Assembly: GCF_900473935.1 (NCBI RefSeq)
Contig: NZ_UCNN01000009.1
Span: forward strand, 62,001 to 126,000
Direction of reading: 5' to 3'
DNA: 64,000 bases
From: Synechococcus sp. UW105
Lineage (GTDB): Bacteria; Cyanobacteriota; Cyanobacteriia; PCC-6307; Cyanobiaceae
This document shows positions 1-64,000 of the stretch, one piece after another; position 1 is the stretch's first letter; each line of letters opens with the position of its first letter. The notes under the pieces were generated by a model. That model worked only from the letters and a program-made list of their open reading frames with translations, ran no database searches and was not told the origin of the DNA. The position numbers and the translations under genes are program-made.

Positions 1-2666
1 TTGATCCTGGCCTCACCCTGATCACAGGTGCCAACGAAACCGGCAAGAGCTCCCTGGTGGAAGCGCTGCACCGCACCCTCTTCCTTCGGGCCACTGCGAC
101 AGGGGCCCCAGTGCAGCGCATGCGCTCCCTTCAGCACCCTGGCCATCCGCAGGTGGACCTCCAGTTTCAAGCCCGCGGACGAGAGTGGGCCCTCCAAAAA
201 CGGTTCAGCGGCCAGAGCGGCACGACCAGTCTGAAGGGGACTGGCGAGGCACCTCGGCTGGGGTCAGAGGCCGAGGAACATCTAGCCACCTTGCTCGGTG
301 TGGAGGAGATCGTCGGCAGCCGCCAAGCCGGACGTGTCTTACCCAGCCGCTGGGCCCATCTGTGGGTCATGCAAGGGGAGGCCGGCAAAGATCTACTCCA
401 ACTCGGTGGTGAGTATTACGACCTCCATGGCCTGATTGAGCAATTGGAGCAACGGGCAGATGCCGCGTTGCAATCCCCTCTTGACCAACAGCTGCATCGT
501 CAACTGGAACAGTTGGTGAGTTCAAGTCTCACCAGCCGCGGCACACGCCATCAGAGTCGCCTTTGGCAGTGCGAACAGGCGGTGGAGGAGCGTCGCCTCC
601 AGCTGGATGCTGCGACCGCGAACCTGGAGCGTTATGAGCAGGCCAGCGCCGAGTTGGATGCGATTGAAGACAAGCACCGTCAACTCGAGCAGGTCCAGCG
701 TCCGAGATTGGAAGCGGAACGTCAGCGGCTCGTTGCTCTGCAGCAGCAACAGGACAAGGCCTTGGCAGAGCGCAAGGGCGTGGAACAACAACTCATCCCC
801 ATGCAGCAACAGCAGAGCCAATTGGCGATGCAGCAACGCAATCTGCGCCAGACAAAGGAGAGCCTCCAGCGGCAGCAGACACAACTGAAGCAAGTTGATG
901 TCGAATTAAACCGCCTCTGCGAAACGATCAACAAGGCGGAGGAGACGGTGAACACTGCGCGGCGCAACCGTGACCAGAGCGAAGCAGAGCGCAGTGCATT
1001 GGAACAGCAAGGCCAAAGGCTCAGGCGCCTGGAAGAACACAATCAACTGCAAGAACGTCTGCGGCACCTGATCCAACAACGTCAGCAGCAACAGGCCTGG
1101 CAACAGGAGCTCGTCGACATCACCAAAGCCCTGGCCGGGCTAACGGCACCAACGCAAGAGGAACTGAACACCCTCAAGGATCAACATCGCCAACTGGAGG
1201 CCGTCAAGGTCCGCCTTGAGGCCATGGCCTCGGTGGTCACCCTCGAACGCAGCGATCAAGAGGTGCGCCTTGATGACGAATCGCTGGCAACAGGTGAATC
1301 ACAGCGTCGCTCCAGCACCTTTGCTCTATCCATCGGTAAGAACGTCAGGGTGCGCATTAGCCCCGGGGGAGGAGCTGGCCTCGGAGAGCTCTGCCAGGAC
1401 AGACAGGCGCTGCAGGATGCGATTGAAACAAGCCTCAAGACGTGGCAGGCCACCAGCCTTGAGGAACTCGATGGGCGCTGCCAAAAGCGAATGCAGCTGC
1501 TCACCCGTGAATCCCTGTTGAAGCAGCAACGATCGTCCGCAGGTACTGAAGAGGGCTTGGAGAAGGACGAACAGACCCTGCGGCAGCGGCTGCGTGATCT
1601 TGACGAGGAACTGACAGACGAAGAACTGACAACAGTGGATCCCTCACTCCCAGAACCCAGCACCAGCCAAAATGGGGACACACTCCAGCAGCAGCTTGAG
1701 CACTGCCGCAGCCGCTACCGCCAGGTGAAGGATGAAGGCCAGAAGGCCCAACAAGGGTTGCAGGAGCTGGAACAGAGGTTCGCAACCGTCCGCAACGCAC
1801 ACCAGGCTTTGCAACTCAAGCGCGAGGGGTTGCTAGCCGAAACCCGCAGCCTCCACCAGCAAGAGCAGACCATGATTCGCGACCACGGCGATGGAACTGT
1901 CCTGACGGAGACGCTGCGGCAGCTCACCGATCAGATCGAACAGTTGCGCTCCAAGCTCTCGGCCTTCGCAGACACCGCAGGCAGCGATGACGATCAGCCA
2001 CCGAATGCCGCAAGCCAGTTGGCGACGCTGCGGCAAGAGGAGCAGGCAATGCAGACACAACTTCAGAACCTCAGTGCTGAACGAGGTGGACTGCTGGAAC
2101 GATGCCTCAGCCTGGGGAAAGGAGATCCCTATGCGGTGACGGAAGAATCCAGAACGCTGCTGCACCAGGCCGAACAGGACCATCAGGACGAAGCCATGCA
2201 GGTGCGCGCCCATCAGCATCTGCTTGAACTGTTCGACACCGCGCGCAGCGATCTATCCAGCCGCTACACAGCACCCATTAGTGACGGCATCACCAGCTAC
2301 CTGACCCCGCTGCTCAGGAACCCCGACGATGCATGCGCCCTGAACTATGCCGCCAAGGATGGACTGAAGGATCTCAGCCTTCAACGCGACGGACTGACGC
2401 TGCCTTTCACAGCACTCAGTGGCGGGATGAAGGAACAGTTGAACGCAGCACTTCGACTGGCCATTGCCGACGCCCTGCGCTCTGGGCATGACAATTGCCT
2501 ACCCATTTTGTTTGATGATGCCTTTACCAATACGGATCCGGAGCGTCTCCAGACCGTTCTGGCGATGCTCCGGAAGGCGGTGGACAGGGGTTTGCAAGTG
2601 ATCGTGCTCAGTTGCGATGGCAGCCCCTATTGCGAGATTGCCGATGCCGTCGTGACATTGGGCTGA
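1..2666 (+). CDS. SbcC/Rad50-like SMC-type ATPase, 5' end cut by window
   Basis: The frame is open from the first bases, so the start lies upstream. A Walker A motif (GANETGKSS) is encoded near positions 24-50. A long glutamine-rich coiled coil follows, then an ABC signature (LSGGMKEQ) and a Walker B (LPILFDDAF) near the C-terminus. This split-ATPase layout is that of SbcC/Rad50/YhaN proteins, which act with an SbcD-type nuclease on DNA ends. No CxxC zinc hook is visible in the middle of the coil, so it may be YhaN-like rather than a classical Rad50. An sbcD-like partner would be expected just upstream, outside the window (inference). It is convergent with the next gene. Confidence 0.85.
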   Translation, partial: DPGLTLITGANETGKSSLVEALHRTLFLRATATGAPVQRMRSLQHPGHPQVDLQFQARGREWALQKRFSGQSGTTSLKGTGEAPRLGSEAEEHLATLLGVEEIVGSRQAGRVLPSRWAHLWVMQGEAGKDLLQLGGEYYDLHGLIEQLEQRADAALQSPLDQQLHRQLEQLVSSSLTSRGTRHQSRLWQCEQAVEERRLQLDAATANLERYEQASAELDAIEDKHRQLEQVQRPRLEAERQRLVALQQQQDKALAERKGVEQQLIPMQQQQSQLAMQQRNLRQTKESLQRQQTQLKQVDVELNRLCETINKAEETVNTARRNRDQSEAERSALEQQGQRLRRLEEHNQLQERLRHLIQQRQQQQAWQQELVDITKALAGLTAPTQEELNTLKDQHRQLEAVKVRLEAMASVVTLERSDQEVRLDDESLATGESQRRSSTFALSIGKNVRVRISPGGGAGLGELCQDRQALQDAIETSLKTWQATSLEELDGRCQKRMQLLTRESLLKQQRSSAGTEEGLEKDEQTLRQRLRDLDEELTDEELTTVDPSLPEPSTSQNGDTLQQQLEHCRSRYRQVKDEGQKAQQGLQELEQRFATVRNAHQALQLKREGLLAETRSLHQQEQTMIRDHGDGTVLTETLRQLTDQIEQLRSKLSAFADTAGSDDDQPPNAASQLATLRQEEQAMQTQLQNLSAERGGLLERCLSLGKGDPYAVTEESRTLLHQAEQDHQDEAMQVRAHQHLLELFDTARSDLSSRYTAPISDGITSYLTPLLRNPDDACALNYAAKDGLKDLSLQRDGLTLPFTALSGGMKEQLNAALRLAIADALRSGHDNCLPILFDDAFTNTDPERLQTVLAMLRKAVDRGLQVIVLSCDGSPYCEIADAVVTLG

Positions 2667-2703
2667 GCAATCCAGACAGCAGGCGCCTGTGCTGGATCGC
2701 CGC

Positions 2704-4254
2704 TTAATCCAAAGCGGTTTCAATCACATTCATGGCCCGTAGATAGGCAGGGGGTTGGCCAAGATCGTCTCCCTCGTCGAGGGCCAAATCATCACGGATC
2801 GCCTTGCGTGCGTTATCGGCGATCACCGCGTTGACGATGAGATCCATCGCCTCCGGCTGCTGCAAACTCTGCAATGCCTCTGCATAACGTCGGCTGTGGG
2901 TCGGACGCACAGACTCCTGGCAATACGTGGAGAGTTCTCGACTGTCGGTCATCACGGATAGAGCGACATCCTTCGTGGAAGGTTTGCCGTAGATCGCCAT
3001 ATAGAGCAAGTTGACCATCGAAGCGTCATGCACAGGGATGGAGTACTTGCGCACGATCTGAGGCCAATAACGCAACGCCTTTAAACCTTCGAGGCCTCCT
3101 TTACTGAGCCCCTCCTCCTCGCACCAGCCCTCCAGCTCCTCCATCGAAGCAGGACAACGCTGAAGCTCGCGCATCCGATCGGCAAGCACCTGTCCAGCCT
3201 GGAAGTTGCGTGTAGGTCGACCGGAAACCGGCAACATCATGCTGCCGCGCACATCGGCAACCATCGCCGTGAGTTGGGCGAAGGTATGGTCCCGAACCTT
3301 CTCCATATCCCCACCACGCACCAAGGCCGCCTCAATACGTTGCACCCCATAGCCGAGCTCTGTCAGAGGGAAGGGCTGACGGTTGTAAAGCCGCTGACGA
3401 TCACGGCGCGCCATCGAGACCGTTGCCGCTTGGTCAAGGCACTGCTCGAGCAACAGGGTGAGGAGAGTCGGTAAGACCCCAGGGTTCTCCTGGTGATAGG
3501 TGTAGCCAAAGCCAGCAAACACCGAAGACATATTCTTCGCAGCCTTGATGTATTGCCCCTCAACGTTGTGCACGCCAGGGGAAACCTGGATGTTCGGTGA
3601 CAACCGATCGAGCATGCGTGCGCCAAGCAGCGCCGTGAGCGCGTTGGGATGGCAAAAATTTGCCGTGAAGCTGTCGAGCGGATTGCGTAGGGCACCGTGC
3701 CGATGGAATCCAGAAAAGAAGGCGAGATTGGGCTCTCGTTCACAGAGCACGTAGGACTCGTTCTGAATGTGATCGTGACTGAAGGATCCGGCCAGACAGG
3801 CCAGCACAACATTTTCGCGGCCGAGCTCCTGTCGCAACCTGCAGGCCTCCTGCAGGTCTTCCTCAATGTGGTTGCTGTTGGCAGCCAACACCACCAGTTC
3901 ACACTCCCGGATCAGATCACTGAGGGTGTTGGGCACCCTGCCGCCCGCGACGGCATGGCTGGCCATCCGCTCCATCGCATCGACGTGATCTAAATCCATC
4001 CCATCCAGCGCGCTCGCTGGAAAGGCCCCGAACAGGGCGCGACCTGGGCGTGGCGCCAGCATCAGACTATTTTCTGACGCCTGCTGCATCGCGCAGTTGT
4101 AGGCCAGTGAAGCGGGGTATAAACCAACGCTGTACAGACCGACCTTGCCTCGCTCAAGATCAAGGATGCGTTGCTTGATCAGATCGGCATCCAGGCTGCG
4201 AGGGAAGAAAGCATTGCTGCGAAGGCCATTTTCAAGCGTCATCCGTCCGGTCAA
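2704..4254 (-). CDS. GpsA-like NAD-dependent dehydrogenase family protein (516 aa)
   Basis: A 516-residue soluble protein. A Rossmann-like stretch (ECELVVLAANSNHIEEDL) and a following region with NVEGQYIKAAKNMSSVFAGFGY recall the domain order of 6-phosphogluconate/glycerol-3-phosphate dehydrogenase proteins. Cyanobacterial homologues are usually annotated as NAD-dependent glycerol-3-phosphate dehydrogenase C-terminal family. It is longer than a typical GpsA of about 330 residues and lacks an obvious N-terminal GxGxxG, so the substrate is uncertain. Its start is only 44 bp from the start codon of the duplicated GST fragment, so before the element inserted it was probably divergently paired with the GST gene. 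Confidence 0.55.
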   Translation of the reverse strand: MTGRMTLENGLRSNAFFPRSLDADLIKQRILDLERGKVGLYSVGLYPASLAYNCAMQQASENSLMLAPRPGRALFGAFPASALDGMDLDHVDAMERMASHAVAGGRVPNTLSDLIRECELVVLAANSNHIEEDLQEACRLRQELGRENVVLACLAGSFSHDHIQNESYVLCEREPNLAFFSGFHRHGALRNPLDSFTANFCHPNALTALLGARMLDRLSPNIQVSPGVHNVEGQYIKAAKNMSSVFAGFGYTYHQENPGVLPTLLTLLLEQCLDQAATVSMARRDRQRLYNRQPFPLTELGYGVQRIEAALVRGGDMEKVRDHTFAQLTAMVADVRGSMMLPVSGRPTRNFQAGQVLADRMRELQRCPASMEELEGWCEEEGLSKGGLEGLKALRYWPQIVRKYSIPVHDASMVNLLYMAIYGKPSTKDVALSVMTDSRELSTYCQESVRPTHSRRYAEALQSLQQPEAMDLIVNAVIADNARKAIRDDLALDEGDDLGQPPAYLRAMNVIETALD

Positions 4255-4298
4255 CTCACTGGCGCGATGATCGCCTCACACCCTAATCAGCAAGGCCA

Positions 4299-4358
4299 AT
4301 GACTCTCACCCTTTACGGCGGTCAGCGCACCAGAGCATCGATGCTGCGCTGGTGTTAG
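4299..4358 (+). pseudogene. Orphan 5' end of GST gene (left remnant)
   Basis: ATG plus 18 codons read MTLTLYGGQRTRASMLRWC and then stop at TAG (4356-4358). The first 14 residues after the start match the intact GST gene at 12783. The upstream 44 bp is GC-rich chromosomal sequence, so this is most simply the original gene start, cut off from its body by the inserted element. Confidence 0.85.
4308..4353. repeat. attL: left copy of GST-derived direct repeat
   Basis: Positions 4308-4344 are identical over 37 bp to 12792-12828. One mismatch (T4345 versus C12829) follows, then 8 more identical bases. The repeat ends abruptly on both sides of this block, as expected for the core of a site-specific recombination site. 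Confidence 0.85.
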
Positions 4359-4785
4359 GAGCAACCCAGTCATAGCAATGGTTTAAAGCGGATAATTGCG
4401 CTTGACATTTGCTTGTTCATCACTCTTACGAACAAGCAGCCTTTACTTGCTTGTCTTCGACACTTAACAACAAGGAGGGCTCATGGAACCAGCAAACCTG
4501 ACCAAATAGCGATGTTCTCCTCTGTGTCCTATAGAAACACCGAAGAATGAGACAATCAATAGGTTTATTGCTTGTCGACTTGCTTGTCTGCGCCTGAACA
4601 ACATCCGCTAGTACAAGGCCGCTGCAGCGGACAGATCGAGCTGGTCTACTACAGACCGCTCAAGAGGCACAATGAAGAGTAATAGTGTCAACAGCCACCG
4701 CAATGGAAATCAGAACACCAGACATAGAAGTCAAACCGGCTACAGGCAGCGCGACAGTGTCAGCAAAAACTACTAAAGGGACAAA
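4359..4785. other. Left-end non-coding zone of the element
   Basis: No convincing gene. It holds four TGCTTGT(C/T) repeats, an inverted repeat TGCTTGTTC/GAACAAGCA (4410-4418 and 4430-4438), and a strong Shine-Dalgarno (AAGGAGG, 4472-4478) before an 8-codon ORF at 4483-4509. That ORF could be a leader peptide or chance. Confidence 0.5.
4410..4588 (+). promoter_or_regulatory. Left cluster of TGCTTGTC repeats, possible integrase arm sites
   Basis: TGCTTGTT at 4410-4417 and TGCTTGTC at 4448-4455, 4569-4576 and 4581-4588. The last two start 12 bp apart. The same octamer recurs twice, in the same orientation, just inside the right end (12724-12742). Repeats clustered near both ends of an element with a tyrosine recombinase are typical of arm-type binding sites; this is inference. 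Confidence 0.45.
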
Positions 4786-5121
4786 ATGAAGAGATCTTTA
4801 CTACTAGTAACCGGCATTAGTTTAATCAGTTACTCGATACTTCCATCGCTTGCCATGGAGCGATCCGTGGATCAATTTAGCGAAGAACAGAAATATGCTT
4901 TGGAACTTGGTTTTAATTTTGGTGTATTGAAAACAATATGCGGCATGTTTGAACTAGGAGTGATATCTGAAAAAGAAGTAAAAGATTTCGAAATTGGCTA
5001 TAGCGCCAGCATTAAAGAAAGAGAAAAAGGTGCTTCCTTAGATGGAGCGATGAGGGGTTATGAAATGGCCATAAGACCTTATCCAAATTGTCCTCTTCCT
5101 AGAAGAATCCACCAACAATAG
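4786..5121 (+). CDS. Small exported protein, paralogue of the one at 10524
   Basis: A 111-residue protein with an N-terminal signal peptide (MKRSLLLVTGISLISYSILPSLA). The mature part contains the pattern YALELGFNFGVLKTICGMFE, then VISEKEV, and a late proline-cysteine (YPNC). The same order (G-x-x-Y/F-G-x-L, C, ISE, P-x-C) occurs in the protein at 10524 in this element, so the two are probably distant paralogues. Two cysteines could form one disulfide. ATG is preceded by GGGACAAA, a weak ribosome site. Its TAG stop lies inside the first copy of a 19-bp direct repeat. I do not recognise a function. Confidence 0.65.
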   Translation: MKRSLLLVTGISLISYSILPSLAMERSVDQFSEEQKYALELGFNFGVLKTICGMFELGVISEKEVKDFEIGYSASIKEREKGASLDGAMRGYEMAIRPYPNCPLPRRIHQQ

Positions 5122-5131
5122 GTTCGAGTTC
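5113..5131. repeat. 19-bp direct repeat, copy 1
   Basis: CAACAATAGGTTCGAGTTC, identical to 5507-5525. It overlaps the stop of the upstream exported-protein gene. The two copies exactly bracket the minus-strand membrane-protein gene. Confidence 0.8.
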
Positions 5132-5466
5132 TATAGGAAACCGTGCATTTGGACATTTTGTACATTTGCACCAAACCGCCACCATTGCGACAGAGGCAAT
5201 ACAAGGTACACAAGACAAATGATGCAGGCAGTCGAAATCGCCGTTCCCCCAAAAGCACAGACACGACGTTTTGTTTTTTTAAAGATACCTATAATTCCAA
5301 GAACAAGTGCGATAAGCTCAAGGCTTAGGCCAACACAAAATATCATCAAGGCAAGCATAACAACGCCATATGATGAAAGGAATACTAAAAGGAAGATGAG
5401 CGGAATTGGAATGAACGAAAGAACTAAAGACCAGATCCCAGCAGTAGATTCGCCTGATCTTTCCAC
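5131..5466 (-). CDS. Small membrane protein (111 aa, about three TM segments)
   Basis: After a short polar start the sequence has hydrophobic stretches at about residues 12-32 (SLVLSFIPIPLIFLLVFLSS), 34-60 and 70-92, separated by a basic loop (FKKTKRR). The size and repeated VLGIIGIF-type segment resemble DUF4190-like small membrane proteins, but I cannot assign the family. The gene is enclosed by two identical 19-bp repeats and is opposite in strand to its left neighbour, which suggests it arrived as a cassette. Confidence 0.5.
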   Translation of the reverse strand: MERSGESTAGIWSLVLSFIPIPLIFLLVFLSSYGVVMLALMIFCVGLSLELIALVLGIIGIFKKTKRRVCAFGGTAISTACIICLVYLVLPLSQWWRFGANVQNVQMHGFL

Positions 5467-5506
5467 TAGCGTTCGAGCTGATTGAACTTACTATGACATG
5501 AATGAG

Positions 5507-5525
5507 CAACAATAGGTTCGAGTTC
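5507..5525. repeat. 19-bp direct repeat, copy 2
   Basis: Identical to 5113-5131. The GGTTCGAGTTC part resembles a tRNA T-arm 3' end, but no tRNA can be folded around either copy. Confidence 0.8.
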
Positions 5526-5547
5526 CCAACGAAGTAGGAAGCTGCAG

Positions 5548-5581
5548 TCATACCAACGGTTCTCAGCGGTGGTTGGTATGA
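5548..5581. repeat. Perfect 10-bp inverted repeat, 14-nt loop
   Basis: TCATACCAAC (5548-5557) and GTTGGTATGA (5572-5581) are perfect complements. The left arm with TCTCAGCG in the loop is echoed at 8359 (GTCATACCAA, then TCTCAGCG), and the arm alone at 7792. It lies downstream of no plus-strand gene, so it could be a binding site or transcript end on the minus strand. Confidence 0.6.
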
Positions 5582-5758
5582 AATAAAAAATTGGTTGGTA
5601 TTGAAGTCCTAAAACCTGTGCTGGAGCACCTAGTAAAGCGAGTTTAGCCGATCTATCTGGACTAACAAGCCAGCTAGAGAGGCACCCTATGGGGTAAATC
5701 CTAGGTCCTACTATATACGTATAGAGCTTCAGACAATTACATTATTTTTTTTGGGATT

Positions 5759-6088
5759 TTAGGACGGACACTTTCGTGCTTCTGTGTACTCGTCATCCCA
5801 AGTCCAAGCCATCCATCCCATTCGCCTCGCTTCCTGCATTCGATAGTCTCTGCCAGTCCGTAGACGTTGCATAGGACCATATACGTATGGATTGGCTTTC
5901 AGTCCGAACTGTTGCCACCACCCATCGACATAGAAGTGTGGTTGACACGATGAACAAGATCGCTCAAGTGCCTTAGAGACAGTCTTGGTATCGATACTCG
6001 CCTTGACTTGTGTTTCCTTACCGCAGTTATCACAAGTGATGATTGTGGTAGTTCTGTTGTCTACTTTAATTTGCTTAGCCGTTTTCAT
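5759..6088 (-). CDS. Zinc-ribbon protein of unknown function (109 aa)
   Basis: Two CxxC pairs, CDNCGKE near residue 19 and CSSCQ near residue 45, form a likely zinc ribbon. The rest is rich in Trp, Tyr and Arg (for example DGWWQQFGLKANPYVYGP), suggesting a nucleic-acid contact surface; that is inference. The ATG start (minus strand, 6088) follows a spacer without a clear Shine-Dalgarno. Base composition fits the AT-rich element. No family recognised. Confidence 0.6.
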   Translation of the reverse strand: MKTAKQIKVDNRTTTIITCDNCGKETQVKASIDTKTVSKALERSCSSCQPHFYVDGWWQQFGLKANPYVYGPMQRLRTGRDYRMQEARRMGWMAWTWDDEYTEARKCPS

Positions 6089-6145
6089 TATTATTTGAAG
6101 GGTGTAGTTTTAACCACATCACTTAGGACGTGGAAAACTCACCGA

Positions 6146-6220
6146 ATGTGAACTGTCGGAATCGAACCGACACAAAGATCACCAGATGAACACTGTTCCT
6201 ATCCACTAGGACACCGCCGC
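6146..6220 (-). pseudogene. tRNA-like remnant with intact D and T arms
   Basis: Read on the minus strand, a D arm (TCCT/AGGA stem) and a perfect T arm (GTCGG, loop TTCGATT, CCGAC) sit at tRNA spacing. The acceptor strands (GCGGCGG and AGTTCAC) cannot pair and the anticodon arm is imperfect. It is therefore a chimeric or decayed tRNA rather than a working one. Confidence 0.45.
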
Positions 6221-6318
6221 TCAAAAAGAGCTGGCTTTTTTAATGACATGATGAGTAGTTAAAACTTGATCCACCCTTCAAGTTCTATACCAATGGGTTC
6301 ATCAATTCCATTGGCCAA

Positions 6319-6369
6319 TACAACCAACAGGAATTGCACCTGCATTGAATCACTAAGAGGTTGTTGTCA
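6319..6369 (-). pseudogene. Possible second tRNA fragment
   Basis: Minus strand: ACAACAA at the 5' side can pair with most of TTGGTTGT at the 3' side around a CAGG/CCTG T-arm-like hairpin, but an anticodon arm is absent and the total is only about 50 nt. Weak; chance is possible. Confidence 0.2.
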
Positions 6370-6412
6370 ATATTCAAAAATGTAGCTATGGATAAAAAAA
6401 TACAAAAGACTC

Positions 6413-6688
6413 ATGTCCGAAGAGCAACTCAAGGCATTCATCGCCAAAGTCAAAGCCGATACTTCACTGCAGGAACAGCTCAAAGCAGAAGGAGCTGACC
6501 CTGTTGCTATTGCCAAAGCTGCAGGCTTCTCGATTACCACAGAAGACTTAAAAGAGGATCGCCAAACCCTGTCTGATGATGAGCTGGAAGGTGTGGCTGG
6601 GGGAGGGTCAGGATACTGGGATTGTGGGAAGGAGGAGAGGAGAGGAAGGAGGAAGGGATTTACTGTTACTGAAGCGAACTGCCTCTGA
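6413..6688 (+). CDS. Prochlorosin-type (ProcA) lanthipeptide precursor, Nif11 leader
   Basis: A 91-residue peptide precursor. Residues 1-64 are a Nif11-type leader starting MSEEQLKAFIAKVKADTSLQ and ending in the double-glycine protease site EGVAGG. The core of 27 residues (65-91) has Ser2, Cys7, Thr20, Thr22 and Cys26 (core numbering), enough for two (methyl)lanthionine rings. In known prochlorosin systems one promiscuous LanM enzyme (ProcM) dehydrates Ser/Thr and cyclises onto Cys, and a C39-peptidase transporter removes the leader. No such enzyme is in this window. The core centre is unusually basic (EERRGRRKG) and is encoded by a 33-nt all-purine run. A terminator follows at 6714. Confidence 0.88.
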   Translation: MSEEQLKAFIAKVKADTSLQEQLKAEGADPVAIAKAAGFSITTEDLKEDRQTLSDDELEGVAGGGSGYWDCGKEERRGRRKGFTVTEANCL

Positions 6689-6713
6689 CAGGACATACCA
6701 CAGCCTACACACT

Positions 6714-6743
6714 CAAAGCCCTTGCATTAGCAGGGGCTTTTTA
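6714..6743 (+). terminator. Rho-independent terminator of the first ProcA gene
   Basis: AAAGCCC, loop, GGGGCTTTTTA: a GC-rich hairpin with a T tract on the plus strand, starting 26 nt after the precursor stop codon. Confidence 0.75.
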
Positions 6744-6920
6744 TTTCATCAACGAGTTCCATATTTGCTTAAAACGGCATCCGATACCTGGCACCATTGA
6801 CTTGCAAAAGTTACCTTGATGTCTTATTTAGCAGGCAACAACCACCAATAGTTTTTCGTATTGATCACAAATTTGCCTCTAAATCCTTTTGCCCTAAAAC
6901 TACTTATATTCCTAACTTAA

Positions 6921-7439
6921 TCACCACAGCAACAGACGTGAATCACCATCACGGATGCCATTCGTCTTGCGAAATCTCACCGCAACCTGATGCCACTCCT
7001 CTGGGATTTGATTGAGCCGAACATCAAAAGCAAAAGGGAGTTGCTGTTGACCTGGCGAGACACGCTTTCCCTTGCTTCTACTGCTCCCAACCAATCGCTT
7101 CAGCATCCGTGAGCCCCAATGGCACTTCGCTCCTCCCTTGGCGTGATGGCGATACTTCTGGCGACACCGCCCTGGCTCGCCAAACAGGGTTTCGTTCTGC
7201 GGTGAGCGGCGGCGATAACCGTGGCAGGCAGGTTCATCCTGCGAATACGCCTCCGTCTCCACAATCACGCCCCACAGCAAGCTGCCATCCGCTTGGCGTT
7301 TCACCAACCTGCAGCCCACCAAGTCAGGTCCCACCACCTCTGCAGGACGGCAGAAGAAGGATTGAGGAAGAGCGGGGAAATCTTTGGTGATGCGCTGGGT
7401 GGCTATGGGCGTGGCTGGAGCGACAACCTTCTTCACCAA
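6921..7439 (-). pseudogene. Truncated 3-methyladenine DNA glycosylase (AAG/MPG) fused to unrelated tail
   Basis: Residues about 25-90 ([39 protein letters not shown]) are a clear AAG/MPG-family N-terminal half, including the Glu of VETEAY that activates water in this family. After GEPGR the expected FYVYxxYG catalytic-fold continuation is missing. The frame instead runs into about 80 residues without resemblance ([18 protein letters not shown] onward). A normal family member is about 200 residues with a different second half. I read this as a broken gene stranded between the two precursor genes; a GTG at 7439 is the apparent start. A genuine domain fusion is less likely. Confidence 0.6.
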
Positions 7440-7495
7440 AGTCTGACAATGCTGCTTGGAGGAGCGAAAATTGAATTATCTACATTCTTTGCCTT

Positions 7496-7765
7496 ATGTC
7501 AGAAGAACAACTCAAAGCGTTCATCGCCAAAGTTCAAGCCGATACTTCACTGCAGGAACAGCTCAAAGCAGAAGGAGCTGATGTTGTAGCTATTGCAAAG
7601 GATGCAGGCTTCTCCATCACCACAGAAGATCTAAACTCTCATCGCCAAAATCTGACTGATGCTGAGCTGGAAGGTGTAGCTGGTGGTGGAACTAAGGTGG
7701 GAGAATGCCCAACTGGAGCTTTAACCGTTCACTGCACATGTGCTAGCATGGATCCATGTAATTGA
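7496..7765 (+). CDS. Second prochlorosin-type (ProcA) lanthipeptide precursor
   Basis: An 89-residue precursor with a 64-residue Nif11 leader nearly identical to the one at 6413 (MSEEQLKAFIAKVQADTSLQ to EGVAGG). The core of 25 residues is completely different, with Cys at core positions 7, 16, 18 and 24 and Thr/Ser at 2, 9, 13, 17 and 20, so up to four thioether rings are conceivable. A conserved leader with a hypervariable core is the hallmark of prochlorosins. It lies on the same strand as the first precursor, about 0.8 kb downstream, separated by the broken glycosylase on the opposite strand. The ATG has no strong Shine-Dalgarno. Confidence 0.88.
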   Translation: MSEEQLKAFIAKVQADTSLQEQLKAEGADVVAIAKDAGFSITTEDLNSHRQNLTDAELEGVAGGGTKVGECPTGALTVHCTCASMDPCN

Positions 7766-7920
7766 AGCTCTATAAAGTTGGAGTATCTGTAGTCATACCA
7801 ATCTCTTTGATCTCTGGATGTAATGAATTGAGATTGATACCTATGCTCCCTATAAAGCTGTTTCCAGCTAATAGACATTGTATTTAACACATTGAATGAC
7901 TTGTATTGATGACTGTGAAG

Positions 7921-8068
7921 GACGGTAATTTAAGTATGTCCATTCACACGTTCACTTCGCTCACTTAGGACATAAGTAAATAGAAAGATTGTGTCTTGTT
8001 AGAGACAGTAATTTAAAGATCTCCATTCACACGTTCGCTTCGCTCACTTAGGAGATAAGTAAATAGAA
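7921..8068. repeat. Pair of 65-bp direct repeats, each a hairpin
   Basis: Copy A 7921-7985 and copy B 8004-8068 differ at six positions. Each can fold as ATTTA/TAAAT, a small internal loop, then ATGTCC/GGACAT in A or ATCTCC/GGAGAT in B. One G-C pair has become C-G through changes on both sides. The loop is largely conserved (CATTCACACGTTC, then CTTCGCTCACTTA). A GC-rich CTCGCTCGGCTTCGCC stretch follows at about 8083-8100. Confidence 0.75.
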
Positions 8069-8137
8069 GTTGGTGTCTGTTCACTCGCTCGGCTTCGCCT
8101 CGCTCGCTCACCATAGTAGTAATCAAACATGTGTCTT

Positions 8138-8308
8138 TTAGGTTCGCAGAACCAAGTCTTCAAGACCTGTTAGCAATGAAATCCTTGTCTTGAGTAAATC
8201 ATTAAACCTATTGATTTCATTGGTGTTGTTAAGCAAGTAATCACAGGCTTCAATCTTGAACAGTAAAGACTCAGCCACGCGTTCTTTTGCTTTATCGAGT
8301 GTACTCAT
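8138..8308 (-). CDS. Small helical protein of 56 aa
   Basis: Minus-strand ORF starting MSTLDKAKERVAESLLFKIE and ending DLVLRT. An AGGAA ribosome site lies 4 nt before the ATG (8306-8308). The sequence is charged, Leu-rich and heptad-like, so probably a short helical or coiled-coil protein. It lies between the hairpin repeats and the HTH gene on the same strand, so it could be co-transcribed with the latter (start 8798). No family recognised. Confidence 0.5.
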   Translation of the reverse strand: MSTLDKAKERVAESLLFKIEACDYLLNNTNEINRFNDLLKTRISLLTGLEDLVLRT

Positions 8309-8399
8309 TTGTTCCTGTTCTTATCCTCATAGAGTAGGAGGGTACAAGAATAATTCCTGTCATACCAAAGAGTCTCAGCGAGAGTTGTGCTCTGAATGG

Positions 8400-8798
8400 C
8401 TAAAAATATTTTTTAGCTAGGTCAGATGGAGTAAGCGGCATGAATGCCATTGCATTTCTAACATTCTCTATCTCCGAGGGGTGCACTACTCTGTAAATCC
8501 GATGCTTACTTCCTTTACTTGAGTCAAGCAAGCCTATACACTGAATAAAGCAATGATCTAGCAAAAGGTTAATGCATTTGAGCATTTTACTTTTACCCAT
8601 CCCAAGTGTATCAGCGATTGCTTTATGGGACCAATTTGTAGTTCCACCACAATCACGTCTTTGAGCAAAGCTTCTTTTGTCATAGCGCTGGTCCTGATAA
8701 GCCGATTGATACAAGAGGCTGTAAACCGCAACCGATGCATAGCCTAGTTTGGCCACCTCTGTAATAGGAGGTACGGTGTCTTTCAAAATTACTGCCAT
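8400..8798 (-). CDS. Winged-HTH protein, possible replication or copy-control protein
   Basis: From ATG at 8798 the product is 132 residues; an in-frame GTG at 8834 would add 12. Residues about 60-95 (WSHKAIADTLGMGKSKMLKC then INLLLDHCFIQ) form a helix-turn-helix like those of MarR/Rep-type winged helices that bind DNA. Immediately upstream of the start is an array of about eight 26-29-bp direct repeats (8884-9109), the layout of an iteron-controlled initiator or of an autoregulated DNA-binding protein. The protein is short for a Rep initiator, so a repressor or copy-control role is equally possible. It lies inside the integrative element. Confidence 0.55.
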   Translation of the reverse strand: MAVILKDTVPPITEVAKLGYASVAVYSLLYQSAYQDQRYDKRSFAQRRDCGGTTNWSHKAIADTLGMGKSKMLKCINLLLDHCFIQCIGLLDSSKGSKHRIYRVVHPSEIENVRNAMAFMPLTPSDLAKKYF

Positions 8799-8883
8799 TA
8801 ATTTGTATATATACTTGTGTCCCAGATAGAACACTTTTGGGTACGTACTTCCACGGGTGTTTAAGTCTTTTCCTTGACTCTCG

Positions 8884-9109
8884 CGCTTCTCTCTTTAAAC
8901 ACTGCCGATCGCTTCCCCCTGTATACACTGCCTGTTACCGCTTCTCTCTGTATACACTGCGGACCGCTTCCCCCTGTATAAGGTGCGTGTTACCGCTTCC
9001 CCATGTATACACTGCGGGTTACCGCTTCTCCCTGTATAGGGTGCCTGTTAACGCTTCTCCCTGTATACGGTGCCTGTTACCGCTTCTCTCTGTATACGGT
9101 GCGGGTTAC
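8884..9109. repeat. Tandem direct-repeat array, about 8 units of 26-29 bp (iteron-like)
   Basis: Units start at 8884, 8910, 8939, 8965, 8994, 9023, 9052 and 9081; a degenerate ninth begins at 9110. The consensus is CGCTTC(T/C)CCCTGTATAC, then (A/G)(C/G)TGCCTGTTAC or close variants. The centre TGTATACA is palindromic in the best copies. Two units are 26 bp, six... the remainder 29 bp. A CRISPR is unlikely because there are no unique spacers. The ORF reading through the array has no coding character. Confidence 0.85.
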
Positions 9110-9269
9110 CGCTATCTGAACACATTGCAGACTGGGGCTCCCTGTATAGATGACATGTCAATGAGACCCGCCTTCGGCTTAGTGTGAAAGCGTCCAGGTC
9201 ATTATTCTTGATTGCATCTCTTTCTCGAGATTACCTACTATGTAGTTCTCTTGTCTGCTCTCGCGATCA

Positions 9270-9656
9270 ATGAAAGCAATCAGCTTGCTTCTGACTCCTG
9301 GGCTCGCTGCTTTATTGGTGGTCCCGCTTGAAGCGGTCGCTGGTGAGACTCAAGCTCTGCAATGTGAATCGGTCAGGCTTGAAATGGATGCCTCACTGGT
9401 TCAAAGCTCTAGTGATACAGAGCTAGAAGATGAGACAGAGATTTCTATTTTCATTGAAGATGGGACCAAATTTGGTCCGTATAAAATGAAAGCAGCTATG
9501 CAGGGTGAGATGGGTGGAACTCGAATGACAGCCTGGAAATACAAAGCACCAAACCCAAAGGGTAAGAATTTAACTCTCCGCTTGATGACAACGAGCAAAG
9601 ACTCAGAACCCGACCTTTATGTGAATGGCACGAGGTCTTCTTGCAAGCCTATTTGA
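9270..9656 (+). CDS. Small exported protein of unknown function (128 aa)
   Basis: An N-terminal signal peptide (MKAISLLLTPGLAALLVVPL, with cleavage likely after VAG or AVA) precedes an acidic beta-rich body. One Cys near residue 36 and one near the end (SSCKPI) may pair. The pattern of charged strands ending in YVNGT suggests a small secreted beta-sandwich; that is inference. It reads away from the tandem-repeat array, whose right edge could hold its promoter. Confidence 0.6.
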   Translation: MKAISLLLTPGLAALLVVPLEAVAGETQALQCESVRLEMDASLVQSSSDTELEDETEISIFIEDGTKFGPYKMKAAMQGEMGGTRMTAWKYKAPNPKGKNLTLRLMTTSKDSEPDLYVNGTRSSCKPI

Positions 9657-9904
9657 GGCTGCTTGTTTCCTCCTCTTCTTCCTACACGCTTAAAGGGTAA
9701 GCTCCAAAAGATTATTGAAACCGGCGCATAAAAAGAACGCCACCCTAAGCCAATAGCAAAAGGTTCCTCTTTGCACGTTATGTCGCCCTAGAAGGACCTA
9801 AAAAGCCTCTTGCTTTCTCAACCAGGATCCCGAACAGAGGCTGCCAAGACCGCTTGCAGGACCACAGAGCTGTCAGCCAGCTAGTCCCACCCTCACCCTT
9901 TCTT

Positions 9905-10348
9905 TCACACTAATCCTTTCCTCTCAATAGGAGGGTAAGAGTCAATCCAACCTTCGATATAAACATCATCCTCATTTGTTTCACTCAACAGTTCAAGCGG
10001 GAAATCGTTATACCAAGCGACGAACTCTTCACTCCCGATGTCACCATGTGGAGTTAGCTGGGATTGATTCATTGAGTCACCATCTTTGGAGAAACCACGA
10101 CAATGCCTGATGTAGATTTCATGAGTATATTTAGATTGAAGTTCTTTTAAATCCTCCTCGTCAGAACCCATAAATATTCGACTGGCAAACCATTCACCAT
10201 CTAATGGGTCTAGGCATTCTTTCAGCTTGTATTTATCAACCATCTTTTGGGATACATAGATTCTCCCATAATGGTCCTCATCCCAGTAATAGGTTCCGCA
10301 TTCGCGGCGTTCCCATCCATCGGCACTGTCTACAATTTCGTTAGTCAT
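9905..10348 (-). CDS. Acidic protein of unknown function (about 147 aa)
   Basis: A Trp/Tyr/Asp-rich soluble protein (YYWDEDHYGRIY, FVAWYNDFPLELL, ending PPIERKGLV). The frame extends upstream to a TTG at 10405 (166 residues). I prefer the internal ATG at 10348, because the extension would begin next to the tRNA-Thr remnant and no strong ribosome site marks the TTG. No family recognised; acidic composition and lack of a signal peptide suggest a cytoplasmic protein. Confidence 0.5.
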   Translation of the reverse strand: MTNEIVDSADGWERRECGTYYWDEDHYGRIYVSQKMVDKYKLKECLDPLDGEWFASRIFMGSDEEDLKELQSKYTHEIYIRHCRGFSKDGDSMNQSQLTPHGDIGSEEFVAWYNDFPLELLSETNEDDVYIEGWIDSYPPIERKGLV

Positions 10349-10423
10349 CTCTCTAATACTGAAAGCTTCCCAGCTTAAATCTACCACCTTCCTTAAGAGC
10401 AGCAAACCAATCTAGAGATACTA

Positions 10424-10489
10424 CTTTATATCGGAAACGGACAACCTTCGCTTTACAAAAGCACTGCTCTACCTTTGAGCTAATACGGC
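10424..10489 (-). pseudogene. Decayed tRNA-Thr(TGT)
   Basis: Minus strand: acceptor GCCGTAT, D arm GCTC/GAGC, and an anticodon arm with loop TTTGTAA (anticodon TGT, Thr) are well formed. The T arm has lost several bases (GTCCGTTTCCGA) and the 3' acceptor strand does not pair. The truncation affects the 3' half, the part usually used as attachment site by tRNA-targeting elements. Confidence 0.65.
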
Positions 10490-10523
10490 ATTTGGAGTAT
10501 GCTGGAATTAATTTATTGTTAGC

Positions 10524-10850
10524 ATGATGCGTTGGACTCCACTCTTAGGACTTGTCTTCCTTGCTTCAGCAACACCAGCTTGGGCTGAAAAACCTTTCGC
10601 TGAGAGGGCTGCTGATTATCAATTTAACGCTGGATTGGTCTACGGAACTCTTGGAGAACTCTGCAATCTCAGAAACCTCAAAGAGATAAGTGAAGAGCAG
10701 TTCAATAGTCGAGCCACGACTTATATGAAGCAATGGAATGGTGTTCAATATGCTATTGACGGGTTGACTGCCATAAGGGAAGCCAAACCAAAATGCTATG
10801 AACTAATTAGAACAAGAGTTTTTAGAGTAGAGTCAGGTGCAAGTGATTAG
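10524..10850 (+). CDS. Small exported protein, paralogue of the one at 4786
   Basis: A 108-residue protein with a signal peptide ending in PAWA. The mature region (YQFNAGLVYGTLGELCNLRN, KEISEEQFNS, ending with PKCYELI) shares spacing and residues with the 4786 protein. Two cysteines are conserved in position. It starts just beyond the decayed tRNA-Thr and is divergent from the acidic-protein gene. Small exported proteins of this plan recur in picocyanobacteria, but I know no function. Confidence 0.65.
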   Translation: MMRWTPLLGLVFLASATPAWAEKPFAERAADYQFNAGLVYGTLGELCNLRNLKEISEEQFNSRATTYMKQWNGVQYAIDGLTAIREAKPKCYELIRTRVFRVESGASD

Positions 10851-10886
10851 AGGCCTCTAGAGACAAGCAGCCAGCACAGTAGATAG

Positions 10887-11105
10887 CTACATCCACTTCA
10901 TCATTGATTCCAGAATGTAATTTTTAGTCTCGGTTAGATTCGCTGACGGATTCAGCTTTGATTTATTCGTTTGGTTTAGATGTGGGAATTTCTTTCGGTG
11001 TTGCTCTAATCCGTAAGCAACGACAGCATCCTTATCCTCTTTGCTCGGATTGTTTCCTGTTGCAGCCCGCTTGATCATGTTGTCGCGGGTATTCGTGTTT
11101 TCCAT
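10887..11105 (-). CDS. Small basic protein of unknown function (72 aa)
   Basis: Begins MENTNTRDNMIKRAATGNNP and ends ILESMMKWM. It is polar and rich in Asn, Lys and Glu, without membrane segments. It is convergent with the exported-protein gene at 10524 and lies downstream of the integrase on the same strand (gap 265 bp), which would suit an excision or accessory factor, though no HTH is apparent. Confidence 0.4.
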   Translation of the reverse strand: MENTNTRDNMIKRAATGNNPSKEDKDAVVAYGLEQHRKKFPHLNQTNKSKLNPSANLTETKNYILESMMKWM

Positions 11106-11370
11106 AATGATTGTGAATGTAATTTAATGTTTGCGTTGGTGTCCTCTGAGAGCCACTTGTGAGCGGCTGTGAGGCCCGATGAGGGAGGGTGAGGGGTGTG
11201 TAGCTTCTTCTTACCTCTTCGGCGTCAGAAAGCCATTCAGGCGTTATTTGCAGAGGTTTTTATGCTGTCATGTTGTTGCTAATAGAAGAGACTTGAAAAC
11301 TAGACGGAGTAATTGTGTTTGACGTTGGTCTGATCTGAAGTGATATTTGCAAATAAGTAAAGGTGACGAG

Positions 11371-12693
11371 TCAGATGTCTGCAATCTCAATCACCTCAAC
11401 CCGTGGCCGCTTCTTCCTGCCTACTGGAATTGCTTGTACTTCTTCAGCACGATTAAGAACATCATGCCTGTCATAATGCTTTTGAATGACATCAACACTA
11501 TTGCCACACAGACGAGCGACAAGATACACATCTAGACCATCTGTAATGCAGTCCTCAATGAAGGTTGAACGCAGAGAGTACAGCGTATAATTACGCTCAC
11601 TGAACCTGTTCCCATCTAATTTACTTTTTACAGCACCTCTAACCTCCTCCCATAAGCTATCGAGATAACGATAGACATACGGCCTTTCAAGAAGTTGTGC
11701 TGGGTTGCCAAACAAAAGCGTTTCTGGATAGGTGATGAGCCTCGGGTAATAAGCATCAAAGTATGAGCGCTGATACTTCATAAACTCAAGAAGATGCTCA
11801 GCAGCATTACTACGACACAACACATCTCTTTTCTTACCAGTTTTAGATTTTCGGATGTGAATCTTGAGCTTGTAATCATCTACCCAATCTTTCAGTGTTT
11901 CACTCCAGCGTTTTGGATTGGTGATTTCAATATCCTTGCGACGCACAGCCAGCAACTCAGAGGGACGACACCCACTGTTTTTAAGGATGTGCACCAAACC
12001 ATAGAACATACGACGCGTGTACTCACCTTTCTTATTATTTTTACCAGTGACAAAGTGATTCCTAAGATGGTTATTAATCACTCTATAATCATGAGGCGTG
12101 ATTGCAGGGTTAGCATCCAGGTCTTCCTCATTAACGCTGACCCTTGGGATAAAGAGTCTACCCATCGCGATCTCATTACTCAAGTATCCACGAGGCACCA
12201 AAAAGTGTCGGCAGAATACACCAATATCCTTGAGTTCTGATTTACGTGTATTCTTCCTGACGTCCATTCGGAATACTGGATAGTCTTCCCAAGTAGTTGG
12301 ATCTATCTGATCTGGATACTCAATATGTTTAACCGCAAGATACGCCAACATCCATTTCAATGAAATTCTCCTCCTCTCGTGTGCTCGCTCGTTCTTCAAT
12401 CCAGCAGAAACTCGCTGTGCTTCCCACTTAGTAAACTCAAGGACTAGTTCACCTATTGTTATATGCTTCAATTTTTTCGCATTGACACGCTGCGGTTTTT
12501 GCTCGAACGAAACAAGTGCTTTGTAGAAATTTGCTAGCGCCTCTTCTTGTGTTGTTGCACCATCAATTTTCTTAATTCGGTATCGCCTTTCGTGCTTTAC
12601 CCATTTGCGCACATACCAACCTTCCTTACCTGTCTGGTAGCTGAAGACGCTGATGCCTTGTTCGACAGTGATGGACGACTTGATTGCTGGCAT
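11371..12693 (-). CDS. Tyrosine recombinase / integrase of the element
   Basis: 440 residues. An N-terminal DNA-binding part (about 1-190) is followed by a catalytic domain with Arg243 (GCRPSELL), a lysine of the beta hairpin (RKSKTGKK, about 281-288), Arg375 in LYSLRST and the nucleophile Tyr407 (IQKHYDR). The usual His of HxxR is Tyr372, and the later His/Trp position reads GNS (397-399); such substitutions are tolerated in some family members. The start codon is about 100 bp from attR, the classic place for an integrase. It is expected to recombine the 37-bp core shared by attL and attR (inference). Confidence 0.9.
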   Translation of the reverse strand: MPAIKSSITVEQGISVFSYQTGKEGWYVRKWVKHERRYRIKKIDGATTQEEALANFYKALVSFEQKPQRVNAKKLKHITIGELVLEFTKWEAQRVSAGLKNERAHERRRISLKWMLAYLAVKHIEYPDQIDPTTWEDYPVFRMDVRKNTRKSELKDIGVFCRHFLVPRGYLSNEIAMGRLFIPRVSVNEEDLDANPAITPHDYRVINNHLRNHFVTGKNNKKGEYTRRMFYGLVHILKNSGCRPSELLAVRRKDIEITNPKRWSETLKDWVDDYKLKIHIRKSKTGKKRDVLCRSNAAEHLLEFMKYQRSYFDAYYPRLITYPETLLFGNPAQLLERPYVYRYLDSLWEEVRGAVKSKLDGNRFSERNYTLYSLRSTFIEDCITDGLDVYLVARLCGNSVDVIQKHYDRHDVLNRAEEVQAIPVGRKKRPRVEVIEIADI

Positions 12694-12723
12694 AGGCTCG
12701 CAGCATGGAAAAGACCCAAGTAC

Positions 12724-12742
12724 TGCTTGTCATGTGCTTGTC
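12724..12742 (+). promoter_or_regulatory. Right pair of TGCTTGTC repeats, possible integrase arm sites
   Basis: TGCTTGTC at 12724-12731 and 12735-12742, start-to-start spacing 11 bp, about one helical turn. They lie between the integrase start and attR and have the same orientation as the left cluster. Confidence 0.45.
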
Positions 12743-12782
12743 TATCCATTCTACCTTACTTTTATTGGAGGCCAGAAATTCA

Positions 12783-13370
12783 ATGACACTAACCCTTTAC
12801 GGCGGTCAGCGCACCAGAGCATCGATGCCGCGCTGGTACATGGAGGAAAAAGAGATCGCCTACGAGCTGGTGGAACTGGATCTGAAGGCCAATCAACACC
12901 GCCAACCGGACTTTCTGGAGATCAATCCTTTCGGCAAGCTGCCAGCCCTTGCTGATGACAGCCTTTGCGACAACGAAGGGAAACCGCTGAAACTGTTCGA
13001 AAGCGGTGCAATCCTTCTGCATCTGGCGGACCGTCACAGTCAGGACATCCAATCCGATGCCGAGCGAGCCCTCACCAGCCAATGGCTGCTGTTCGCCAAT
13101 GCAACCTTGGCCATTGCCTTGTTCGTGCCCAGCAATCGGGAGCGCGAATTCCCGCGCCTGATGGATGCACTGAATCAGAGGCTTGACCCAGCCCAACCAC
13201 TGGTGGGTCGCCAGTGGGGTGCCGCCGACTGTGCCGTGCAGGCCTACCTGGCCTACCTGCCGATGTTCTTCCCTGAGCTCAACCTCAGCCCATACCCGAC
13301 CATCCAGACCCTGATCGCCTCAGTGCAGCAGAGGCCCGCCTACCAGAAAGCGATGGGGCTACAAAGCTGA
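12783..13370 (+). CDS. Glutathione S-transferase family protein
   Basis: 195 residues from ATG 12783, chosen because the product then begins MTLTLYGGQRTRAS, the first strand and catalytic loop of a GST thioredoxin-like domain. The same start is duplicated at 4299. GKLPALAD (cis-proline) and ESGAILLHLAD (glutathione contact) follow, then an all-helical C-terminal domain. An upstream in-frame ATG at 12705 would add element-derived sequence and is rejected. A GGAGG ribosome site precedes the ATG by 11 nt and belongs to the element. The gene is therefore intact but now has an element-supplied promoter, leader and first codons. The substrate is unknown. Confidence 0.85.
   Translation: MTLTLYGGQRTRASMPRWYMEEKEIAYELVELDLKANQHRQPDFLEINPFGKLPALADDSLCDNEGKPLKLFESGAILLHLADRHSQDIQSDAERALTSQWLLFANATLAIALFVPSNREREFPRLMDALNQRLDPAQPLVGRQWGAADCAVQAYLAYLPMFFPELNLSPYPTIQTLIASVQQRPAYQKAMGLQS
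12792..12837. repeat. attR: right copy of GST-derived direct repeat
   Basis: 12792-12828 is identical to 4308-4344. It covers GST codons 4-15, including the catalytic loop. Upstream of the core the two copies differ only at the third bases of codons 2 and 3 (ACA CTA here, ACT CTC at the left). Confidence 0.85.
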
Positions 13371-13693
13371 GCGCGTTCGCAGGCAAGAGCAGATAGGCCA
13401 CTTTGCCTATAGCACACCTCGTAACGAGGCTCTATGACGTGATGACCCGCCAGCCGCGAACGCGTCCATCGCCAACTCATTCACCACGTCTATGCACTGC
13501 TCGACATCCTTTAGCCGTACGTCGGCCTCTAACCCTCAAGCCTGGTCATCATCGCGATCAGGACGAAGCTCCCAAGCCTTTGCAAAGCTTGTACCTGCTG
13601 GTTCATTGCATTACTTGATGGTCGAACAAGAGGTGAGGTTGCTCCAACGCTGCAGCAACGTGGCCAGCTGAAGCTGCCTCGTGCAGACAGAGA
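13371..13693. other. Intergenic, no gene seen
   Basis: A weak hairpin ATAGGC/GCCTAT near 13393-13410 follows the GST stop but lacks a T tract. Nothing else supported. Confidence 0.4.
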
Positions 13694-13945
13694 TCACTCA
13701 ACCTGCTCACCCTCAACACTGATCTCAAATTCAATGCCGAAGCGATGCGCCGTGAGACGAAAACGCCTTGCTAGCTCAACGAACAGCTTTTTCACCAAGG
13801 CATCGTCGAATTCATAAATCTCGAGGTTGGCCGTCTTGGCCACAGCCTGGAGATCCTCGATCAATTTCTCCACCCGAGGAGCGAAGACCTTGCCGAACCG
13901 GGCCCGCTTCTCTTCGGAACTGTTGAAATCAGGCAAGCCAGCCAT
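13694..13945 (-). CDS. Conserved small picocyanobacterial protein (83 aa)
   Basis: The start at 13945 (MAGLPDFNSSEEKRARFGKV) was chosen over an upstream in-frame start, because the longer N-terminus is low in coding character. The protein is helical and charged, ending in FGIEFEISVEGEQVE. I recognise the style of short cyanobacterial conserved proteins but not a function. It has no membrane segment or metal motif. Confidence 0.55.
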   Translation of the reverse strand: MAGLPDFNSSEEKRARFGKVFAPRVEKLIEDLQAVAKTANLEIYEFDDALVKKLFVELARRFRLTAHRFGIEFEISVEGEQVE

Positions 13946-14222
13946 TGCTGAATTGTGACGCCCACCATTTTGCCAGTGGCATCTTCGCGATCCAATCAGA
14001 TCAAATCTTTTCCAAGCTGAAGCGTCTTGAGGTTCCACCCCCATAGCGTTCGGAGGTGATCAGCAAGGGTTCCACCTCCGACCTCAGCCCTCCTTATGCG
14101 TTCCAGCGGTGCCGTGATGGCGTTGGTGATCTATGCCAGCAACTCGGCAATATCTGGACGACCTGGCCATTTGCCGTAAGGTCCCTGCGGCAGCCAGGAT
14201 CTGACTCTGAATCCAAGCACTG

Positions 14223-15488
14223 GTGGTGTTGATTGACCACCAGGCTGAGCAACGCCAGACACGAGCCCCTCTCACCTCGCGACACACCTTGCCACGACTG
14301 ACATCTGACGAGCTGCTCAATGAGCTTTCAGGCCTTGAGAACCTCTTGATCGTTCAGGACCTAGATGGGGTCTGCATGAATCTGGTCAAGGACCCTCTCA
14401 CGCGCACCATCAAGCGAAGCTATGTGGAAGCCGTGGCGCGAATGGCAGGTCGATTCTCTGTGCTCACGAATGGCGAACATGAGGGCAAACGGGGAGTGAA
14501 TCGGCTTGTTGAGCGCGCCCTCGGGAACACTCAGCATCCAGGCCGTGATGGCCTCTACCTGCCGGGACTGGCCGCTGGTGGCGTGCAACTTCAAAACAGC
14601 CATGGAGAGCTGTCGCACCCTGGCGTGAGCGAAGCAGAGATGGCCTTTCTGGCGGATCTACCCGCACGCATGGAAGCAGGTCTCTTCCAGCGACTTCCTG
14701 CCCTCATGCCGTCCCTCAGCGGAGAAGAACTGCAGGCAGAGGTGCACAAGGCCGTGCTCGACACCCAGGTCTCTCCCACCATCAATCTGAACGGACTGTT
14801 CAGCCTTTGCCGCGATGACGTCAAGCTGCAACGCGCCCTGCAGGCCATGCTGCAGGACCTGATGGAAGAACTCCTCACGCTCGCAGCGTTGGAGGGTCTA
14901 AGCGATGCCTTCTTCCTCCATGTGGCCCCGAATTTAGGTCGGGATGCTGAGGGGAAGGAACGCTTGAAACCAGCTCAGGAAGGCGATGTGGGTTCTACCG
15001 ACATCCAATTCATGTTGCGCGGTGCGATCAAGGAAGCAGGCTTGCTGGTGCTTCTCAATCGCCACATCGCCGCCCGCACGGGCAAGGCCCCGCTTGGGGA
15101 TGATTTCAATGTGAGAACGGCACCACAAGAGCATCAGGCGTTGATCAGCCTGTGTGAGCAGGCCATTCCCAAGGAGCAGATGCCAGTGCTTGTCGGGGTC
15201 GGTGACACCGTCACGTCCACCCCGACCGCAGAGGGGAATGGCTGGCTACGTGGAGGGAGTGATCGCGGCTTCCTGATGCTTCTGCAGGAGATCGGTGTGC
15301 GCTATAAGCAACCGAACCGTGTGGTTCTGGTGGACAGCAGCGGCGGTGAAGTCGATCGCCCCAGCCTCTCCAACAACAGCCTGACAGGCATCAGCGATCC
15401 TGAGGATCCACTCCATTTCGATCTGCTCATGCCAGGAGGTCCCGAGCAATACGTTGCCTGGTTCCAACAACTGGCGACACGCACCTAG
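14223..15488 (+). CDS. stpA: Glucosylglycerol-3-phosphate phosphatase
   Basis: 421 residues matching the cyanobacterial salt-tolerance protein StpA/GgpP (about 420 aa). That enzyme removes phosphate from glucosylglycerol 3-phosphate, the last step in making the osmolyte glucosylglycerol. The key stretch LLIVQDLDGVCMNLVKDPLT near residues 40-60 carries the HAD-type DxDG phosphatase motif. FSVLTNGEHEGKRGVN and the C-terminal VVLVDSSGG and LLMPGGPEQYVAWFQQLA are also family-like. The start is GTG at 14223; a TTG at 14289 would give an N-terminus closer to known StpA length. The partner synthase ggpS is not nearby. The stop overlaps that of the convergent gene by 3-4 bp. Confidence 0.85.
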   Translation: MVLIDHQAEQRQTRAPLTSRHTLPRLTSDELLNELSGLENLLIVQDLDGVCMNLVKDPLTRTIKRSYVEAVARMAGRFSVLTNGEHEGKRGVNRLVERALGNTQHPGRDGLYLPGLAAGGVQLQNSHGELSHPGVSEAEMAFLADLPARMEAGLFQRLPALMPSLSGEELQAEVHKAVLDTQVSPTINLNGLFSLCRDDVKLQRALQAMLQDLMEELLTLAALEGLSDAFFLHVAPNLGRDAEGKERLKPAQEGDVGSTDIQFMLRGAIKEAGLLVLLNRHIAARTGKAPLGDDFNVRTAPQEHQALISLCEQAIPKEQMPVLVGVGDTVTSTPTAEGNGWLRGGSDRGFLMLLQEIGVRYKQPNRVVLVDSSGGEVDRPSLSNNSLTGISDPEDPLHFDLLMPGGPEQYVAWFQQLATRT

Positions 15489-16390
15489 TGACTAGCTCGA
15501 GCAACCACCCGAAGCATGAAAGGTAGCGCTGTGATTGATGGTTTCCCACCGCTGACCCACTCAGCTTGTTCATCACTCCAGAGGCGTTGACCGGGAACGA
15601 TCAAACGCGACTTCGAGGCATGGTCTGGCAGATAGGCCGCCTGGAAACCCTTGGCACGCACAAACAACCGCAGATCAGGGAACAGCACCCCATCAGCAGT
15701 TTCCACCACCTCGAGTCGTCCATCCTTTCTCAATCCGTAGACGATGCGTACATCAGCCATCGTCATGGCTCCATACACACCCTTGTAGTCAGCCGGTGGG
15801 GTCTCAAAGGAATGATCAAAGGCATGCAATCCACCGATGAAGAGGCGGAAGTCATCTGCGTCTGAAGCGGTGAACGGGCCGAAGCCAAACGTGAGTGTGC
15901 CGTCGTGACGAATGCCAATGAAGGCACGACCAGCGGCAGCTGCTCGGTTTCCAGCTCGTATCAATCGGTTGGTGAGTTTGAGGTCTCCATGGAGCACCAT
16001 GCCGAGGGGTTGATCGGGATGGCCTTTCTCAAAGGTCGGTCCGGTAAAAAAGAGCAGAGCCTCGCGATCCGTGTTGGCCTCAAACTCCCGGCTCCAGCCT
16101 TCGTAGTAGTGAAGGTCGATCCAACGAGGATCAAGGATCACGCTGGAGTAGGCGATGGTGAGCTCACTGCCATCCTCCCTCTCAACCTCGAGGGACTGAT
16201 CAGGCATAAACACCGCGATCTCACTGGGAGAAGGGGCTGGCGTGGGCTCTGGAGCGGGATCCTCACCAAAGACTGTTAATGGAAGCTTCGATGACTGCTG
16301 CAGCCAGGACGGTCCTGACATCAGCGTGGCAGCCACGGCACCAAAGGCCGCTGAAGTCAGCGCGATCAAAGCCAGCCAACGTCGCGGCAC
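15485..16390 (-). CDS. Exported protein of unknown function (301 aa)
   Basis: An N-terminal signal or anchor segment (LALIALTSAAFGAVAATLM) is followed by a proline-rich linker (PAPEPTPAPSPSE) and a beta-rich domain with FIGIRHDGTLTFGFGPF and ADVRIVYGLRKDGRLEVVE. These glycine/strand patterns recall phosphodiester glycosidase (NAGPA)-type folds, but key residues cannot be confirmed. It probably acts in the periplasm or on the thylakoid-lumen side. Convergent with stpA, with the stops overlapping. Confidence 0.55.
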   Translation of the reverse strand: MPRRWLALIALTSAAFGAVAATLMSGPSWLQQSSKLPLTVFGEDPAPEPTPAPSPSEIAVFMPDQSLEVEREDGSELTIAYSSVILDPRWIDLHYYEGWSREFEANTDREALLFFTGPTFEKGHPDQPLGMVLHGDLKLTNRLIRAGNRAAAAGRAFIGIRHDGTLTFGFGPFTASDADDFRLFIGGLHAFDHSFETPPADYKGVYGAMTMADVRIVYGLRKDGRLEVVETADGVLFPDLRLFVRAKGFQAAYLPDHASKSRLIVPGQRLWSDEQAEWVSGGKPSITALPFMLRVVARASH

Positions 16391-16592
16391 CCGAATGAAA
16401 GCGTGAGAACAAATCCTGTGGCCAGGGTCGAGGCTGCCGGCACCACTGTCAACGTCAATCGTGGCAGTGATCTCTCAGAATGACGTCTGATTCGGCCTAC
16501 CACTGATCAGCGTCTCTCCAACGTCTAGCGACTGCATCACCACCACAGCGCCCTTCCCAACACTGACGCGAGGAGGGCTGAGAACACTTCAA

Positions 16593-17498
16593 GTGAATCT
16601 CGGCTACCGCTGCAATCAGAGCTGCAGCCACTGTCACGTCAACGCCGGGCCTTGGCGCACCGAGATGATGGCCGAATCGCAGGTGCAGTTGATCCCCCGC
16701 GTGTTGGAGCATCTGAACCTGAAGGTGCTGGACCTAACCGGCGGCGCACCGGAACTGCACCCCCTGTTTCGCCAGTTGGTCCGAGACGCACGCCGGCTTG
16801 GGGTGGAGGTAATCGACCGCTGCAACCTCACCATCCTCAACGAACCGGGGCAGGCCGATTTAGCAGCCTTCCTTGCCGACCAGAGCGTGCATGTGGTGGC
16901 CTCCCTGCCTTGTACCGAAAAGGGTCGGGTGGACGACCAGCGGGGCCAAGGGGTGTTTGAGCGCAGTCTCGAGGCACTGCACCAACTCAATCAGCTCGGA
17001 TACGGAGACCCCCGCACCGGCCTCAGCCTGGACTTGGTGTACAACCCAGCCGGTCCCAAGCTTCCACCGGCCCAGGAGCAGCTTGAAGAGCATTACCGGG
17101 AGGTGCTGCTAAGCGACCACGGCATCCGCTTCAACCATCTGCTCACAATCACCAACATGGCGATCGAACGCTTCGCCAGAGAGTTGGAACGCAGCAATCA
17201 GCTGAAGCGCTATCGGGAGCTGCTGCGCCAGTCCTTCCGGGCTGAGAACCTCGAGGCTGTGATGTGCAGATCCCTGATCAGCGTGAACTGGCAGGGGAGA
17301 CTCTTTGACTGTGATTTCAATCAGCAACTCGGGATCGCCTGCGGCGGCAATGTTCAAACCCTTGAGGATCTCTTGAGCATTCCTGCACAAGAGCTAGAGC
17401 ACCAGGCGATCACCGTCGCCGAACACTGCTTCGGCTGCACCGCCGGCAGCGGTTCCAGCTGTGGGGGGGCTCTGAATGGAGGCAGTAATACCACCTAG
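16593..17498 (+). CDS. Radical SAM/Cys-rich protein, ArsS-like
   Basis: The CxxxCxxC cluster motif CNQSCSHC near the N-terminus is the radical SAM [4Fe-4S] site. A cysteine-rich C-terminus (CDFNQQLG, HCFGCTAGSGSSCGG) matches the ArsS subfamily, which makes the dimethylarsinoyl-deoxyadenosine intermediate of arsenosugars from SAM. The given start is GTG 16593. The frame remains open upstream to 16491 and encodes family-like FPTLTRGGLRTLQ, yet contains no ATG, GTG or TTG, so the true start is unresolved. An ATG at 16480 lies in another frame. No arsM is seen beside it. Confidence 0.75.
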   Translation: MNLGYRCNQSCSHCHVNAGPWRTEMMAESQVQLIPRVLEHLNLKVLDLTGGAPELHPLFRQLVRDARRLGVEVIDRCNLTILNEPGQADLAAFLADQSVHVVASLPCTEKGRVDDQRGQGVFERSLEALHQLNQLGYGDPRTGLSLDLVYNPAGPKLPPAQEQLEEHYREVLLSDHGIRFNHLLTITNMAIERFARELERSNQLKRYRELLRQSFRAENLEAVMCRSLISVNWQGRLFDCDFNQQLGIACGGNVQTLEDLLSIPAQELEHQAITVAEHCFGCTAGSGSSCGGALNGGSNTT

Positions 17499-17525
17499 GG
17501 TCATTCCAAAGAACCTTCTGGCTCG

Positions 17526-17984
17526 ATGAGCGCATCAGCAGATTCAGGACCTGCCCACTGCGGCAGCAAGCCCAAGCGCTTCGCGATTGGCATCGCCCCC
17601 CTTGGCACTGTGTCCATCGGCATCGTGCCCATGGGGGTGGTCTGTATCGGTGTCGTGCCGATGGGAGTTGTCTCGATTGGCGTTGTCGCCATGGGCGTGA
17701 TCAACCTTTCAGTCGTAGGCATGGGCCTCTTGGCCGTCGGCGTGAACACGATGGGGATCTGGACGGCAGGCCCGGTGAGCATGGGGCTGGTGCAACTCGA
17801 TGGAAGCAAGAGCCACGACCACCAATTGCACAACCACACAACATCGGCACAGAAGTCAGAGCCATCGATGGCCTACCCCAGTCGCGAACAGGCGGAAGAG
17901 GAAGCGAAGAAGATCGGCTGCCAAGGGGTGCATGCCATGGGAGATCTTTGGATGCCCTGCGAACACCATCCAGGCAGCAACTGA
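17526..17984 (+). CDS. Hydrophobic Gly/Val repeat protein with C-terminal DUF3721-like domain
   Basis: 152 residues in two parts. Residues about 19-92 are tandem near-repeats of the type IGIVPMGVV, IGVVPMGVV, IGVVAMGV, likely a regular beta structure or a membrane-packed ribbon. After a His-rich linker (SHDHQLHNHTT) the C-terminus (YPSREQAEEEAKKIGCQGVH, then MGDLWMPCEHH) resembles DUF3721, a short Cys/His domain common in marine picocyanobacteria. Two Cys and several His could bind metal; that is inference. It starts 27 bp after the radical SAM gene on the same strand, so the two may be co-transcribed. Confidence 0.7.
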   Translation: MSASADSGPAHCGSKPKRFAIGIAPLGTVSIGIVPMGVVCIGVVPMGVVSIGVVAMGVINLSVVGMGLLAVGVNTMGIWTAGPVSMGLVQLDGSKSHDHQLHNHTTSAQKSEPSMAYPSREQAEEEAKKIGCQGVHAMGDLWMPCEHHPGSN

Positions 17985-18006
17985 CGGATCAGGCAAACGC
18001 AGAAAC

Positions 18007-18465
18007 TTAGCGACAGTCTGGGCAGATCCCTCTGACGTTCAGGGTCGATTCGATCAAGTCAAAACCATGTTGATCGGCCGCCGCTTGGCCGGCAGTGATC
18101 ACCGGAATACTTTCGAACTCCTCTGTGCGACCACAACGGATACAGACCAGATGATGGTGATCGCCATGATCCGCAGAGGAAAGCTCAAAGCGGCGGCCGG
18201 CCTCGCTCAGTTCCAGCTCTTGGAGGAAACCCATGTCCACCAGCAGCCGTAAGGTGCGATAAATCGTTGCCAGTGAAACCTTCGCTTCACCTTCGAGCAA
18301 CTGCTGATGCACGTCCTCAGCACTGAGGTGCCGACCTGAGCCCAAGCGTTCAAAGAGATCCAGAATGCGCAGCCGTTGAGGAGTGAGACGGCGACCGTCC
18401 TGATGTAATCCCTGCTGAAGGGGCTCCTGAACCGGTGTCGAAGACGAACTCGTTGCCATCGTCAT
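18007..18465 (-). CDS. Fur-family metal-dependent repressor (Fur/Zur/PerR type)
   Basis: From ATG 18465, 152 residues. The N-terminal winged helix contains LTPQRLRILDLFE and VSLATIYRTLRLLVDMGFLQ, typical of Fur recognition helices. The dimerisation domain has the metal ligands HGDHHHLVCIRCGRTEEFE and the terminal CPDC, giving two CxxC pairs for a structural zinc. Whether it senses iron, zinc or peroxide cannot be decided by eye. Divergent from the metallophosphoesterase gene with about 60 bp between starts; a Fur box there is plausible but I could not identify a convincing palindrome. Confidence 0.85.
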   Translation of the reverse strand: MTMATSSSSTPVQEPLQQGLHQDGRRLTPQRLRILDLFERLGSGRHLSAEDVHQQLLEGEAKVSLATIYRTLRLLVDMGFLQELELSEAGRRFELSSADHGDHHHLVCIRCGRTEEFESIPVITAGQAAADQHGFDLIESTLNVRGICPDCR

Positions 18466-18523
18466 TCGATATGGTCTTCTCAAGAGTAACCACTAATGAG
18501 AGCGGCCGTCAGCCCTGCAGGCC

Positions 18524-19276
18524 ATGCGTGTTGTCCAGCTCAGTGACCCGCACCTGGTCAGCGCACCATCAGGATGGGTACGCCAGCGTCCGGCATTGCA
18601 GCACTGGCAGCTTGCCCTGGGCCAGGCAGCACTCCATCACCCTGATCTGCTGCTGATTACTGGTGACTGCTGTCAGGACGAGAGCTGGAACGGATATGCC
18701 CTCCTGCGTGATTCCCTCGATCTGCTGCCAAGCAAGACCAGGGTGGCCGTCCTACCTGGCAATCATGATCATCCTCAGCGACTGAGAGCAGCCCTAGGTC
18801 GGCGGGCCGAGATCGCACCAGAGGCCTTGCGTCTTGGCGACTGGACTGTGTTGATCCTCGACAGTCACTGGTACAGCCACGAAGGTGGACAAATTGGCAA
18901 GGGTCAGCTGCGCTGGTTGGAGACGCAGCTTCAGCAAGGCAACCTCACGTCAGGCCCCTTGCTGGTTTGCCTTCACCATCCACCTCTGCCAATCGGAGCG
19001 CCCGAATGGGATCGGATCGGACTCGACGACGGAGAAGAACTGATGCGATTACTGCAACCAGTACCGCTGCTACGCGCCGTTGTGTTCGGCCATCTGCATC
19101 AGCACTGGCAAGGCTCGATGCCTGAACGCAACGATGTCGTTCTGCTGGCTTGCCCATCCACGCTTTGCGCCTTTCCGGCACTACAGGCGTGCCCACTAGG
19201 ACGCAGTCAACTGCCTGGCGGTCGCCTGCTGGACCTAAGCAGCAATGGGCGCCTCACACACACACTGCTGAGATGA
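18524..19276 (+). CDS. CpdA/Icc-like metallophosphoesterase
   Basis: 250 residues with the calcineurin-type motifs in order: SDPHL (residues 7-11), GDCCQDE (about 46-52), GNHDH (about 80-84), HHPP (about 150) and GHLHQHW (about 188-194). These bind a two-metal centre. The best-known relative is the cAMP phosphodiesterase CpdA, so turnover of cyclic nucleotides or another phosphodiester is likely, but the substrate is unproven. It starts at ATG 18524, divergent from the Fur-family gene. Confidence 0.8.
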   Translation: MRVVQLSDPHLVSAPSGWVRQRPALQHWQLALGQAALHHPDLLLITGDCCQDESWNGYALLRDSLDLLPSKTRVAVLPGNHDHPQRLRAALGRRAEIAPEALRLGDWTVLILDSHWYSHEGGQIGKGQLRWLETQLQQGNLTSGPLLVCLHHPPLPIGAPEWDRIGLDDGEELMRLLQPVPLLRAVVFGHLHQHWQGSMPERNDVVLLACPSTLCAFPALQACPLGRSQLPGGRLLDLSSNGRLTHTLLR

Positions 19277-19381
19277 CCGATGCCCAAGAGGAGGTTGAAT
19301 CCCTTCGGTCAGTCGGCTTAAGGTGCTGAAACTCTTGATGGTCCATTGTCGAAAGCCTCGAGTGGATCCTGGGACGTGCTG

Positions 19382-19594
19382 ATGCGATGCATCGCCAGTG
19401 CCCTGTTTCTGCTTGCCCATGGGCTTCTGGTGCTGGAGCACATTGCCATTGGCACCGCCTTACATGGGATTGCCGAGTTGTTTCTCGCCCCATGGGCAGT
19501 GCGTCATCGAGCCTGGGACATCATCGTGATCGGTGTGATCTTCTGCGTCTTCGATCTGTGGGGCACCGTTCGACTGACCACCGCCATCGGCTGA
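19382..19594 (+). CDS. Small membrane protein (70 aa, two TM)
   Basis: Start at ATG 19382 (MRCIASALFLLAHGLL); a TTG at 19346 would add 12 residues. Two hydrophobic helices, about residues 3-25 and 46-65, flank a short polar segment (APWAVRHRAWD). The function is unknown. It lies between a phosphoesterase and a convergent exported protein. Confidence 0.5.
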   Translation: MRCIASALFLLAHGLLVLEHIAIGTALHGIAELFLAPWAVRHRAWDIIVIGVIFCVFDLWGTVRLTTAIG

Positions 19595-19606
19595 AAACCC
19601 ACCGCC

Positions 19607-19990
19607 TTAACGACGGCTCTGCACTGTTTCGACCCACCAGCGCTTCACCACGCCACCGAGCTGGCTGGTCTGCCTTGAGCGCTGCGAGATTGGAATCGTG
19701 ACCACCGAAAGCTGACGTCCATTGCGTCGGTAATCAAATCGGCAGAAACCATGCCCAGTCCCCGAACAAGCGGAAAGACTGGAGAGAGGAACACCGGCTC
19801 GACGCTGATCCAACGCCATGGGTTGTTGCTGAGGATGGGGCCTCCAACCCGAAGCAAGCAACACAGCATCGGCCTCGAGAATGGGTTGCCCCGCACTCAG
19901 GGGGAGGACACCACGCGGCTGAGCAAGGGCAACCGGCATCCCGACTGCACTTACCACCATCAGCAGGGCTGCGATTGAGAATCGAGGCAT
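19607..19990 (-). CDS. Exported protein of unknown function (127 aa)
   Basis: Start at ATG 19990 (MPRFSIAALLMVVSAVGMPV), giving a clear signal peptide cut near VALAQ. The mature part has two cysteines (SACSG and FCRFDYRR) and a basic C-terminus. It is divergent from the AAA-polyferredoxin fusion with a short 69-bp spacer. No family recognised. Confidence 0.55.
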   Translation of the reverse strand: MPRFSIAALLMVVSAVGMPVALAQPRGVLPLSAGQPILEADAVLLASGWRPHPQQQPMALDQRRAGVPLSSLSACSGTGHGFCRFDYRRNGRQLSVVTIPISQRSRQTSQLGGVVKRWWVETVQSRR

Positions 19991-20059
19991 GGTGGAGCTG
20001 GGGGATGCCACTCACTCCATAGCCATGACATGCGCAAGCTGGCCATTCGACGCTGAATC

Positions 20060-22168
20060 ATGAGTACCAGTGCAAGCGGCAATGCAACACTTCAGCGTCT
20101 TGCCCCCTATCTGGTGGCCAGGCCCCGCCGCGGTGTCGTCGGCAACAGTCCCCAGGCAAGACGACTGCGGGAAGCGCTCCATGAGGCCTCGACGGATCGC
20201 AATCACCAAGCAGTGTTGCTGGTGGGTGAACCGGGGCTTGAAAAAGACAACCTCGCGGCACTGATTCACTTTGGATCCAGCCAAAGGCATCAACTGATGC
20301 TGCGCGTGGACGGGGCTCAGATGCGCAGTGATGGCAGCGAGCTCTTCGGGCGGGAAGGGGACAATGACCAGATTCCGCTGCTGGAGCTGGTCGGCGAAGG
20401 CAGTCTTCTGATCGACAACTTCGAACAACTCGAAGCGCCCGTTCGCCAAAGGATTGTGGAGATCGCCGCCACTGGCAGATGGCAATCTCCTGGGTTGGAG
20501 CCCAAGCCGCAAACGTTTCGCGGACGGCTGCTGATCACCGCCGAAAGCGCCATCCCTGAGTTGTCACCGCTGACGCAGCTGATCCGAGTGCCGCCACTTC
20601 GGGTGCGACGTCAAGATCTCGGCGATTGGTTGCGTTATGGCATCCGCCAACAGAGTTTGCGCCTGGGCTGGAAGAAGCCACCCAAGCTGCCCATGGCAGT
20701 GGTGAAACAACTGCAGAACTATGACTTCCCGAACAATCTGCGCGAGCTGGAAGCATTGATCGAGCGAGCACTCCAACAAGTGCGTCGCCAAGGCAGCAGT
20801 CCAAAAGCGTTACCAGAGGACGTGTTCTGGACGTCACCACGGCAACAGCGTTCACGGTTTGACCTGTGGGCCTGGAAACCAAAGTTGCGCAACTGGATGC
20901 GTGCACCTCAGCTCTGGAATCTCCTGCTCTTTGGAATCGTGAGCTGGGTGTTTGTTCTGATCAATCTTTGGTTGTGGTTTGGCCCCCAAGACAGGGCTCA
21001 CAACGGAGCACTGAATTTGTTTTGGGCCTGGTGGTGGCCACTGATTCTGCTCAGCTTTCCTGTTGTGGGCAGGTTGTGGTGTTCGTTTTGCCCGTTCATG
21101 GTTTGGGGTGAACTTGCCCAGAAGCTGGCTCGGGGATTGGGCTGGACGCCATCCCCATGGCCACGAGGTGATCACGATGCCTGGGGCTCAAGATGGCTGG
21201 CAGGTGGATTTGCCCTCATCCTGCTCTGGGAAAGCCTGTGCGATTTGCCTCAGAACGGGCAACTCAGCAGTTGTCTGTTGCTGCTAATCACAGCAGGAGC
21301 CGTGAGCGGATCGATACGGTTTGAAAAACGATTCTGGTGCCGTTATCTGTGTCCAATCGGTGGCATGAACGGACTGTTCGCCAAATTGTCCATGCTGGAA
21401 CTTCGAGCCCAAGCCGGAGTCTGCAGCGGCAACTGCAGCAGTTATGCCTGTTTCAAGGGAGGGCCGGCTGAAGGAGAGGGACTGCAGACATCAGGTTGCC
21501 CGCTTGGAACCCATCCAGCCCATCTGCGCGACAACCGAAATTGTGTCTTGTGCATGACCTGCGCCCAGGCCTGTCCGCATCGGTCCGTGCGCCTGGCGAT
21601 CCGGCCACCTGCTGCCGACCTTCAACGCGACATGGTGATTCCCAACGGTGAACCTGGCCTGGTCCTGGTGCTAACCGGGAGTATCTGCTTACAGCAATGG
21701 CAGAAATTATGGGGCTGGACAGGGCTAACGCCAAGCTCGATCAGCAGTGGGCCCCTGCTACCGCGAATAGCGATCGCATGCCTCAGCCTTGCCCTACCAG
21801 CAACGGTTTATCTCTTGGCCAGGTTGATCGTCAATCAACAACGACTGGAACACACGCTCTACGGTTTCCTACCCGTGCTCTGGGCGCTGCTCCTAGCCTC
21901 CCATCTACCGATAGGAATGCGTGAGGCAGGGATGGTGCTGCCTGTGAGCATGGAGGGCTTAGAGGGCTTGCCTCAATTTGGGTTGCCAAGCTGGCAAGCC
22001 GACCCCCATGTGATCCGGTTCTGCCAGAGTGCCGTGGTCACAGTGGGAGGTCTCGGCAGTGTTGTTGTGCTGAGACGAATGCTGTGCAATCAACGCAAAG
22101 CTTGGTTGGCTGCCTGCATGGTGTTAATCAGTGTGGCGGGCTGTGGACGATGGCTGGTTGGGAGCTGA
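20060..22168 (+). CDS. Fusion of degenerate NtrC-like AAA domain and membrane polyferredoxin
   Basis: 702 residues. Residues about 25-260 follow the sigma-54 activator fold: ELFGRE, a Walker A-like GEPGLEKDN, a Walker B-like GSLLIDNFEQL, and the LRELEALIERAL end helix. The Walker A lacks its third glycine, the Walker B acid is replaced and the GAFTGA loop is absent, so ATP-driven sigma-54 remodelling is unlikely; cyanobacteria also lack sigma-54. Residues about 280-700 form a NapH/NosR/RdxA-like part with several TM helices, CSFCP, CRYLCP and a ferredoxin cluster CVLCMTCAQACP, suggesting membrane electron transfer coupled to a sensing or assembly domain (inference). Confidence 0.75.
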   Translation: MSTSASGNATLQRLAPYLVARPRRGVVGNSPQARRLREALHEASTDRNHQAVLLVGEPGLEKDNLAALIHFGSSQRHQLMLRVDGAQMRSDGSELFGREGDNDQIPLLELVGEGSLLIDNFEQLEAPVRQRIVEIAATGRWQSPGLEPKPQTFRGRLLITAESAIPELSPLTQLIRVPPLRVRRQDLGDWLRYGIRQQSLRLGWKKPPKLPMAVVKQLQNYDFPNNLRELEALIERALQQVRRQGSSPKALPEDVFWTSPRQQRSRFDLWAWKPKLRNWMRAPQLWNLLLFGIVSWVFVLINLWLWFGPQDRAHNGALNLFWAWWWPLILLSFPVVGRLWCSFCPFMVWGELAQKLARGLGWTPSPWPRGDHDAWGSRWLAGGFALILLWESLCDLPQNGQLSSCLLLLITAGAVSGSIRFEKRFWCRYLCPIGGMNGLFAKLSMLELRAQAGVCSGNCSSYACFKGGPAEGEGLQTSGCPLGTHPAHLRDNRNCVLCMTCAQACPHRSVRLAIRPPAADLQRDMVIPNGEPGLVLVLTGSICLQQWQKLWGWTGLTPSSISSGPLLPRIAIACLSLALPATVYLLARLIVNQQRLEHTLYGFLPVLWALLLASHLPIGMREAGMVLPVSMEGLEGLPQFGLPSWQADPHVIRFCQSAVVTVGGLGSVVVLRRMLCNQRKAWLAACMVLISVAGCGRWLVGS

Positions 22169-22206
22169 AACAGCACCAACACGGCAGCCCGCTGAAAAGC
22201 AAATGC

Positions 22207-22437
22207 TCAAGCCAAGGGATGATGATGAAGCTGCAGCAGCACACGCGCCGCCAGCCCACGGGAAACGCTGCGATGAGCAAGCAACGAGCAAACCCAGTCG
22301 AACAATTGAGGATTAGAAGGATCCTTGGCCAATTGATCTCTTAGCAGGAGCAGTTGCTGCAAGTTCTCACAACCACGCAAGGCATCAATGAGCGTGTCTT
22401 CAGACACTGGAGCCTTGGGTGCAGAGGCAACAGTCAT
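22207..22437 (-). CDS. Conserved small protein (76 aa)
   Basis: Start at ATG 22437 (MTVASAPKAPVSEDTLIDAL), which leaves a compact helical protein (CENLQQLLLLRDQLAKDPSN, ending LLQLHHHPLA). An upstream extension of 37 residues reads as untranslated. It is convergent with the AAA-polyferredoxin gene. No function known to me. Confidence 0.5.
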   Translation of the reverse strand: MTVASAPKAPVSEDTLIDALRGCENLQQLLLLRDQLAKDPSNPQLFDWVCSLLAHRSVSRGLAARVLLQLHHHPLA

Positions 22438-22955
22438 GGCAAACGCCTGATTCCAAAAAACGTTAAGCCAGCGAGGGGAGACACCTGAAGCACGATGCAG
22501 CGCAAAAAATGCCTTGGCAATCAAAAAAAACCTGATCGGCAACCACAACTGAAAGTTGATTGGTCACGACAGAGGACAAATGGTAGGGGTCGAAGGCATC
22601 GGCAGTCGAAGCCAACCAAGGAGGAAAGAGACGCATTCAGCGACAGGACAAGATCGATTACCTCAGTACGCGTGCTGACGCAATGAGTCATTTACCCCTG
22701 GCAGATGTTCGTAGCGCTACACACAATGGAATCAGGGAAATGCTCCTGAGCAAACATAACGGCTCTGAGGGGGGCCGTTTTTTATGGGTGTTCTGAGCCG
22801 AGATCAGCCGCCAACGGAAGCGAGATTGAGACCGTCTCAGTCCGAGCCAACAAGGCAGGCAGGCAGGCACGACGACGCTCAACCCAACAGCGCAAGCGAG
22901 ACGTGAACCATTGGCTCTGGATGGGAGATCCCCGTGAATGGCCCAATACACAATC
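22438..22955. other. Intergenic with orphan terminator; possible small RNA
   Basis: No convincing protein gene. A 37-codon ORF (22683-22796) runs through the terminator at 22758 and is probably not real. The terminator points right although no plus-strand gene ends nearby, so a non-coding RNA ending at about 22783 is possible. Confidence 0.4.
22758..22783 (+). terminator. Orphan Rho-independent terminator
   Basis: AACGGC (22758-22763), a loop, then GCCGTTTTTT (22774-22783). The T tract is on the plus strand. The nearest plus-strand gene stops 590 bp upstream. Confidence 0.65.
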
Positions 22956-23279
22956 TCAAAGAGAGATGCGAATCAAAGGCGAATGAACACGAATGAAGGG
23001 CCGAGCTGGGTGTCGATAACGACGATAACGAGGTGAAACGATGGGATTGCCAGGAGGGAAACTGGGCGCCAAACGAACAGAGCCAGGCCGATAACCAGGA
23101 GCAGCCGGCAGAAGGCGGGGGCTCAGATCACCAAGAATCACACAACGTTGTAGGCGGTACGAAAAGCGATGGAAGCGTCCGCACCCATCAGCAGCCAAAG
23201 CAGGGGCACAGAAGGCAAAACATGCACTGATACCGAAAAAGGCAAGAACATTGAACCGACTAGTGGTCTTGAAAGACAT
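22956..23279 (-). CDS. Exported GCG-motif small protein (107 aa)
   Basis: The signal peptide ending CAPALA is followed at once by ADGCGRFHRFSYRLQRCV, a two-cysteine GCG...C motif seen in small exported cyanobacterial proteins, then a Pro/Arg-rich basic tail with no defined fold. The start is ATG 23279. The high Arg/Tyr/Pro content of the tail suggests binding to an acidic polymer; that is inference. Flanked by long non-coding stretches. Confidence 0.55.
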   Translation of the reverse strand: MSFKTTSRFNVLAFFGISACFAFCAPALAADGCGRFHRFSYRLQRCVILGDLSPRLLPAAPGYRPGSVRLAPSFPPGNPIVSPRYRRYRHPARPFIRVHSPLIRISL

Positions 23280-24062
23280 GAAACAAAGAACGATGAGGCT
23301 GAAACCCCGAGGCGCCTAGTTTCTAGGCCAAGGCTTTCAGCGTCGATGACTTGGATCAATGACTAAAGTGATCCTGCTCACAACAAAGTTTCTGGTGTAG
23401 ATCAGCACAGAACTGGGGAGACATCACGACGAATGCCGCGAGGTACGAATCGTTGCGCCCTGGGATCAGATCTGTGAGGAATCGAAAGGCGATCAAGAAA
23501 GTCAACGAGTCACACAAAAGACTCAACAAGCTGGGGTGACTGATGTCACAAACAACAAAAGCTTTGAATACATCCTGGGCAGCAGCGGAAGTGAAGAGAG
23601 AGAGGGCGCCACATCAAGCGCTGGCGTCGTTAGCACGAGTACACAGTCGAATGCGTAGGCCTACGAGAGAGAACAACGCTGACAGCATCAAGGCAAACGT
23701 AAAAACAAGCAAAAGCACCATCAAACCGCTCGAGCAGACCGCAACGTGAGCCCCAAGCAACACAAACACAGAGCTAGAGATTGACAAAGAGTTGGGTCAA
23801 CCAACTCGGGGGTATGCGGAACCGATGGGTCCCAAGCGGGTTAGAGAAGAACCCACCACAGAGATAGAGCCAATCGAGGCGAGCCTATGACCAAAGCAAT
23901 ATGCCAAATGAAGCGATCACACGTAACGACTTCTGGACATAAACACAAAACCCTGGCGTCGGACATCAAAGAGAACGACTGCCAGTAAAAAAGAAGGAAG
24001 AAACAGCAGGAGTGTGGCAAATGCACAACCGACAGGCCTGACACCAAGACCTACTTGGATCC
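23280..24062. other. Long gene-poor stretch
   Basis: No supported gene. A GGC..CCTAG/CTAGG..GCC hairpin lies near 23311-23329. The best small candidate is a 35-codon hydrophobic ORF on the minus strand at 23614-23721 (MVLLLVFTFALMLSALFSLV), which could encode a single-span membrane peptide, but it lacks a ribosome site. Confidence 0.35.
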
Positions 24063-25025
24063 TCAGACAGCCCACCACTGGCGTTGGATGTCAACGAGAG
24101 GCTGATCGGCAATGGCAAAGTAATCAACATCCAGCAAGGGATCGACAAGGCAGCCTTTCCCGCGTTGAATGGCACTGGCAACCCTTGCGATCCCATCACC
24201 AGAGGACAGGGCCAAGCCAAACTTGTCTGCACCATAAAAACTGTGGAGCAGACCTGTTTCAAGGATGGAGATGGCACCGATAAAGCCAAGGATTGCACCA
24301 GGTGAGTGGCTGGAGGAGGCCATAAATGATGTGACTTCTAACTCTCCAATCGGAGTGGTGTCATAGCCAGCAATCAAATGGATCCAATCATGGTGGGCAA
24401 GTGCTGCGTTACCTGCTCCAAGCTCACCGGGAAGCTTAAAACCTCTGGCTTGATAGAACTCCCAGAGACGTCGACCGAGACTGCCTGGGGGTAAAGTCTG
24501 CAGCTGATTCCATTTAGAAAACTCATCAGGATCTGCCTCAACACACAAGCCATAGGCATGATCGCCATACTGTTGAACAAGGTGCTGAAAGGCAGGATCA
24601 TCCTGATGATCGCCCTCTCCAATCCAATTTAATCGATAAAAATCAGAGGTCGCCTGGGCGATCGCATTACGGGCCAAGTCTCGTGACATCAAGAGACAAT
24701 CACTTTGAACGTCAAGGGTTTCAGCCCAGGAGTCAATATCATCTGCCAATGCTGCAGGGATGGGATTGCAAAGCATCTCAAAAGCGATAAGAAGCTCGAG
24801 TAACTCCTGTCGCTCGCCAGGAGTGTTCAAACTTGTACTGACAAAAGCTGGAGCAAGACCAGGATGAGAGTTGAAGTCAATCTCGACTCCGAGAAGCTTC
24901 AGAAACAACGTATGGGCCAAGTCTGCTTGGGAAGGGGTATACCAAACACCGCCAGGACGATGCACCTGCACAAGTGCTGAGGCGAGAAGAGAAGCCTGCT
25001 CAGGCGAGTTATGAACTAAAAACAT
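24063..25025 (-). CDS. COQ4-like protein with HDxxH metal motif
   Basis: About 320 residues from ATG 25025 (MFLVHNSPEQASLLASALVQ); an in-frame start at 25091 would add 22. The C-terminal third contains HHDWIHLIAGYDTTPIGELE, matching the HDxxHxxxGYxTxxxGE signature of COQ4, a zinc-binding scaffold in ubiquinone synthesis. Cyanobacteria make plastoquinone, so a direct COQ4 role is uncertain and this may be a wider HDxxH family. The N-terminal part is helical and unassigned. Isolated between gene-poor stretches. Confidence 0.6.
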   Translation of the reverse strand: MFLVHNSPEQASLLASALVQVHRPGGVWYTPSQADLAHTLFLKLLGVEIDFNSHPGLAPAFVSTSLNTPGERQELLELLIAFEMLCNPIPAALADDIDSWAETLDVQSDCLLMSRDLARNAIAQATSDFYRLNWIGEGDHQDDPAFQHLVQQYGDHAYGLCVEADPDEFSKWNQLQTLPPGSLGRRLWEFYQARGFKLPGELGAGNAALAHHDWIHLIAGYDTTPIGELEVTSFMASSSHSPGAILGFIGAISILETGLLHSFYGADKFGLALSSGDGIARVASAIQRGKGCLVDPLLDVDYFAIADQPLVDIQRQWWAV

Positions 25026-25423
25026 TAAAACCCCTACAACAAATCGAGCCAAGTCTATCGACAATGAAGTAGAAGGCCTAGCCCCAAGCATTCACACAAA
25101 GTGGACGGCTCAAAAATGCTCGCCTGAGATGAAAGGGAACAATCGGGAATCGCGGCGATTAGGGATGCAGGGCAAAGGGAGTGCGATGACGGAGATCAAC
25201 GCAACAGCACAAGCAATACGGGATAAGGGAGAAGAGCGAAAAGAATAACGAGGGCTGACATGGAGACTCGCAAGGGTCGCCATCCAGCGCAGGCCAAGGG
25301 TGGCAACACTCAAGAGAGGGGAGAACCAAAATTGGAGGTTCTAGGCAAGCAGAGAACGACAAGCTCCACAAACACCAATGATGAGGCGGTGAGAAACGTT
25401 CTGAATGGAGGCTTAAACTGGAT
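25026..25423. other. Intergenic, no supported gene
   Basis: Only short hydrophobic minus-strand ORFs, for example a 21-codon frame (MSALVILFALLPYPVLLVLL) near 25197-25262. None has a ribosome site. Confidence 0.35.
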
Positions 25424-25588
25424 TCAATCCAGGCAGTCACTAAATGCCTGCACCTCGTTTGCGACTGAGCGATAGCGCTCCTGAAAATAATCTTCCCTTG
25501 CCTGATTAGCTCGATGCTCCGCTTCACGCGCTAAATGTTCAAGATGAGCATTTTGCTTCTTACGGGCTATTTGGCCAACTTTGTACAT
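25424..25588 (-). CDS. Small charged helical protein (54 aa)
   Basis: From ATG 25588: MYKVGQIARKKQNAHLEHLA, then AREAEHRANQAREDYFQERY, ending AFSDCLD. One long amphipathic charged helix is predicted from the Ala/Glu/Arg pattern. The longer frame to 25747 has a poor N-terminus and is not preferred. Function unknown. Confidence 0.4.
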   Translation of the reverse strand: MYKVGQIARKKQNAHLEHLAREAEHRANQAREDYFQERYRSVANEVQAFSDCLD

Positions 25589-26440
25589 GGTGATGGAATT
25601 CAGTTCACAGAACCTAAATTCAAAGCCAATAGAGCGAGGAGCATCTTTACCGAACTTCGCGCATCGATGAAGTTGAGTAAAAACTGTGATCCACGATACA
25701 GATAAAAGCAACAAGGAACGCGCAATTGTGCTTGATGAAATCGACAATCAATACACGTTCAAACCGATAGACAGGTCCCCAGGGACTCAGTAGGACGATT
25801 GAAGCCCCTAAGAGCAAAAGGGATAACCAACGCGAAGCAAGCCAGAACAACGACGCACAAGAGAACGAAAGGGCTGACAAGCCAACAAGAAGCGGAGTCT
25901 CGCTGGAACGAAGGATCGTTATGACCGAGGAAGCCAAGAGTGAGACAAACGAGGCAATGCAAGGCTTGGTACATAGAAACGAGAGGCCATATCAATGCTC
26001 AGATCTGATCCTCAGTGCCTTTAACCAGCATTGAGATCACGTGATGGCGCAAAGAAGGTAGAAAAACAGACCCAGAAAAGGCCAAATCCCGATCAGTCCG
26101 GCACACTACAAGAATCGGATGCCAACAGTGAGGCGAGGGTGAGTCAGGATCAAGATCAGGGCAAGCACAACCCAGTGGGGGATGGGCGCTCAAACGAAAT
26201 GACTGGACAGAAGGCCGCGGGAATGGAGATAGAGATGCGCTCCGAAGAGGAGAAGGGTCTAGCGCAGCCAGAAGCAGACGCCAGGCTTAAACCAACCCGG
26301 GCCATGACTTACACAGAGATGATGAACAGCGGCACACAGCGTTTAGGCTGAAAAGGCAATTGAGGCATCATGGGTATCTGCAACAAGAAGGAAGACAAGT
26401 CAGCAAATCTGTGAGAAGGTCAGGTTTTCCAGCTTGATTC
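25589..26440. other. Gene-poor stretch, possibly decayed membrane gene
   Basis: Two overlapping minus-strand frames (25647-25937 and 25759-25995) are both hydrophobic, and neither has a clear start or ribosome site. A plus-strand frame at 26031-26351 is polar and unconvincing. I see no reliable gene. Confidence 0.35.
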
Positions 26441-26734
26441 ATGGCGAAAGGGTATTGGGTATGCACCGGTACAATTCACACTCCGTTGGGCATGGTGCCC
26501 TACATCAGCAAGTTCACAGCTTGGCTAGCGACAGTCAATGCACGGATTTTGATCCGGGACCTTAGCAGTGACGTAAGAGAAGGTAGCCCAGGTACGGTGA
26601 ACGTAATTGTAGAATTTGACTCAAAAGAAAATGCAATCGATGCTTATGAATCTGAGGGATACCAAGAGCTTATCAAACTCAGAACGCCTTACTCCGAACT
26701 AAGCCTAACCATCACCGAAGAGCTGAATGAATAA
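26441..26734 (+). CDS. DUF1330 family protein
   Basis: 97 residues beginning MAKGYWVCTGTIHTP, with YISKFTAWLATVNARILIRD in the middle, VNVIVEFDSKENAIDAYESE later and a YQELIKLR helix. This is the order of DUF1330 proteins, small dimeric alpha/beta-barrel enzymes or binding proteins of unknown substrate. Stand-alone, without nearby partners. Confidence 0.75.
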   Translation: MAKGYWVCTGTIHTPLGMVPYISKFTAWLATVNARILIRDLSSDVREGSPGTVNVIVEFDSKENAIDAYESEGYQELIKLRTPYSELSLTITEELNE

Positions 26735-26877
26735 GGTGCTGATGACTCGGCGATCAGGAGATCGCCCTTGTCGCACCAAAAGCTTATTTAGACAAAAGAG
26801 GTATCGAGCAGAATCAGGGAGATAAGAGCATGTTAATAGCTATTGGCGTATTTGACCAATATGAAATTACCTAGGAA

Positions 26878-27039
26878 TCAATCCGTTTGTTCATCTTTTG
26901 GTGGTTTAATCAATTCACCTGTCTGCCAAGACACAACAGCAAAGCTACCGACAAAGACAAGCGAAATAATCGCCAGAAACACCACGGTGACATTGCTGAT
27001 TTCAAGCTCACCGAGCATGAAGGCAACAGTACTGATCAT
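26878..27039 (-). CDS. Small single-span membrane protein (53 aa)
   Basis: Minus-strand ORF starting MISTVAFMLGELEISNVTVV, with one hydrophobic helix (VVFLAIISLVFVGSFAVVSW) and a polar tail (ELIKPPKDEQTD). The topology and size resemble photosystem or cytochrome accessory peptides, but I cannot name it. No clear ribosome site. The antisense frames over the same bases are less protein-like. Confidence 0.5.
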   Translation of the reverse strand: MISTVAFMLGELEISNVTVVFLAIISLVFVGSFAVVSWQTGELIKPPKDEQTD

Positions 27040-27336
27040 GATCCGCTGCAATGCATTTCAAAGCTACACCCCCATTTGGTTGTTTCGACGCAAGGCATGA
27101 CATGCATGGCCACAGAAACAACAGCGCAAGCTGAAGCAAAAAGCACACAAAGGCGAAGCCCTATTCTGGAGAAGGGATCAAATCGAAGTTCTTGCGTGAA
27201 GTGTGGCGCCAAATGGTTCAAAATTCGTGACTGACATCGATGACGACGCCTGATGCAGATCGAGGTGAAGACCAGCTTGAGCTGGGGGGCGGGGTGAAGG
27301 ATTGCTAGACATGAGCGAGTGGTTCAAAAAAACCAA

Positions 27337-27552
27337 ATGCAACGAGCTGCATTGCTGTTTTGTCTCGGGCTTCTTGCTTCAGGGTTGTCACAACCGTCTG
27401 TCGGAGCCTTTGACGATGACGGCTTCGAGGGGTGGGTCAACAGCCGAAATCCCGCAGAGTTGTGCGAACTATTTTTAAGTGGGATGATTGATGACGAAGA
27501 TTTACCCTCAGGCCGAGCACAGGATCCCTGCGTTGGCGTTAACAACGACTAA
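27337..27552 (+). CDS. Small exported acidic protein (71 aa)
   Basis: Start at ATG 27337 (MQRAALLFCLGLLASGLSQP), six codons inside an in-frame GTG at 27319, because it gives a standard signal peptide. The mature acidic part has two Cys (AELCELF and DPCVGV) and the phrase FLSGMIDDEDL. Function unknown. Confidence 0.5.
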   Translation: MQRAALLFCLGLLASGLSQPSVGAFDDDGFEGWVNSRNPAELCELFLSGMIDDEDLPSGRAQDPCVGVNND

Positions 27553-27689
27553 TGTTGAAACAGGTGAAGCCACAAAGTGAGAGGCTTAGCGATCAGCAGT
27601 GATCAGGATGGAACCAATGCAGATCTAAACCTGGCAGAGAATTCTGTAAGAAGACGGACACTAAAAACCATCAGACGAGGCAAGCCCAC

Positions 27690-28001
27690 GTGAATTCAAG
27701 CCCCAATATTGATCCAGCCCAATGGAGACGTACTGCCACCACTGCAGCGCTGCTAGTACTGGGAGTCTTCATCGTGCCAGTACCAACCCACAGCAATGAC
27801 ACCAATCATTGTGATCTGATCAAAGCTGCTCAGAACAGGCTTGGTAGAAGCATGGCGATCAATCGATTCGTGATCTCCTCCAACGATGACGAGCAGCTGG
27901 TCGAAGCAGCGAGTCAGCAACTTGCCAAACAGGAATTAAGTTTTAGAGAAAATAGACGTCAATACGAAAAGGAGAACTGCACCAGCATCTGGGATCGATA
28001 G
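27690..28001 (+). CDS. Small exported protein (103 aa)
   Basis: GTG start. A hydrophobic segment (TAALLVLGVFIVPVP) acts as signal or anchor. The mature part has Cys in NHCDLIK and ENCTSIW, which could form a disulfide, and a helical Gln/Glu-rich middle. It resembles other short exported proteins nearby in plan, not in sequence. Confidence 0.5.
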   Translation: MNSSPNIDPAQWRRTATTAALLVLGVFIVPVPTHSNDTNHCDLIKAAQNRLGRSMAINRFVISSNDDEQLVEAASQQLAKQELSFRENRRQYEKENCTSIWDR

Positions 28002-28364
28002 AGGGGTAATAAGGAACGACTCTACCCACCCTGCACAGAAGAGTCAGGGCATTGACTCACAAAATAATGATAAGGATTGACAAGCTCAATTACATCATTC
28101 AGCAAGCTCAACATGAACACAATCCAACAATGAACTAACACCATTCCACATCAACAACGACACTGATCTGAAGGGATTGGATCCAAAAAAGATAAAGCAC
28201 GCCGATCATGATCAACCAGTTCTCAACAAGCGATCAACACTGACAACGGCGAATAGCGATGAATTCAGACCAGTGAGCAGCGCATCCGCAGCAACAGGCC
28301 GACCTTCCATTAAGGATTGTCCGAAGAAAATAGAATTGACACAAGTGATGCTATGAAGTAGGAA
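28002..28364. other. Intergenic, no gene seen
   Basis: AT-rich; only ORFs of about 30 codons or fewer on either strand. It probably holds the promoter of the two genes that follow. Confidence 0.4.
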
Positions 28365-29000
28365 ATGGCAACGGTAAACAATATGGTGAACAAACTGGCC
28401 TCGGCCTTTGCTGCCACATGGCTTGTCCTAGGCACCCTCACACTGACAGCACAACGGCCTTCAAAAGCAGAACAAAGAAGCGCTGATTATGAACACTTTA
28501 CGGCAAATCTATATTCTCCATTAACAGGCAAGAACGAGATCATCATCTCAACGCTGTATACCACGCGCCAGCAGCAGATGAATGCATTTTCAAGGAGCAG
28601 CTATGATTATTGGGATGCAAGAGTACTTTCCGAGTTCTGGGGACAATCAACCTGGGATTCGAAGCTAAGAATAGGCAGAAAAATATTAATTGGTCAACAC
28701 TATGGTGATCTCAATAACACACTTCGTGCAATCAATCAGACAGTCTCCTTGGCACAGAATCGGTATCTGAGAACAACAAGAATCAACGACCTAAGCTCCT
28801 ATAGACTTTACCAAGAAGGATACACATATAATGACGCTGTTTTACTCGCTCTGCTATGGAACCATAGCAGACATGGCAGACAGGCGACAGCTGCTGAGAT
28901 CCGGCAAAGTAAATATAGAATCGACCAGAACCTGGCCAGAGGAAACAATGAATATATTAATCAATCACTGCAAACAGCGAGAAGATTATACAATCGATAA
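28365..29000 (+). CDS. Exported protein upstream of amidoligase-like gene (211 aa)
   Basis: The signal peptide (ASAFAATWLVLGTLTLTAQ) is followed by a helical Tyr/Arg/Asn-rich body (NEIIISTLYTTRQQQMNAF, YWDARVLSEFWGQSTWDSKL). No cysteine cluster or known domain seen. The stop (TAA 28998-29000) is 2 bp from the start of the amidoligase-like gene, so the two are translationally coupled and probably functionally linked; it may be the substrate or partner of that enzyme (inference). Confidence 0.6.
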   Translation: MATVNNMVNKLASAFAATWLVLGTLTLTAQRPSKAEQRSADYEHFTANLYSPLTGKNEIIISTLYTTRQQQMNAFSRSSYDYWDARVLSEFWGQSTWDSKLRIGRKILIGQHYGDLNNTLRAINQTVSLAQNRYLRTTRINDLSSYRLYQEGYTYNDAVLLALLWNHSRHGRQATAAEIRQSKYRIDQNLARGNNEYINQSLQTARRLYNR

Positions 29001-29002
29001 AA

Positions 29003-30115
29003 GTGATTACAAATCACTTAAGATCTCGAATCGGATTTGAGGTTGAATTAATTGCCCCCAAAGGCTTGTCGAGAAGAAATCTGGCTGATGCCATAGCTCG
29101 ACTTCACAATGGAGAAGTCATTAGATTTTTCCATGCTCAAGCTGAACCAAGCAAACTACCAGATACTCCAATTTTTGAGAACCTAACACTTGGCTTTAAA
29201 GTTGTTGGGCCAGGTCAAAAGCTGATCGCTTTATGCGTTGACGACCTAACACTTCAATCAGACCTGGACAAATCAGCAGCGTCAAAGGAAGGCTGGTACA
29301 GGATCGTTAGTGATGATGCGAGATTCCTAGAATTGGTTGCTTGCCAATGTGATGCTGGGCTACCGATCAAACAGGTCTTAACCAAACTTGCACATCTATA
29401 TCGAACTGATTTACAGATCGATCGCTCAGGGATGTGCCGAGTCGTTGATCAATCGAATCATTCAATCGCGATCGCAGCCCCATTACCTGGAGAGAGAGAG
29501 AGGGCATGCGAACTAGTGACTGCCCCAATAAAGACAGACCATCATCAGCAACTCTCAGAATTCCTTTGTCTGGCAAAAGATCTGGCATATACGATTCCAG
29601 TAGAGGGAGCAACCCATCTCCATTTTGAAGCCTTATCATTTCATTCCGCACAAACAATCAAAAACATCGTCAACCTCTTTGACGACCATGATCAATTGCT
29701 CAGAAGACTATTCAAAACAAACATACACTGTACAAGGCTTGGTCAATGGCCTCAATCCCTTTTCAACTTAGTTGCACAACCATCCTTCACGCTTCTCGCC
29801 TGGCCAGAAGCAAAAAGGCAACTTCAGGAGTTGCCCATCACCAAATACTGTAACTACAACCTAGCCAATATTATTCACGAGATCAAAGAAAAGCCGACAT
29901 TCGAAGTGCGTATTCTCCCCTCGAGCCTAGAAGCATTAGACATCATCAATGCAGCCTGTGTTGTGGAAGCACTGCTGACGATCGCTTGCTCGTCAATCAA
30001 CATTGAGCGGCTTGGGCCAGTTGGTACTGACAACAAAAGTATTCTTGCCTTTTTAAATGAAATCAATATAGACACGAGTGTGCGGGATTTTTATTGCTCT
30101 CGATTTAGGCCATAG
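29003..30115 (+). CDS. Putative amidoligase (COOH-NH2 ligase superfamily)
   Basis: 370 residues from GTG 29003. The N-terminal RIGFEVELIAPKGLSRRNLA carries the G-x-E-x-E start of Amidoligase_2 proteins. ACELVTAPI near residue 175 and THLHFEA near residue 210 fit the later E..SP-like and HxHxE elements that bind Mg-ATP in this glutamine-synthetase-related fold. Such enzymes form amide or isopeptide bonds on small molecules, peptides or proteins. The substrate is unknown. Coupled to the exported-protein gene upstream; its 3' end overlaps a convergent gene by 11 bp. Confidence 0.65.
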   Translation: MITNHLRSRIGFEVELIAPKGLSRRNLADAIARLHNGEVIRFFHAQAEPSKLPDTPIFENLTLGFKVVGPGQKLIALCVDDLTLQSDLDKSAASKEGWYRIVSDDARFLELVACQCDAGLPIKQVLTKLAHLYRTDLQIDRSGMCRVVDQSNHSIAIAAPLPGERERACELVTAPIKTDHHQQLSEFLCLAKDLAYTIPVEGATHLHFEALSFHSAQTIKNIVNLFDDHDQLLRRLFKTNIHCTRLGQWPQSLFNLVAQPSFTLLAWPEAKRQLQELPITKYCNYNLANIIHEIKEKPTFEVRILPSSLEALDIINAACVVEALLTIACSSINIERLGPVGTDNKSILAFLNEINIDTSVRDFYCSRFRP

Positions 30116-30440
30116 CCGAGGGAACACGAGACTCCAGCTTCAACCTCTCCCCATGAGGGCCTTCAAAGGTGACACTGCCAGATTGATTGCGAGGTTCGTA
30201 GTAAGGCCCCCATTCGACTGATCGACGACCAGTCGACCAAGGACCATTTCTGACGCACCGTCCTTTGCCGGCGTAGTGATCACCAAGCGCGCGAACGTAG
30301 TGATGTTTTCGGTGCTTAGTCGTGCAAAAACCAGCACCCAAGAGTGCGCCCGTCTGGACCCAGTGGGCCTCGGGACAGCCATTTTGAGCGGCTTGACCTG
30401 GCAATGCGCCAAACGTGAACACCTGAGCTGCAGCAAACAC
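30105..30440 (-). CDS. Cys-rich exported-like protein (111 aa), start uncertain
   Basis: The body (NGCPEAHWVQTGALLGAGFC, GKGRCVRNGPWSTGRRSVEW, GPYYEP) has three Cys and is rich in Gly, Arg and His, similar in style to exported GCG-motif proteins. The GTG start gives a signal-like MFAAAQVFTFGALPGQA but lacks the usual basic N-terminus. An in-frame stop lies eight codons upstream, so the N-terminus may be truncated. Confidence 0.4.
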   Translation of the reverse strand: MFAAAQVFTFGALPGQAAQNGCPEAHWVQTGALLGAGFCTTKHRKHHYVRALGDHYAGKGRCVRNGPWSTGRRSVEWGPYYEPRNQSGSVTFEGPHGERLKLESRVPSAMA

Positions 30441-30824
30441 TGCCGCTGCGACTGAACAAGGTCAAAGCATGTGGGGGCCGAGACAAGCTCACCCTGATCA
30501 ACCACTGCTCGTTTGTCGGGCCACTCAGACCAAACCTCTCCCCAAGCGTTGCTTCCCGTGGATGCCGAGCTGACTGCAACACAGAAACGGGAAGCCACAA
30601 GCAGACTGAAGGTCCCTGATCAGCAACAGCCACAGCGAGTGCTGCCAATCGATCTCAGCTCATGCTGTTCGCGCGTCCTGTGCTTGAGCTGCCTGCTGCC
30701 TTGGCGTTGTTCACAGCGATCTGCGCTGGGGGAACGCACCAAGCATGAGTGGAACACAGGTCTGCACCGCTACGCAGGCTTCCTCTTGTTGGTAGCGCTG
30801 TCTCACAACCTTCAAGACGCCAAT
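30441..30824. other. Intergenic, no gene seen
   Basis: Frames across it are shadows or extend through the tRNA-Pro. The promoter of the 30105 gene may lie at its left edge. Confidence 0.4.
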
Positions 30825-30847
30825 AAAAAACCGCCTTGGGAAGGCGG
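30825..30847 (-). terminator. Terminator of tRNA-Pro
   Basis: Minus strand: CCGCCTT, loop CCC, AAGGCGG, then TTTTTT. A perfect 7-bp stem, 36 nt after the tRNA 3' end. Confidence 0.85.
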
Positions 30848-30882
30848 CGAAGAACACAGTCATGGACTGCGTTGTCTGGAAG

Positions 30883-30956
30883 TCGGGGTAGAGGGATTTG
30901 AACCCCCGGCATCCTGCTCCCAAAGCAGGCGCGCTACCAAACTGCGCTATACCCCG
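30883..30956 (-). tRNA. tRNA-Pro(TGG)
   Basis: 74 nt. The acceptor CGGGGTA/TACCCCG pairs fully and the discriminator is A. D arm GCGC/GCGC, anticodon loop with TGG between CCTGC/GCAGG, T arm with GTTCAAAT. CCA is not encoded. A terminator follows at 30825-30847. Confidence 0.95.
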
Positions 30957-31033
30957 ATGCAACAGAGTTTAGCGGTCAGCAGGCAGACGCAATCCCTTCC
31001 CCTCCCTAGCCTGAACAAGATTGCAGTCCTTCG

Positions 31034-31417
31034 ATGGCCAGCGAGTGGACCCCAGGAGCCGTTGCAGCCTTGCGTGAGCGGCATGACCTTCCGTTTGTCC
31101 GCGCAGATGCGGAAGGTCGAGTGATGGAATTCAATCCACGCTTTCACGATGTCTATGGCTGGGATGAGCAATTGATCGGTCAGTCGATCAGTGCCATCCT
31201 TCCTCAGGAATTCAGAGAGCAACATCACAGCGGCTTCTCACGCTTCAAGCTCACGGAAACATCCAAGCTGGTGAATCACCCTCTGGAACTCATCACCATC
31301 TGCTGTGATGGAACCAGTGTGCGCAGTGAACATTTCATAGTTGCTGAAAAAACAACCGATAATCATTGGAGCTTTGCCGCAACATTGCGCCCCCTGGAAG
31401 GGCCCCATGCCTGTTGA
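31034..31417 (+). CDS. PAS-domain sensor protein (127 aa)
   Basis: Residues about 15-110 form a PAS domain: FVRADAEGRVMEFNPRFHDV and YGWDEQLIGQSISAILP are typical of the first half, with FIVAEKTTDNHWSFAATLRP near its end. There is no output domain. The gene overlaps the next, a histidine kinase with its own PAS-like region, by 11 bp, so the two are translated together and this protein probably supplies an extra sensory input. Confidence 0.75.
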   Translation: MASEWTPGAVAALRERHDLPFVRADAEGRVMEFNPRFHDVYGWDEQLIGQSISAILPQEFREQHHSGFSRFKLTETSKLVNHPLELITICCDGTSVRSEHFIVAEKTTDNHWSFAATLRPLEGPHAC

Positions 31418-32606
31418 CGACAGCGAAAAACAGGAGAGCGTCCAACAGGACCTTCTAGACCAGATGCGGCAGTCACTTGGATTGCTGCGTGTGGCCTTCG
31501 ACAGCACTGACGAAGCCATGCTGATCCTCGATCAGAAACAAACGATCCGATGGGCCAATCAAAAAGCAGCCGACCTTTGCAGCAAGGGAATGACAGCACT
31601 TCTGCTCGGCAAACCACTGAGCAAAGCCATCCCTTTTTACAGCCTGAAGGGTGAGCTGCTTCCAGCTGACGCTGAGCAGCATCCTTGTCAACGGTTTGAA
31701 GATGGCGATGGTACAGAACGTCTTCTCATCGCCAACAATGAAGATCAATCCGGTTCTACATCTCAAACACTGTCTCTGCTGCTGTGGAGACAGATCACGA
31801 ACCTGCGAGAACCCTTTGTTCTACTGATCATTCGTGATCTCGATCCGATAGAGCAAGCACTGCTGAAACAACGGATCTTCATTCAGGCGCTCGCCCATGA
31901 ACTGCGCACACCCTTGGCCATTCTTTCGGGCAGCCTCAAGCGTTTAAGTCGCATCATTCAGCACGACAAACGCGTGCTTTCAAATCTTGAAACTGCAACA
32001 TCAGAATCGAGACGTGTGTGCAACCTAGTTGACAAGCTGATGCTTCTCTCAGACTTGGATACTGGTCAATTTAATTGGGAAATTAAGGAGACATTCCTAT
32101 CAGAAGCTTTCGAAGAATGGAGAACATCCTTGCCTAAAGAGAAGGCAGCAAGGATCACATTTCGACTCGACCCAAAGTGTCTCTACGCCAAGATAGACAG
32201 AGAAGCATTCCGCCTCGTTCTTGATCAGTTACTCGACAACAGTTTGCACTTCAGTGATCAAAAAGCGACTGTAGAGATCTCCGCCAGCCTGGAGGATGAA
32301 ACCGTGTTGATCTTCTTCGAGGATTCTGGTCCGGGGTTTACCGACACAGAGTTGGCTGCACTCAGCACCATCTTCGAGCGCTTCAAGCGTCTTGAACAAC
32401 ATCGCTCCAAGAGCAGACCGGAAGGATCCGGTCTCGGGCTCGCGATCGTTCACGAGCTGATGCAAGGAATGGGCGGTCATGTGGAGGTCGAGCTCCGCAG
32501 CTCACGGCCGGAACAGATGCGGCAGGGCGGGTGTCTCGTTCTCAGCCTTCCTTTCAGCGGCCAAGCGAGCGTCGCCTCAAAGAGCCCGGGTAGAGGAACC
32601 AGGTAG
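31407..32606 (+). CDS. Soluble PAS-like histidine kinase
   Basis: Start at ATG 31407 (MPVDDSEKQESVQQDL), overlapping the PAS gene; 399 residues. A PAS-like region (VAFDSTDEAMLILDQKQTIR) is followed by HisKA with the phosphorylated His in ALAHELRTPLAILSG, then HATPase_c with DNSLHF (N box), EDSGPGFTD (G1) and GSGLGLAIVHELM (G2). No membrane segments, so it senses inside the cell. The 3' end overlaps the convergent response regulator by 30 bp; together the three genes look like one signalling unit. Confidence 0.88.
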   Translation: MPVDDSEKQESVQQDLLDQMRQSLGLLRVAFDSTDEAMLILDQKQTIRWANQKAADLCSKGMTALLLGKPLSKAIPFYSLKGELLPADAEQHPCQRFEDGDGTERLLIANNEDQSGSTSQTLSLLLWRQITNLREPFVLLIIRDLDPIEQALLKQRIFIQALAHELRTPLAILSGSLKRLSRIIQHDKRVLSNLETATSESRRVCNLVDKLMLLSDLDTGQFNWEIKETFLSEAFEEWRTSLPKEKAARITFRLDPKCLYAKIDREAFRLVLDQLLDNSLHFSDQKATVEISASLEDETVLIFFEDSGPGFTDTELAALSTIFERFKRLEQHRSKSRPEGSGLGLAIVHELMQGMGGHVEVELRSSRPEQMRQGGCLVLSLPFSGQASVASKSPGRGTR

Positions 32607-33014
32607 ATGGCGCTGTAAAAGCCCTGGAAGGGCCTCAAACAGATCTGGTTTCAGGACGTAATCACAGGCACCCGCAGCCAGAACACGCTGGCGAAAACTA
32701 GGGTCACCGTGGGCTGTCACGACAACAATCGGACCGGCATAGCGCTGGTCGCGCAAGACATCCAAACAAGCGAAGCCATCCATCACTGGCATCATCAGAT
32801 CCAACAGGATCAGGTCCACGTGCTGGTTCGCGAGCAGCTCGATCAGCGCAGCACCGTTATCGCAAAGCAGGGGATCGACGCCCAAATCCTGGAGTTCCTC
32901 TTCAAGCAGAGAACGGAGGCGAGGGTCATCGTCAACGACGGCAACCGAAGCACCTTCAGTCTGTGAACACGTCTCCACCACAGGAACGGCGGACTCACCG
33001 AAAGACATTCCCAT
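32577..33014 (-). CDS. Stand-alone response-regulator receiver (145 aa)
   Basis: Start at ATG 33014 (MGMSFGESAVPVVE); longer frames would run over the tRNA-Lys. The receiver has the acidic pair in VVDDDPR, the phosphorylated Asp in LILLDLMMPVMDG, the Thr in VVTAH and the Lys in LKPDL, so it should be phosphorylatable. No DNA-binding output follows. It converges with and overlaps the kinase gene, so antisense or read-through effects between them are possible. Confidence 0.85.
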   Translation of the reverse strand: MGMSFGESAVPVVETCSQTEGASVAVVDDDPRLRSLLEEELQDLGVDPLLCDNGAALIELLANQHVDLILLDLMMPVMDGFACLDVLRDQRYAGPIVVVTAHGDPSFRQRVLAAGACDYVLKPDLFEALPGLLQRHLPGSSTRAL

Positions 33015-33055
33015 CCTGGCGCAATCTGGAGCGTCAAGCAGAAGGATGAGGGAAA

Positions 33056-33127
33056 TGGGTCGCCTGAGATTCGAACTCAGGACCAGCCGGTTAAAAGCCG
33101 GATGCTCTACCGCTGAGCTAGCGACCC
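33056..33127 (-). tRNA. tRNA-Lys(TTT)
   Basis: 72 nt. The acceptor GGGTCGC/GCGACCC pairs fully and the discriminator is A. D arm GCTC/GAGC, anticodon loop CTTTTAA (TTT), T arm CTGAG/CTCAG with TTCGAAT. CCA is not encoded. Confidence 0.95.
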
Positions 33128-33270
33128 TTCCGGAACCGTGGCGTGTTGCCCTGGAACTGGAGTGCCATTCAGGCACCATGAGAAGGTATCACCCGGCGCC
33201 ACCCTCGTCCAAGAGATCCGTTTCCCTGAGAGCCTAATCAGGCTTTGCGATTGCTCTTGCCACCCCTGAG

Positions 33271-33789
33271 ATGACGCATTCCACCAGCAGTCCCTGGCCC
33301 GAGCCCCAGATAGATTCAAAGGCCTGGGTGGCGCCCACTGCAGTGGTGATCGGGGATGTACGCATGGATGCTGGCAGCAGTCTGTGGCCGATGGCCGTGG
33401 CCAGGGCCGATCTCGCCAGCATCAGCATCGGCGAAGGCAGCAACGTGCAGGACGGGGCAGTTCTGCACGGAGATCCTGGAGAACCCGTTGTGATTGGCGA
33501 CCATGTCACCATTGGCCACCGTGCTGTGGTGCATGGTGCAACGTTGAAGGATGGCTGCCTGATTGGCATCGGAGCCGTGGTGCTCAACGGCGTCACCGTT
33601 GGAGAAGGTGCCCTCGTCGCCGCAGGGTCCGTCGTCACCAAAGATGTCTCGCCAGGCATGCTGGTGGCCGGAATCCCTGCCAAGGACAAGCGGGAACTGA
33701 GCGAGGAAATCATGCTGAAGCAAGTGGAGCATGCCCGCACTTACTCCGATCTGGCCCTTCAGCACGCCGCAAGCCTGGGCAGCACCTGA
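33271..33789 (+). CDS. Gamma carbonic anhydrase-like hexapeptide protein
   Basis: 172 residues of left-handed beta-helix hexapeptide repeats ([56 protein letters not shown]). Three metal-ligand histidines are seen in [14 protein letters not shown]. This is the YrdA/PaaY/gamma-CA family of trimeric zinc or iron proteins, some of which hydrate CO2. Whether this member has carbonic anhydrase activity is not known. Upstream of psbY on the same strand. Confidence 0.8.
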
Positions 33790-33906
33790 TCCCTCCAGAG
33801 GCCCAAGACACAGCGGCCGAAATGCTGCAAAACCAAACGAGCTGTCCACAGCAGCGCAAAGACGGCGAAGCAGTCATTAAGATCATTGGGCTTTTCTGAT
33901 AGACCC

Positions 33907-34029
33907 ATGGACCTCCGGCTCGTCCTCGTGGCATCCCCAATTCTTCTGGCACTGAGCTGGGCTGGTTTCAACGTCGGTCGTGCCGCTGTCGGGCAGCTGC
34001 AACTGATGATCAAGCGCAGCCGCGCCTAA
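33907..34029 (+). CDS. psbY: Photosystem II protein Y
   Basis: A 40-residue single-span protein, MDLRLVLVASPILLALSWAG then FNVGRAAVGQLQLMIKRSRA, matching cyanobacterial PsbY in length and sequence. PsbY sits at the edge of photosystem II next to cytochrome b559. The ATG at 33907 follows GACCC without a strong ribosome site. Lies between the gamma-CA-like gene and trmFO. Confidence 0.9.
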   Translation: MDLRLVLVASPILLALSWAGFNVGRAAVGQLQLMIKRSRA

Positions 34030-34074
34030 ACCCCTAATCCGTAAGGTTGAGAGTCAGCGAGCGCCTCAACCCTC

Positions 34075-35457
34075 TTGAGCACAGGATCAACCGTCGTTGT
34101 GATCGGTGCTGGCCTCGCCGGTACCGAAGCGGCATGGCAAGTGGCTGCCGCAGGTGTTCCTGTTCGATTGATCGAAATGCGTCCGGTGAAGCGGTCTCCC
34201 GCTCACCACAGCAGTGAATTTGCCGAACTGGTCTGCAGCAACAGCTTTGGGGCGCTCAGCAGTGATCGAGCTGCCGGCCTTTTGCAAGAAGAGCTGCGAC
34301 GACTTGGCTCCCTCGTAATCCGCACGGCAGATCAACACGCCGTACCCGCCGGCGGCGCTCTGGCCGTTGACAGAGGCCGCTACAGCGCAGCCCTCACTGC
34401 AGCGCTCGACCAACACCCGCTGGTGACGATTGAACGCCGCGAGCAACTGGTCCTGCCGGAACAGGGTCAGATCACCGTTCTGGCCACTGGTCCTCTGACA
34501 AGCGAAACCCTCGCAGAAGACCTGAGGAGCTTCACTGGGCGGGACGACTGTCATTTCTTCGATGCCGCCAGTCCGATCGTGGATGGAGAGAGCATTGACA
34601 TGGCCAAGGCCTTCCGGGCCAGTCGCTACGACAAAGGCGACGCCGACTACATCAACTGCCCAATGACTCAGGAGCAGTACCTCGCCTTCCGCGAGGCGCT
34701 GCTGGGAGCAGAACAGGCGGAGCTCAAAGATTTCGAAAAAGACAGCGCCACATTCTTTGAGGGCTGCCTCCCGATCGAGGAACTAGCCCGTCGCGGTGAA
34801 GACACGATGCGCTACGGACCGCTCAAACCCATTGGCCTCTGGGACCCCCGCTGGGGAGATGTCAACGATCGGGATGTGCGCCGTGCCAAACGGGCCTATG
34901 CAGTGGTGCAACTCCGCCAGGAAGACAAGGACGGCCGACTCTGGAACCTGGTGGGCTTCCAGACCAACCTCAAATGGGGTGAACAGAAACGGGTTCTGCG
35001 CATGATTCCCGGCCTAGACCAGGCTGATTTTGTGCGGTTTGGAGTGATGCACCGCAACACCTTTCTCGAGGCACCGGAGCTACTCGAGCCGACCCTGCAG
35101 TTCCGCCGCCGCGATTCTCTCTTCGCCGCAGGACAGATCACAGGCACCGAGGGGTATGCAGCGGCCGTAGCCGGGGGCTGGCTGGCTGGCACCAATGCCG
35201 CTCGTCTGTGCCAGGGGAAGGCGCCCATCAACCTGCCTCCCACCTGCATGATCGGAGCCCTCACCCACTTCATCAGCGAAGCCCCATCCGGCAAATTCCA
35301 ACCGATGCCTCCGAACTTTGGTCTGCTGCCAGCCCTGCCCGAACGCATCAGAGACAAGCGCCAACGTTACGGCGCCTACCGCGACCGTGCTCTTGCCGAC
35401 CTAGCCCAGAGGATGGCAGAGACTGAGCAGCTGCAACCGGTTGCAGCTGCTAGTTGA
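34075..35457 (+). CDS. trmFO: tRNA (uracil-54-C5) methyltransferase, folate/FAD type
   Basis: 460 residues starting at TTG 34075. The FAD-binding [14 protein letters not shown] is followed by EMRP and [10 protein letters not shown], hallmarks of TrmFO, which uses methylene-tetrahydrofolate and FADH2 to make ribothymidine at tRNA position 54. Later landmarks include [24 protein letters not shown] and [18 protein letters not shown]. Length is normal. Converges with the TolC-like gene, 25 bp apart. Confidence 0.93.
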
Positions 35458-35482
35458 GTCGTTGCCTCTAAGAGCTCTGCCT

Positions 35483-37264
35483 TTAGGGATGTTCCATGGC
35501 AGGCGAAGCCACCGAAGGTTGGGGAGCGTCCCAGCGCAAGTCCGGTGTGATCGCAGCTGCTGGGTCACGTGGAACAGGCAGCAGCTCTCGCAGTAGCTGG
35601 GCATAGGAGATGTTGACACCCACGGTTGCGTTCAAGCGTTGTTCCAGGCTGCGGATCAGACGTTCCTGGGTGATGGATAGATCGACTTCGCTGGAGAGAC
35701 CAGTTTGATAGCGAAGCCGCGAATCGCGAAATGCCTCCAAAGCTGCAGCCAGTCCGCGGCGTGCAGACACCAATTTGGCCAGGCTCGCCTCATGCGTAAA
35801 AAAGGCGGCTTCAAGCCTCAGACGAATCGCATTACGACGAGCTGCATAGTCCTGACTGGCGGCATTGATTTGGCGCTGCAGGGCGCGAGCCTCACCGCTG
35901 GTGGTACCAGCGTCAAATAACAACCAACGCAAACTGAGCCCAAAGGACCAGTCGTAACCGCTGGTGTTGAGAGTGGGGATGACCGTCCCGCCACAACAAC
36001 CGCCATTACTGCTGACCGCGAGGTTGAACTGATTCACGTTTTGGCCGTAGCTCCCACCGCCGGCAAACAGAGACAAGCGCGGCAGGAGTTCGGCTGCTGT
36101 GGCATCTTTTTGCCGCGCCAACGCCGTTCGGGTCGCCAGGATCGCTTCCAATTCCGGGTTACCTCGATAGGCCGCCAACAGGCTGGCTTCCAGATCAAGG
36201 GGCCACTTCGGCATCACAGCGATTGGATCACTGGCAGCGGGCGTGATCTCGGCCGCAAGATTGAGGACCAAAGCCAAACGCCGCCTGGCAATCGCCCGAT
36301 CAGCGAGAGCCTGAATCAGTGCTTCCTGATCACTGGCTTCGATGGCGCTCCGGCGCAGGACATCCAAGCGGGGAACCAAACCGGCCAGCTTCAGGTCCAT
36401 CGAGTCCTGCAAAATCAGCAGGTCATTCCGCACCGCAGAATCCTGGATGCGGACGTTTTGATCAGCCTGCTGTAACCGGTAGTAGGCCTCACTGATCTTG
36501 AGCTGCAGCTGCCTCAATTGGTTGGCGTAGCGCTGGCGTTCGCGTTCAAGCACAGCTCTTGCCGCCTGCACCTTGGGCGTTCGAGCAAAGTCGAGCAAGG
36601 GGTAGTCGAGCTGGAGACCTGCTGAACCACGCGTCGTCGATTGGTTCAGATAGGCCCACCCGCCAGTGGGTACAAAGAAGGCTCCTCGTGGGTTTGGGGC
36701 AAACAAGGGACTATTGCCGAGGTCTGCATTCCCGACCGAAGCAACGTTGTTGGAACTGATCTGACCGGTGTTGCCTGAGGCGACGGCGCTGATCCTCGGC
36801 CAGTAGGTCCCTAACGCTGCCTGCACTGCATCAAGGGCTGCGGCAACACGCTCCCGTTGGGCCAGCAGTGCAGGGTTATTCGCAAAGCCAAGGCCCAAGG
36901 CATCCAACAGAGTGAGGCCTTGCACCTCTCCTGCCTGCAACTCTTGGGCGCTGGGCAAACTGAGCGGAGCAGGTGCGGCAGTAGAGCTTGGGGGAAGAGG
37001 CCCCTCGGCCACTCGATTCGGTTGCAGAAGGGTTTGAGGCAGCGCTGGGGCAGGTGTGTAACGAGCAGGCGCACCTTCGGGATCAGAAGGGATCAGCGCA
37101 TCAAGAGCACGGAGTTGTTGATCCAGGTCGTTCCAACTGCGTTCCAAACGCTCCACGCCAGACGATTCCTGAGCGATCTGCGCCTGCGCCGACGTGATGG
37201 ACAACGATGCGGATCCGATCACAAGGCCCAAGGCCAGGCGCGTGAGTCGGGTCACCGTCGACAT
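35483..37264 (-). CDS. TolC-family outer membrane channel
   Basis: 593 residues from ATG 37264 (MSTVTRLTRLALGLVIGSAS), chosen because it gives a signal peptide cut near SAQA; longer frames add non-coding-like sequence. After a Pro/Ala-rich linker come two OEP-type repeats with long helices (for example LSISEAYYRLQQADQNVR-like, and RNAIRLRLEAAFFTHEASLA). Members form trimeric tunnels for export of proteins, lipids or drugs with inner-membrane partners. No partner transporter is adjacent; cyanobacteria often have a single tolC. Confidence 0.85.
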   Translation of the reverse strand: MSTVTRLTRLALGLVIGSASLSITSAQAQIAQESSGVERLERSWNDLDQQLRALDALIPSDPEGAPARYTPAPALPQTLLQPNRVAEGPLPPSSTAAPAPLSLPSAQELQAGEVQGLTLLDALGLGFANNPALLAQRERVAAALDAVQAALGTYWPRISAVASGNTGQISSNNVASVGNADLGNSPLFAPNPRGAFFVPTGGWAYLNQSTTRGSAGLQLDYPLLDFARTPKVQAARAVLERERQRYANQLRQLQLKISEAYYRLQQADQNVRIQDSAVRNDLLILQDSMDLKLAGLVPRLDVLRRSAIEASDQEALIQALADRAIARRRLALVLNLAAEITPAASDPIAVMPKWPLDLEASLLAAYRGNPELEAILATRTALARQKDATAAELLPRLSLFAGGGSYGQNVNQFNLAVSSNGGCCGGTVIPTLNTSGYDWSFGLSLRWLLFDAGTTSGEARALQRQINAASQDYAARRNAIRLRLEAAFFTHEASLAKLVSARRGLAAALEAFRDSRLRYQTGLSSEVDLSITQERLIRSLEQRLNATVGVNISYAQLLRELLPVPRDPAAAITPDLRWDAPQPSVASPAMEHP

Positions 37265-37808
37265 GCCAGAAATCCTGACAAGGTTGCGACTCAGTTTGCC
37301 GGTTCTGGGCAAAGATGCTGAAGCCTTCCCCGCCAACGACTCAGCGATCAGGACGGTTGGGGGCTCGACAGTGCCAAAGGAGGGTTCAGCAGAAGAACGG
37401 TGGCGGTTAAGCAGTGAAGAGGGCAACACCACAAGACATGGAACAAACGGTTTTTGAACCAAAAACGCCTCCTGTTGCCAACAACGAGGATCAGGCCTTC
37501 GCACCCTCCACGACACAATTGCAAGCTTGACGGTGCTGCGCTGGTCACCCGACATTCGAGCCTTCCGACACAGGGCTAGCGATCCATTGTTGTGCCTGGA
37601 TGAGTCGGGATACGAAGAGCTCCGTGCAAACTGTGGCAAGCACGCAAAAGCACTGTGGCCAAGGCCAATAGAAGACCTCAAAGCATCAGCGGAACAAACG
37701 CATGCCAAGAGCAACTGACTGCCAGTCCTTTCGATCCAATCAAAAAGAGGAGCTCAACAAGGTATTCCCTGCTGAGGCCTCTCCAGCCCTCCACGCGCCT
37801 TCCTTCCT
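37265..37808. other. Intergenic upstream of tolC-like gene
   Basis: Weak frames only (30 codons at 37438; 63 codons at 37527). Nothing I can support; it probably holds the tolC promoter. Confidence 0.4.
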
Positions 37809-37964
37809 ATGCCATCAATGGCCACAGTTAGTGGCATGAGCATGAACTCGTTGGAGACCGATCCAATCGGAGCACTGCTTATCTTCACAATCCTAAAACT
37901 CATAGTGCAGACCATGGAACACTCGAATTTGGCCTTGCCGTGGGGCCTTAAGAAGGCCGCATGA
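37809..37964 (+). CDS. Possible small hydrophobic protein (51 aa)
   Basis: ATG 37809, or the in-frame ATG 37818, encodes MATVSGMSMNSLETDPIGAL, then LIFTILKLIVQTMEHSN and a basic end (WGLKKAA). One possible membrane helix. No ribosome site. The start redundancy and composition are compatible with a real short gene, but chance is not excluded. Confidence 0.35.
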   Translation: MPSMATVSGMSMNSLETDPIGALLIFTILKLIVQTMEHSNLALPWGLKKAA

Positions 37965-38360
37965 CAATCTCAGGCTGAACTGATGTCGCTGTCTCGACAG
38001 AAACTGCAGTCAGCAGCATCACAACACTTCAGCAAGACCTAACCCAACACATTCACCCAGTCCCTAGCCCAGAAAAGACGCAACTAAAATCTAGGTTGAC
38101 CAAAAACAAGACAACATCAAAACGACCCTTGATCAACAAGAGTATCGAGTCATTGGCGCAGGGCTCTATGCACGAATGACGGCGTCTATGGAAACAGAAT
38201 AGAGACCTAGACAGCCCTGAAAAAATCAAGCACCGCCATGCCACCTTTCAAACAAATCGACCATTTAAAGCACAGCAGGTGACGCACCACTAGCGATCGA
38301 CGAGCCTTGGCAACAGCGAAAACTGCAGCGGTCTGATCTCCACTGCTACCAGAAGAGAAC
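37965..38360. other. Intergenic, no gene seen
   Basis: AT-rich tract; no ORF with coding character on either strand. Confidence 0.4.
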
Positions 38361-39335
38361 ATGACGAGGCCCTTGATGGCAGCAGATGACGAGGCCTCAC
38401 GCAGACGCCGCCATCGCCTGATCGAACAGCGTTCTTTGCGCATCGGAGTGGTGGCCAGTGCAGTGATGGCCGTCGGCGGGCTATGGGTGCATGTGCTCTC
38501 AGGCTCCTATGCGCTGCTGCTAGACGGGCTCTATTCCGCAGTGATGGTGGGATCAGGCCTCGTCGCCGCACGCATCAGCCGCAATGTGGTGCGCCCGCCG
38601 GATCGGGCCTACCCCTATGGCTACGACGGTCAAGAAGCTCTCTACGTCCTGTTTCGATCCCTGGTGCTGATCGGCGTGCTCACATTTGCCGCCGCCGCAG
38701 GGCTGGGCACGGTGATCGATTACGCCAAAGGCCAGCAGATCCCAGCGGTGAGTCTCGGCCCGGTGGCGCTTTACTCAATCGCAATGGTCGTGATCTGCTG
38801 GGGGCTCGCCTGGTGCCATCACCGCGATTGGCGTCGCACCGGAGAGCAATCTCAGCTGTTGATCACAGAAGCCCGTGCCGCCAAGGTGGATGGCCTCATC
38901 AGTGGGCTCACTGGCATGGCCCTGCTCAGCACACCTCTGCTGCAGGGCACGGCGCTGGCCGTGATCACTCCCATCACCGACTCACTCTTGGTGCTCGTGG
39001 TGAGTGGAGTGGTGCTGCGAGAACCGCTTCAGGCCTTCCTCACCGCCCTGAACCAAGCCGCCGGCGCTTCGGCTGAAAGCGACACAATCCGCTCCACGCG
39101 CGCCGCCCTGGAAGATCTTCTCTCTGGCCTCTCCTGCTGGCTGTTGGATCTCACAGTGATGCAGGTGGGGCGCACAGCCTTCGTGGTTGTGTATCTCAAT
39201 CCAAGTCAACCGATGGATGGCGCCGCGATCGACCTGATTCGGCTGCGCATCGAGGAGCGCTGCCGGCAGCTGATGGCCAGCCCGGTGCGCTCAGAGGTCA
39301 TCCTGACGGCCACACCACCGTTCCCGGCTGGCTGA
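38361..39335 (+). CDS. Cation diffusion facilitator-like membrane protein
   Basis: 324 residues with about six membrane spans and a C-terminal soluble domain (FVVVYLNPSQPMDGAAIDLI). SGSYALLLDGLYSAVMVGSG in the second span and AKVDGLISGLTGMALLS in the fifth correspond to CDF metal-binding helices. The usual HxxxD or DxxxD pairs are only partly present (Asp kept, His replaced), so it may move a different ion or belong to a divergent branch. Same strand as crtH downstream but 169 bp away. Confidence 0.7.
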   Translation: MTRPLMAADDEASRRRRHRLIEQRSLRIGVVASAVMAVGGLWVHVLSGSYALLLDGLYSAVMVGSGLVAARISRNVVRPPDRAYPYGYDGQEALYVLFRSLVLIGVLTFAAAAGLGTVIDYAKGQQIPAVSLGPVALYSIAMVVICWGLAWCHHRDWRRTGEQSQLLITEARAAKVDGLISGLTGMALLSTPLLQGTALAVITPITDSLLVLVVSGVVLREPLQAFLTALNQAAGASAESDTIRSTRAALEDLLSGLSCWLLDLTVMQVGRTAFVVVYLNPSQPMDGAAIDLIRLRIEERCRQLMASPVRSEVILTATPPFPAG

Positions 39336-39504
39336 ATCAGGCCGCTTGGGGGCATCAACAGTGCCATCAGCTGGGGGGATCAAGCCGCTGAGACAACGCG
39401 CTCGAGCTCGTTCCTGGTCCCCTCATCTTTGAGTGCGAACGTCGCTCCTAGCACTGATCAGCGGCCGCAACGCCTAGGGTTCTCGGCGGACGAACTGGCC
39501 AACA

Positions 39505-41046
39505 GTGACCAAGCCCGCCTGGGATGTGATCGTGATCGGCTCCGGGATCGGTGGCTTGGTCACCGCCTCCCAGTTGGCCGCAAAAGGGGCCAAGACCCTT
39601 GTGGTGGAAAGGTATTTGATCCCTGGCGGTTCCGGTGGCAGCTTCAAAAGGAAGGGATACACCTTCGACGTGGGCGCCTCGATGATCTTCGGGTTCGGGG
39701 AGAAGGGACACACCAACTTGCTGACCCGTGCCCTTGCAGATGTAGGGCAATCCTGTGAGACCGTGCCAGACGCTGTACAGCTCGAATACCACCTCCCCGA
39801 CGGCCTGACCATGGCCGTGGATCGCGATTACGGCGACTTCATCCAGCGCATGAGCGCCCGCTTTCCCCATGAAGCGAAAGGGATTCAAGCGTTTTACGAC
39901 ACCTGCTGGCAGGTGTTCCGCTGCCTGGATGCCATGCCCCTTCTGTCCCTGGAGGACCCTGCCTATCTAGCCAAGGTGTTCTTTCGAGCACCGCTTGCCT
40001 GCCTTGGCCTGGCGCGCTGGTTGCCCTTCAATGTGGGGGATGTGGCACGCCGCCATATCCGCGATCGGGATCTTCTCCGCCTGATTGATATGGAGTGCTT
40101 CTGCTGGTCAGTGATGCCGGCGGATCGCACCCCGATGATCAATGCAGGGATGGTGTTTTCAGATCGCCACGCAGGCGGCATCAACTATCCGAAAGGTGGG
40201 GTTGGTGTGATCGCCGAAAAACTGGTCACTGGGCTTGAGGCCCATGGCGGCTCAATCCGCTACAGCACCCGCGTCACCAAGGTGATCGTTGAAAACGGCA
40301 GAGCCACAGGCGTGCGTTTGGCTGACGGAGACAAGCTCTATGCCCGGCGGATCGTGAGCAACGCCACCCGCTGGGACACCTTCGCGGGCGAGGGATCACC
40401 CTCAACAACTCTTGTGGACGAAAGCCACACCCCTTCGGCGGAGGCCACATGGAGGCGCCGATACCAGCCTTCGAGCTCATTTCTATCCCTGCATCTAGGG
40501 GTGAAAGCGGAGGTGATTCCCAAGGGTTTCCACTGCCATCACCTGCTCTTGGAAGACTGGCGAGCCATGGAGGCTGAACAAGGAGTGATCTTTGTGTCGA
40601 TCCCCACCCTGCTCGACCCCTCCCTCGCACCAACGGGATGCCACATCGTGCACACCTTCACGATGAGCGATATGCGCCACTGGAAAGGGTTAGGGCCAAG
40701 CGAGTACGCCGCCAAGAAACAGGCGGATGCCGATCGACTCATTGAACGGCTGGAATCCCTGTTGCCCGGCCTTAGCAAGGCCATCGACGTGAAGGAGATC
40801 GGAACACCACGAACCCACCGCCGCTTCCTTGGCCGGATGGGAGGAAGCTATGGGCCAATCCCTGCCAGCCGCCTACCAGGGCTGCTACCGATGCCTTTTA
40901 ACCGCACGGGGCTCCCTGATCTGTACTGCGTGGGCGATTCATGTTTCCCAGGCCAGGGACTGAATGCCGTTGCCTTTAGCGGCTACGCCTGTAGCCACCG
41001 CATCGGGGCAGACCTCGGACTGAATCAATGGGCTCTGCCTGCCTGA
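39505..41046 (+). CDS. crtH: Carotenoid isomerase (prolycopene isomerase)
   Basis: 513 residues. The N-terminal dinucleotide fold VIVIGSGIGGLVTASQLAAK and VVERYLIPGGSGGSFKRKG are those of CrtH/CRTISO, which converts poly-cis to all-trans lycopene using reduced FAD. YPKGGVGVIAEKLV and the C-terminal CVGDSCFPGQGLNAVAFSG complete the family pattern. The start is GTG at 39505, as the product begins at the FAD fold. Needed for carotenoids of the photosynthetic apparatus. Confidence 0.9.
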   Translation: MTKPAWDVIVIGSGIGGLVTASQLAAKGAKTLVVERYLIPGGSGGSFKRKGYTFDVGASMIFGFGEKGHTNLLTRALADVGQSCETVPDAVQLEYHLPDGLTMAVDRDYGDFIQRMSARFPHEAKGIQAFYDTCWQVFRCLDAMPLLSLEDPAYLAKVFFRAPLACLGLARWLPFNVGDVARRHIRDRDLLRLIDMECFCWSVMPADRTPMINAGMVFSDRHAGGINYPKGGVGVIAEKLVTGLEAHGGSIRYSTRVTKVIVENGRATGVRLADGDKLYARRIVSNATRWDTFAGEGSPSTTLVDESHTPSAEATWRRRYQPSSSFLSLHLGVKAEVIPKGFHCHHLLLEDWRAMEAEQGVIFVSIPTLLDPSLAPTGCHIVHTFTMSDMRHWKGLGPSEYAAKKQADADRLIERLESLLPGLSKAIDVKEIGTPRTHRRFLGRMGGSYGPIPASRLPGLLPMPFNRTGLPDLYCVGDSCFPGQGLNAVAFSGYACSHRIGADLGLNQWALPA

Positions 41047-41207
41047 GTGGATCAACACCTCAGCCCAGGCGAGCAATACACCTGGGCTTTCCAAGCGTGT
41101 AGAAGGGTGGCTTGGGATCACTCGGAATCCCCTGATGCGATGGAGCGCATGCTGCGAACAGCAGCTGAGGGTGGGCTCACACAATGGCTGAAGGCAACTA
41201 GAACGTC

Positions 41208-41774
41208 TTGGCGCTCGATGAGAACTCCTTGCGGCGATTTCAGCTGTCCTCCTTCATCCGCTTCACACTGCTTGCGGTGTATCTGGCCTTGGTTCTGCCG
41301 CTGCCGGCATTAGCGCCATCGGCGCTCATGCCTTGGCTGGTTCTGGCAGACCTGGCAGGGCTGGTCTTGATCTGGGCGCTGCTGTCCGAACACGTTGACG
41401 TGTCGGACTCGGGCCTACGGGTGGGATACCCCACATGGTGCGGTTGGCTCTTTCGTCGAAGCTGGAGCCTGGAGTGGGATGAGATCAGCGGACTGGTCCC
41501 CATCTCCACCAGCCAAGGGGGGCGGGTTTATTACTTCACGACCGATGACTTAAGGCACCAGTTGCTGCCCCAGCGCCTGAATGATTTCCCTGAGTTCCTG
41601 GCCATGGTTGAGCGGCATAGCGGAATCAACACCTCAGAGATCAAAGGGCTGACTCCGCCATGGACCTATCGCTTGCTCGCAGGCCTCGCTGTCCTGATGC
41701 TCGCCAGTGAAACGACAACGTTCCTGGCGATTCAGCAGGGTTGGGCACTCATGCCGCCAGGTGGTCAAGGCTGA
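41208..41774 (+). CDS. Membrane protein of unknown function (188 aa)
   Basis: Starts at TTG 41208. Two N-terminal helices (RFTLLAVYLALVLPLPALA and MPWLVLADLAGLVLIWALL) are followed by a soluble PH-like region (VDVSDSGLRVGYPTWCGWLF, WSLEWDEISGLVPI), then one C-terminal helix (LLAGLAVLMLASETTTFLA). This plan is common in cyanobacterial conserved proteins without known role. Its 3' end overlaps the convergent regulator gene by 26 bp. Confidence 0.65.
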   Translation: MALDENSLRRFQLSSFIRFTLLAVYLALVLPLPALAPSALMPWLVLADLAGLVLIWALLSEHVDVSDSGLRVGYPTWCGWLFRRSWSLEWDEISGLVPISTSQGGRVYYFTTDDLRHQLLPQRLNDFPEFLAMVERHSGINTSEIKGLTPPWTYRLLAGLAVLMLASETTTFLAIQQGWALMPPGGQG

Positions 41775-42513
41775 AGCGGTAACCCTGTTGGCGAACGGTG
41801 GTGATTCCACCGCCATTGCCCAGTCCGGCCTGTTCAAGCTTGCGACGCAGGGTGAGCACCTGGGTGTCCACCGAGCGGGGGCCACCACTGAACGGAGGCC
41901 AGGCCATACGAAGCAGGTCTTGACGGCTGCGAACCACTCCTGGTGGCATCAGCAGGGCGCAGAGCAAGGCGAATTCGCGAGGGCTGAGCTCTACCGGCTT
42001 CTCACGCAGGGTGACTTGACGCAACAAGAGGTGAACTTCCAGGGGGCCGACGGTGACGCGTTCCTGCAGACCCGAACGACCCCGCTTGAGCAAGGTGCGA
42101 CAGCGCGCTGCCAGCTCTTCCAAACCGAAGGGCTTACGCAGGACATCGTCGGCGCCCTCGTCCAACAGACCGACGACCGGTTCGGCGCCGCTGCGAGCGG
42201 TGAGAACGATCACGGGGCAGCGCAAATGCTGACCAAGGCGCAATGCTGAACTGCGTTCCAGCAACTCTGCACTGACCAGAAGATCAGGAGACTGTTCTTC
42301 ACAGACCTCCACGGCTTCCTCAGCAGTCGCCACAGCAGCCGTGAGATAACCGTCCTGGCGCAAGCGCTGCACCAAGACCGTTCGCAGGGTGGGATGAGGT
42401 TCCACAATCAGGACCCGAGAAGGCTCCTTGGGGAGATCTGCAGCCGAAACCGGCGCATACTCCGGAGACTCAGAAGCTCCAACGGGGATCAGATCGCGAG
42501 AAGAGGAGGTCAC
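41749..42513 (-). CDS. OmpR-type regulator with atypical receiver
   Basis: 254 residues. The C-terminal winged helix (ELSPREFALLCALLMPPGVV, RSVDTQVLTLRRKLEQAG, GITTVRQQGYRF) is a standard OmpR/PhoB DNA-binding domain. The receiver is unusual: the acidic pair reads VEPHP, and the phospho-Asp position lies in PDLLVSAELL with no Asp at the expected site, while Thr (VLTARS) and Lys (LRKPFG) remain. It probably works without phosphorylation, as described for other atypical cyanobacterial regulators. No kinase is adjacent. Confidence 0.82.
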   Translation of the reverse strand: MTSSSRDLIPVGASESPEYAPVSAADLPKEPSRVLIVEPHPTLRTVLVQRLRQDGYLTAAVATAEEAVEVCEEQSPDLLVSAELLERSSALRLGQHLRCPVIVLTARSGAEPVVGLLDEGADDVLRKPFGLEELAARCRTLLKRGRSGLQERVTVGPLEVHLLLRQVTLREKPVELSPREFALLCALLMPPGVVRSRQDLLRMAWPPFSGGPRSVDTQVLTLRRKLEQAGLGNGGGITTVRQQGYRFSLDHLAA

Positions 42514-42592
42514 ATCAGTTGACGGAGCGCCATTACGCTAATCCCAATTCAATGGCACGCTGGTAACAGAGGCTGCCGTCCTCACAAAGGTC

Positions 42593-42862
42593 ATGACATC
42601 CCTGCAACATCCACAGGCGATCCGACACTTTCAGTCGCTCTGTGATGCTTGTCAGGAACTGACCCATCGCTATCACAGTCCATCTGAACTCCGCCTTTAC
42701 GCAGACGGTTACCTGCATGCTCTTCGGCGCTGCGAAGAGCTCGACCCTCGCGAATTGGCCAAGCTTGAAACTCTGATCGATCGCTGGATCCTCGATCCTT
42801 CCAGCTTCATTGGGCCCAATGGCGATGTAGGCACCCTCTTCCGTCAACCAGAACTAGGCTGA
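42593..42862 (+). CDS. Conserved small cyanobacterial protein (89 aa)
   Basis: MTSLQHPQAIRHFQSLCDAC, LRLYADGYLHALRRCEELDP, then LETLIDRWILDPSSFIGPNG. An all-helical soluble protein with two to three Cys, like a conserved cyanobacterial family (I believe DUF6761; not verified). It begins 79 bp after the start of the divergent regulator, so the spacer may be shared control DNA. Confidence 0.6.
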   Translation: MTSLQHPQAIRHFQSLCDACQELTHRYHSPSELRLYADGYLHALRRCEELDPRELAKLETLIDRWILDPSSFIGPNGDVGTLFRQPELG

Positions 42863-42908
42863 CGTCATCACGGACAGCATCCGATTCAACCGTCACTCGC
42901 TCGAGTCG

Positions 42909-43790
42909 GTGTCGCTGGTGGACGTGCCGGCAGGACGCATTCAATATCGCTTCTATCAACCTCACTCTGAGCAAGCCGCACAACGCACACCTCTGATCGT
43001 CACCCATGGTGGTCCTGGTGGAAGCAGCATCGGGCTCTACGACGCCCTGAACGGGCTCGCAGACCAGCGACCGGTGATCTTCTATGACCAGCTGGGGTCG
43101 CATGGGTCTCCGGCAGAACTCAGCCGTGAACAGATGACGCTGGAACGATTTGCGGAGGAGCCTCTGCGACTGATGGATGCGCTAGCCATCGAAACCGCTC
43201 AGCTGCTCGGCCATTCCTGGGGAGGCAGCGTGATCACCCAGTTCTGTCTCAACCATCCAGAACGGGTGAAAGCACTGGTGCTGTCCTCACCACTCCTTTC
43301 CACTCTGCGCTGGATTGAGGACTGCAACACCCTGCTCAAGGAGCTAAGCAACCAGGGACTCAAGGGCGCTGCCCTTGAGGAAGCGTTCAATCGGCGCCAC
43401 TTCTGCCGCAGCAACCCAGCGCCTCGTGCGCTTGCACGAGAACAAGAACGCAGCAACAAAAAGCTCTACGAACAGATGTGGGGCCCCAGTGAATTCGCTC
43501 ATGCCGGCATGCTGGGCGACCTTGATTTTTTCCCTCGACTCAGAGAAATCAAGGCAATGACGCTACTGATCTGCGGCGAACACGACACCGCCACGCCTCA
43601 GACCATGGAGCAGGCAAAACAAAGGATCGGGCCACTCGCCAAAACGGTGGTCTTGCCAGATGCAGGCCATAAGACCTACATCGACCAACACAGCGCTTAT
43701 GTCCAGACCGTTGAGAGCTTTCTAGCCCGGAATGACACTGCGAACGACATGGCCACTACCCCCTCCACCAAGGCGGAGGGGACACCATGA
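42909..43790 (+). CDS. Proline iminopeptidase-type alpha/beta hydrolase
   Basis: 293 residues from GTG 42909. HGGPGGSS (oxyanion region) is followed by the nucleophile elbow GHSWGG (Ser), the acid in CGEHDTATP and the base in AGHKTYID. The HGGPG motif and length are those of the prolyl aminopeptidase family, cytoplasmic enzymes removing N-terminal proline or cleaving amides or esters. The true substrate is unknown. A GC hairpin (CCCCTCC/GGAGGGG, 43759-43780) near the end of the gene may aid termination. Confidence 0.8.
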   Translation: MSLVDVPAGRIQYRFYQPHSEQAAQRTPLIVTHGGPGGSSIGLYDALNGLADQRPVIFYDQLGSHGSPAELSREQMTLERFAEEPLRLMDALAIETAQLLGHSWGGSVITQFCLNHPERVKALVLSSPLLSTLRWIEDCNTLLKELSNQGLKGAALEEAFNRRHFCRSNPAPRALAREQERSNKKLYEQMWGPSEFAHAGMLGDLDFFPRLREIKAMTLLICGEHDTATPQTMEQAKQRIGPLAKTVVLPDAGHKTYIDQHSAYVQTVESFLARNDTANDMATTPSTKAEGTP

Positions 43791-43803
43791 ATCAAGAGAC
43801 CCC

Positions 43804-44127
43804 TCAACTTGCGAGGGCAATCTCCAGCTTCTCCTTTAACTCGCCAGAGTTGTACATCTCGATCAGGATGTCGGACCCACCGATGAATTCACCATTCACA
43901 TACACCTGAGGGATGGTGGGCCATTCAGAGAATTCCTTGATGCCCTGGCGGATTTCCATGTCCGAGAGGACATCGAAGGTTTCGAAACTCATCCCCAAGG
44001 AATTGAGGATCTGCACAACATTGTTGGAGAAGCCGCACTGAGGCATCAACTTATTGCCCTTCATAAACACGAAGATCGGCGTGGATTGAATCAGCTCTTC
44101 GATGCGTGATTTGGTCTGGCTATCCAT
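43804..44127 (-). CDS. Monothiol glutaredoxin (CGFS type)
   Basis: 107 residues from ATG 44127, the usual length of Grx4/GrxD-type proteins; a frame from 44196 adds a Pro/Ser tail that I regard as untranslated. MDSQTKSRIEELIQ is followed by FMKGNKLMPQCGFSNNVVQI with the CGFS active site, then WPTIPQVYVNGEFIGGSDIL. CGFS glutaredoxins bind a glutathione-ligated [2Fe-2S] cluster and pair with BolA. The bolA-like gene lies directly upstream on the same strand. Confidence 0.92.
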   Translation of the reverse strand: MDSQTKSRIEELIQSTPIFVFMKGNKLMPQCGFSNNVVQILNSLGMSFETFDVLSDMEIRQGIKEFSEWPTIPQVYVNGEFIGGSDILIEMYNSGELKEKLEIALAS

Positions 44128-44228
44128 GGGGGGCGCAGGCAGGGAGACGGGTGTTTTGGCTCGTTTCGAGGGCGACGGTGACACGGAGTTCGTCATGCGC
44201 GCGTGAGCACGACTTCAAAGACTCATTG

Positions 44229-44462
44229 TCAGTCAGGAGTGGAGGTGTTGAGGGCAAGAGCATGGATCGCTTCACTGGCGAGATGGTCCCGCAAGGCGCC
44301 ATACACCAACTGGTGTTGCTTGATCCGCGACAGTCCAGTGAATCCTGAGGAGACCACACTCACCTGAAGGTGATCTCCACCACCAGTTAGGTCTTCAATC
44401 TCCACATTGGCGTCAGGCAGAGCCTGCCGAATCGCCGCGGCCACTGCATCAGGTTGAACCAT
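44229..44462 (-). CDS. BolA-family protein
   Basis: 77 residues from ATG 44462 ([20 protein letters not shown]). [20 protein letters not shown] and [14 protein letters not shown] with conserved His are BolA features. BolA forms a [2Fe-2S]-bridged heterodimer with CGFS glutaredoxin, whose gene follows about 100 bp downstream on the same strand, so the pair is probably an operon for iron-sulfur handling or iron sensing. Confidence 0.9.
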
Positions 44463-44519
44463 GGTCAACGGGACTGTCTGGACAGTGATGTTGGCAGATC
44501 GCTCAAGGCGATGATCGCC

Positions 44520-45062
44520 TTAGTTGCCACCAGCCTTGGCGGCAGCGAAGGGAGTCTCAACGAATCCGAGCTCCAGAAGGCTCTGATAAGCCTTCTGGCC
44601 TTCTGGCTGGGAAGGGGTCATCAGACGCACAACTTCAACCAAGACAGGAACGGCAACCTCTGGCTGATTCTGGCGGCGGAACAAAGCTGCAAGACGCAGA
44701 TTGGCCTGGGCAAGAAGCCCGAGCGCTGCACGACCCTTGGAGTCCATTTCACGCGGAATGCGGGCATCGAGGCCACGGAAGGCTCCGCTCAGATCGCGAT
44801 AGAACGCAAGCAGCTGCTTGGCTGCTGCACGGGCATTGTCGTAGTCCTTGCGAGCTTCGGCGAGATTGCCTGCCGCGACGGCAGCATCACCACGGTTAAG
44901 CAGCGACTGAACCGCAGCGGTATTAAAACCAGCACCTTCTGAGGCAAGCACTTTGGAGACCCCATCCGAGGCCTGCTGATCGGCCTGAGCGAAGGCGACG
45001 GTGGGAGCAACCACCAGACCAGCAGCCACAGCAAGGGCAGTCAGCGAAAGGCGGAAACGCAT
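44520..45062 (-). CDS. Exported helical-repeat protein (180 aa)
   Basis: The signal peptide ends near AFAQA. The mature part is a helical repeat region: LLNRGDAAVAAGNLAEARKD then YDNARAAAKQLLAFYRDL, and a second pair LRLAALFRRQNQPEVAVPVL. This is TPR-like. Conserved cyanobacterial exported proteins of this type are of unknown role. Lies between bolA and plsC on the same strand. Confidence 0.65.
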   Translation of the reverse strand: MRFRLSLTALAVAAGLVVAPTVAFAQADQQASDGVSKVLASEGAGFNTAAVQSLLNRGDAAVAAGNLAEARKDYDNARAAAKQLLAFYRDLSGAFRGLDARIPREMDSKGRAALGLLAQANLRLAALFRRQNQPEVAVPVLVEVVRLMTPSQPEGQKAYQSLLELGFVETPFAAAKAGGN

Positions 45063-45088
45063 GAACAGACCACAACAGTGGGCGGACT

Positions 45089-45787
45089 CTAAGGGGATAT
45101 CAGAGGACGGCCTACGGCAGCACGGGCCGCTTGTTCAGCTGATTGCATCCGCTCGGTTAACAGCTGATTGAAAATCCGAGTCGCCTCTCGGCCGCTGTTC
45201 TCAGTGGTGAGGGATTCACCGAAGCAGACCGCCGCACGACCACAAGGGCGGGGACGGGCCTCGCTGTAGGCCAAGCCAACAGGCACCACCTGAACAGGCA
45301 CACCTTGACGTGTCGCGAGTTGAGAGAGGCGGGCCAGCCCCTGCTGCAGACGTATGGGCTCATCGGAGCGGTTGATCCTTCCCTCTGGAAACACAACCAG
45401 CTGCTCTCCAGCAGAGAGGAGGTCAATGGCATAGCGGAGGGTGGTCATCGACGGCCGGCCCTGATCAACGGCAAAGCAGCCAAGGCGATGCAAAAACCAC
45501 CCCTGCAAACCGACCATCTCAGTACCGGTCACCATGAAGCGACAGTCCCGACCGGTCACCCTCCGACCCGCCGCCATGGGCAACATCAGAGCATCCCATC
45601 GGGCCCGATGGGTCGGAGCCAAGAGCACCGGGCCATCCACGGGAAGACGATCAGCACCAAGGACAACTCGCTCACGGAAGTAACTCTTCAGCGCAAAGTC
45701 CTGCGTGAGCACCATCGCCATCGGTGCCCAAAAAGGGTCAATCCCCGAGCTCAGAGCTTGTTCGCGAGTCGCCAGGCTCGAGTTCAC
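45089..45787 (-). CDS. plsC: 1-acyl-glycerol-3-phosphate acyltransferase
   Basis: 232 residues from GTG 45787. The acyltransferase box HRARWD (HxxxxD) is followed by FPEGRINRS, the motif that binds the phosphate of the acceptor. It transfers a second acyl chain to lysophosphatidate in membrane lipid synthesis. One amphipathic N-terminal segment may attach it to the membrane. Divergent from pdxJ, a neighbourhood I recall from other marine picocyanobacteria. Confidence 0.85.
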   Translation of the reverse strand: MNSSLATREQALSSGIDPFWAPMAMVLTQDFALKSYFRERVVLGADRLPVDGPVLLAPTHRARWDALMLPMAAGRRVTGRDCRFMVTGTEMVGLQGWFLHRLGCFAVDQGRPSMTTLRYAIDLLSAGEQLVVFPEGRINRSDEPIRLQQGLARLSQLATRQGVPVQVVPVGLAYSEARPRPCGRAAVCFGESLTTENSGREATRIFNQLLTERMQSAEQAARAAVGRPLISP

Positions 45788-45922
45788 CGCGAAGGCTCAT
45801 CCGTTCATCACGGCAAAAAGCTAGGTCGTGCCGTGCCATTTTCTTGCCGTCACAGGGCAGTTGATCCTTCGGCCCGCGCCCCATCAGGAGCTGCATAGAG
45901 TCGGGCGGTCAGAGAGAGCACT

Positions 45923-46669
45923 GTGGCCAGCCTCGGCGTCAACATTGATCACATTGCCAATGTTCGCCAAGCGAGGCGAACGGTGGAGCCCGACCCCGTG
46001 CCGATGGCCCTCTTGGCCGAACTTGGCGGGGCCGATGGCATCACCGTGCACCTGCGAGAAGACCGGCGTCATATTCAGGACCGAGATGTTGAGCTTCTGC
46101 GCCAGACGGTGCGCAGCCGCCTCAATCTGGAAATGGCGTCCACAGCAGAAATGGAGGCGATTGCCCTTCGCATCAAGCCCGACATGGTCACTCTGGTGCC
46201 AGAGCGCCGTGAGGAGGTGACCACCGAAGGAGGCCTCAATGTCTCAGCCCAACTGGAAGCCCTGAGCTCCATGGTCGGGACGCTGCAGGCAGCCTCCATT
46301 CCCGTGAGCCTGTTCGTGGATCCAGATCCGGAGCAACTCAAAGCAAGCCAGGCCACCGGGGCCCGCTGGGTCGAACTGCACACGGGTGCCTATGCAGAGG
46401 CGCGCTGGGATCGGCAAGCCGTGGAGCTGGCACGACTGACGCAAGCCACTGCCCACGCCAGGGCCCTCGGCCTCCGGGTGAATGCAGGCCATGGACTCAC
46501 CTATCAAAACGTGGAGCCGATTGCCGCCATCGAGGGCATGGAGGAGCTCAACATTGGCCATACGATCGTGACCAGGGCTCTGGCAGTCGGTCTGCAGAAC
46601 GCGGTGAGCGAGATGCGGCGTCTGATAGAGAATCCACGCCGTGACCCCCTGTTCGGACGTCTGAACTGA
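45923..46669 (+). CDS. pdxJ: Pyridoxine 5'-phosphate synthase
   Basis: 248 residues from GTG 45923. [19 protein letters not shown] is the PdxJ start, then [20 protein letters not shown] and the C-terminal [11 protein letters not shown] phosphate-binding loop. It condenses 1-deoxyxylulose 5-phosphate with 3-amino-2-oxopropyl phosphate to make vitamin B6. The stop overlaps the ATG of the next gene (ATGA type), so the two are translationally coupled. Confidence 0.95.
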
Positions 46670-46986
46670 TGACCACCTATCACTTCGTTGCCGCCAGCGA
46701 ACGCTTCCTCACGCAAGAAGAGCCCCTAGAAGAAGTGCTGAAAGAGCGCAGACGGAACTATGCCGAGCAGGGCAAAGACATTGATTTCTGGCTGGTGCGG
46801 CACCCGGCATTCCTTCAAGCTGCTGAGCTCTCAAGCATTGCCGCCAAGGTTCCAACACCCTCAGCCGCGGTGGTGTCGACCGATCCCCGCTTTATCACCT
46901 TCATGAAGCTGCGTTTGGAGTTCGTTGCAGAGGGACGTTTCGAGGCACCATCCACCACAATCCCCGATGCACTCGCCGAAGCTTGA
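46669..46986 (+). CDS. ycf54: Ycf54, subunit/assembly factor of Mg-protoporphyrin ester cyclase
   Basis: 105 residues beginning [20 protein letters not shown], with KDIDFWLVRHPAFLQA and VVSTDPRFITFMKLRLEFVA, nearly the whole of the Ycf54 signature. Ycf54 is needed for the oxidative cyclase step that makes protochlorophyllide in chlorophyll synthesis. Overlaps the pdxJ stop by 1 bp, so vitamin B6 and chlorophyll genes share a transcript here. Confidence 0.92.
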   Translation: MTTYHFVAASERFLTQEEPLEEVLKERRRNYAEQGKDIDFWLVRHPAFLQAAELSSIAAKVPTPSAAVVSTDPRFITFMKLRLEFVAEGRFEAPSTTIPDALAEA

Positions 46987-47090
46987 GCAACGGCCCTGCT
47001 CATCAACGTTCGATAAAAAGAACCCGTGCTGATCGATCAGACCGCAAGCGATCGATTAGCACGGTTGCCATCGGCAAAGGGAGTGGAGTG

Positions 47091-47408
47091 ATGCAAGCCA
47101 ACCAACTCCCTGTGCCTCAGCAAATCGCCCTGCTGGTGAAAGCGCTGGATGGAGCCAAGCGCACCAACGAAGCACTTGCCCGTTGCCGCAACGGTGATGA
47201 GATGGTGGACATTCTGCTTGGGGCCTCAGCCAAACTTGGCCTCAGGTTGACCCGGCGTGACCTACTGGAAACCCCACCGATCCGTGACTGGATCTGGTTT
47301 CGCAACAACGACCCTCTGCTCACGGTGGGCGACCGTAAGCCTCGTTATCAACAGAACATCGATCGACCTGAGCCCTCGCAACGCAAGAAATTCCTCGGGA
47401 TTTTCTAA
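47091..47408 (+). CDS. Conserved cyanobacterial protein (105 aa)
   Basis: Start at ATG 47091 (MQANQLPVPQQIALLVKALD), since the longer frame from 46983 adds an implausible Arg/Ser-rich N-terminus. LARCRNGDEMVDILLGASAK then LGLRLTRRDLLETPPIRDW has the helix spacing of Nif11-like N-terminal domains, a weak resemblance. The C-terminus is basic and rich in Gln/Pro. No function known. Confidence 0.55.
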   Translation: MQANQLPVPQQIALLVKALDGAKRTNEALARCRNGDEMVDILLGASAKLGLRLTRRDLLETPPIRDWIWFRNNDPLLTVGDRKPRYQQNIDRPEPSQRKKFLGIF

Positions 47409-47452
47409 CTCTCTTCAGTCCTGGGGGCCGCCAAGGCCATCAGAATGAATCC

Positions 47453-48139
47453 ATGCACTCCACCGTCCAGGTGTCTGAAACCAGCACACGCCATTGGGTG
47501 ATCGGGGACGTTCACGGCTGCCTCTTGGCCCTAGACGAGTTGCTGGAGCTCCTACCGCCTGGTGATCATCTGATTTTCTGCGGTGATGTCGTGGGGAGAG
47601 GGCCCGACATTCAGACCACAGCTGAGAGGGTTTGGGGACTGGTCAGCAGCGGTCGAGCCACTTGGCTGCGTGGAAACCATGAACAACGACTGATTGACGC
47701 ACAAGCCGCTCGTTTGGAGGGAGAGGACGACACTCCGTGCAAGACCAATCCGTGCAACACCAAACAGTGGATCGCACGGCTACGCACCCTGCCAGTGGTG
47801 TTCCAAGGCGATGGCTGGGTCGCCACCCACGCCGGCTTCGATCAAGATTGGCAACCTGATCTGGAAATCCGAGAACCGTTTTGGCGCACCTATGACGGAC
47901 GTTTCGGCCGGGTAGTGGTGGCCCATACCCCTGGTGATGATGTGCGCTATCAAGGGCAGATCGTGATCATCGACACCGGTGCGGTCTACGGCGGACAGCT
48001 GACCGCCTTCTGCCCTGAGACAGAGGCTGTCGTTCAGGTGAACGGTCTCAGCAACCTGACGGGATCGACCGCAGCGGACGCGACCCAAACGGAAGCAGAG
48101 CAGATCAAGCCCGTTCTCGTTAGCAGCGGCCCTTGCTGA
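47453..48139 (+). CDS. PPP-family serine/threonine phosphatase-like protein
   Basis: 228 residues with GDVHG (residues 18-22), GDVVGRG (about 43-49) and GNHE (about 70-73), the three metal-binding signatures of PPP phosphatases, and later histidines in ATHAGF and VAHTPGD. Relatives act on phosphoproteins or on dinucleoside polyphosphates (ApaH-like), which cannot be separated here. The 3' end overlaps the start of recC by 7 bp. Confidence 0.85.
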   Translation: MHSTVQVSETSTRHWVIGDVHGCLLALDELLELLPPGDHLIFCGDVVGRGPDIQTTAERVWGLVSSGRATWLRGNHEQRLIDAQAARLEGEDDTPCKTNPCNTKQWIARLRTLPVVFQGDGWVATHAGFDQDWQPDLEIREPFWRTYDGRFGRVVVAHTPGDDVRYQGQIVIIDTGAVYGGQLTAFCPETEAVVQVNGLSNLTGSTAADATQTEAEQIKPVLVSSGPC

Positions 48140-51100
48140 CTGTCTTCCGTAGTAACCGATCGGAACTGCTGGCCTCAGTGCTGGCGGCCAACTTCAGCTT
48201 GGATCCGCCGGGCATTCTTGAGCAGGCCCAAGTGGGGGTCAACACTTGGCCTACCAGCCGATGGCTGGGCGAACAGCTTGCCCTGGCCAACCCAGCGGGC
48301 ATCTGCGCCAACCTGCGCTTTCCATTCCCAACTGGCTTGTTACGGCAGCTCGTGGAACAGCTACTCGAGCCCGACCAGGCCTCCACCGGCCCCGATCCCT
48401 GGCGAGCACAAAACCTGGTCTGGCCACTGCTCGAGTTGCTACCGGATCTGCTCCAGCATCCCAGCAGCGCACCCTTGCAACGCTGGTTGCAGGACCGGCA
48501 TGCGGCCGGACTCGACAACCTCGATCAACCCCTATGGCAACTGACCCGAGCCATGGCCGATGCGATCGATGACTACACCCTCTACCGGCCGGCCATGCTC
48601 GAGGCCTGGTTGGCGGGGAAGAACGGTGGAAGCAGAGGTGAGGCATTGGCCGAGAGCGTTCTGTGGCAACCGGAACTGGTGCGGCGACTTCACAACGAGC
48701 TCAAGTGCCTTCCCTTTGGGCTCAAAGCACGGCAGCTGATCCGCCGCCTTCAGCAAGGGTGGAGACCTGAAGCTTCCCCTCAGCCTCCTCTGCGTCTTTT
48801 TGGGCTCAGCAGCCTGGCGCCTGTCCAGGTGGAACTGCTGCAAGCCATCTCGGCCTTGCGCAGGATTGAGCTCTATCTGCTCACCCCCTGCAAGGACCTC
48901 TGGCAACGCCAGCAGGTGGCCTTCGCCGAAGCACCGCTGGCGGAGGATTGGCTACTCAGTGTTCCCAGCCTGGAGGCTCGCTTCGGACGGCTAGGGGCAG
49001 AGTTTCAACAATTGCTTGAGGGCAGTGGCGAAACCCAGCTAGGCGAATGGGGAGAGAAAGACTTGTTCTTTTGCCCGGCCAGCGCTGCTGAGAACAACGA
49101 CCGTCGACCCAGTCTGCTGGAGCAGCTTCAGGAGCAACTGATCGATGGCGCGGAAGCCAATGGATTGTGCCTGGAAGCGGAGGATCGTTCGCTCCAGTTC
49201 CACGCTTGTCCAGGTCGGCTACGGCAGCTGCAAGTGATCCGTGATCAGATCCTGCAATTGCTGGCGCATGACGACAGCCTGGAGCCAAGAGACATCCTGG
49301 TGATGACACCGCAGGTGGAGGCTCTCGCCCCGTTAGTTGGTGCCGTCTTCGGAGACAGCGAGGCCACGGGTGTGCATCTCCCCTGGAGACTGACCGACCG
49401 CAGCCAGCAAAGTGACGCCGGCATCGCCCAGGGATTGCTGCAACTCCTGGCACTAGGGGGCGAACGCCTCACCGCATCCAAGCTGGAAGGACTGCTAGCC
49501 AACCCACCACTGCTCGCTGCGCACCAGCTGGAACCTGAAGATGCGGAAGCCATCACCCAGGCCCTGCAGCGAGCAGGATTCCGATGGGGAATCGATGCTG
49601 ATGATCGTGGCGGTGATCCCAGCCACAGCCTCAGCTGGGCCATCGACCGGATGATGCTCGGATTGGTGTTGCCCGATCGTCCAGGGCTCGCCATTGCCTC
49701 CACTGCCCCGATGGCCCTGCCAGGCAGCCTTGAGCAGCAAGGTCGCTGGCTGAGCCTGCTGCGACAACTGCTGCGCAGCCTCCGATGGTTGGGCAACAGC
49801 CGATCAGTGAAAGCCTGGGTGAAAGGCCTTCAAGAGCATCTAAGCCTCCTCTTTGGCGATGGCGGCGACTGGGCTTGGGAGCTACAGACCATCCATGCGG
49901 CCCTAACGGATTGGCATGGGATCGCTGCGGAAAGCAGCCTGAAACTGGCCGCTGCGGTTGTGGGAGACATTCTCGGGGAGCGCCTCAGCGAGGGCAGTGG
50001 TCGTTTCGGCCATCGATCCGGCGCCCTCACCATCAGTGCCCTGGAACCGATGCGAGCCATTCCCCACAAGGTGGTGGTGCTCATGGGGCTCGATGCAGGA
50101 GCCTTCCCTCGCCAGCGCCAGCGCCCAGGCTTTCACCTGATGGAGCAGCAACGCCTACTCGGAGATCCCAGCAGTGGCGACCAGGACCGCTATGTGCTGC
50201 TGGAAGCAGTTCTGTCGGCCCGACAGCACCTGCTCATCAGCTGGAGCTGTCGCGATGAGCGCACGGGTGAACGCCTTGAGGCCTCCACCCCCGTGCGCCA
50301 ATTGATGGACCTGCTCGAGCACGTGCCCGTGCGGGAGCACGCCGCCAACGCTCTCGAACGCAGCAATTTTCTGCACTCTCCGGCTTGGCCGCCATCCAGC
50401 TGCGATCAGCGTCTGCTGCAGGTGCGCCAGCATCTAGAAGGCGGTGGCGTTGATCAGCACGCGGGCCTGGCAAGCAGTACTCCGCCTCAACCGAGCGATG
50501 CACCGAGCCCCCTCACTCCCTGGGAGGATCTCCTGACATGGCTCAAGGCTCCTCAGAAGCATTGGCTTAAGCAGATTGACCTGCGACCACGGGAACACGA
50601 TCACCCCGTGGTCGATCTCGAGGCACACACGCTGGACGAAGCACAACGGTCCAGCTTGCTCAGGCGTGAGCTCACCCCTGAGAACACCCTCCTTAAGAAC
50701 GACAGCCCCGACTGGCTGGCTCTCGAGCATGGACGTGGAGTCTTGCCAGCCTTCTCCGCCGGAACCCTAGAAGCATCTCGGCTGGAACAACGCTGGAAAA
50801 GCCTGGCGTCCTGTCTGACAACGCTGGGTGAGGAGCGATCCAACTTGGTGCAGGTGGGCGCCCTTGAGGCCGCCCTGCCATTCCGCGGCGATCAAATCGT
50901 GCTGGTCCACACCGCCCGACCCCGAACCCCTCAACGACTGCAACTTTGGCTCTGGGCAGTTCTGGCCGCTGCAGCAGGCTGCCCCTTTCGCGCCGGTGTG
51001 CTGGTGGCGCGTGACGGACATCGCTTCCGGATCCTCGAGCGAATCACGCCCCCCGATCGCGATCAAGCCAACACACTGATCGATCAACTGCAGGGCTGGC

Positions 51101-51375
51101 GCAAGCAGCACCAAGAGCATTGCTGGCCCCTCCCACCGGAAACGGGATGGGCCTTCGCCTCAGGCGAGGCCAAAGGGCAAGGCAAAGGCTGGACCAAAGC
51201 CAGGGACATCTGGGAAGGCAACGCAAGAGTTCAGGGAGAACGCCTCGAGGCAGTGCAACAACTGTGCTTTGGGTCTGATCTGCCCCTGAGCGAACTTCTC
51301 AACGATGAGCGTCAGGCATTGGCCTTGGCGTTGCATCAGCCGCTCTTGGAGAGACATCAGGAGGTGAAAGCTTGA
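48133..51375 (+). CDS. recC: Exodeoxyribonuclease V gamma subunit
   Basis: 1080 residues starting at TTG 48133. The N-terminal VNTWPTSRWLGEQLALANPA, ANLRFPFP is the RecC form of a helicase-like fold with inactive motifs, and DILVMTPQVEALAPLVGAVF and FPRQRQRPGFHLMEQQRLLG are further family landmarks. RecC grips the displaced strand, reads Chi-type sites and holds RecB and RecD together. The stop overlaps the recB start, so the three subunits are coupled. Confidence 0.93.
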   Translation: MLTVFRSNRSELLASVLAANFSLDPPGILEQAQVGVNTWPTSRWLGEQLALANPAGICANLRFPFPTGLLRQLVEQLLEPDQASTGPDPWRAQNLVWPLLELLPDLLQHPSSAPLQRWLQDRHAAGLDNLDQPLWQLTRAMADAIDDYTLYRPAMLEAWLAGKNGGSRGEALAESVLWQPELVRRLHNELKCLPFGLKARQLIRRLQQGWRPEASPQPPLRLFGLSSLAPVQVELLQAISALRRIELYLLTPCKDLWQRQQVAFAEAPLAEDWLLSVPSLEARFGRLGAEFQQLLEGSGETQLGEWGEKDLFFCPASAAENNDRRPSLLEQLQEQLIDGAEANGLCLEAEDRSLQFHACPGRLRQLQVIRDQILQLLAHDDSLEPRDILVMTPQVEALAPLVGAVFGDSEATGVHLPWRLTDRSQQSDAGIAQGLLQLLALGGERLTASKLEGLLANPPLLAAHQLEPEDAEAITQALQRAGFRWGIDADDRGGDPSHSLSWAIDRMMLGLVLPDRPGLAIASTAPMALPGSLEQQGRWLSLLRQLLRSLRWLGNSRSVKAWVKGLQEHLSLLFGDGGDWAWELQTIHAALTDWHGIAAESSLKLAAAVVGDILGERLSEGSGRFGHRSGALTISALEPMRAIPHKVVVLMGLDAGAFPRQRQRPGFHLMEQQRLLGDPSSGDQDRYVLLEAVLSARQHLLISWSCRDERTGERLEASTPVRQLMDLLEHVPVREHAANALERSNFLHSPAWPPSSCDQRLLQVRQHLEGGGVDQHAGLASSTPPQPSDAPSPLTPWEDLLTWLKAPQKHWLKQIDLRPREHDHPVVDLEAHTLDEAQRSSLLRRELTPENTLLKNDSPDWLALEHGRGVLPAFSAGTLEASRLEQRWKSLASCLTTLGEERSNLVQVGALEAALPFRGDQIVLVHTARPRTPQRLQLWLWAVLAAAAGCPFRAGVLVARDGHRFRILERITPPDRDQANTLIDQLQGWRKQHQEHCWPLPPETGWAFASGEAKGQGKGWTKARDIWEGNARVQGERLEAVQQLCFGSDLPLSELLNDERQALALALHQPLLERHQEVKA

Positions 51376-54300
51376 ATCACCCCCGCTTTGATGCCAACCA
51401 ATTTCCGTTGGAGCCTGGATTACGACTGCTTGAGGCCAGCGCAGGCACAGGGAAAACCTTCGCCCTGGCCCACCTGGTTCTGCGCCTGCTCAGCGAAGGG
51501 GAAACACCTCTGCAGGTGGAGCAGTTGCTGGTCGTCACCTTCACCGAAGCCGCAGCAGCGGAATTGCGTGACCGCATTACCCGTCGACTTCAGGATGCCC
51601 TGCGTCTTCTCCAGGGGGCCGACTCCAGCGACGCGGACAGTCCACTACAGGACTGGTTGAACACCCGCAAGAACAGTGATCACCGCAAGCTTGAAGGCCA
51701 TCTGCTGCTCGCCCTCGAGCGGCTCGATCGTGCTGACATCACCACCATCCATGGCTTCTGCAGACGCACACTGCAGCGTCAAGCCCTCGAAGCGGGCCTT
51801 GGCCCATCGGTGGCCCTCGAGAGCCAAAGCCATGAGCGACGTGAACAACTCGTGCACGACTACTGGCACCAGCAAGTTCTGCCCTTGCCTCAAACGTTGC
51901 TAGCAGGTCTGCAGCAACGGGGGGTCGATCCAGACAGCCTGATCCGGATCCTCAGCAACCTGGATAGTGATCCTTCCTTGCAACTCGACCCCCTACCGGA
52001 AGGGGTGTCAGCGGAGCGACCCCTTCCCGCTCAGCTCGGCCAGCTTTGGAACGAGCGCTGGATGAACTTCCTCTCCCTCTGGCAGGAGAGAGCCGAATCT
52101 TTAGAGCAGGGATTCGCAACGGCGGCGGTTGAATTCAAGAGCCTTGGTGCGCCCTACAGCCCCTATCGCCTCAAACCAAAATCTGACCGTCTGAACAAAG
52201 TCCAGGACTGGATCAACTCCCTGGGGGAGACGATACCGGGCTACGACGATCTGCTCGCCCAGAGCGATCTGCAGAAGTATTTCCATCCAGGGCCATTCAC
52301 GAAAATGGCAGCACCGGTTCACGGCGACCGGGTGTCACTACCGGAGAAGGCACTGCTCTTGGCCTGCGCCGACCTGGTGGATGGCCCGGCAGAAGCACTC
52401 CTCCTCCACTTTGGCCATTGGAGCCGCAGCGAGCTCAAGCGCCGCAGGGAACGCAGTGGCCAGATGAGCTTTGGGCAACTGCTGGAACAGCTTGATCCTG
52501 GCCCAGGCGATGGCGTACCTGGCCCCCTGCTGCAAACGGTGGCAAAGCGTTATAGGGCTGCACTAATCGATGAATTTCAAGACACCGATCCGATTCAGTG
52601 GCGCATTCTGGCTCGGGCCTTCACCGCCGACCCTGCCCAGCACCTTTTGGTCATGGTTGGCGATCCGAAGCAGGCGATCTACCGCTTTCGTGGTGGGGAA
52701 CTGGCGACCTATCGGCAGGCCGCTGACCGGGCCGAAAACTGCTTTGGGCTGTACGAAAACCGCCGTTCCAGTGAAGGGCTCGTGCAGGCCCTGAATGGCC
52801 TGATGGAGCCGGGGCTCCCCCGCACAGGCCTTGCGGTTCCTGCCGTGCAAGCGAAGGCCGACACAGGACGCCTCATGCTTCCGGAAGGAGAGTCTCCTCT
52901 CCAGCTTCTTGAGCTGGATCCAACCCAGCTCGAAGACATGGTGGCGACGTTCTGCCAGCAGCTGCTGCAACAGCAACTGAAGCTGACGGACGGACCAAGC
53001 CCTCGCTCACTGGTGCCTGGGGATCTCTGCCTATTGGTGAGCCAGCACAGCCAAGCCGAAGCCCTACGTGCTGCGCTGGAACGCCGTCAGATCCCGAGCC
53101 GTTTAGTCAGCAAAGGAGACGTGTTCGAGAGCATCGGCGCCAACGCCCTGCAGCGATTCCTCGATGCCCTAGCCCAACCAGGGCATAACGGCCGTCAGCG
53201 TCTGCTAGCGGCCTCGCCTCTGTTGAGCTGGTCAGCTGCGGAGATCCAAACAGCTGACACACGACGCTGGGATCACCTCGCCGCCGAGTTGAACCTTCTG
53301 GCGGAACGTCTACCGCGCCAGGGGCTAACGGCGGTTCTTGCTCAGCTACAGGGCAGCGAAGGACTGGCGCAGCTCTCCATACGCGGCCGGGTTCTCGCCG
53401 ATCTTCAGCAGGCCGCCGAACTGGTGCAAGAACAGATGCACCGTCAAGGCCTAGGTGCTCAGCAGGCGGCCGACTGGCTCCGACGACAGCGCCTGCAGGA
53501 GCATCGCGAAATCCCTGATGCGCATCTATGTCGCAGCGATGCAGCAGAGTCCGCGATCGCCGTGGTCACGGTGCACCGCAGCAAAGGTCTCGAGTATCCC
53601 GTCGTGATTTGTCCCTACCTCTGGAAGGGCAGCAAAACGATCAGGGCCGATACCCGGATGATCGGTCGTCGGTGGACACCGGAGCCAGGGGGGCCGCCCC
53701 ACATGGATCTTCACCTCAACCCTCACTGGGGCCGCGGCCGCCTTGCCTCCCAGCAGGATCAACAGGCCCAGGCGGCTGAAGCTGAACGCCTGGCCTACGT
53801 GGCCTGCACCCGCGCGCGCCATCTTCTGGTGCTGGGCTGGCCAGGCGCCGACCTGGCGGAAGCAGGAAACCCACTCAGCAATTGGCTTGTGGACGGGAGC
53901 AGGGAACGGGAGCTTCCTCTGCTTCGTCTCAGCCTTGAGGCCTCAGGCAAGGGAGCTCCCTGGCAGCCCCCCCCTCCGGAAGGAGACCTGGCGATCAGCC
54001 CTGTACCAGCACGCAGCCTTGACAGCCGCTGGGGCCGAGCCAGCTACTCCGCCTGGGCCCATTCGCAGAAGGCCATACCGCCGACCATGCAGGAGGACGG
54101 TCGAGACACCGATGCGCTGGGCCTGGATCAAAGCGAAACGGGCGATTCGCCTGGCGATTTTTCCAATCAAACAACAGAAAACGGAATCACCTGGGAGGAG
54201 CTCGGGCCTCTGGCGGACTTCCCTCGAGGCGCCGGCCCCGGTGAGGCCCTGCATCGGATTTTGGAGCGGATCAACTACAACCAACTGGCAGGCGGTGATC

Positions 54301-55031
54301 TTGAGCCATGCCGGACCGTGGTGGAGCAGGAGCTGCCCCGCGCAGGACTGAGTGATGCGCTCGCAGATCCACTGATCAAAGGGCTCATCCAATTGGTGCA
54401 AAGCCCTCTCGGAGGACCGCTTGGGTCCTACCGACTTGGTGATCTGACAGCGGGCAGCTGGCTCAACGAGATGAACTTCGATCTGCCCTTGGCCCACACC
54501 ATGGCGAAGCGGCAGGTACGCAGCAGTGGCCTGGCCAGGGTTTTTCAGAACCATCCCGGCGGCGTGTTCAACACCGCTTATGCCAACAGGCTCAGTCAGC
54601 TGGAGATCGCCAGCAGAGGCTTTCTCACCGGCTCAATCGATTTGGTCTTCCAATGCAAAGAGCGTTGGTGGGTCGCCGATTGGAAGAGCAACTGGCTCGG
54701 GCAACGTGATCAGCAGGGAACGGTGCGTCAATGCGGGCCAAGTAGCTACTCACAGGAGGCGATGGTGCGCCTGATGGCGAATAATCACTACCCATTGCAA
54801 GCTCACCTCTATGTGGTCGCTCTGCATCGCTACCTGAAATGGCGACTGCACGACTACAGACCGGAGCGACATCTGGGTGGCTATGCCTATGTGTTCTTGA
54901 GGGGTGTACCCGGCGCCATCAACCACCCCGGGCACTCAGCCAAGGCACCTACCCCAGGTGTGTTGGTCGATCAACCCAGCCTGGAAAGAGTGATGGCCTT
55001 GGATGCACTGTTGCAAGAGGGCCAACCATGA
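51372..55031 (+). CDS. recB: Exodeoxyribonuclease V beta subunit
   Basis: 1219 residues from TTG 51372, the usual RecB length. Walker A ASAGTGKT (about residues 19-26) and VVTFTEAAAAELRDRI open a UvrD-type SF1A helicase; IDEFQDTDP and VGDPKQAIYRFRGG are motifs II and III; VVTVHRSKGLEYPVV is motif V. The C-terminal nuclease has GSIDLVFQ, VADWKSN and QAHLYVVAL, the catalytic D..DxK and QxxxY pattern. It resects double-strand ends for recombination. Confidence 0.95.
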   Translation: MNHPRFDANQFPLEPGLRLLEASAGTGKTFALAHLVLRLLSEGETPLQVEQLLVVTFTEAAAAELRDRITRRLQDALRLLQGADSSDADSPLQDWLNTRKNSDHRKLEGHLLLALERLDRADITTIHGFCRRTLQRQALEAGLGPSVALESQSHERREQLVHDYWHQQVLPLPQTLLAGLQQRGVDPDSLIRILSNLDSDPSLQLDPLPEGVSAERPLPAQLGQLWNERWMNFLSLWQERAESLEQGFATAAVEFKSLGAPYSPYRLKPKSDRLNKVQDWINSLGETIPGYDDLLAQSDLQKYFHPGPFTKMAAPVHGDRVSLPEKALLLACADLVDGPAEALLLHFGHWSRSELKRRRERSGQMSFGQLLEQLDPGPGDGVPGPLLQTVAKRYRAALIDEFQDTDPIQWRILARAFTADPAQHLLVMVGDPKQAIYRFRGGELATYRQAADRAENCFGLYENRRSSEGLVQALNGLMEPGLPRTGLAVPAVQAKADTGRLMLPEGESPLQLLELDPTQLEDMVATFCQQLLQQQLKLTDGPSPRSLVPGDLCLLVSQHSQAEALRAALERRQIPSRLVSKGDVFESIGANALQRFLDALAQPGHNGRQRLLAASPLLSWSAAEIQTADTRRWDHLAAELNLLAERLPRQGLTAVLAQLQGSEGLAQLSIRGRVLADLQQAAELVQEQMHRQGLGAQQAADWLRRQRLQEHREIPDAHLCRSDAAESAIAVVTVHRSKGLEYPVVICPYLWKGSKTIRADTRMIGRRWTPEPGGPPHMDLHLNPHWGRGRLASQQDQQAQAAEAERLAYVACTRARHLLVLGWPGADLAEAGNPLSNWLVDGSRERELPLLRLSLEASGKGAPWQPPPPEGDLAISPVPARSLDSRWGRASYSAWAHSQKAIPPTMQEDGRDTDALGLDQSETGDSPGDFSNQTTENGITWEELGPLADFPRGAGPGEALHRILERINYNQLAGGDLEPCRTVVEQELPRAGLSDALADPLIKGLIQLVQSPLGGPLGSYRLGDLTAGSWLNEMNFDLPLAHTMAKRQVRSSGLARVFQNHPGGVFNTAYANRLSQLEIASRGFLTGSIDLVFQCKERWWVADWKSNWLGQRDQQGTVRQCGPSSYSQEAMVRLMANNHYPLQAHLYVVALHRYLKWRLHDYRPERHLGGYAYVFLRGVPGAINHPGHSAKAPTPGVLVDQPSLERVMALDALLQEGQP

Positions 55032-56692
55032 CCAGCGTCCTCGGCAACAGCTTGGTCGAAGCTCTGATGCGGCTCCTGCCACCGATGGAAGCCGATGTCA
55101 GTGTCCTGGAGGCCGTGGTCCTTGCGCTGACCGATGCCTTGGAGCAAGGCGAGCTCGGGATCCACCTCAAGGGCGAAACACCCGATGGCATCACTGCTGA
55201 GCAATGGCCAAAGAGGATGCTTCAGGTCTTAGAGGCCAGTGGCTGGATGGTCTCGAGCCAGACCCTCAACGACAAGCCTGAGGCGCCGATCGTTCACGAC
55301 GGCGATTGGCTGCGCTGGCGACGTTGGCATCAGGACCTGGACAGCTGCCTGCAACGTCTGCTGGAGCTGGGCGAGTGTCCAATGGTCGAGCCACCCCCAC
55401 CTGAGCTGCTGGAGACGTGCCGCATCCAGGCGGAAGAGGCAGGGTTAGACGGCTGCCAATGCGACGCGGTCATCACGTTGCTGCAACGGCGGCTGGTCCT
55501 GCTCACTGGTGGCCCTGGTACCGGCAAGACCTCCACCGTGGTGCAGATGCTGGCGGCTGCCCTACGACGCAAACCTGACCTTCGCATTCAGCTGTCTGCT
55601 CCGACCGGCAAGGCAGCATCCCGCCTGCTCGAGGCCGTGACTTTGGGTGGCGAGGGGCTGGAGCCTGAGCAAGCCAAGCCCTTGACCCAGCTCACCAGCT
55701 GCACCTTGCACCGTCTGCTCGAAGCGCAGGGAGAGGGACGGTTCCGCCGCAATCAACAGACCCCTCTCGACCTCGACTTACTGGTGGTGGATGAATTCTC
55801 GATGGTGGATCTGCCCCTGATGGGAGCACTCCTGGATGCCATGCCCGCGCACGGCCAGTTGCTGTTGGTCGGTGATGCCAATCAGCTCCCCCCTGTTGGC
55901 CCCGGAGCTGTGCTGCAGGAGCTGATCCAGCCTCAACGTCTCCAGCGACTCGGTACCGCTGCGGTCGAACTGCGCACCACCTATCGCAATGACGGTGCGA
56001 TCGCGGTTCTCGCTTCACAACTACGTGAAGGGATGACGGGCCTGGACCAAAAATGCCTCAGCCGTCTCAAGCCAAACGACAATGTGACCTGGCTGGAGGC
56101 CCCCAGTCAGGCCCTGCCATCCGTGCTGGTGGAACTGCTTCTGAAGCAACAGGAGTGCCTCAAAGCACTGGCCAGGACTCTGCGCTGGCAAAATGACGAT
56201 CCCCATCCCGACGATGTAGCCGCCCTGCTTGGACAGCTGGAGGCTGAGATCGCCCTCAGTCCGGTGAGACAAGGCCCTTGGGGCGTTGAGGCCATCCACC
56301 GGGCCTTGCTGGGGGAGCTCAGCCGCAGGCCTGTTCAACACTGGCCAGCAGGAACGCCGGTGCTCAATCGCCACAACAGACCGGAGCAAGGACTGGCCAA
56401 TGGGGATATCGGTGTGATGGTGCAGAGGGATCAGCACTCGCTTGTGCTGCTGCCTGGAGGACGCCTGCTTCACCCGGCCCAGCTGTCTGGAGCGGAACCC
56501 GCCTTCGCCCTTACCGTGCACAAATCCCAAGGCAGCCAGTACGGCCGCGTGGCCCTGCTGCTCCCCCCAACCCGGTATCCAGACCCCCGTCTGGCCTACA
56601 CCGGCCTGACCCGTGCCCGTTCAAAGGTGCTGCTAATCACACCTTTAATCAGCAAAAACCTGGCCGGATCAGAGCAACCTCGCCATGCTTGA
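55028..56692 (+). CDS. recD: Exodeoxyribonuclease V alpha subunit
   Basis: 554 residues from ATG 55028, which overlaps the recB stop (ATGA). GGPGTGKTS (Walker A), LLVVDEFSM (Walker B), VGDANQLPPVGPG and the C-terminal TVHKSQGSQYG are the SF1B 5'-3' helicase motifs of RecD. The protein is slightly shorter than the E. coli form. The longer frame from 54839 lies inside recB and is rejected. Confidence 0.95.
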   Translation: MTSVLGNSLVEALMRLLPPMEADVSVLEAVVLALTDALEQGELGIHLKGETPDGITAEQWPKRMLQVLEASGWMVSSQTLNDKPEAPIVHDGDWLRWRRWHQDLDSCLQRLLELGECPMVEPPPPELLETCRIQAEEAGLDGCQCDAVITLLQRRLVLLTGGPGTGKTSTVVQMLAAALRRKPDLRIQLSAPTGKAASRLLEAVTLGGEGLEPEQAKPLTQLTSCTLHRLLEAQGEGRFRRNQQTPLDLDLLVVDEFSMVDLPLMGALLDAMPAHGQLLLVGDANQLPPVGPGAVLQELIQPQRLQRLGTAAVELRTTYRNDGAIAVLASQLREGMTGLDQKCLSRLKPNDNVTWLEAPSQALPSVLVELLLKQQECLKALARTLRWQNDDPHPDDVAALLGQLEAEIALSPVRQGPWGVEAIHRALLGELSRRPVQHWPAGTPVLNRHNRPEQGLANGDIGVMVQRDQHSLVLLPGGRLLHPAQLSGAEPAFALTVHKSQGSQYGRVALLLPPTRYPDPRLAYTGLTRARSKVLLITPLISKNLAGSEQPRHA

Positions 56693-56709
56693 AACCCCGC
56701 AGGGAGACG

Positions 56710-57066
56710 GTGAGCAGCGCAGATGAACGGGTGATCCGCCCCTGGGGGTGGTACGAAGAACTGCGGGAAGGTTCCGGTTACAAGCTCAAACGACTCTGGC
56801 TCGATGCAGGTCAGAGGCTGAGCCTGCAACGTCATCACCATCGCAGCGAGAACTGGACAGTGGCGGAAGGGAGCGGCGCTCTGCTCTGCGATGGCCGCTG
56901 GAGCTCAGCGACCCCTGGCATGACACTGCACATCCCCTGTGGCGCCATTCACCGAGCGCAGGGCGGGGAAGAGGGACTGCTGCTGATTGAGGTGCAGCAC
57001 GGTGCATTGCTTGAGGAAAGCGACATCGAACGATTGGAAGATGATTTCGGTCGAGTGTTAAGTTGA
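56710..57066 (+). CDS. Cupin, mannose-6-phosphate isomerase type II-like
   Basis: About 118 residues from GTG 56710, preferred because AGGGAG lies 4 nt upstream; a TTG at 56689 overlapping recD is possible. RPWGWYEEL, GYKLKRLWLDAGQRLSLQRH, ENWTVAEGSG and HIPCGAIHRAQ form the cupin seen at the C-terminus of mannose-1-phosphate guanylyltransferase/mannose-6-phosphate isomerase proteins. The histidines bind a metal. A stand-alone cupin of this kind may be a sugar-phosphate isomerase. Confidence 0.75.
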   Translation: MSSADERVIRPWGWYEELREGSGYKLKRLWLDAGQRLSLQRHHHRSENWTVAEGSGALLCDGRWSSATPGMTLHIPCGAIHRAQGGEEGLLLIEVQHGALLEESDIERLEDDFGRVLS

Positions 57067-57170
57067 TCAATCAACCTTGAAAGAAAGGGCAAGCAATCAG
57101 ATCGGCCTCGGCCGTGTTGGACTTTGCCGGCCTGACTTGCAGGGATCAATCAGGCCACTGCCTTTTCAAA

Positions 57171-59000
57171 ATGACTCAAAGTGCAGCGCACGGAGATTTC
57201 GCGTGCTCAGTGGATCTCAGCGCCACAGAGCTGGCAGCAGAGGGCGAAACGACCCCTGCGACTGAGGAAACCAGCGATACCAACGCGGTGTTCACCACGG
57301 TGATTGAAACAACCGAAGACACCCCAGACGAGCCCTCTGGATTTGCCCAGTTCGGCTTCAGCGATGCGCTGTTAAACACCCTCAACGAGAAGGGATATAA
57401 GGAGCCCTCCCCGATCCAGGCGGCCGCATTCCCCGAGCTCATGCTCGGCCGTGATCTCGTTGGCCAGGCACAAACCGGCACTGGCAAAACCGCGGCCTTC
57501 GCCCTACCCATCCTGGAACGCTTGCAGGAGGATGGCCCACGCCCACAGGCTCTGGTGCTTGCCCCCACTAGGGAACTGGCGATGCAGGTGGCGGACTCCT
57601 TCCGTGCCTACTCGGCCGGCCATCCCCATCTCAATGTCTTGGCCATCTACGGAGGATCTGATTTCCGGTCCCAGATCCACGCTCTCAAACGCGGCGTTGA
57701 TGTGGTGGTGGGCACCCCAGGGCGTGTGATGGACCATATGCGTCAGGGCACGCTCGACACCAGCGGCCTGCGCTGCCTGGTTCTCGATGAAGCCGATGAA
57801 ATGCTGCGCATGGGCTTCATCGACGATGTCGAATGGATTCTCGATCAGTTGCCGGAACAGCGGCAGGTGGTGCTGTTCTCAGCCACGATGCCCTCCGAGA
57901 TCCGCAGGCTATCCAAGCGCTACCTCAGCGAACCGGCTGAGATCACGATTAAAACGCAGGAGAAGGAAGCACGTCGCATCCGCCATCGCTGCATCACCCT
58001 CCAGAACAGCCACAAACTTGAAGCCCTCAACCGGGTGCTGGAGGCCGTCACCGGCGAAGGGGTGATCATCTTCGCCCGCACCAAGGCGATCACCCTCAAT
58101 GTGTCTGAATCCCTTGAGGCTGCTGGCCATGATGTGGCTGTGCTCAATGGCGATGTTCCCCAGAACCAGCGGGAGCGAACTGTGGAACGGCTGCGCAAGG
58201 GAACGGTCAACATCCTTGTCGCCACAGATGTGGCTGCACGAGGCCTGGATGTGGAGCGCATTGGTCTAGTGATCAACTACGACATGCCCTTCGACAGCGA
58301 GGCCTACGTGCATCGCATCGGTCGGACCGGTCGCGCAGGCCGCACCGGCGAGGCCATTCTGTTCGTGACGCCTCGCGAACGACGCTTTGTCAACAACCTC
58401 GAGCGTGCTGTCAACCAGGAGATCGAGCCAATGGCGATCCCCAGCAATGCGGAGATCAACCAAGCGCGTCTCGACAAGCTTCGGCAGCGGCTCACCGATG
58501 CGGCCACTGGCGAAGCCCGTCAGCCCGATGAATCCGCCCTGCTGCAGGAATTACTCCAGCGCGTCAGCAACGAGCACGACATCGAACCCTCCCGGCTTGC
58601 GCTCGCCGCGCTGACCCTTGCCGTCGGCACAGGTCCTCTGTTGGTACAGGGCGATGAGAGTTGGCTGCAAAATACCGGCCGCCAGCGGTTCGAACGTCGC
58701 GACGACCGTTTCGGCGAGAGAGGTAATCGCCGCAGACCCGAGCGCGCGTCGCGTCCACCCGAAGACAATATGGAACGATTTCGCGTCGAGGTGGGACATC
58801 GTGATCGCGTCAAACCCGGCAACCTCGTTGGTGCGATCGCGAATGAATCCGGCCTGCAAGGTCGCATGATTGGTCGCATTCAAATTTTTGAATCCCACAG
58901 TTTTGTGGATCTTCCCAAAGGCATGCCACAGGATGTTTTCGCGTCTCTGAAGCGGCTCAAGGTGATGAACAGAGAACTACAGATTCGGCCCGCTACTTAA
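57171..59000 (+). CDS. DEAD-box RNA helicase (DeaD/CsdA type)
   Basis: 609 residues from ATG 57171. The Q motif (GYKEPSPIQAAAFP) is followed by AQTGTGKTAAFALP, PTRELAMQV, VLDEADEML, FSATMP, ATDVAARGLDVERIG and HRIGRTGRAGR. The C-terminal domain (VGHRDRVKPGNLVGAIANES to IQIFESHSFVDLP) is the DbpA/CsdA RNA-binding fold. Acts in ribosome assembly and RNA unwinding; the cyanobacterial relative CrhR is redox- and cold-responsive. An Arg-rich linker separates the two parts. An upstream GTG at 57114 is less likely. Confidence 0.92.
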   Translation: MTQSAAHGDFACSVDLSATELAAEGETTPATEETSDTNAVFTTVIETTEDTPDEPSGFAQFGFSDALLNTLNEKGYKEPSPIQAAAFPELMLGRDLVGQAQTGTGKTAAFALPILERLQEDGPRPQALVLAPTRELAMQVADSFRAYSAGHPHLNVLAIYGGSDFRSQIHALKRGVDVVVGTPGRVMDHMRQGTLDTSGLRCLVLDEADEMLRMGFIDDVEWILDQLPEQRQVVLFSATMPSEIRRLSKRYLSEPAEITIKTQEKEARRIRHRCITLQNSHKLEALNRVLEAVTGEGVIIFARTKAITLNVSESLEAAGHDVAVLNGDVPQNQRERTVERLRKGTVNILVATDVAARGLDVERIGLVINYDMPFDSEAYVHRIGRTGRAGRTGEAILFVTPRERRFVNNLERAVNQEIEPMAIPSNAEINQARLDKLRQRLTDAATGEARQPDESALLQELLQRVSNEHDIEPSRLALAALTLAVGTGPLLVQGDESWLQNTGRQRFERRDDRFGERGNRRRPERASRPPEDNMERFRVEVGHRDRVKPGNLVGAIANESGLQGRMIGRIQIFESHSFVDLPKGMPQDVFASLKRLKVMNRELQIRPAT

Positions 59001-59004
59001 ATCC

Positions 59005-59295
59005 ATGTCATCTCGTATGCCTGCTCTGCTCAAGGCGACACTGGTGCCAATTGGCCTGTCAGCAACGATGGCGGCACTGCCAGGTGACGCCTGGGCAGAA
59101 GGAGATGACGGACTGATTACACAATTTTGTCTAGCCAGCTTCAATGCAGCCATGGCCCACGCCGGTCAATCCCCACCGGATGGGATGGGAAGCTACACCT
59201 GTCGTTGCTTCCTCGATGAAGTGAAATCTGGGGCCTCGATCGACGCAGCCCAAACCACCTGCAAGTCCAAAGCAGCCTCGATTTACAAGCTCTGA
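59005..59295 (+). CDS. Small exported Cys protein (96 aa)
   Basis: The signal peptide ends at GDAWA. The mature region (ITQFCLASFNAAMAHAGQSP, YTCRCFLDEV, TTCKSKAASIYKL) has four cysteines, enough for two disulfides. It starts 4 bp after the helicase stop, so it is probably co-transcribed. No function known. Confidence 0.65.
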   Translation: MSSRMPALLKATLVPIGLSATMAALPGDAWAEGDDGLITQFCLASFNAAMAHAGQSPPDGMGSYTCRCFLDEVKSGASIDAAQTTCKSKAASIYKL

Positions 59296-59698
59296 AACAT
59301 CGAAAAACAGCTGGACAGACACCCCCCACGCAAGCCAGAAGGACACACTTTCAGCATTGAGGGGATTCCAACTGCTCTGATCGAGTTCAACCACGCGCTG
59401 GCGCACTCCGAGCGACAGACCACTCCATCCGAGATGCTTTCAAGCGTAAAAAGCAGGTGTGCTGCGATCCACACCCGTCTGCCTTCAAGCGATTCAAGAG
59501 AACCCCTTGAAGGCTCTTGTGACAGTCTGTTAGGCCGAGATCGACCCACCTGGCCCTGTAGCGTGGAGCGGCATCAGCTTCAGCGTTCGGCTCTGATCGG
59601 CTCGCTCCCCCAGCTTCAGCTCAACAGCTCCAGCATCAAGGACATCCTTTTCGGACCACGACTTCACTGATCACACACGTCCAACGGTCCCCACAGGA
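59296..59698. other. Intergenic upstream of RRM gene
   Basis: No gene supported. A long leader for the RRM gene is plausible, as such genes are often cold-regulated, but no structure is evident. Confidence 0.4.
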
Positions 59699-60070
59699 AT
59701 GACCATTTACATCGGCAACCTCTCCTTCCAGGCTGAGCAGGAAGACCTGCTTGACCTGTTCAGCCAGTACGGCGAAGTTAAGAGCGCCAGCCTCCCCCTC
59801 GACCGGGAAACCGGTCGCAAACGCGGCTTCGGCTTCGTTGAGATGAATACCGATGCCGACGAGCAGAAGGCCATCGATGACCTCCAGAACGTTGAATGGA
59901 TGGGTCGGATGATCCGCGTCAATAAAGCAACCCCCCGCGAGCGTACCGGTGGCGGTGGCGGTGGCGGTGGCCGCGGCGGCTACGGCGGTGGCGGCGGTGG
60001 CGGCTACGGCGGTGGCGGTGGCGGTGGCGGCTACGGCGGTGGCGGTGGCGGTGGCGGAAACCGTTGGTGA
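59699..60070 (+). CDS. Glycine-rich RRM RNA-binding protein
   Basis: 123 residues. One RRM (residues 1-80) has RNP2 IYIGNLS and RNP1 RGFGFVEM, the aromatic residues contacting RNA. The tail is a run of glycines broken by single Tyr or Arg (about residues 84-120), ending NRW. Cyanobacterial proteins of this class are cold-induced and help place mRNAs at the membrane. The Gly tract is encoded by a GGC/GGT repeat prone to slippage. A terminator follows at 60099. Confidence 0.92.
   Translation: MTIYIGNLSFQAEQEDLLDLFSQYGEVKSASLPLDRETGRKRGFGFVEMNTDADEQKAIDDLQNVEWMGRMIRVNKATPRERTGGGGGGGGRGGYGGGGGGGYGGGGGGGGYGGGGGGGGNRW
59948..60058 (+). repeat. GGC/GGT-rich tandem repeat in coding sequence
   Basis: Repeated GGTGGCGGTGGC and GGCTACGGCGGTGGC units encode the Gly-Tyr tail of the RRM protein. 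Length variation between strains is expected. Confidence 0.8.
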
Positions 60071-60098
60071 ACTGACCACCTCGCCTCATTGTTCATTC

Positions 60099-60127
60099 AG
60101 GCCACCTGCGCAAGCGGTGGCCTTTTT
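60099..60127 (+). terminator. Terminator of the RRM gene
   Basis: GGCCACC, loop, GGTGGCC, then TTTTT on the plus strand, about 30 nt after the stop. Confidence 0.85.
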
Positions 60128-60153
60128 GCTGTTAGCAACGAGGAGCGAAAGCC

Positions 60154-60351
60154 TCAGTTCGTGCCGAGCTCGTCCAGCTCCTGGCGAAGATCCATTTGCT
60201 CGGATCGAGCGATCAACCGGTTAGAGAGATCGAGCTGATCCACAGCTTCGCTCCGATCTGGGCGCAGATGGGGGAGGACTGAGCGCAGGCCGCGACGACG
60301 CTTGCGTGCCACAAAGCGGTGAAATCGATTAATCGAACGGGAACGGGTCAT
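60154..60351 (-). CDS. Small basic protein (65 aa)
   Basis: From ATG 60351: MTRSRSINRFHRFVARKRRR, then SVLPHLRPDRSEAVDQLDLS, ending LRQELDELGTN. A basic N-terminal half and acidic C-terminal half. The basic part could bind RNA or ribosomes; that is inference. Converges with the RRM terminator and is divergent from the ABC exporter gene. Confidence 0.55.
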   Translation of the reverse strand: MTRSRSINRFHRFVARKRRRGLRSVLPHLRPDRSEAVDQLDLSNRLIARSEQMDLRQELDELGTN

Positions 60352-60422
60352 GAACACCTCATCGCTCTAAGAGAGGTCTAGAACTGATAACAAGAAAAAA
60401 CCGTTCCTTCGCAACAGAACGC

Positions 60423-62228
60423 TTGATTGCCAAGGGCTCAACTCTGCAGCGGCTGCTACTCCATCTCCGCCCCCACAGGCGGTTGGTGACGTGGGCAGCA
60501 TTGTGCTCAGTGATCAATAAATTCTTCGATCTTGCTCCGCCAGTCTTGATCGCCCTTGCTGTCGAGGTGCTGGCCTCCAGCCGCATTGATCAGCAACAGA
60601 TGGACTGGTTATCACAGCTCGGAGCGCATGATGTGCCGAGCCAACTCCTGGTCCTTGCGGTGGCCTCCTTCATCGTCTGGAGCGCCGAATCCTTGTTTGA
60701 GTACCTCTATGGAGTGCTCTGGCGAAACCTGGCCCAGACCACTCAGCACAGCGTGCGCCTGGAGGCCTACAGCCATCTTCAGAACCTGGAGATGGACTTC
60801 TTCGAACACGACAGCAGCGGTCGGCTGTTGACCGTACTGAACGAAGACATCAATCAACTGGAACGCTTCCTCGATCGAGGCGCCAACGAGATTCTGCAAC
60901 TGATCACCACGGTGGTTCTGGTGGGAGGAGCGATGGCGGTGATGGCTCCCGGTGTCGCCCTGTTCGCCTATTTGCCCATCCCTGTCATTCTCTGGGGTTC
61001 ATTGCTCTTTCAGCGGCGCCTGGCGCCGCTCTATCGCGAGGTGCGTGAGCGAGCGGGAAATCTCGGCTCACGCCTGGCCAACAACATCAGCGGCATGCTC
61101 ACGATTAAGAGCTTCACCGCCGAAGCCTGGGAGCTGGAGCAACTGCGTCAAGACAGTGACGCCTACCGACAGAGCAACCGACGGGCGATCCGACTCTCTG
61201 CCGCGTTCATCCCTCTGATCCGCTTCGCAATTCTGTTCGCCTTCATTGCCATCCTGATCATCGGCGGGCTGCAGACCTGGCAAGGCGAGCTTTCGATCGG
61301 CACCTACAGCTTTCTGGTGTTCATTACCCAGCGACTGCTCTGGCCCCTCACAACCTTGGGGCGCACCCTGGATGACTATCAACGCTCGATGGCCTCCACC
61401 CGAAGGGTGCTTGACCTGATCGACACACCGATCTTGATCAAGGGCGGGTACAAACGTCTCAGCCCAAACAGCGTCAGCGGAGTGATCGACTACCGGAACG
61501 TCAGCTTTCACTACCGCGATCGCCCCTTACTGCTGCAGGACTTTTGCCTGCATGTGGAGGCCGGGGCGACGATCGGGATCGTCGGCGCAACAGGATCGGG
61601 CAAAAGCACGCTTGTGAAGCTGCTTCTGCGTCTCTACCCCTTGAGCAACGGCAGTATCTCTCTCGATGGCGAATCGATCGAAGCGATCGATTTGGGAGAC
61701 CTTCGCCGCTGCATCGCGCTGGTCAGTCAGGACGTGTACCTCTTCCATGGAACGGTGGCAGAGAACATCGCCTACGCCGATCCCAAAGCCTCCAGAGCTG
61801 CCGTGATCCAGGCAGCTGAGCTAGCGGAAGCTGACGGCTTCATCTCAGCCCTACCCGAGGGTTACGACACGGTTGTGGGTGAACGGGGGCAACGACTATC
61901 CGGAGGCCAGAGGCAAAGAATCGCGTTGGCACGGGCGATTCTCAAGGATGCTCCCATCCTGGTGCTGGATGAGGCCACGGCTGCAGTGGACAACGAAACC
62001 GAAGCAGCGATCCAACGTTCGTTGATGCAGATCACGGCCAACCGCACCACACTGGTGATTGCACACCGTCTCAGCACCGTGCGCCACGCTGATCAGATTG
62101 TGGTGATGGATCAAGGTCGCATCGTGCAACAAGGTCAGCACCACACCCTGCTCATGCAGGGCGGTGCCTATGCGGACCTCTGGCGTGTGCAGGCGGGCCT
62201 TCTGCCTGGTGAAACACTGGCGCTCTAA
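60423..62228 (+). CDS. ABC exporter, half-transporter (MsbA/MDR type)
   Basis: 601 residues starting at TTG 60423. An N-terminal six-helix exporter domain (to about residue 330) is followed by the ATPase with GATGSGKST (Walker A), SQDVYLFHGTVAENIAYADP (Q loop), LSGGQRQRIALARAI (signature), ILVLDEATAAVD (Walker B and D loop) and VIAHRLSTV (H loop). All catalytic residues are present. It should work as a homodimer exporting lipid, peptide or drug. No partner protein indicates the substrate. Confidence 0.92.
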   Translation: MIAKGSTLQRLLLHLRPHRRLVTWAALCSVINKFFDLAPPVLIALAVEVLASSRIDQQQMDWLSQLGAHDVPSQLLVLAVASFIVWSAESLFEYLYGVLWRNLAQTTQHSVRLEAYSHLQNLEMDFFEHDSSGRLLTVLNEDINQLERFLDRGANEILQLITTVVLVGGAMAVMAPGVALFAYLPIPVILWGSLLFQRRLAPLYREVRERAGNLGSRLANNISGMLTIKSFTAEAWELEQLRQDSDAYRQSNRRAIRLSAAFIPLIRFAILFAFIAILIIGGLQTWQGELSIGTYSFLVFITQRLLWPLTTLGRTLDDYQRSMASTRRVLDLIDTPILIKGGYKRLSPNSVSGVIDYRNVSFHYRDRPLLLQDFCLHVEAGATIGIVGATGSGKSTLVKLLLRLYPLSNGSISLDGESIEAIDLGDLRRCIALVSQDVYLFHGTVAENIAYADPKASRAAVIQAAELAEADGFISALPEGYDTVVGERGQRLSGGQRQRIALARAILKDAPILVLDEATAAVDNETEAAIQRSLMQITANRTTLVIAHRLSTVRHADQIVVMDQGRIVQQGQHHTLLMQGGAYADLWRVQAGLLPGETLAL

Positions 62229-62260
62229 AGCGCCCTCGTCCTCCCCATACTGTTCTCCCC

Positions 62261-64000
62261 ATGGGTGCCACGCTCTCCCATCTGATGCACCACCCGCTCG
62301 GCATCTTCGCCCTGCTGGTCGCCATCATCGTCGTGGTGCCGCCCTTGATAAGGCGTCTGGGCCTGCCTGATCTTGTGGGTCTGCTGCTGGCCGGTCTGGC
62401 CGCAGGCCCCCACGGTCTCCACTGGCTAGAAGCCGACGGCGAAACGATTCGGTTGCTCTCCGATATCGGTGCCATCTATCTGCTGTTCATCGTCGGATTG
62501 GAAATCGACCTTGAAGAGTTCAACCGGGTCAAGCGCAGGTCCGCCAGCTTCGGCATCTTGGTGTTTCTGCTCGGCGTCGGCACTGGCGTTGGCATCGGCC
62601 AGCTGTTCGGCTTCGGCTTGGTGCCAAGCCTGTTGCTCGGGGCGCTTATGGCCACTCATACCCCTTTGGGGTATCCGATCGTTCGCAGCTATGGCGCCCA
62701 GCGCGACGAATCAGTAATCGTCAGCGTCGGCAGCACGATCCTCACCGACATCTCCGCCTTAGTCCTACTGGCCGTTGCCCTTGGCCTCGGCAAGGGCAGC
62801 CTCACGCCTATGGGATTGGTCAGCTTGCTGACCAGCATTCTTGCGTTTGCGGCCGTGGTGATTTTTGGGATCAGAGCGGTGGGCAAGCGACTGTGGATCC
62901 GAACCATCACCGATGAGAACAGGGTGTTCTTGGCGGTGCTTCTGGTGCTGTTCGTTGCCTCACTCGGCGCTGAGCTGGCAGGGGTCGAAAAGATCGTTGG
63001 TGCGTTCCTCGCCGGCCTTGCCGTGAACTCTGTGCTGCCGGAGGGCAAGGCCAAGGAACTGGTGATCTTCGTAGGTGGCGCCCTCTTTATCCCGATCTTC
63101 TTTATCCATCTCGGGCTGCTGCTGGATGTGAACAGCCTGGGGGCCAGCATCAGCAACTTTGAATTCACCGCACTGATGCTGGTGGGAGCCCTTGGCTGCA
63201 AAGGTGCGGCCTCCCTGATCGCCGGTCGGCTGTTCGGATACAACGGCAACCAGATTCTGATGATGTGGTCACTGGCCATGCCCAAAGTGGCTGCGACCCT
63301 GGCCACCGCCTTCGTGGGCTACCAGGCCGGTCTGCTCGATGCAGTGGTGCTGAACAGCGTGCTGGCAGTGATGGTGGTGACCGCCACGCTGGGTCCTGTG
63401 CTGACAACACGTTCAGTCACCCGCTTGGTGGCCCCCAGCGATCCGAGTCGCAACCCAACAGCGCCATCCCAAACCAACGCAGACGCTGGCGGGTCCTCGG
63501 ATGTGGTTCAGCGCCCGCTGAGCATTGTCGTTCCCGTGGCGAATCCAGCCACCGAACAAGGACTGCTCAGCATCGCCTCAAAGCTGCTCACCGGCAGCAA
63601 TGCCACGGGATCCTCCGGGACCTTGATTCCCCTGGCACTGGTGTGCCCAAGCGTGGAGGAAGCCCGGGGTGGGCTGAACCGGGCCATCGCCGCAGCCCGT
63701 GCCCGCCTCAGTCAGGCAGCGCTGATCGGTCAGGATCTCGAGGTCACCACCCACGGGGTGCTCCGTCTTGATGAAGACATCGCCGGTGGCATGAGCCGCA
63801 GCGCCCTTGAGCAAGGTGCTGACCTGCTCGTGATCGGCACCGGTCGCCCTGACAAACTGCGGAACTGGCTGTTTGGCGATCTCGTCGACGGCGTCTGCCG
63901 CACCGCCCATTGCCCCGTGGTTGTTGTGAACCTGGGGGACCAGGCACCGGAACAGCTCGGCAGAGTCCTTGTGCCGATCAAAGATCTATCGGCCAGTGCC
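62261..64000 (+). CDS. CPA2-type cation:proton antiporter with C-terminal USP-like domain, 3' end outside window
   Basis: Open from ATG 62261 to the window end (580 codons). About twelve membrane helices begin FALLVAIIVVVPPLIRRLGL. SDIGAIYLLFIVGLEIDLEE is the KefB/NhaS-like signature, and VGAFLAGLAVNSVLPEG and FIPIFFIHLGLLLDV follow. After residue about 385 come a polar linker and USP-like segments (LSIVVPVANPATEQGLLSIA, DLLVIGTGRPDKLRNWLFGD). It exchanges Na+ or K+ for H+. The start is 33 bp after the ABC exporter stop, so the two may share a transcript. Confidence 0.88.
   Translation, partial: MGATLSHLMHHPLGIFALLVAIIVVVPPLIRRLGLPDLVGLLLAGLAAGPHGLHWLEADGETIRLLSDIGAIYLLFIVGLEIDLEEFNRVKRRSASFGILVFLLGVGTGVGIGQLFGFGLVPSLLLGALMATHTPLGYPIVRSYGAQRDESVIVSVGSTILTDISALVLLAVALGLGKGSLTPMGLVSLLTSILAFAAVVIFGIRAVGKRLWIRTITDENRVFLAVLLVLFVASLGAELAGVEKIVGAFLAGLAVNSVLPEGKAKELVIFVGGALFIPIFFIHLGLLLDVNSLGASISNFEFTALMLVGALGCKGAASLIAGRLFGYNGNQILMMWSLAMPKVAATLATAFVGYQAGLLDAVVLNSVLAVMVVTATLGPVLTTRSVTRLVAPSDPSRNPTAPSQTNADAGGSSDVVQRPLSIVVPVANPATEQGLLSIASKLLTGSNATGSSGTLIPLALVCPSVEEARGGLNRAIAAARARLSQAALIGQDLEVTTHGVLRLDEDIAGGMSRSALEQGADLLVIGTGRPDKLRNWLFGDLVDGVCRTAHCPVVVVNLGDQAPEQLGRVLVPIKDLSASA

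Follow-up and report, generated by a model that had tools for sequence, protein, structure and literature searches.

Genes and features of the locus

The window analysed here, a stretch of 64,000 nucleotides from Synechococcus sp. UW105, contains an integrated element of about 8.45 kb (4345..12791) with a G+C content of 0.445, against 0.594 and 0.585 in the flanks. On its left lie a conserved host gene of 516 aa (2704..4254, minus strand; no Pfam match at E <= 0.01) and, on the plus strand, the native start of a glutathione S-transferase (GST) gene, which begins as host-derived sequence, ATGACTCTC, and runs into element DNA (attL, 4299..4355), leaving a remnant ORF of 19 codons that reads MTLTLYGGQRTRASMLRWC and then a stop. 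On its right is an intact GST gene (attR, 12783..13370, plus strand; Pfam GST_N, 6.7e-17), the sole match to GST in the genome at E <= 1e-30. By direct comparison, the plus-strand stretches 4308..4344 and 12792..12828 are identical at 37 of 37 bp, followed by one mismatch (T/C at 4345/12829) and eight more identical bases. This 37-bp core matches the genome in these two places, and the repeat family that contains both copies, D6, covers 68 nt at 88%. The coding homology common to the copies starts at the ATG (4299 and 12783), with two mismatches between ATG and core that both fall at third codon positions and are synonymous; in the left copy it stops at codons 18-19, and the DNA 5' of the two ATGs is unrelated. 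By simple expectation, chance would not produce an exact repeat of 37 bp in a stretch of 64 kb. From the layout of the family, the core is expected to encode the final part of the first strand together with the active-site loop of GSTs. Only weak inverted arms flank the presumed crossover point, and 102 of 5000 shuffles and 149 of 5000 random pieces of the window reach the same level.

The right end of the element is occupied by a tyrosine recombinase of 440 aa (11371..12693, minus strand), which matches phrog_1 (3.9e-18) as well as tyrosine recombinases by fold, is lambda-type, and starts 99 bp from the right core. Its frame is open and contains the catalytic residues R243, K284 and R375 and the nucleophile Y407; Y372 replaces the box-II His and N398 stands at the H/W position. 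Among ten aligned recombinases the box-II His is Tyr in nine, with a gap in the tenth; Asn at the H/W position is shared by the window enzyme and its 64% relative, the other eight having His there. Given these two replacements, activity of the recombinase is not assured. Repeats of GCTTGTC that resemble arm-type sites are found on the plus strand near the left end, at 4449, 4570 and 4582 (4449..4588), and as a pair near the right end, at 12725 and 12736 (12725..12742); these may be bound by the recombinase. An element-specific motif was repeated at both ends in all five elements examined for one. The preliminary description had reported that the first GST codons are duplicated at 4308-4353 and 12792-12837, and that a tyrosine recombinase lies at the right end, and our comparison reproduces the repeat base for base and the recombinase in kind and position.

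Cargo of the element

Between the ends lie several genes of varied kind. A zinc-ribbon-like protein of 109 aa (5759..6088, minus strand; Pfam matches below cut-off) has relatives in elements of genomes G112 (61%) and G162 (59%). Two RiPP precursors with Nif11 leaders (6413..6688 and 7496..7765, plus strand; TIGR03798, 1.1e-25 and 3.4e-26, respectively) are predicted from sequence to be lanthipeptide precursors of the prochlorosin-like type, and their modifying enzyme may be encoded elsewhere in the chromosome. A fragment of a 3-methyladenine DNA glycosylase (6921..7439, minus strand) covers positions 1-64 of a 181-position profile. Fold search identified a winged-helix DNA-binding protein (8400..8834, minus strand), relatives of which weakly match profiles of phage replication initiation (O-like), and directly upstream of its gene is an iteron-like array (8889..9148), mostly YYYTGTATA repeated every 26 or 29 bp, that contains all seven YYYTGTATA sites of the window. 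There follow on the minus strand an ORF of 166 aa with no assigned function (9905..10405) and one of 72 aa (10887..11105); the G009 element encodes a relative of the latter (70% over 37 aa). The integrase was the sole match to a family of known function among eight element proteins scanned in PHROGs, and searches of element proteins against Pfam, PHROGs and NCBIfam, in which some ORFs went to only part of these libraries, gave neither relaxase nor transfer genes. No excisionase was recognised in the element, and Rfam at gathering thresholds gave no match in 4200-13500.

Empty sites and the exchanged GST start

The survey covered 60 chosen genomes, eight of them of the window's genus, and 30 had the gene that neighbors GST on the left. 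In six of these 30 (G253, G089, G112, G162, G147, and G273) the flank gene and GST form a tight pair separated by 48-60 bp, and in such empty genomes the two genes stand head to head. G253, the sole tight empty pair within the window's genus, has 48 bp between its matches to the upstream gene and to GST, and the alignment runs from the upstream gene across the junction into GST as one continuous stretch, its spacer part having a single gap of 1 base; the pair is 55-60 bp apart in five genomes of another genus. Elsewhere in the window's genus, about 0.5 kb separates the two genes in G101 and G075, just a C-terminal piece of GST is present at the locus in G123, GST is located elsewhere in G265, and it fell below detection at the threshold used in G141 and G034. 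The occupied site was seen in one genome.

The alignment with G253 also gives the polarity of the insertion, in that the spacer upstream of the left stub and its codon 3 match G253 and those of the right copy differ, such that at least codons 1-3 of the intact GST derive from the element. The element-supplied start differs from the native one by synonymous changes only, and the first 60 aa are identical between the empty (joined) and occupied forms; the GST protein sequence is preserved because the element carries a spare gene start. A Shine-Dalgarno-like GGAGG borne by the element (12767..12771, plus strand) lies 11 nt 5' of the GST ATG, and GST is probably now expressed from signals of the element. 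At the GST start supplied by the element the promoter scan detected no sigma-70 consensus, and the exchange of the promoter is therefore something that we only infer; promoter and terminator scans of both element ends likewise gave no match.

Related recombinase loci at other genes

A first alignment of the recombinase, used to search the genome contigs, gave no match; alignment of its C-terminal fragments recovered 14 relatives from Prochlorococcus and Synechococcus. None was found in viral contigs, phages or plasmids, where the viral-contig candidates rest on short peptide patterns and distant relatives may therefore escape. When 27 related recombinase loci were given to the repeat finder (L102, L105, L107, L109, and L110 being left out), ten could be placed, and all ten lie at the ends of protein-coding genes. 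The targets are the 5' ends of GST, an alpha/beta hydrolase gene, a phasin-like gene, a gene of 80 aa and an EVE-domain gene, and the 3' ends of cobO and rpsD. At the EVE gene of Prochlorococcus there are serial copies of elements. Besides the window's, three placed elements have empty sites in relatives. The core of the G009 element is just 7 bp (CGACACA), and its crossover was therefore placed from empty sites rather than from the repeat.

For 17 of the 27 loci the repeat finder yielded no attachment site: G089, G123, G147, G120, G004, G297, L097, L098, L099, L104, L108, G216, G156, G206, G186, the second recombinase of G162, and G161. The G004 recombinase is too close to the contig end, L098 shares its contig with G207, and L104, on a short contig, has an EVE start upstream and no far repeat. 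In several unplaced loci the 3' end of rpsD lies near the recombinase and a second copy is absent. G123 has a tRNA-Thr about 2 kb upstream of its recombinase, and a tRNA site is therefore possible there. The repeat finder also gave no core for the G265 element that carries a winged-helix gene. An element at an aminotransferase gene in G162 was rejected: its repeat is clear (34/35), but its recombinase belongs to another subfamily and no clean empty site was found.

Proposed mechanism and alternatives

We put forward a mechanism in which the 8.45-kb element was, very probably, inserted into the GST start through site-specific recombination by its own recombinase. The attP of the element circle would imitate the first GST codons, and the lambda-type enzyme would integrate the circle by a crossover between attP and the host GST gene (attB) inside the 37-bp identical stretch. 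At attR the full GST frame would thereby be restored with the Shine-Dalgarno sequence, the ATG and at least codons 1-3 of the element, encoding the same amino acids, and at attL the original start of the host would be left as the 19-codon stub. We infer that the insertion was performed by the element's own recombinase and that the element is still able to excise. Empty sites, ends, recombinase, composition and arm-like repeats all fit site-specific integration with GST as the site, as the preliminary description had proposed. Its further claim that the target is a coding sequence and not a tRNA gene agrees with the ARAGORN result, which places no tRNA at the borders and the nearest in the window at 30882, and the empty-site check that it had set beforehand was passed between species, in G253 and the five genomes of another genus.

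Foreign DNA flanked by two copies of one gene start could also arise if part of GST had been duplicated in tandem and unrelated DNA had later entered between the copies, which would make the repeat a duplication scar rather than an attachment site. We consider this very improbable, as the copies are alike over the first codons alone, the recombinase begins about 100 bp from the repeat here and likewise in related elements at other genes, and the congener G253 is empty. After site-specific insertion the element might instead have lost its mobility and become a fixed relic, kept in place by the dependence of GST on it. The single occupied genome, the truncated glycosylase gene, the lack of a recognised excisionase and the Asn where His or Trp is usual in the recombinase would accord with such a relic, which we nevertheless judge unlikely: the recombinase frame is open, both ends retain core and arm-like motifs, and related elements differ between species in being present or absent.

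A third reading, slightly less likely than not, is that the element is a satellite, or a mobilisable element of plasmid type, and would replicate after excision with the winged-helix protein as initiator and the iteron-like array as origin. In the window, G112, G162 and G265 the array, with its 26/29-bp period, precedes the winged-helix gene; in G009 it is irregular. At E <= 1, eight of ten aligned winged-helix members match phrog_391 (replication initiation O-like; best 7.6e-4), five match phrog_8102 (replication initiation; best 1.1e-5) and four match phrog_678 (O-like; best 2.6e-5). However, the window protein itself has no PHROG match even at E 1, some members also match transcriptional-regulator profiles, and the fold is a generic winged helix, with initiator chains tied with transcription factors in the ranking. 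Moreover, the array could equally well be an operator, and the winged-helix gene of G265 has an internal stop. Insertion by site-specific recombination at the GST start remains our preferred account.

Relation to known elements and significance

ICE SXT is many times larger than the window element. Attachment sites in coding sequences are well known in bacteria, as described in PMC12884075 and PMC8409611. The dusA-specific elements (IMEVchUSA3) are described in Vibrio and other proteobacteria, span 22.8-37.1 kb and are mobilised by IncC plasmids (PMC8409611). Like the window element they have a site-specific integrase, target the 5' end of a coding sequence, supply an N-terminus and keep the frame open; at dusA, however, the new N-terminus departs from the native sequence (61% over 35 aa in E. 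coli), and that at GST is identical in protein. Expression after insertion was measured at dusA (PMC8409611). ICE SXT, likewise inserted at a 5' coding end, gives prfC a new promoter and N-terminus and is described as conjugative (PMC8409611). By analogy, the mechanism of the window element would resemble that of the 5'-end elements of dusA and prfC.

Closer in host range are the tycheposons of Prochlorococcus, which share with the window element a picocyanobacterial host, a tyrosine recombinase and cargo, and whose described span of 4-200 kb puts 8.45 kb at the low end (PMC10872708, PMC10187409). They are described as bordered by tRNA genes (PMC10872708, PMC10187409), whereas the window element borders a coding gene with no tRNA near. 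The tRNA-Phe/tRNA-Cys integrase family likewise consists of tyrosine recombinases that define islands in Prochlorococcus and Synechococcus, but is described upstream of two tRNA genes, where the window recombinase does not lie, and is set apart from it by that description (PMC10187409). Both picocyanobacterial families are thus described at tRNA genes (PMC10872708, PMC10187409). New here are the related recombinase loci at the ends of protein genes and the serial copies at EVE.

We think it somewhat probable that picocyanobacteria harbor a tyrosine recombinase lineage that has specialised in protein-gene ends rather than tRNA genes. The attP of such elements would carry the matching gene end, so that successive insertions would give some host genes (GST, alpha/beta hydrolase, phasin-like, EVE-domain) a new translation start and possibly a new promoter, and others (cobO, rpsD) a new 3' end, and serial accretion at EVE in Prochlorococcus would build genomic islands. 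In our general judgement, the attP/recombinase pair might serve as a tool for marine Synechococcus. Together with the related elements at the ends of other genes, the GST insertion points to a second route, invisible to a search based on tRNA genes, that carries small cargo including lanthipeptide precursor genes, and by which each insertion swaps the start signals of a host gene, possibly including its promoter.

The attachment site and its empty counterpart

The start of the glutathione S-transferase (GST) gene occurs twice, as the preliminary description had it, and direct alignment of both copies (4308-4353 and 12792-12837) gives 37 identical bases, one mismatch and 8 identical bases. With the ATG included the copies align from 4299 and 12783, the differences ahead of the core being synonymous (ATGACtCTc versus ATGACaCTa, same amino acids), and a comparison of the left copy and its surroundings with the window's genome finds matches at these two places. 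To the left of 4299 the spacer can be aligned with DNA of G253, a relative from the same genus, whereas no such alignment exists for the DNA left of 12783, which carries GGAGG 11 nt ahead of the ATG. By this polarity, the working GST (12783-13370) begins with a start supplied by the element, and the host's native start remains as a 19-codon stub (4299-4355).

The first screen, a query of the joined flanks, covered 151 family genomes and gave any match in 69, and the 60 genomes chosen for two protein searches, a selected set and not a survey, are 54 of those 69 plus 6 from the winged-helix search. GST was matched at E ≤ 1e-30 in 57 of the 60 and its left neighbor, a 516-aa host gene (2704-4254, minus strand), at E ≤ 1e-50 in 30. 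In six of these 30 the two genes stand head to head and their matches are 48-60 bp apart, namely G253 (48 bp) and five genomes of a different genus, g5 (G089, G112, G162, G147, and G273; 55-60 bp), and the junction DNA itself was read in G253, G147, G112, and G089. They are 8.5 kb apart in the window's genome. Elsewhere the interval is 1802 bp (G061), 544 bp (G101) or 513 bp (G075), or GST lies in the opposite orientation 196-510 bp off the neighbor (G004, G249, and G216); the other 17 neighbor-bearing genomes have GST elsewhere or under threshold, and G123 keeps a C-terminal GST piece beside the neighbor. The 1.8-kb interval in G061 (locus L066), read by eye, may hold a peptidase/RTX-like gene. 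The G253 alignment crosses the junction at ~74% DNA identity with a single 1-base gap in the pre-ATG spacer, and the joined-flank protein start equals that of the occupied gene over 60 residues, so the flanks are host DNA and the 8.45 kb between them (4345-12791) is an insertion. The empty site predicted in relatives is thus present between species, in a genome that is continuous across the junction.

The recombinase and its putative arm sites

The 440-aa recombinase (11371-12693, minus strand) matches PHROG integrases (3.9e-18) and, weakly, Pfam Phage_integrase (0.0014, under the curated cut-off). Its predicted structure (mean pLDDT 81, pTM 0.56) matches the fold of tyrosine recombinases, aligning with 3nkh over 203 residues (Z 18.5, rmsd 4.6) and with full-length lambda Int (1z1b) over 322 (Z 16.9, rmsd 19.6), and the residues at the catalytic positions are R, K, Y (where H is usual), R, N, and Y. 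The motif GCTTGTC lies on one strand at 4449, 4570, and 4582 at the left end and at 12725 and 12736 at the right end, with close pairs spaced 11-12 bp, and otherwise occurs once in 4201-13000, on the opposite strand at 10862. In each of the four other elements examined, a motif particular to that element recurs at both ends in a similar arrangement (G009, TCAAGCA; G115, TTCAAAC; G112, CAAACTT/TACAAAC; G162, TGTGACTAAA). The best motif counts are 6 in the window, 7 in G009, 5 in G115, and 4 each in G112 and G162; a count of at least 4 is reached by at most 1 of 500 shuffles per element and, in the same order, by 17/450, 1/426, 4/424, 12/410, and 7/442 interior pairs, which makes G112 and G162 less striking by counts alone. 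The putative arm sites have the lambda-type layout, and we infer that the recombinase binds them.

Related recombinases and coding-gene ends

A search of 400 family genomes at E ≤ 1e-40 finds the recombinase matched in 19, including that of the window; the nearest relative is in G009 (64%) and all next ones are at ≤35%. When 27 distinct recombinase loci were put through a repeat finder, 10 could be placed, nine via a direct repeat, as for the GST 5' end, and G009 via empty sites; all 10 lie at coding-gene ends, and the 17 without a placed site may use a tRNA gene or some other target. The G009 element sits at the start codon of an alpha/beta hydrolase gene (a core of just 7 bp; site empty in both G092 and G115), the two G115 elements at the starts of a 113-aa phasin-like gene (16 bp) and an 80-aa gene (20 bp), those of G112 and G279 at the 3' ends of cobO (44 bp, 36/44, differences synonymous) and rpsD (22 bp), and four Prochlorococcus-type loci (L100, L101, L103, and L106) at the 5' end of an EVE-domain gene. 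In seven other genomes the first G115 site is empty to the base (G092), contiguous (G134, G064, and G150), of the same order but loosely aligned (G147 and G112), or not empty (G009). The cobO site is empty in six of eight other g5 genomes (G147, G249, G216, G004, G061, and G273), and G089 and G162 match one side only.

The rpsD 3' end was also seen within ~0.5 kb of recombinase relatives at L161 (G216), L166 (G206), L169 (G161), L171 (G089; from a short motif only), and L108, and no second rpsD copy was detected at these loci. A separate element in G162 (L112, 3354-11838) lies at the 5' end of a class-V aminotransferase gene with a 35-bp repeat (34/35) and shares winged-helix and zinc-ribbon genes with the window's element; its recombinase is of another subfamily (weak DUF6538 match), and DNA similar to it (89%) lies at this gene in G112.

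At the EVE gene the 5' coding end is present in several copies. The four loci, from picocyanobacterial single-cell genomes, hold an intact gene (PF01878, ~5e-53; L100 and L101) or gene starts only (L103 and L106). The EVE 5' coding motif occurs on the plus strand 4 times in L100, 3 in L101, 5 in L103, 6 in L106, and once each in L104, L105, and L107; L109 has it once, on the minus strand, and the other 6 of 14 loci lack it. Shuffled L100, L101, L103, and L106 give 0.005 per locus. An arm-like pair (two 8-base words, ≤1 mismatch, spacing 11, within 90 bases before the copy) precedes 15 of 19 copies (L100, L101, L103, L104, and L106), in 14 of these 15 at 40-46 bases from the end of the 90-base stretch, and in the control any pair at spacing 9-13 was found in 205 of 1000 random 90-mers from the same loci. 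The pattern resembles that of a single coding gene hit again and again, every insertion contributing a gene start with its own arm-like pair, and the four islands were apparently built by such serial insertion. No report of serial EVE-gene insertion was found among open-licence papers.

ARAGORN found a tRNA in one of 11 loci scanned of the 14 (L102, L104, and L105 left out), ~7 kb from the recombinase, and in two of 11 further genome stretches, 8-9 kb away in L076 and ~2 kb away in L077 of G123, where tRNA-Thr (13114-13185) lies upstream of a recombinase relative without a placed site. A second low-G+C stretch of the window (22001-30000; 0.44-0.54), ending near tRNA-Pro (30882) and tRNA-Lys (33056), is possibly another island.

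Cargo

Two Nif11-leader precursors (TIGR03798; 6413-6688 and 7496-7765, plus strand) flank a 3-methyladenine DNA glycosylase fragment (6921-7439, minus strand; profile 1-64 of 181). The genome's only LanM-type match (PF13575, 3.0e-103, 1077-aa frame) is off the element, on a different contig (G000 C2:88306-89472), and the element may therefore supply the precursors as substrates to a chromosomal enzyme; integrases and transposases are named among the genes of prochlorosin clusters in a genome-mining paper (PMC10783134). The winged-helix gene (8400-8834, minus strand), matched in 13 of 400 family genomes, adjoins an upstream iteron-like array (8889-9148, 26/29-bp period), an arrangement also seen in G112, G162, and G265 and, irregularly, in G009. 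Its relatives give weak profile matches that point to a role in replication initiation, for or against which a fold search does not decide.

Comparison with known elements

In the parts of the literature consulted, coding genes rebuilt on insertion are described as island sites in many cases (PMC12884075), an element at the dusA 5' end supplies a new N-terminus and promoter, and SXT does likewise for prfC (PMC8409611). Given the dusA and prfC precedents the mechanism, and this kind of element, is already known. The descriptions consulted of tycheposons and of a second family of picocyanobacterial integrases place them at tRNA genes (PMC10872708, PMC10187409), whereas the search for a tRNA gene at the site of the window's element gave none. 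The original reading, an integrative element with a GST coding sequence as its attachment site, is upheld, and the papers listed by a search for such a site at GST do not report one in their titles and abstract openings. The GST target, the host lineage, and the broader use of coding-gene ends, with serial accretion, had no counterpart in the literature searched.
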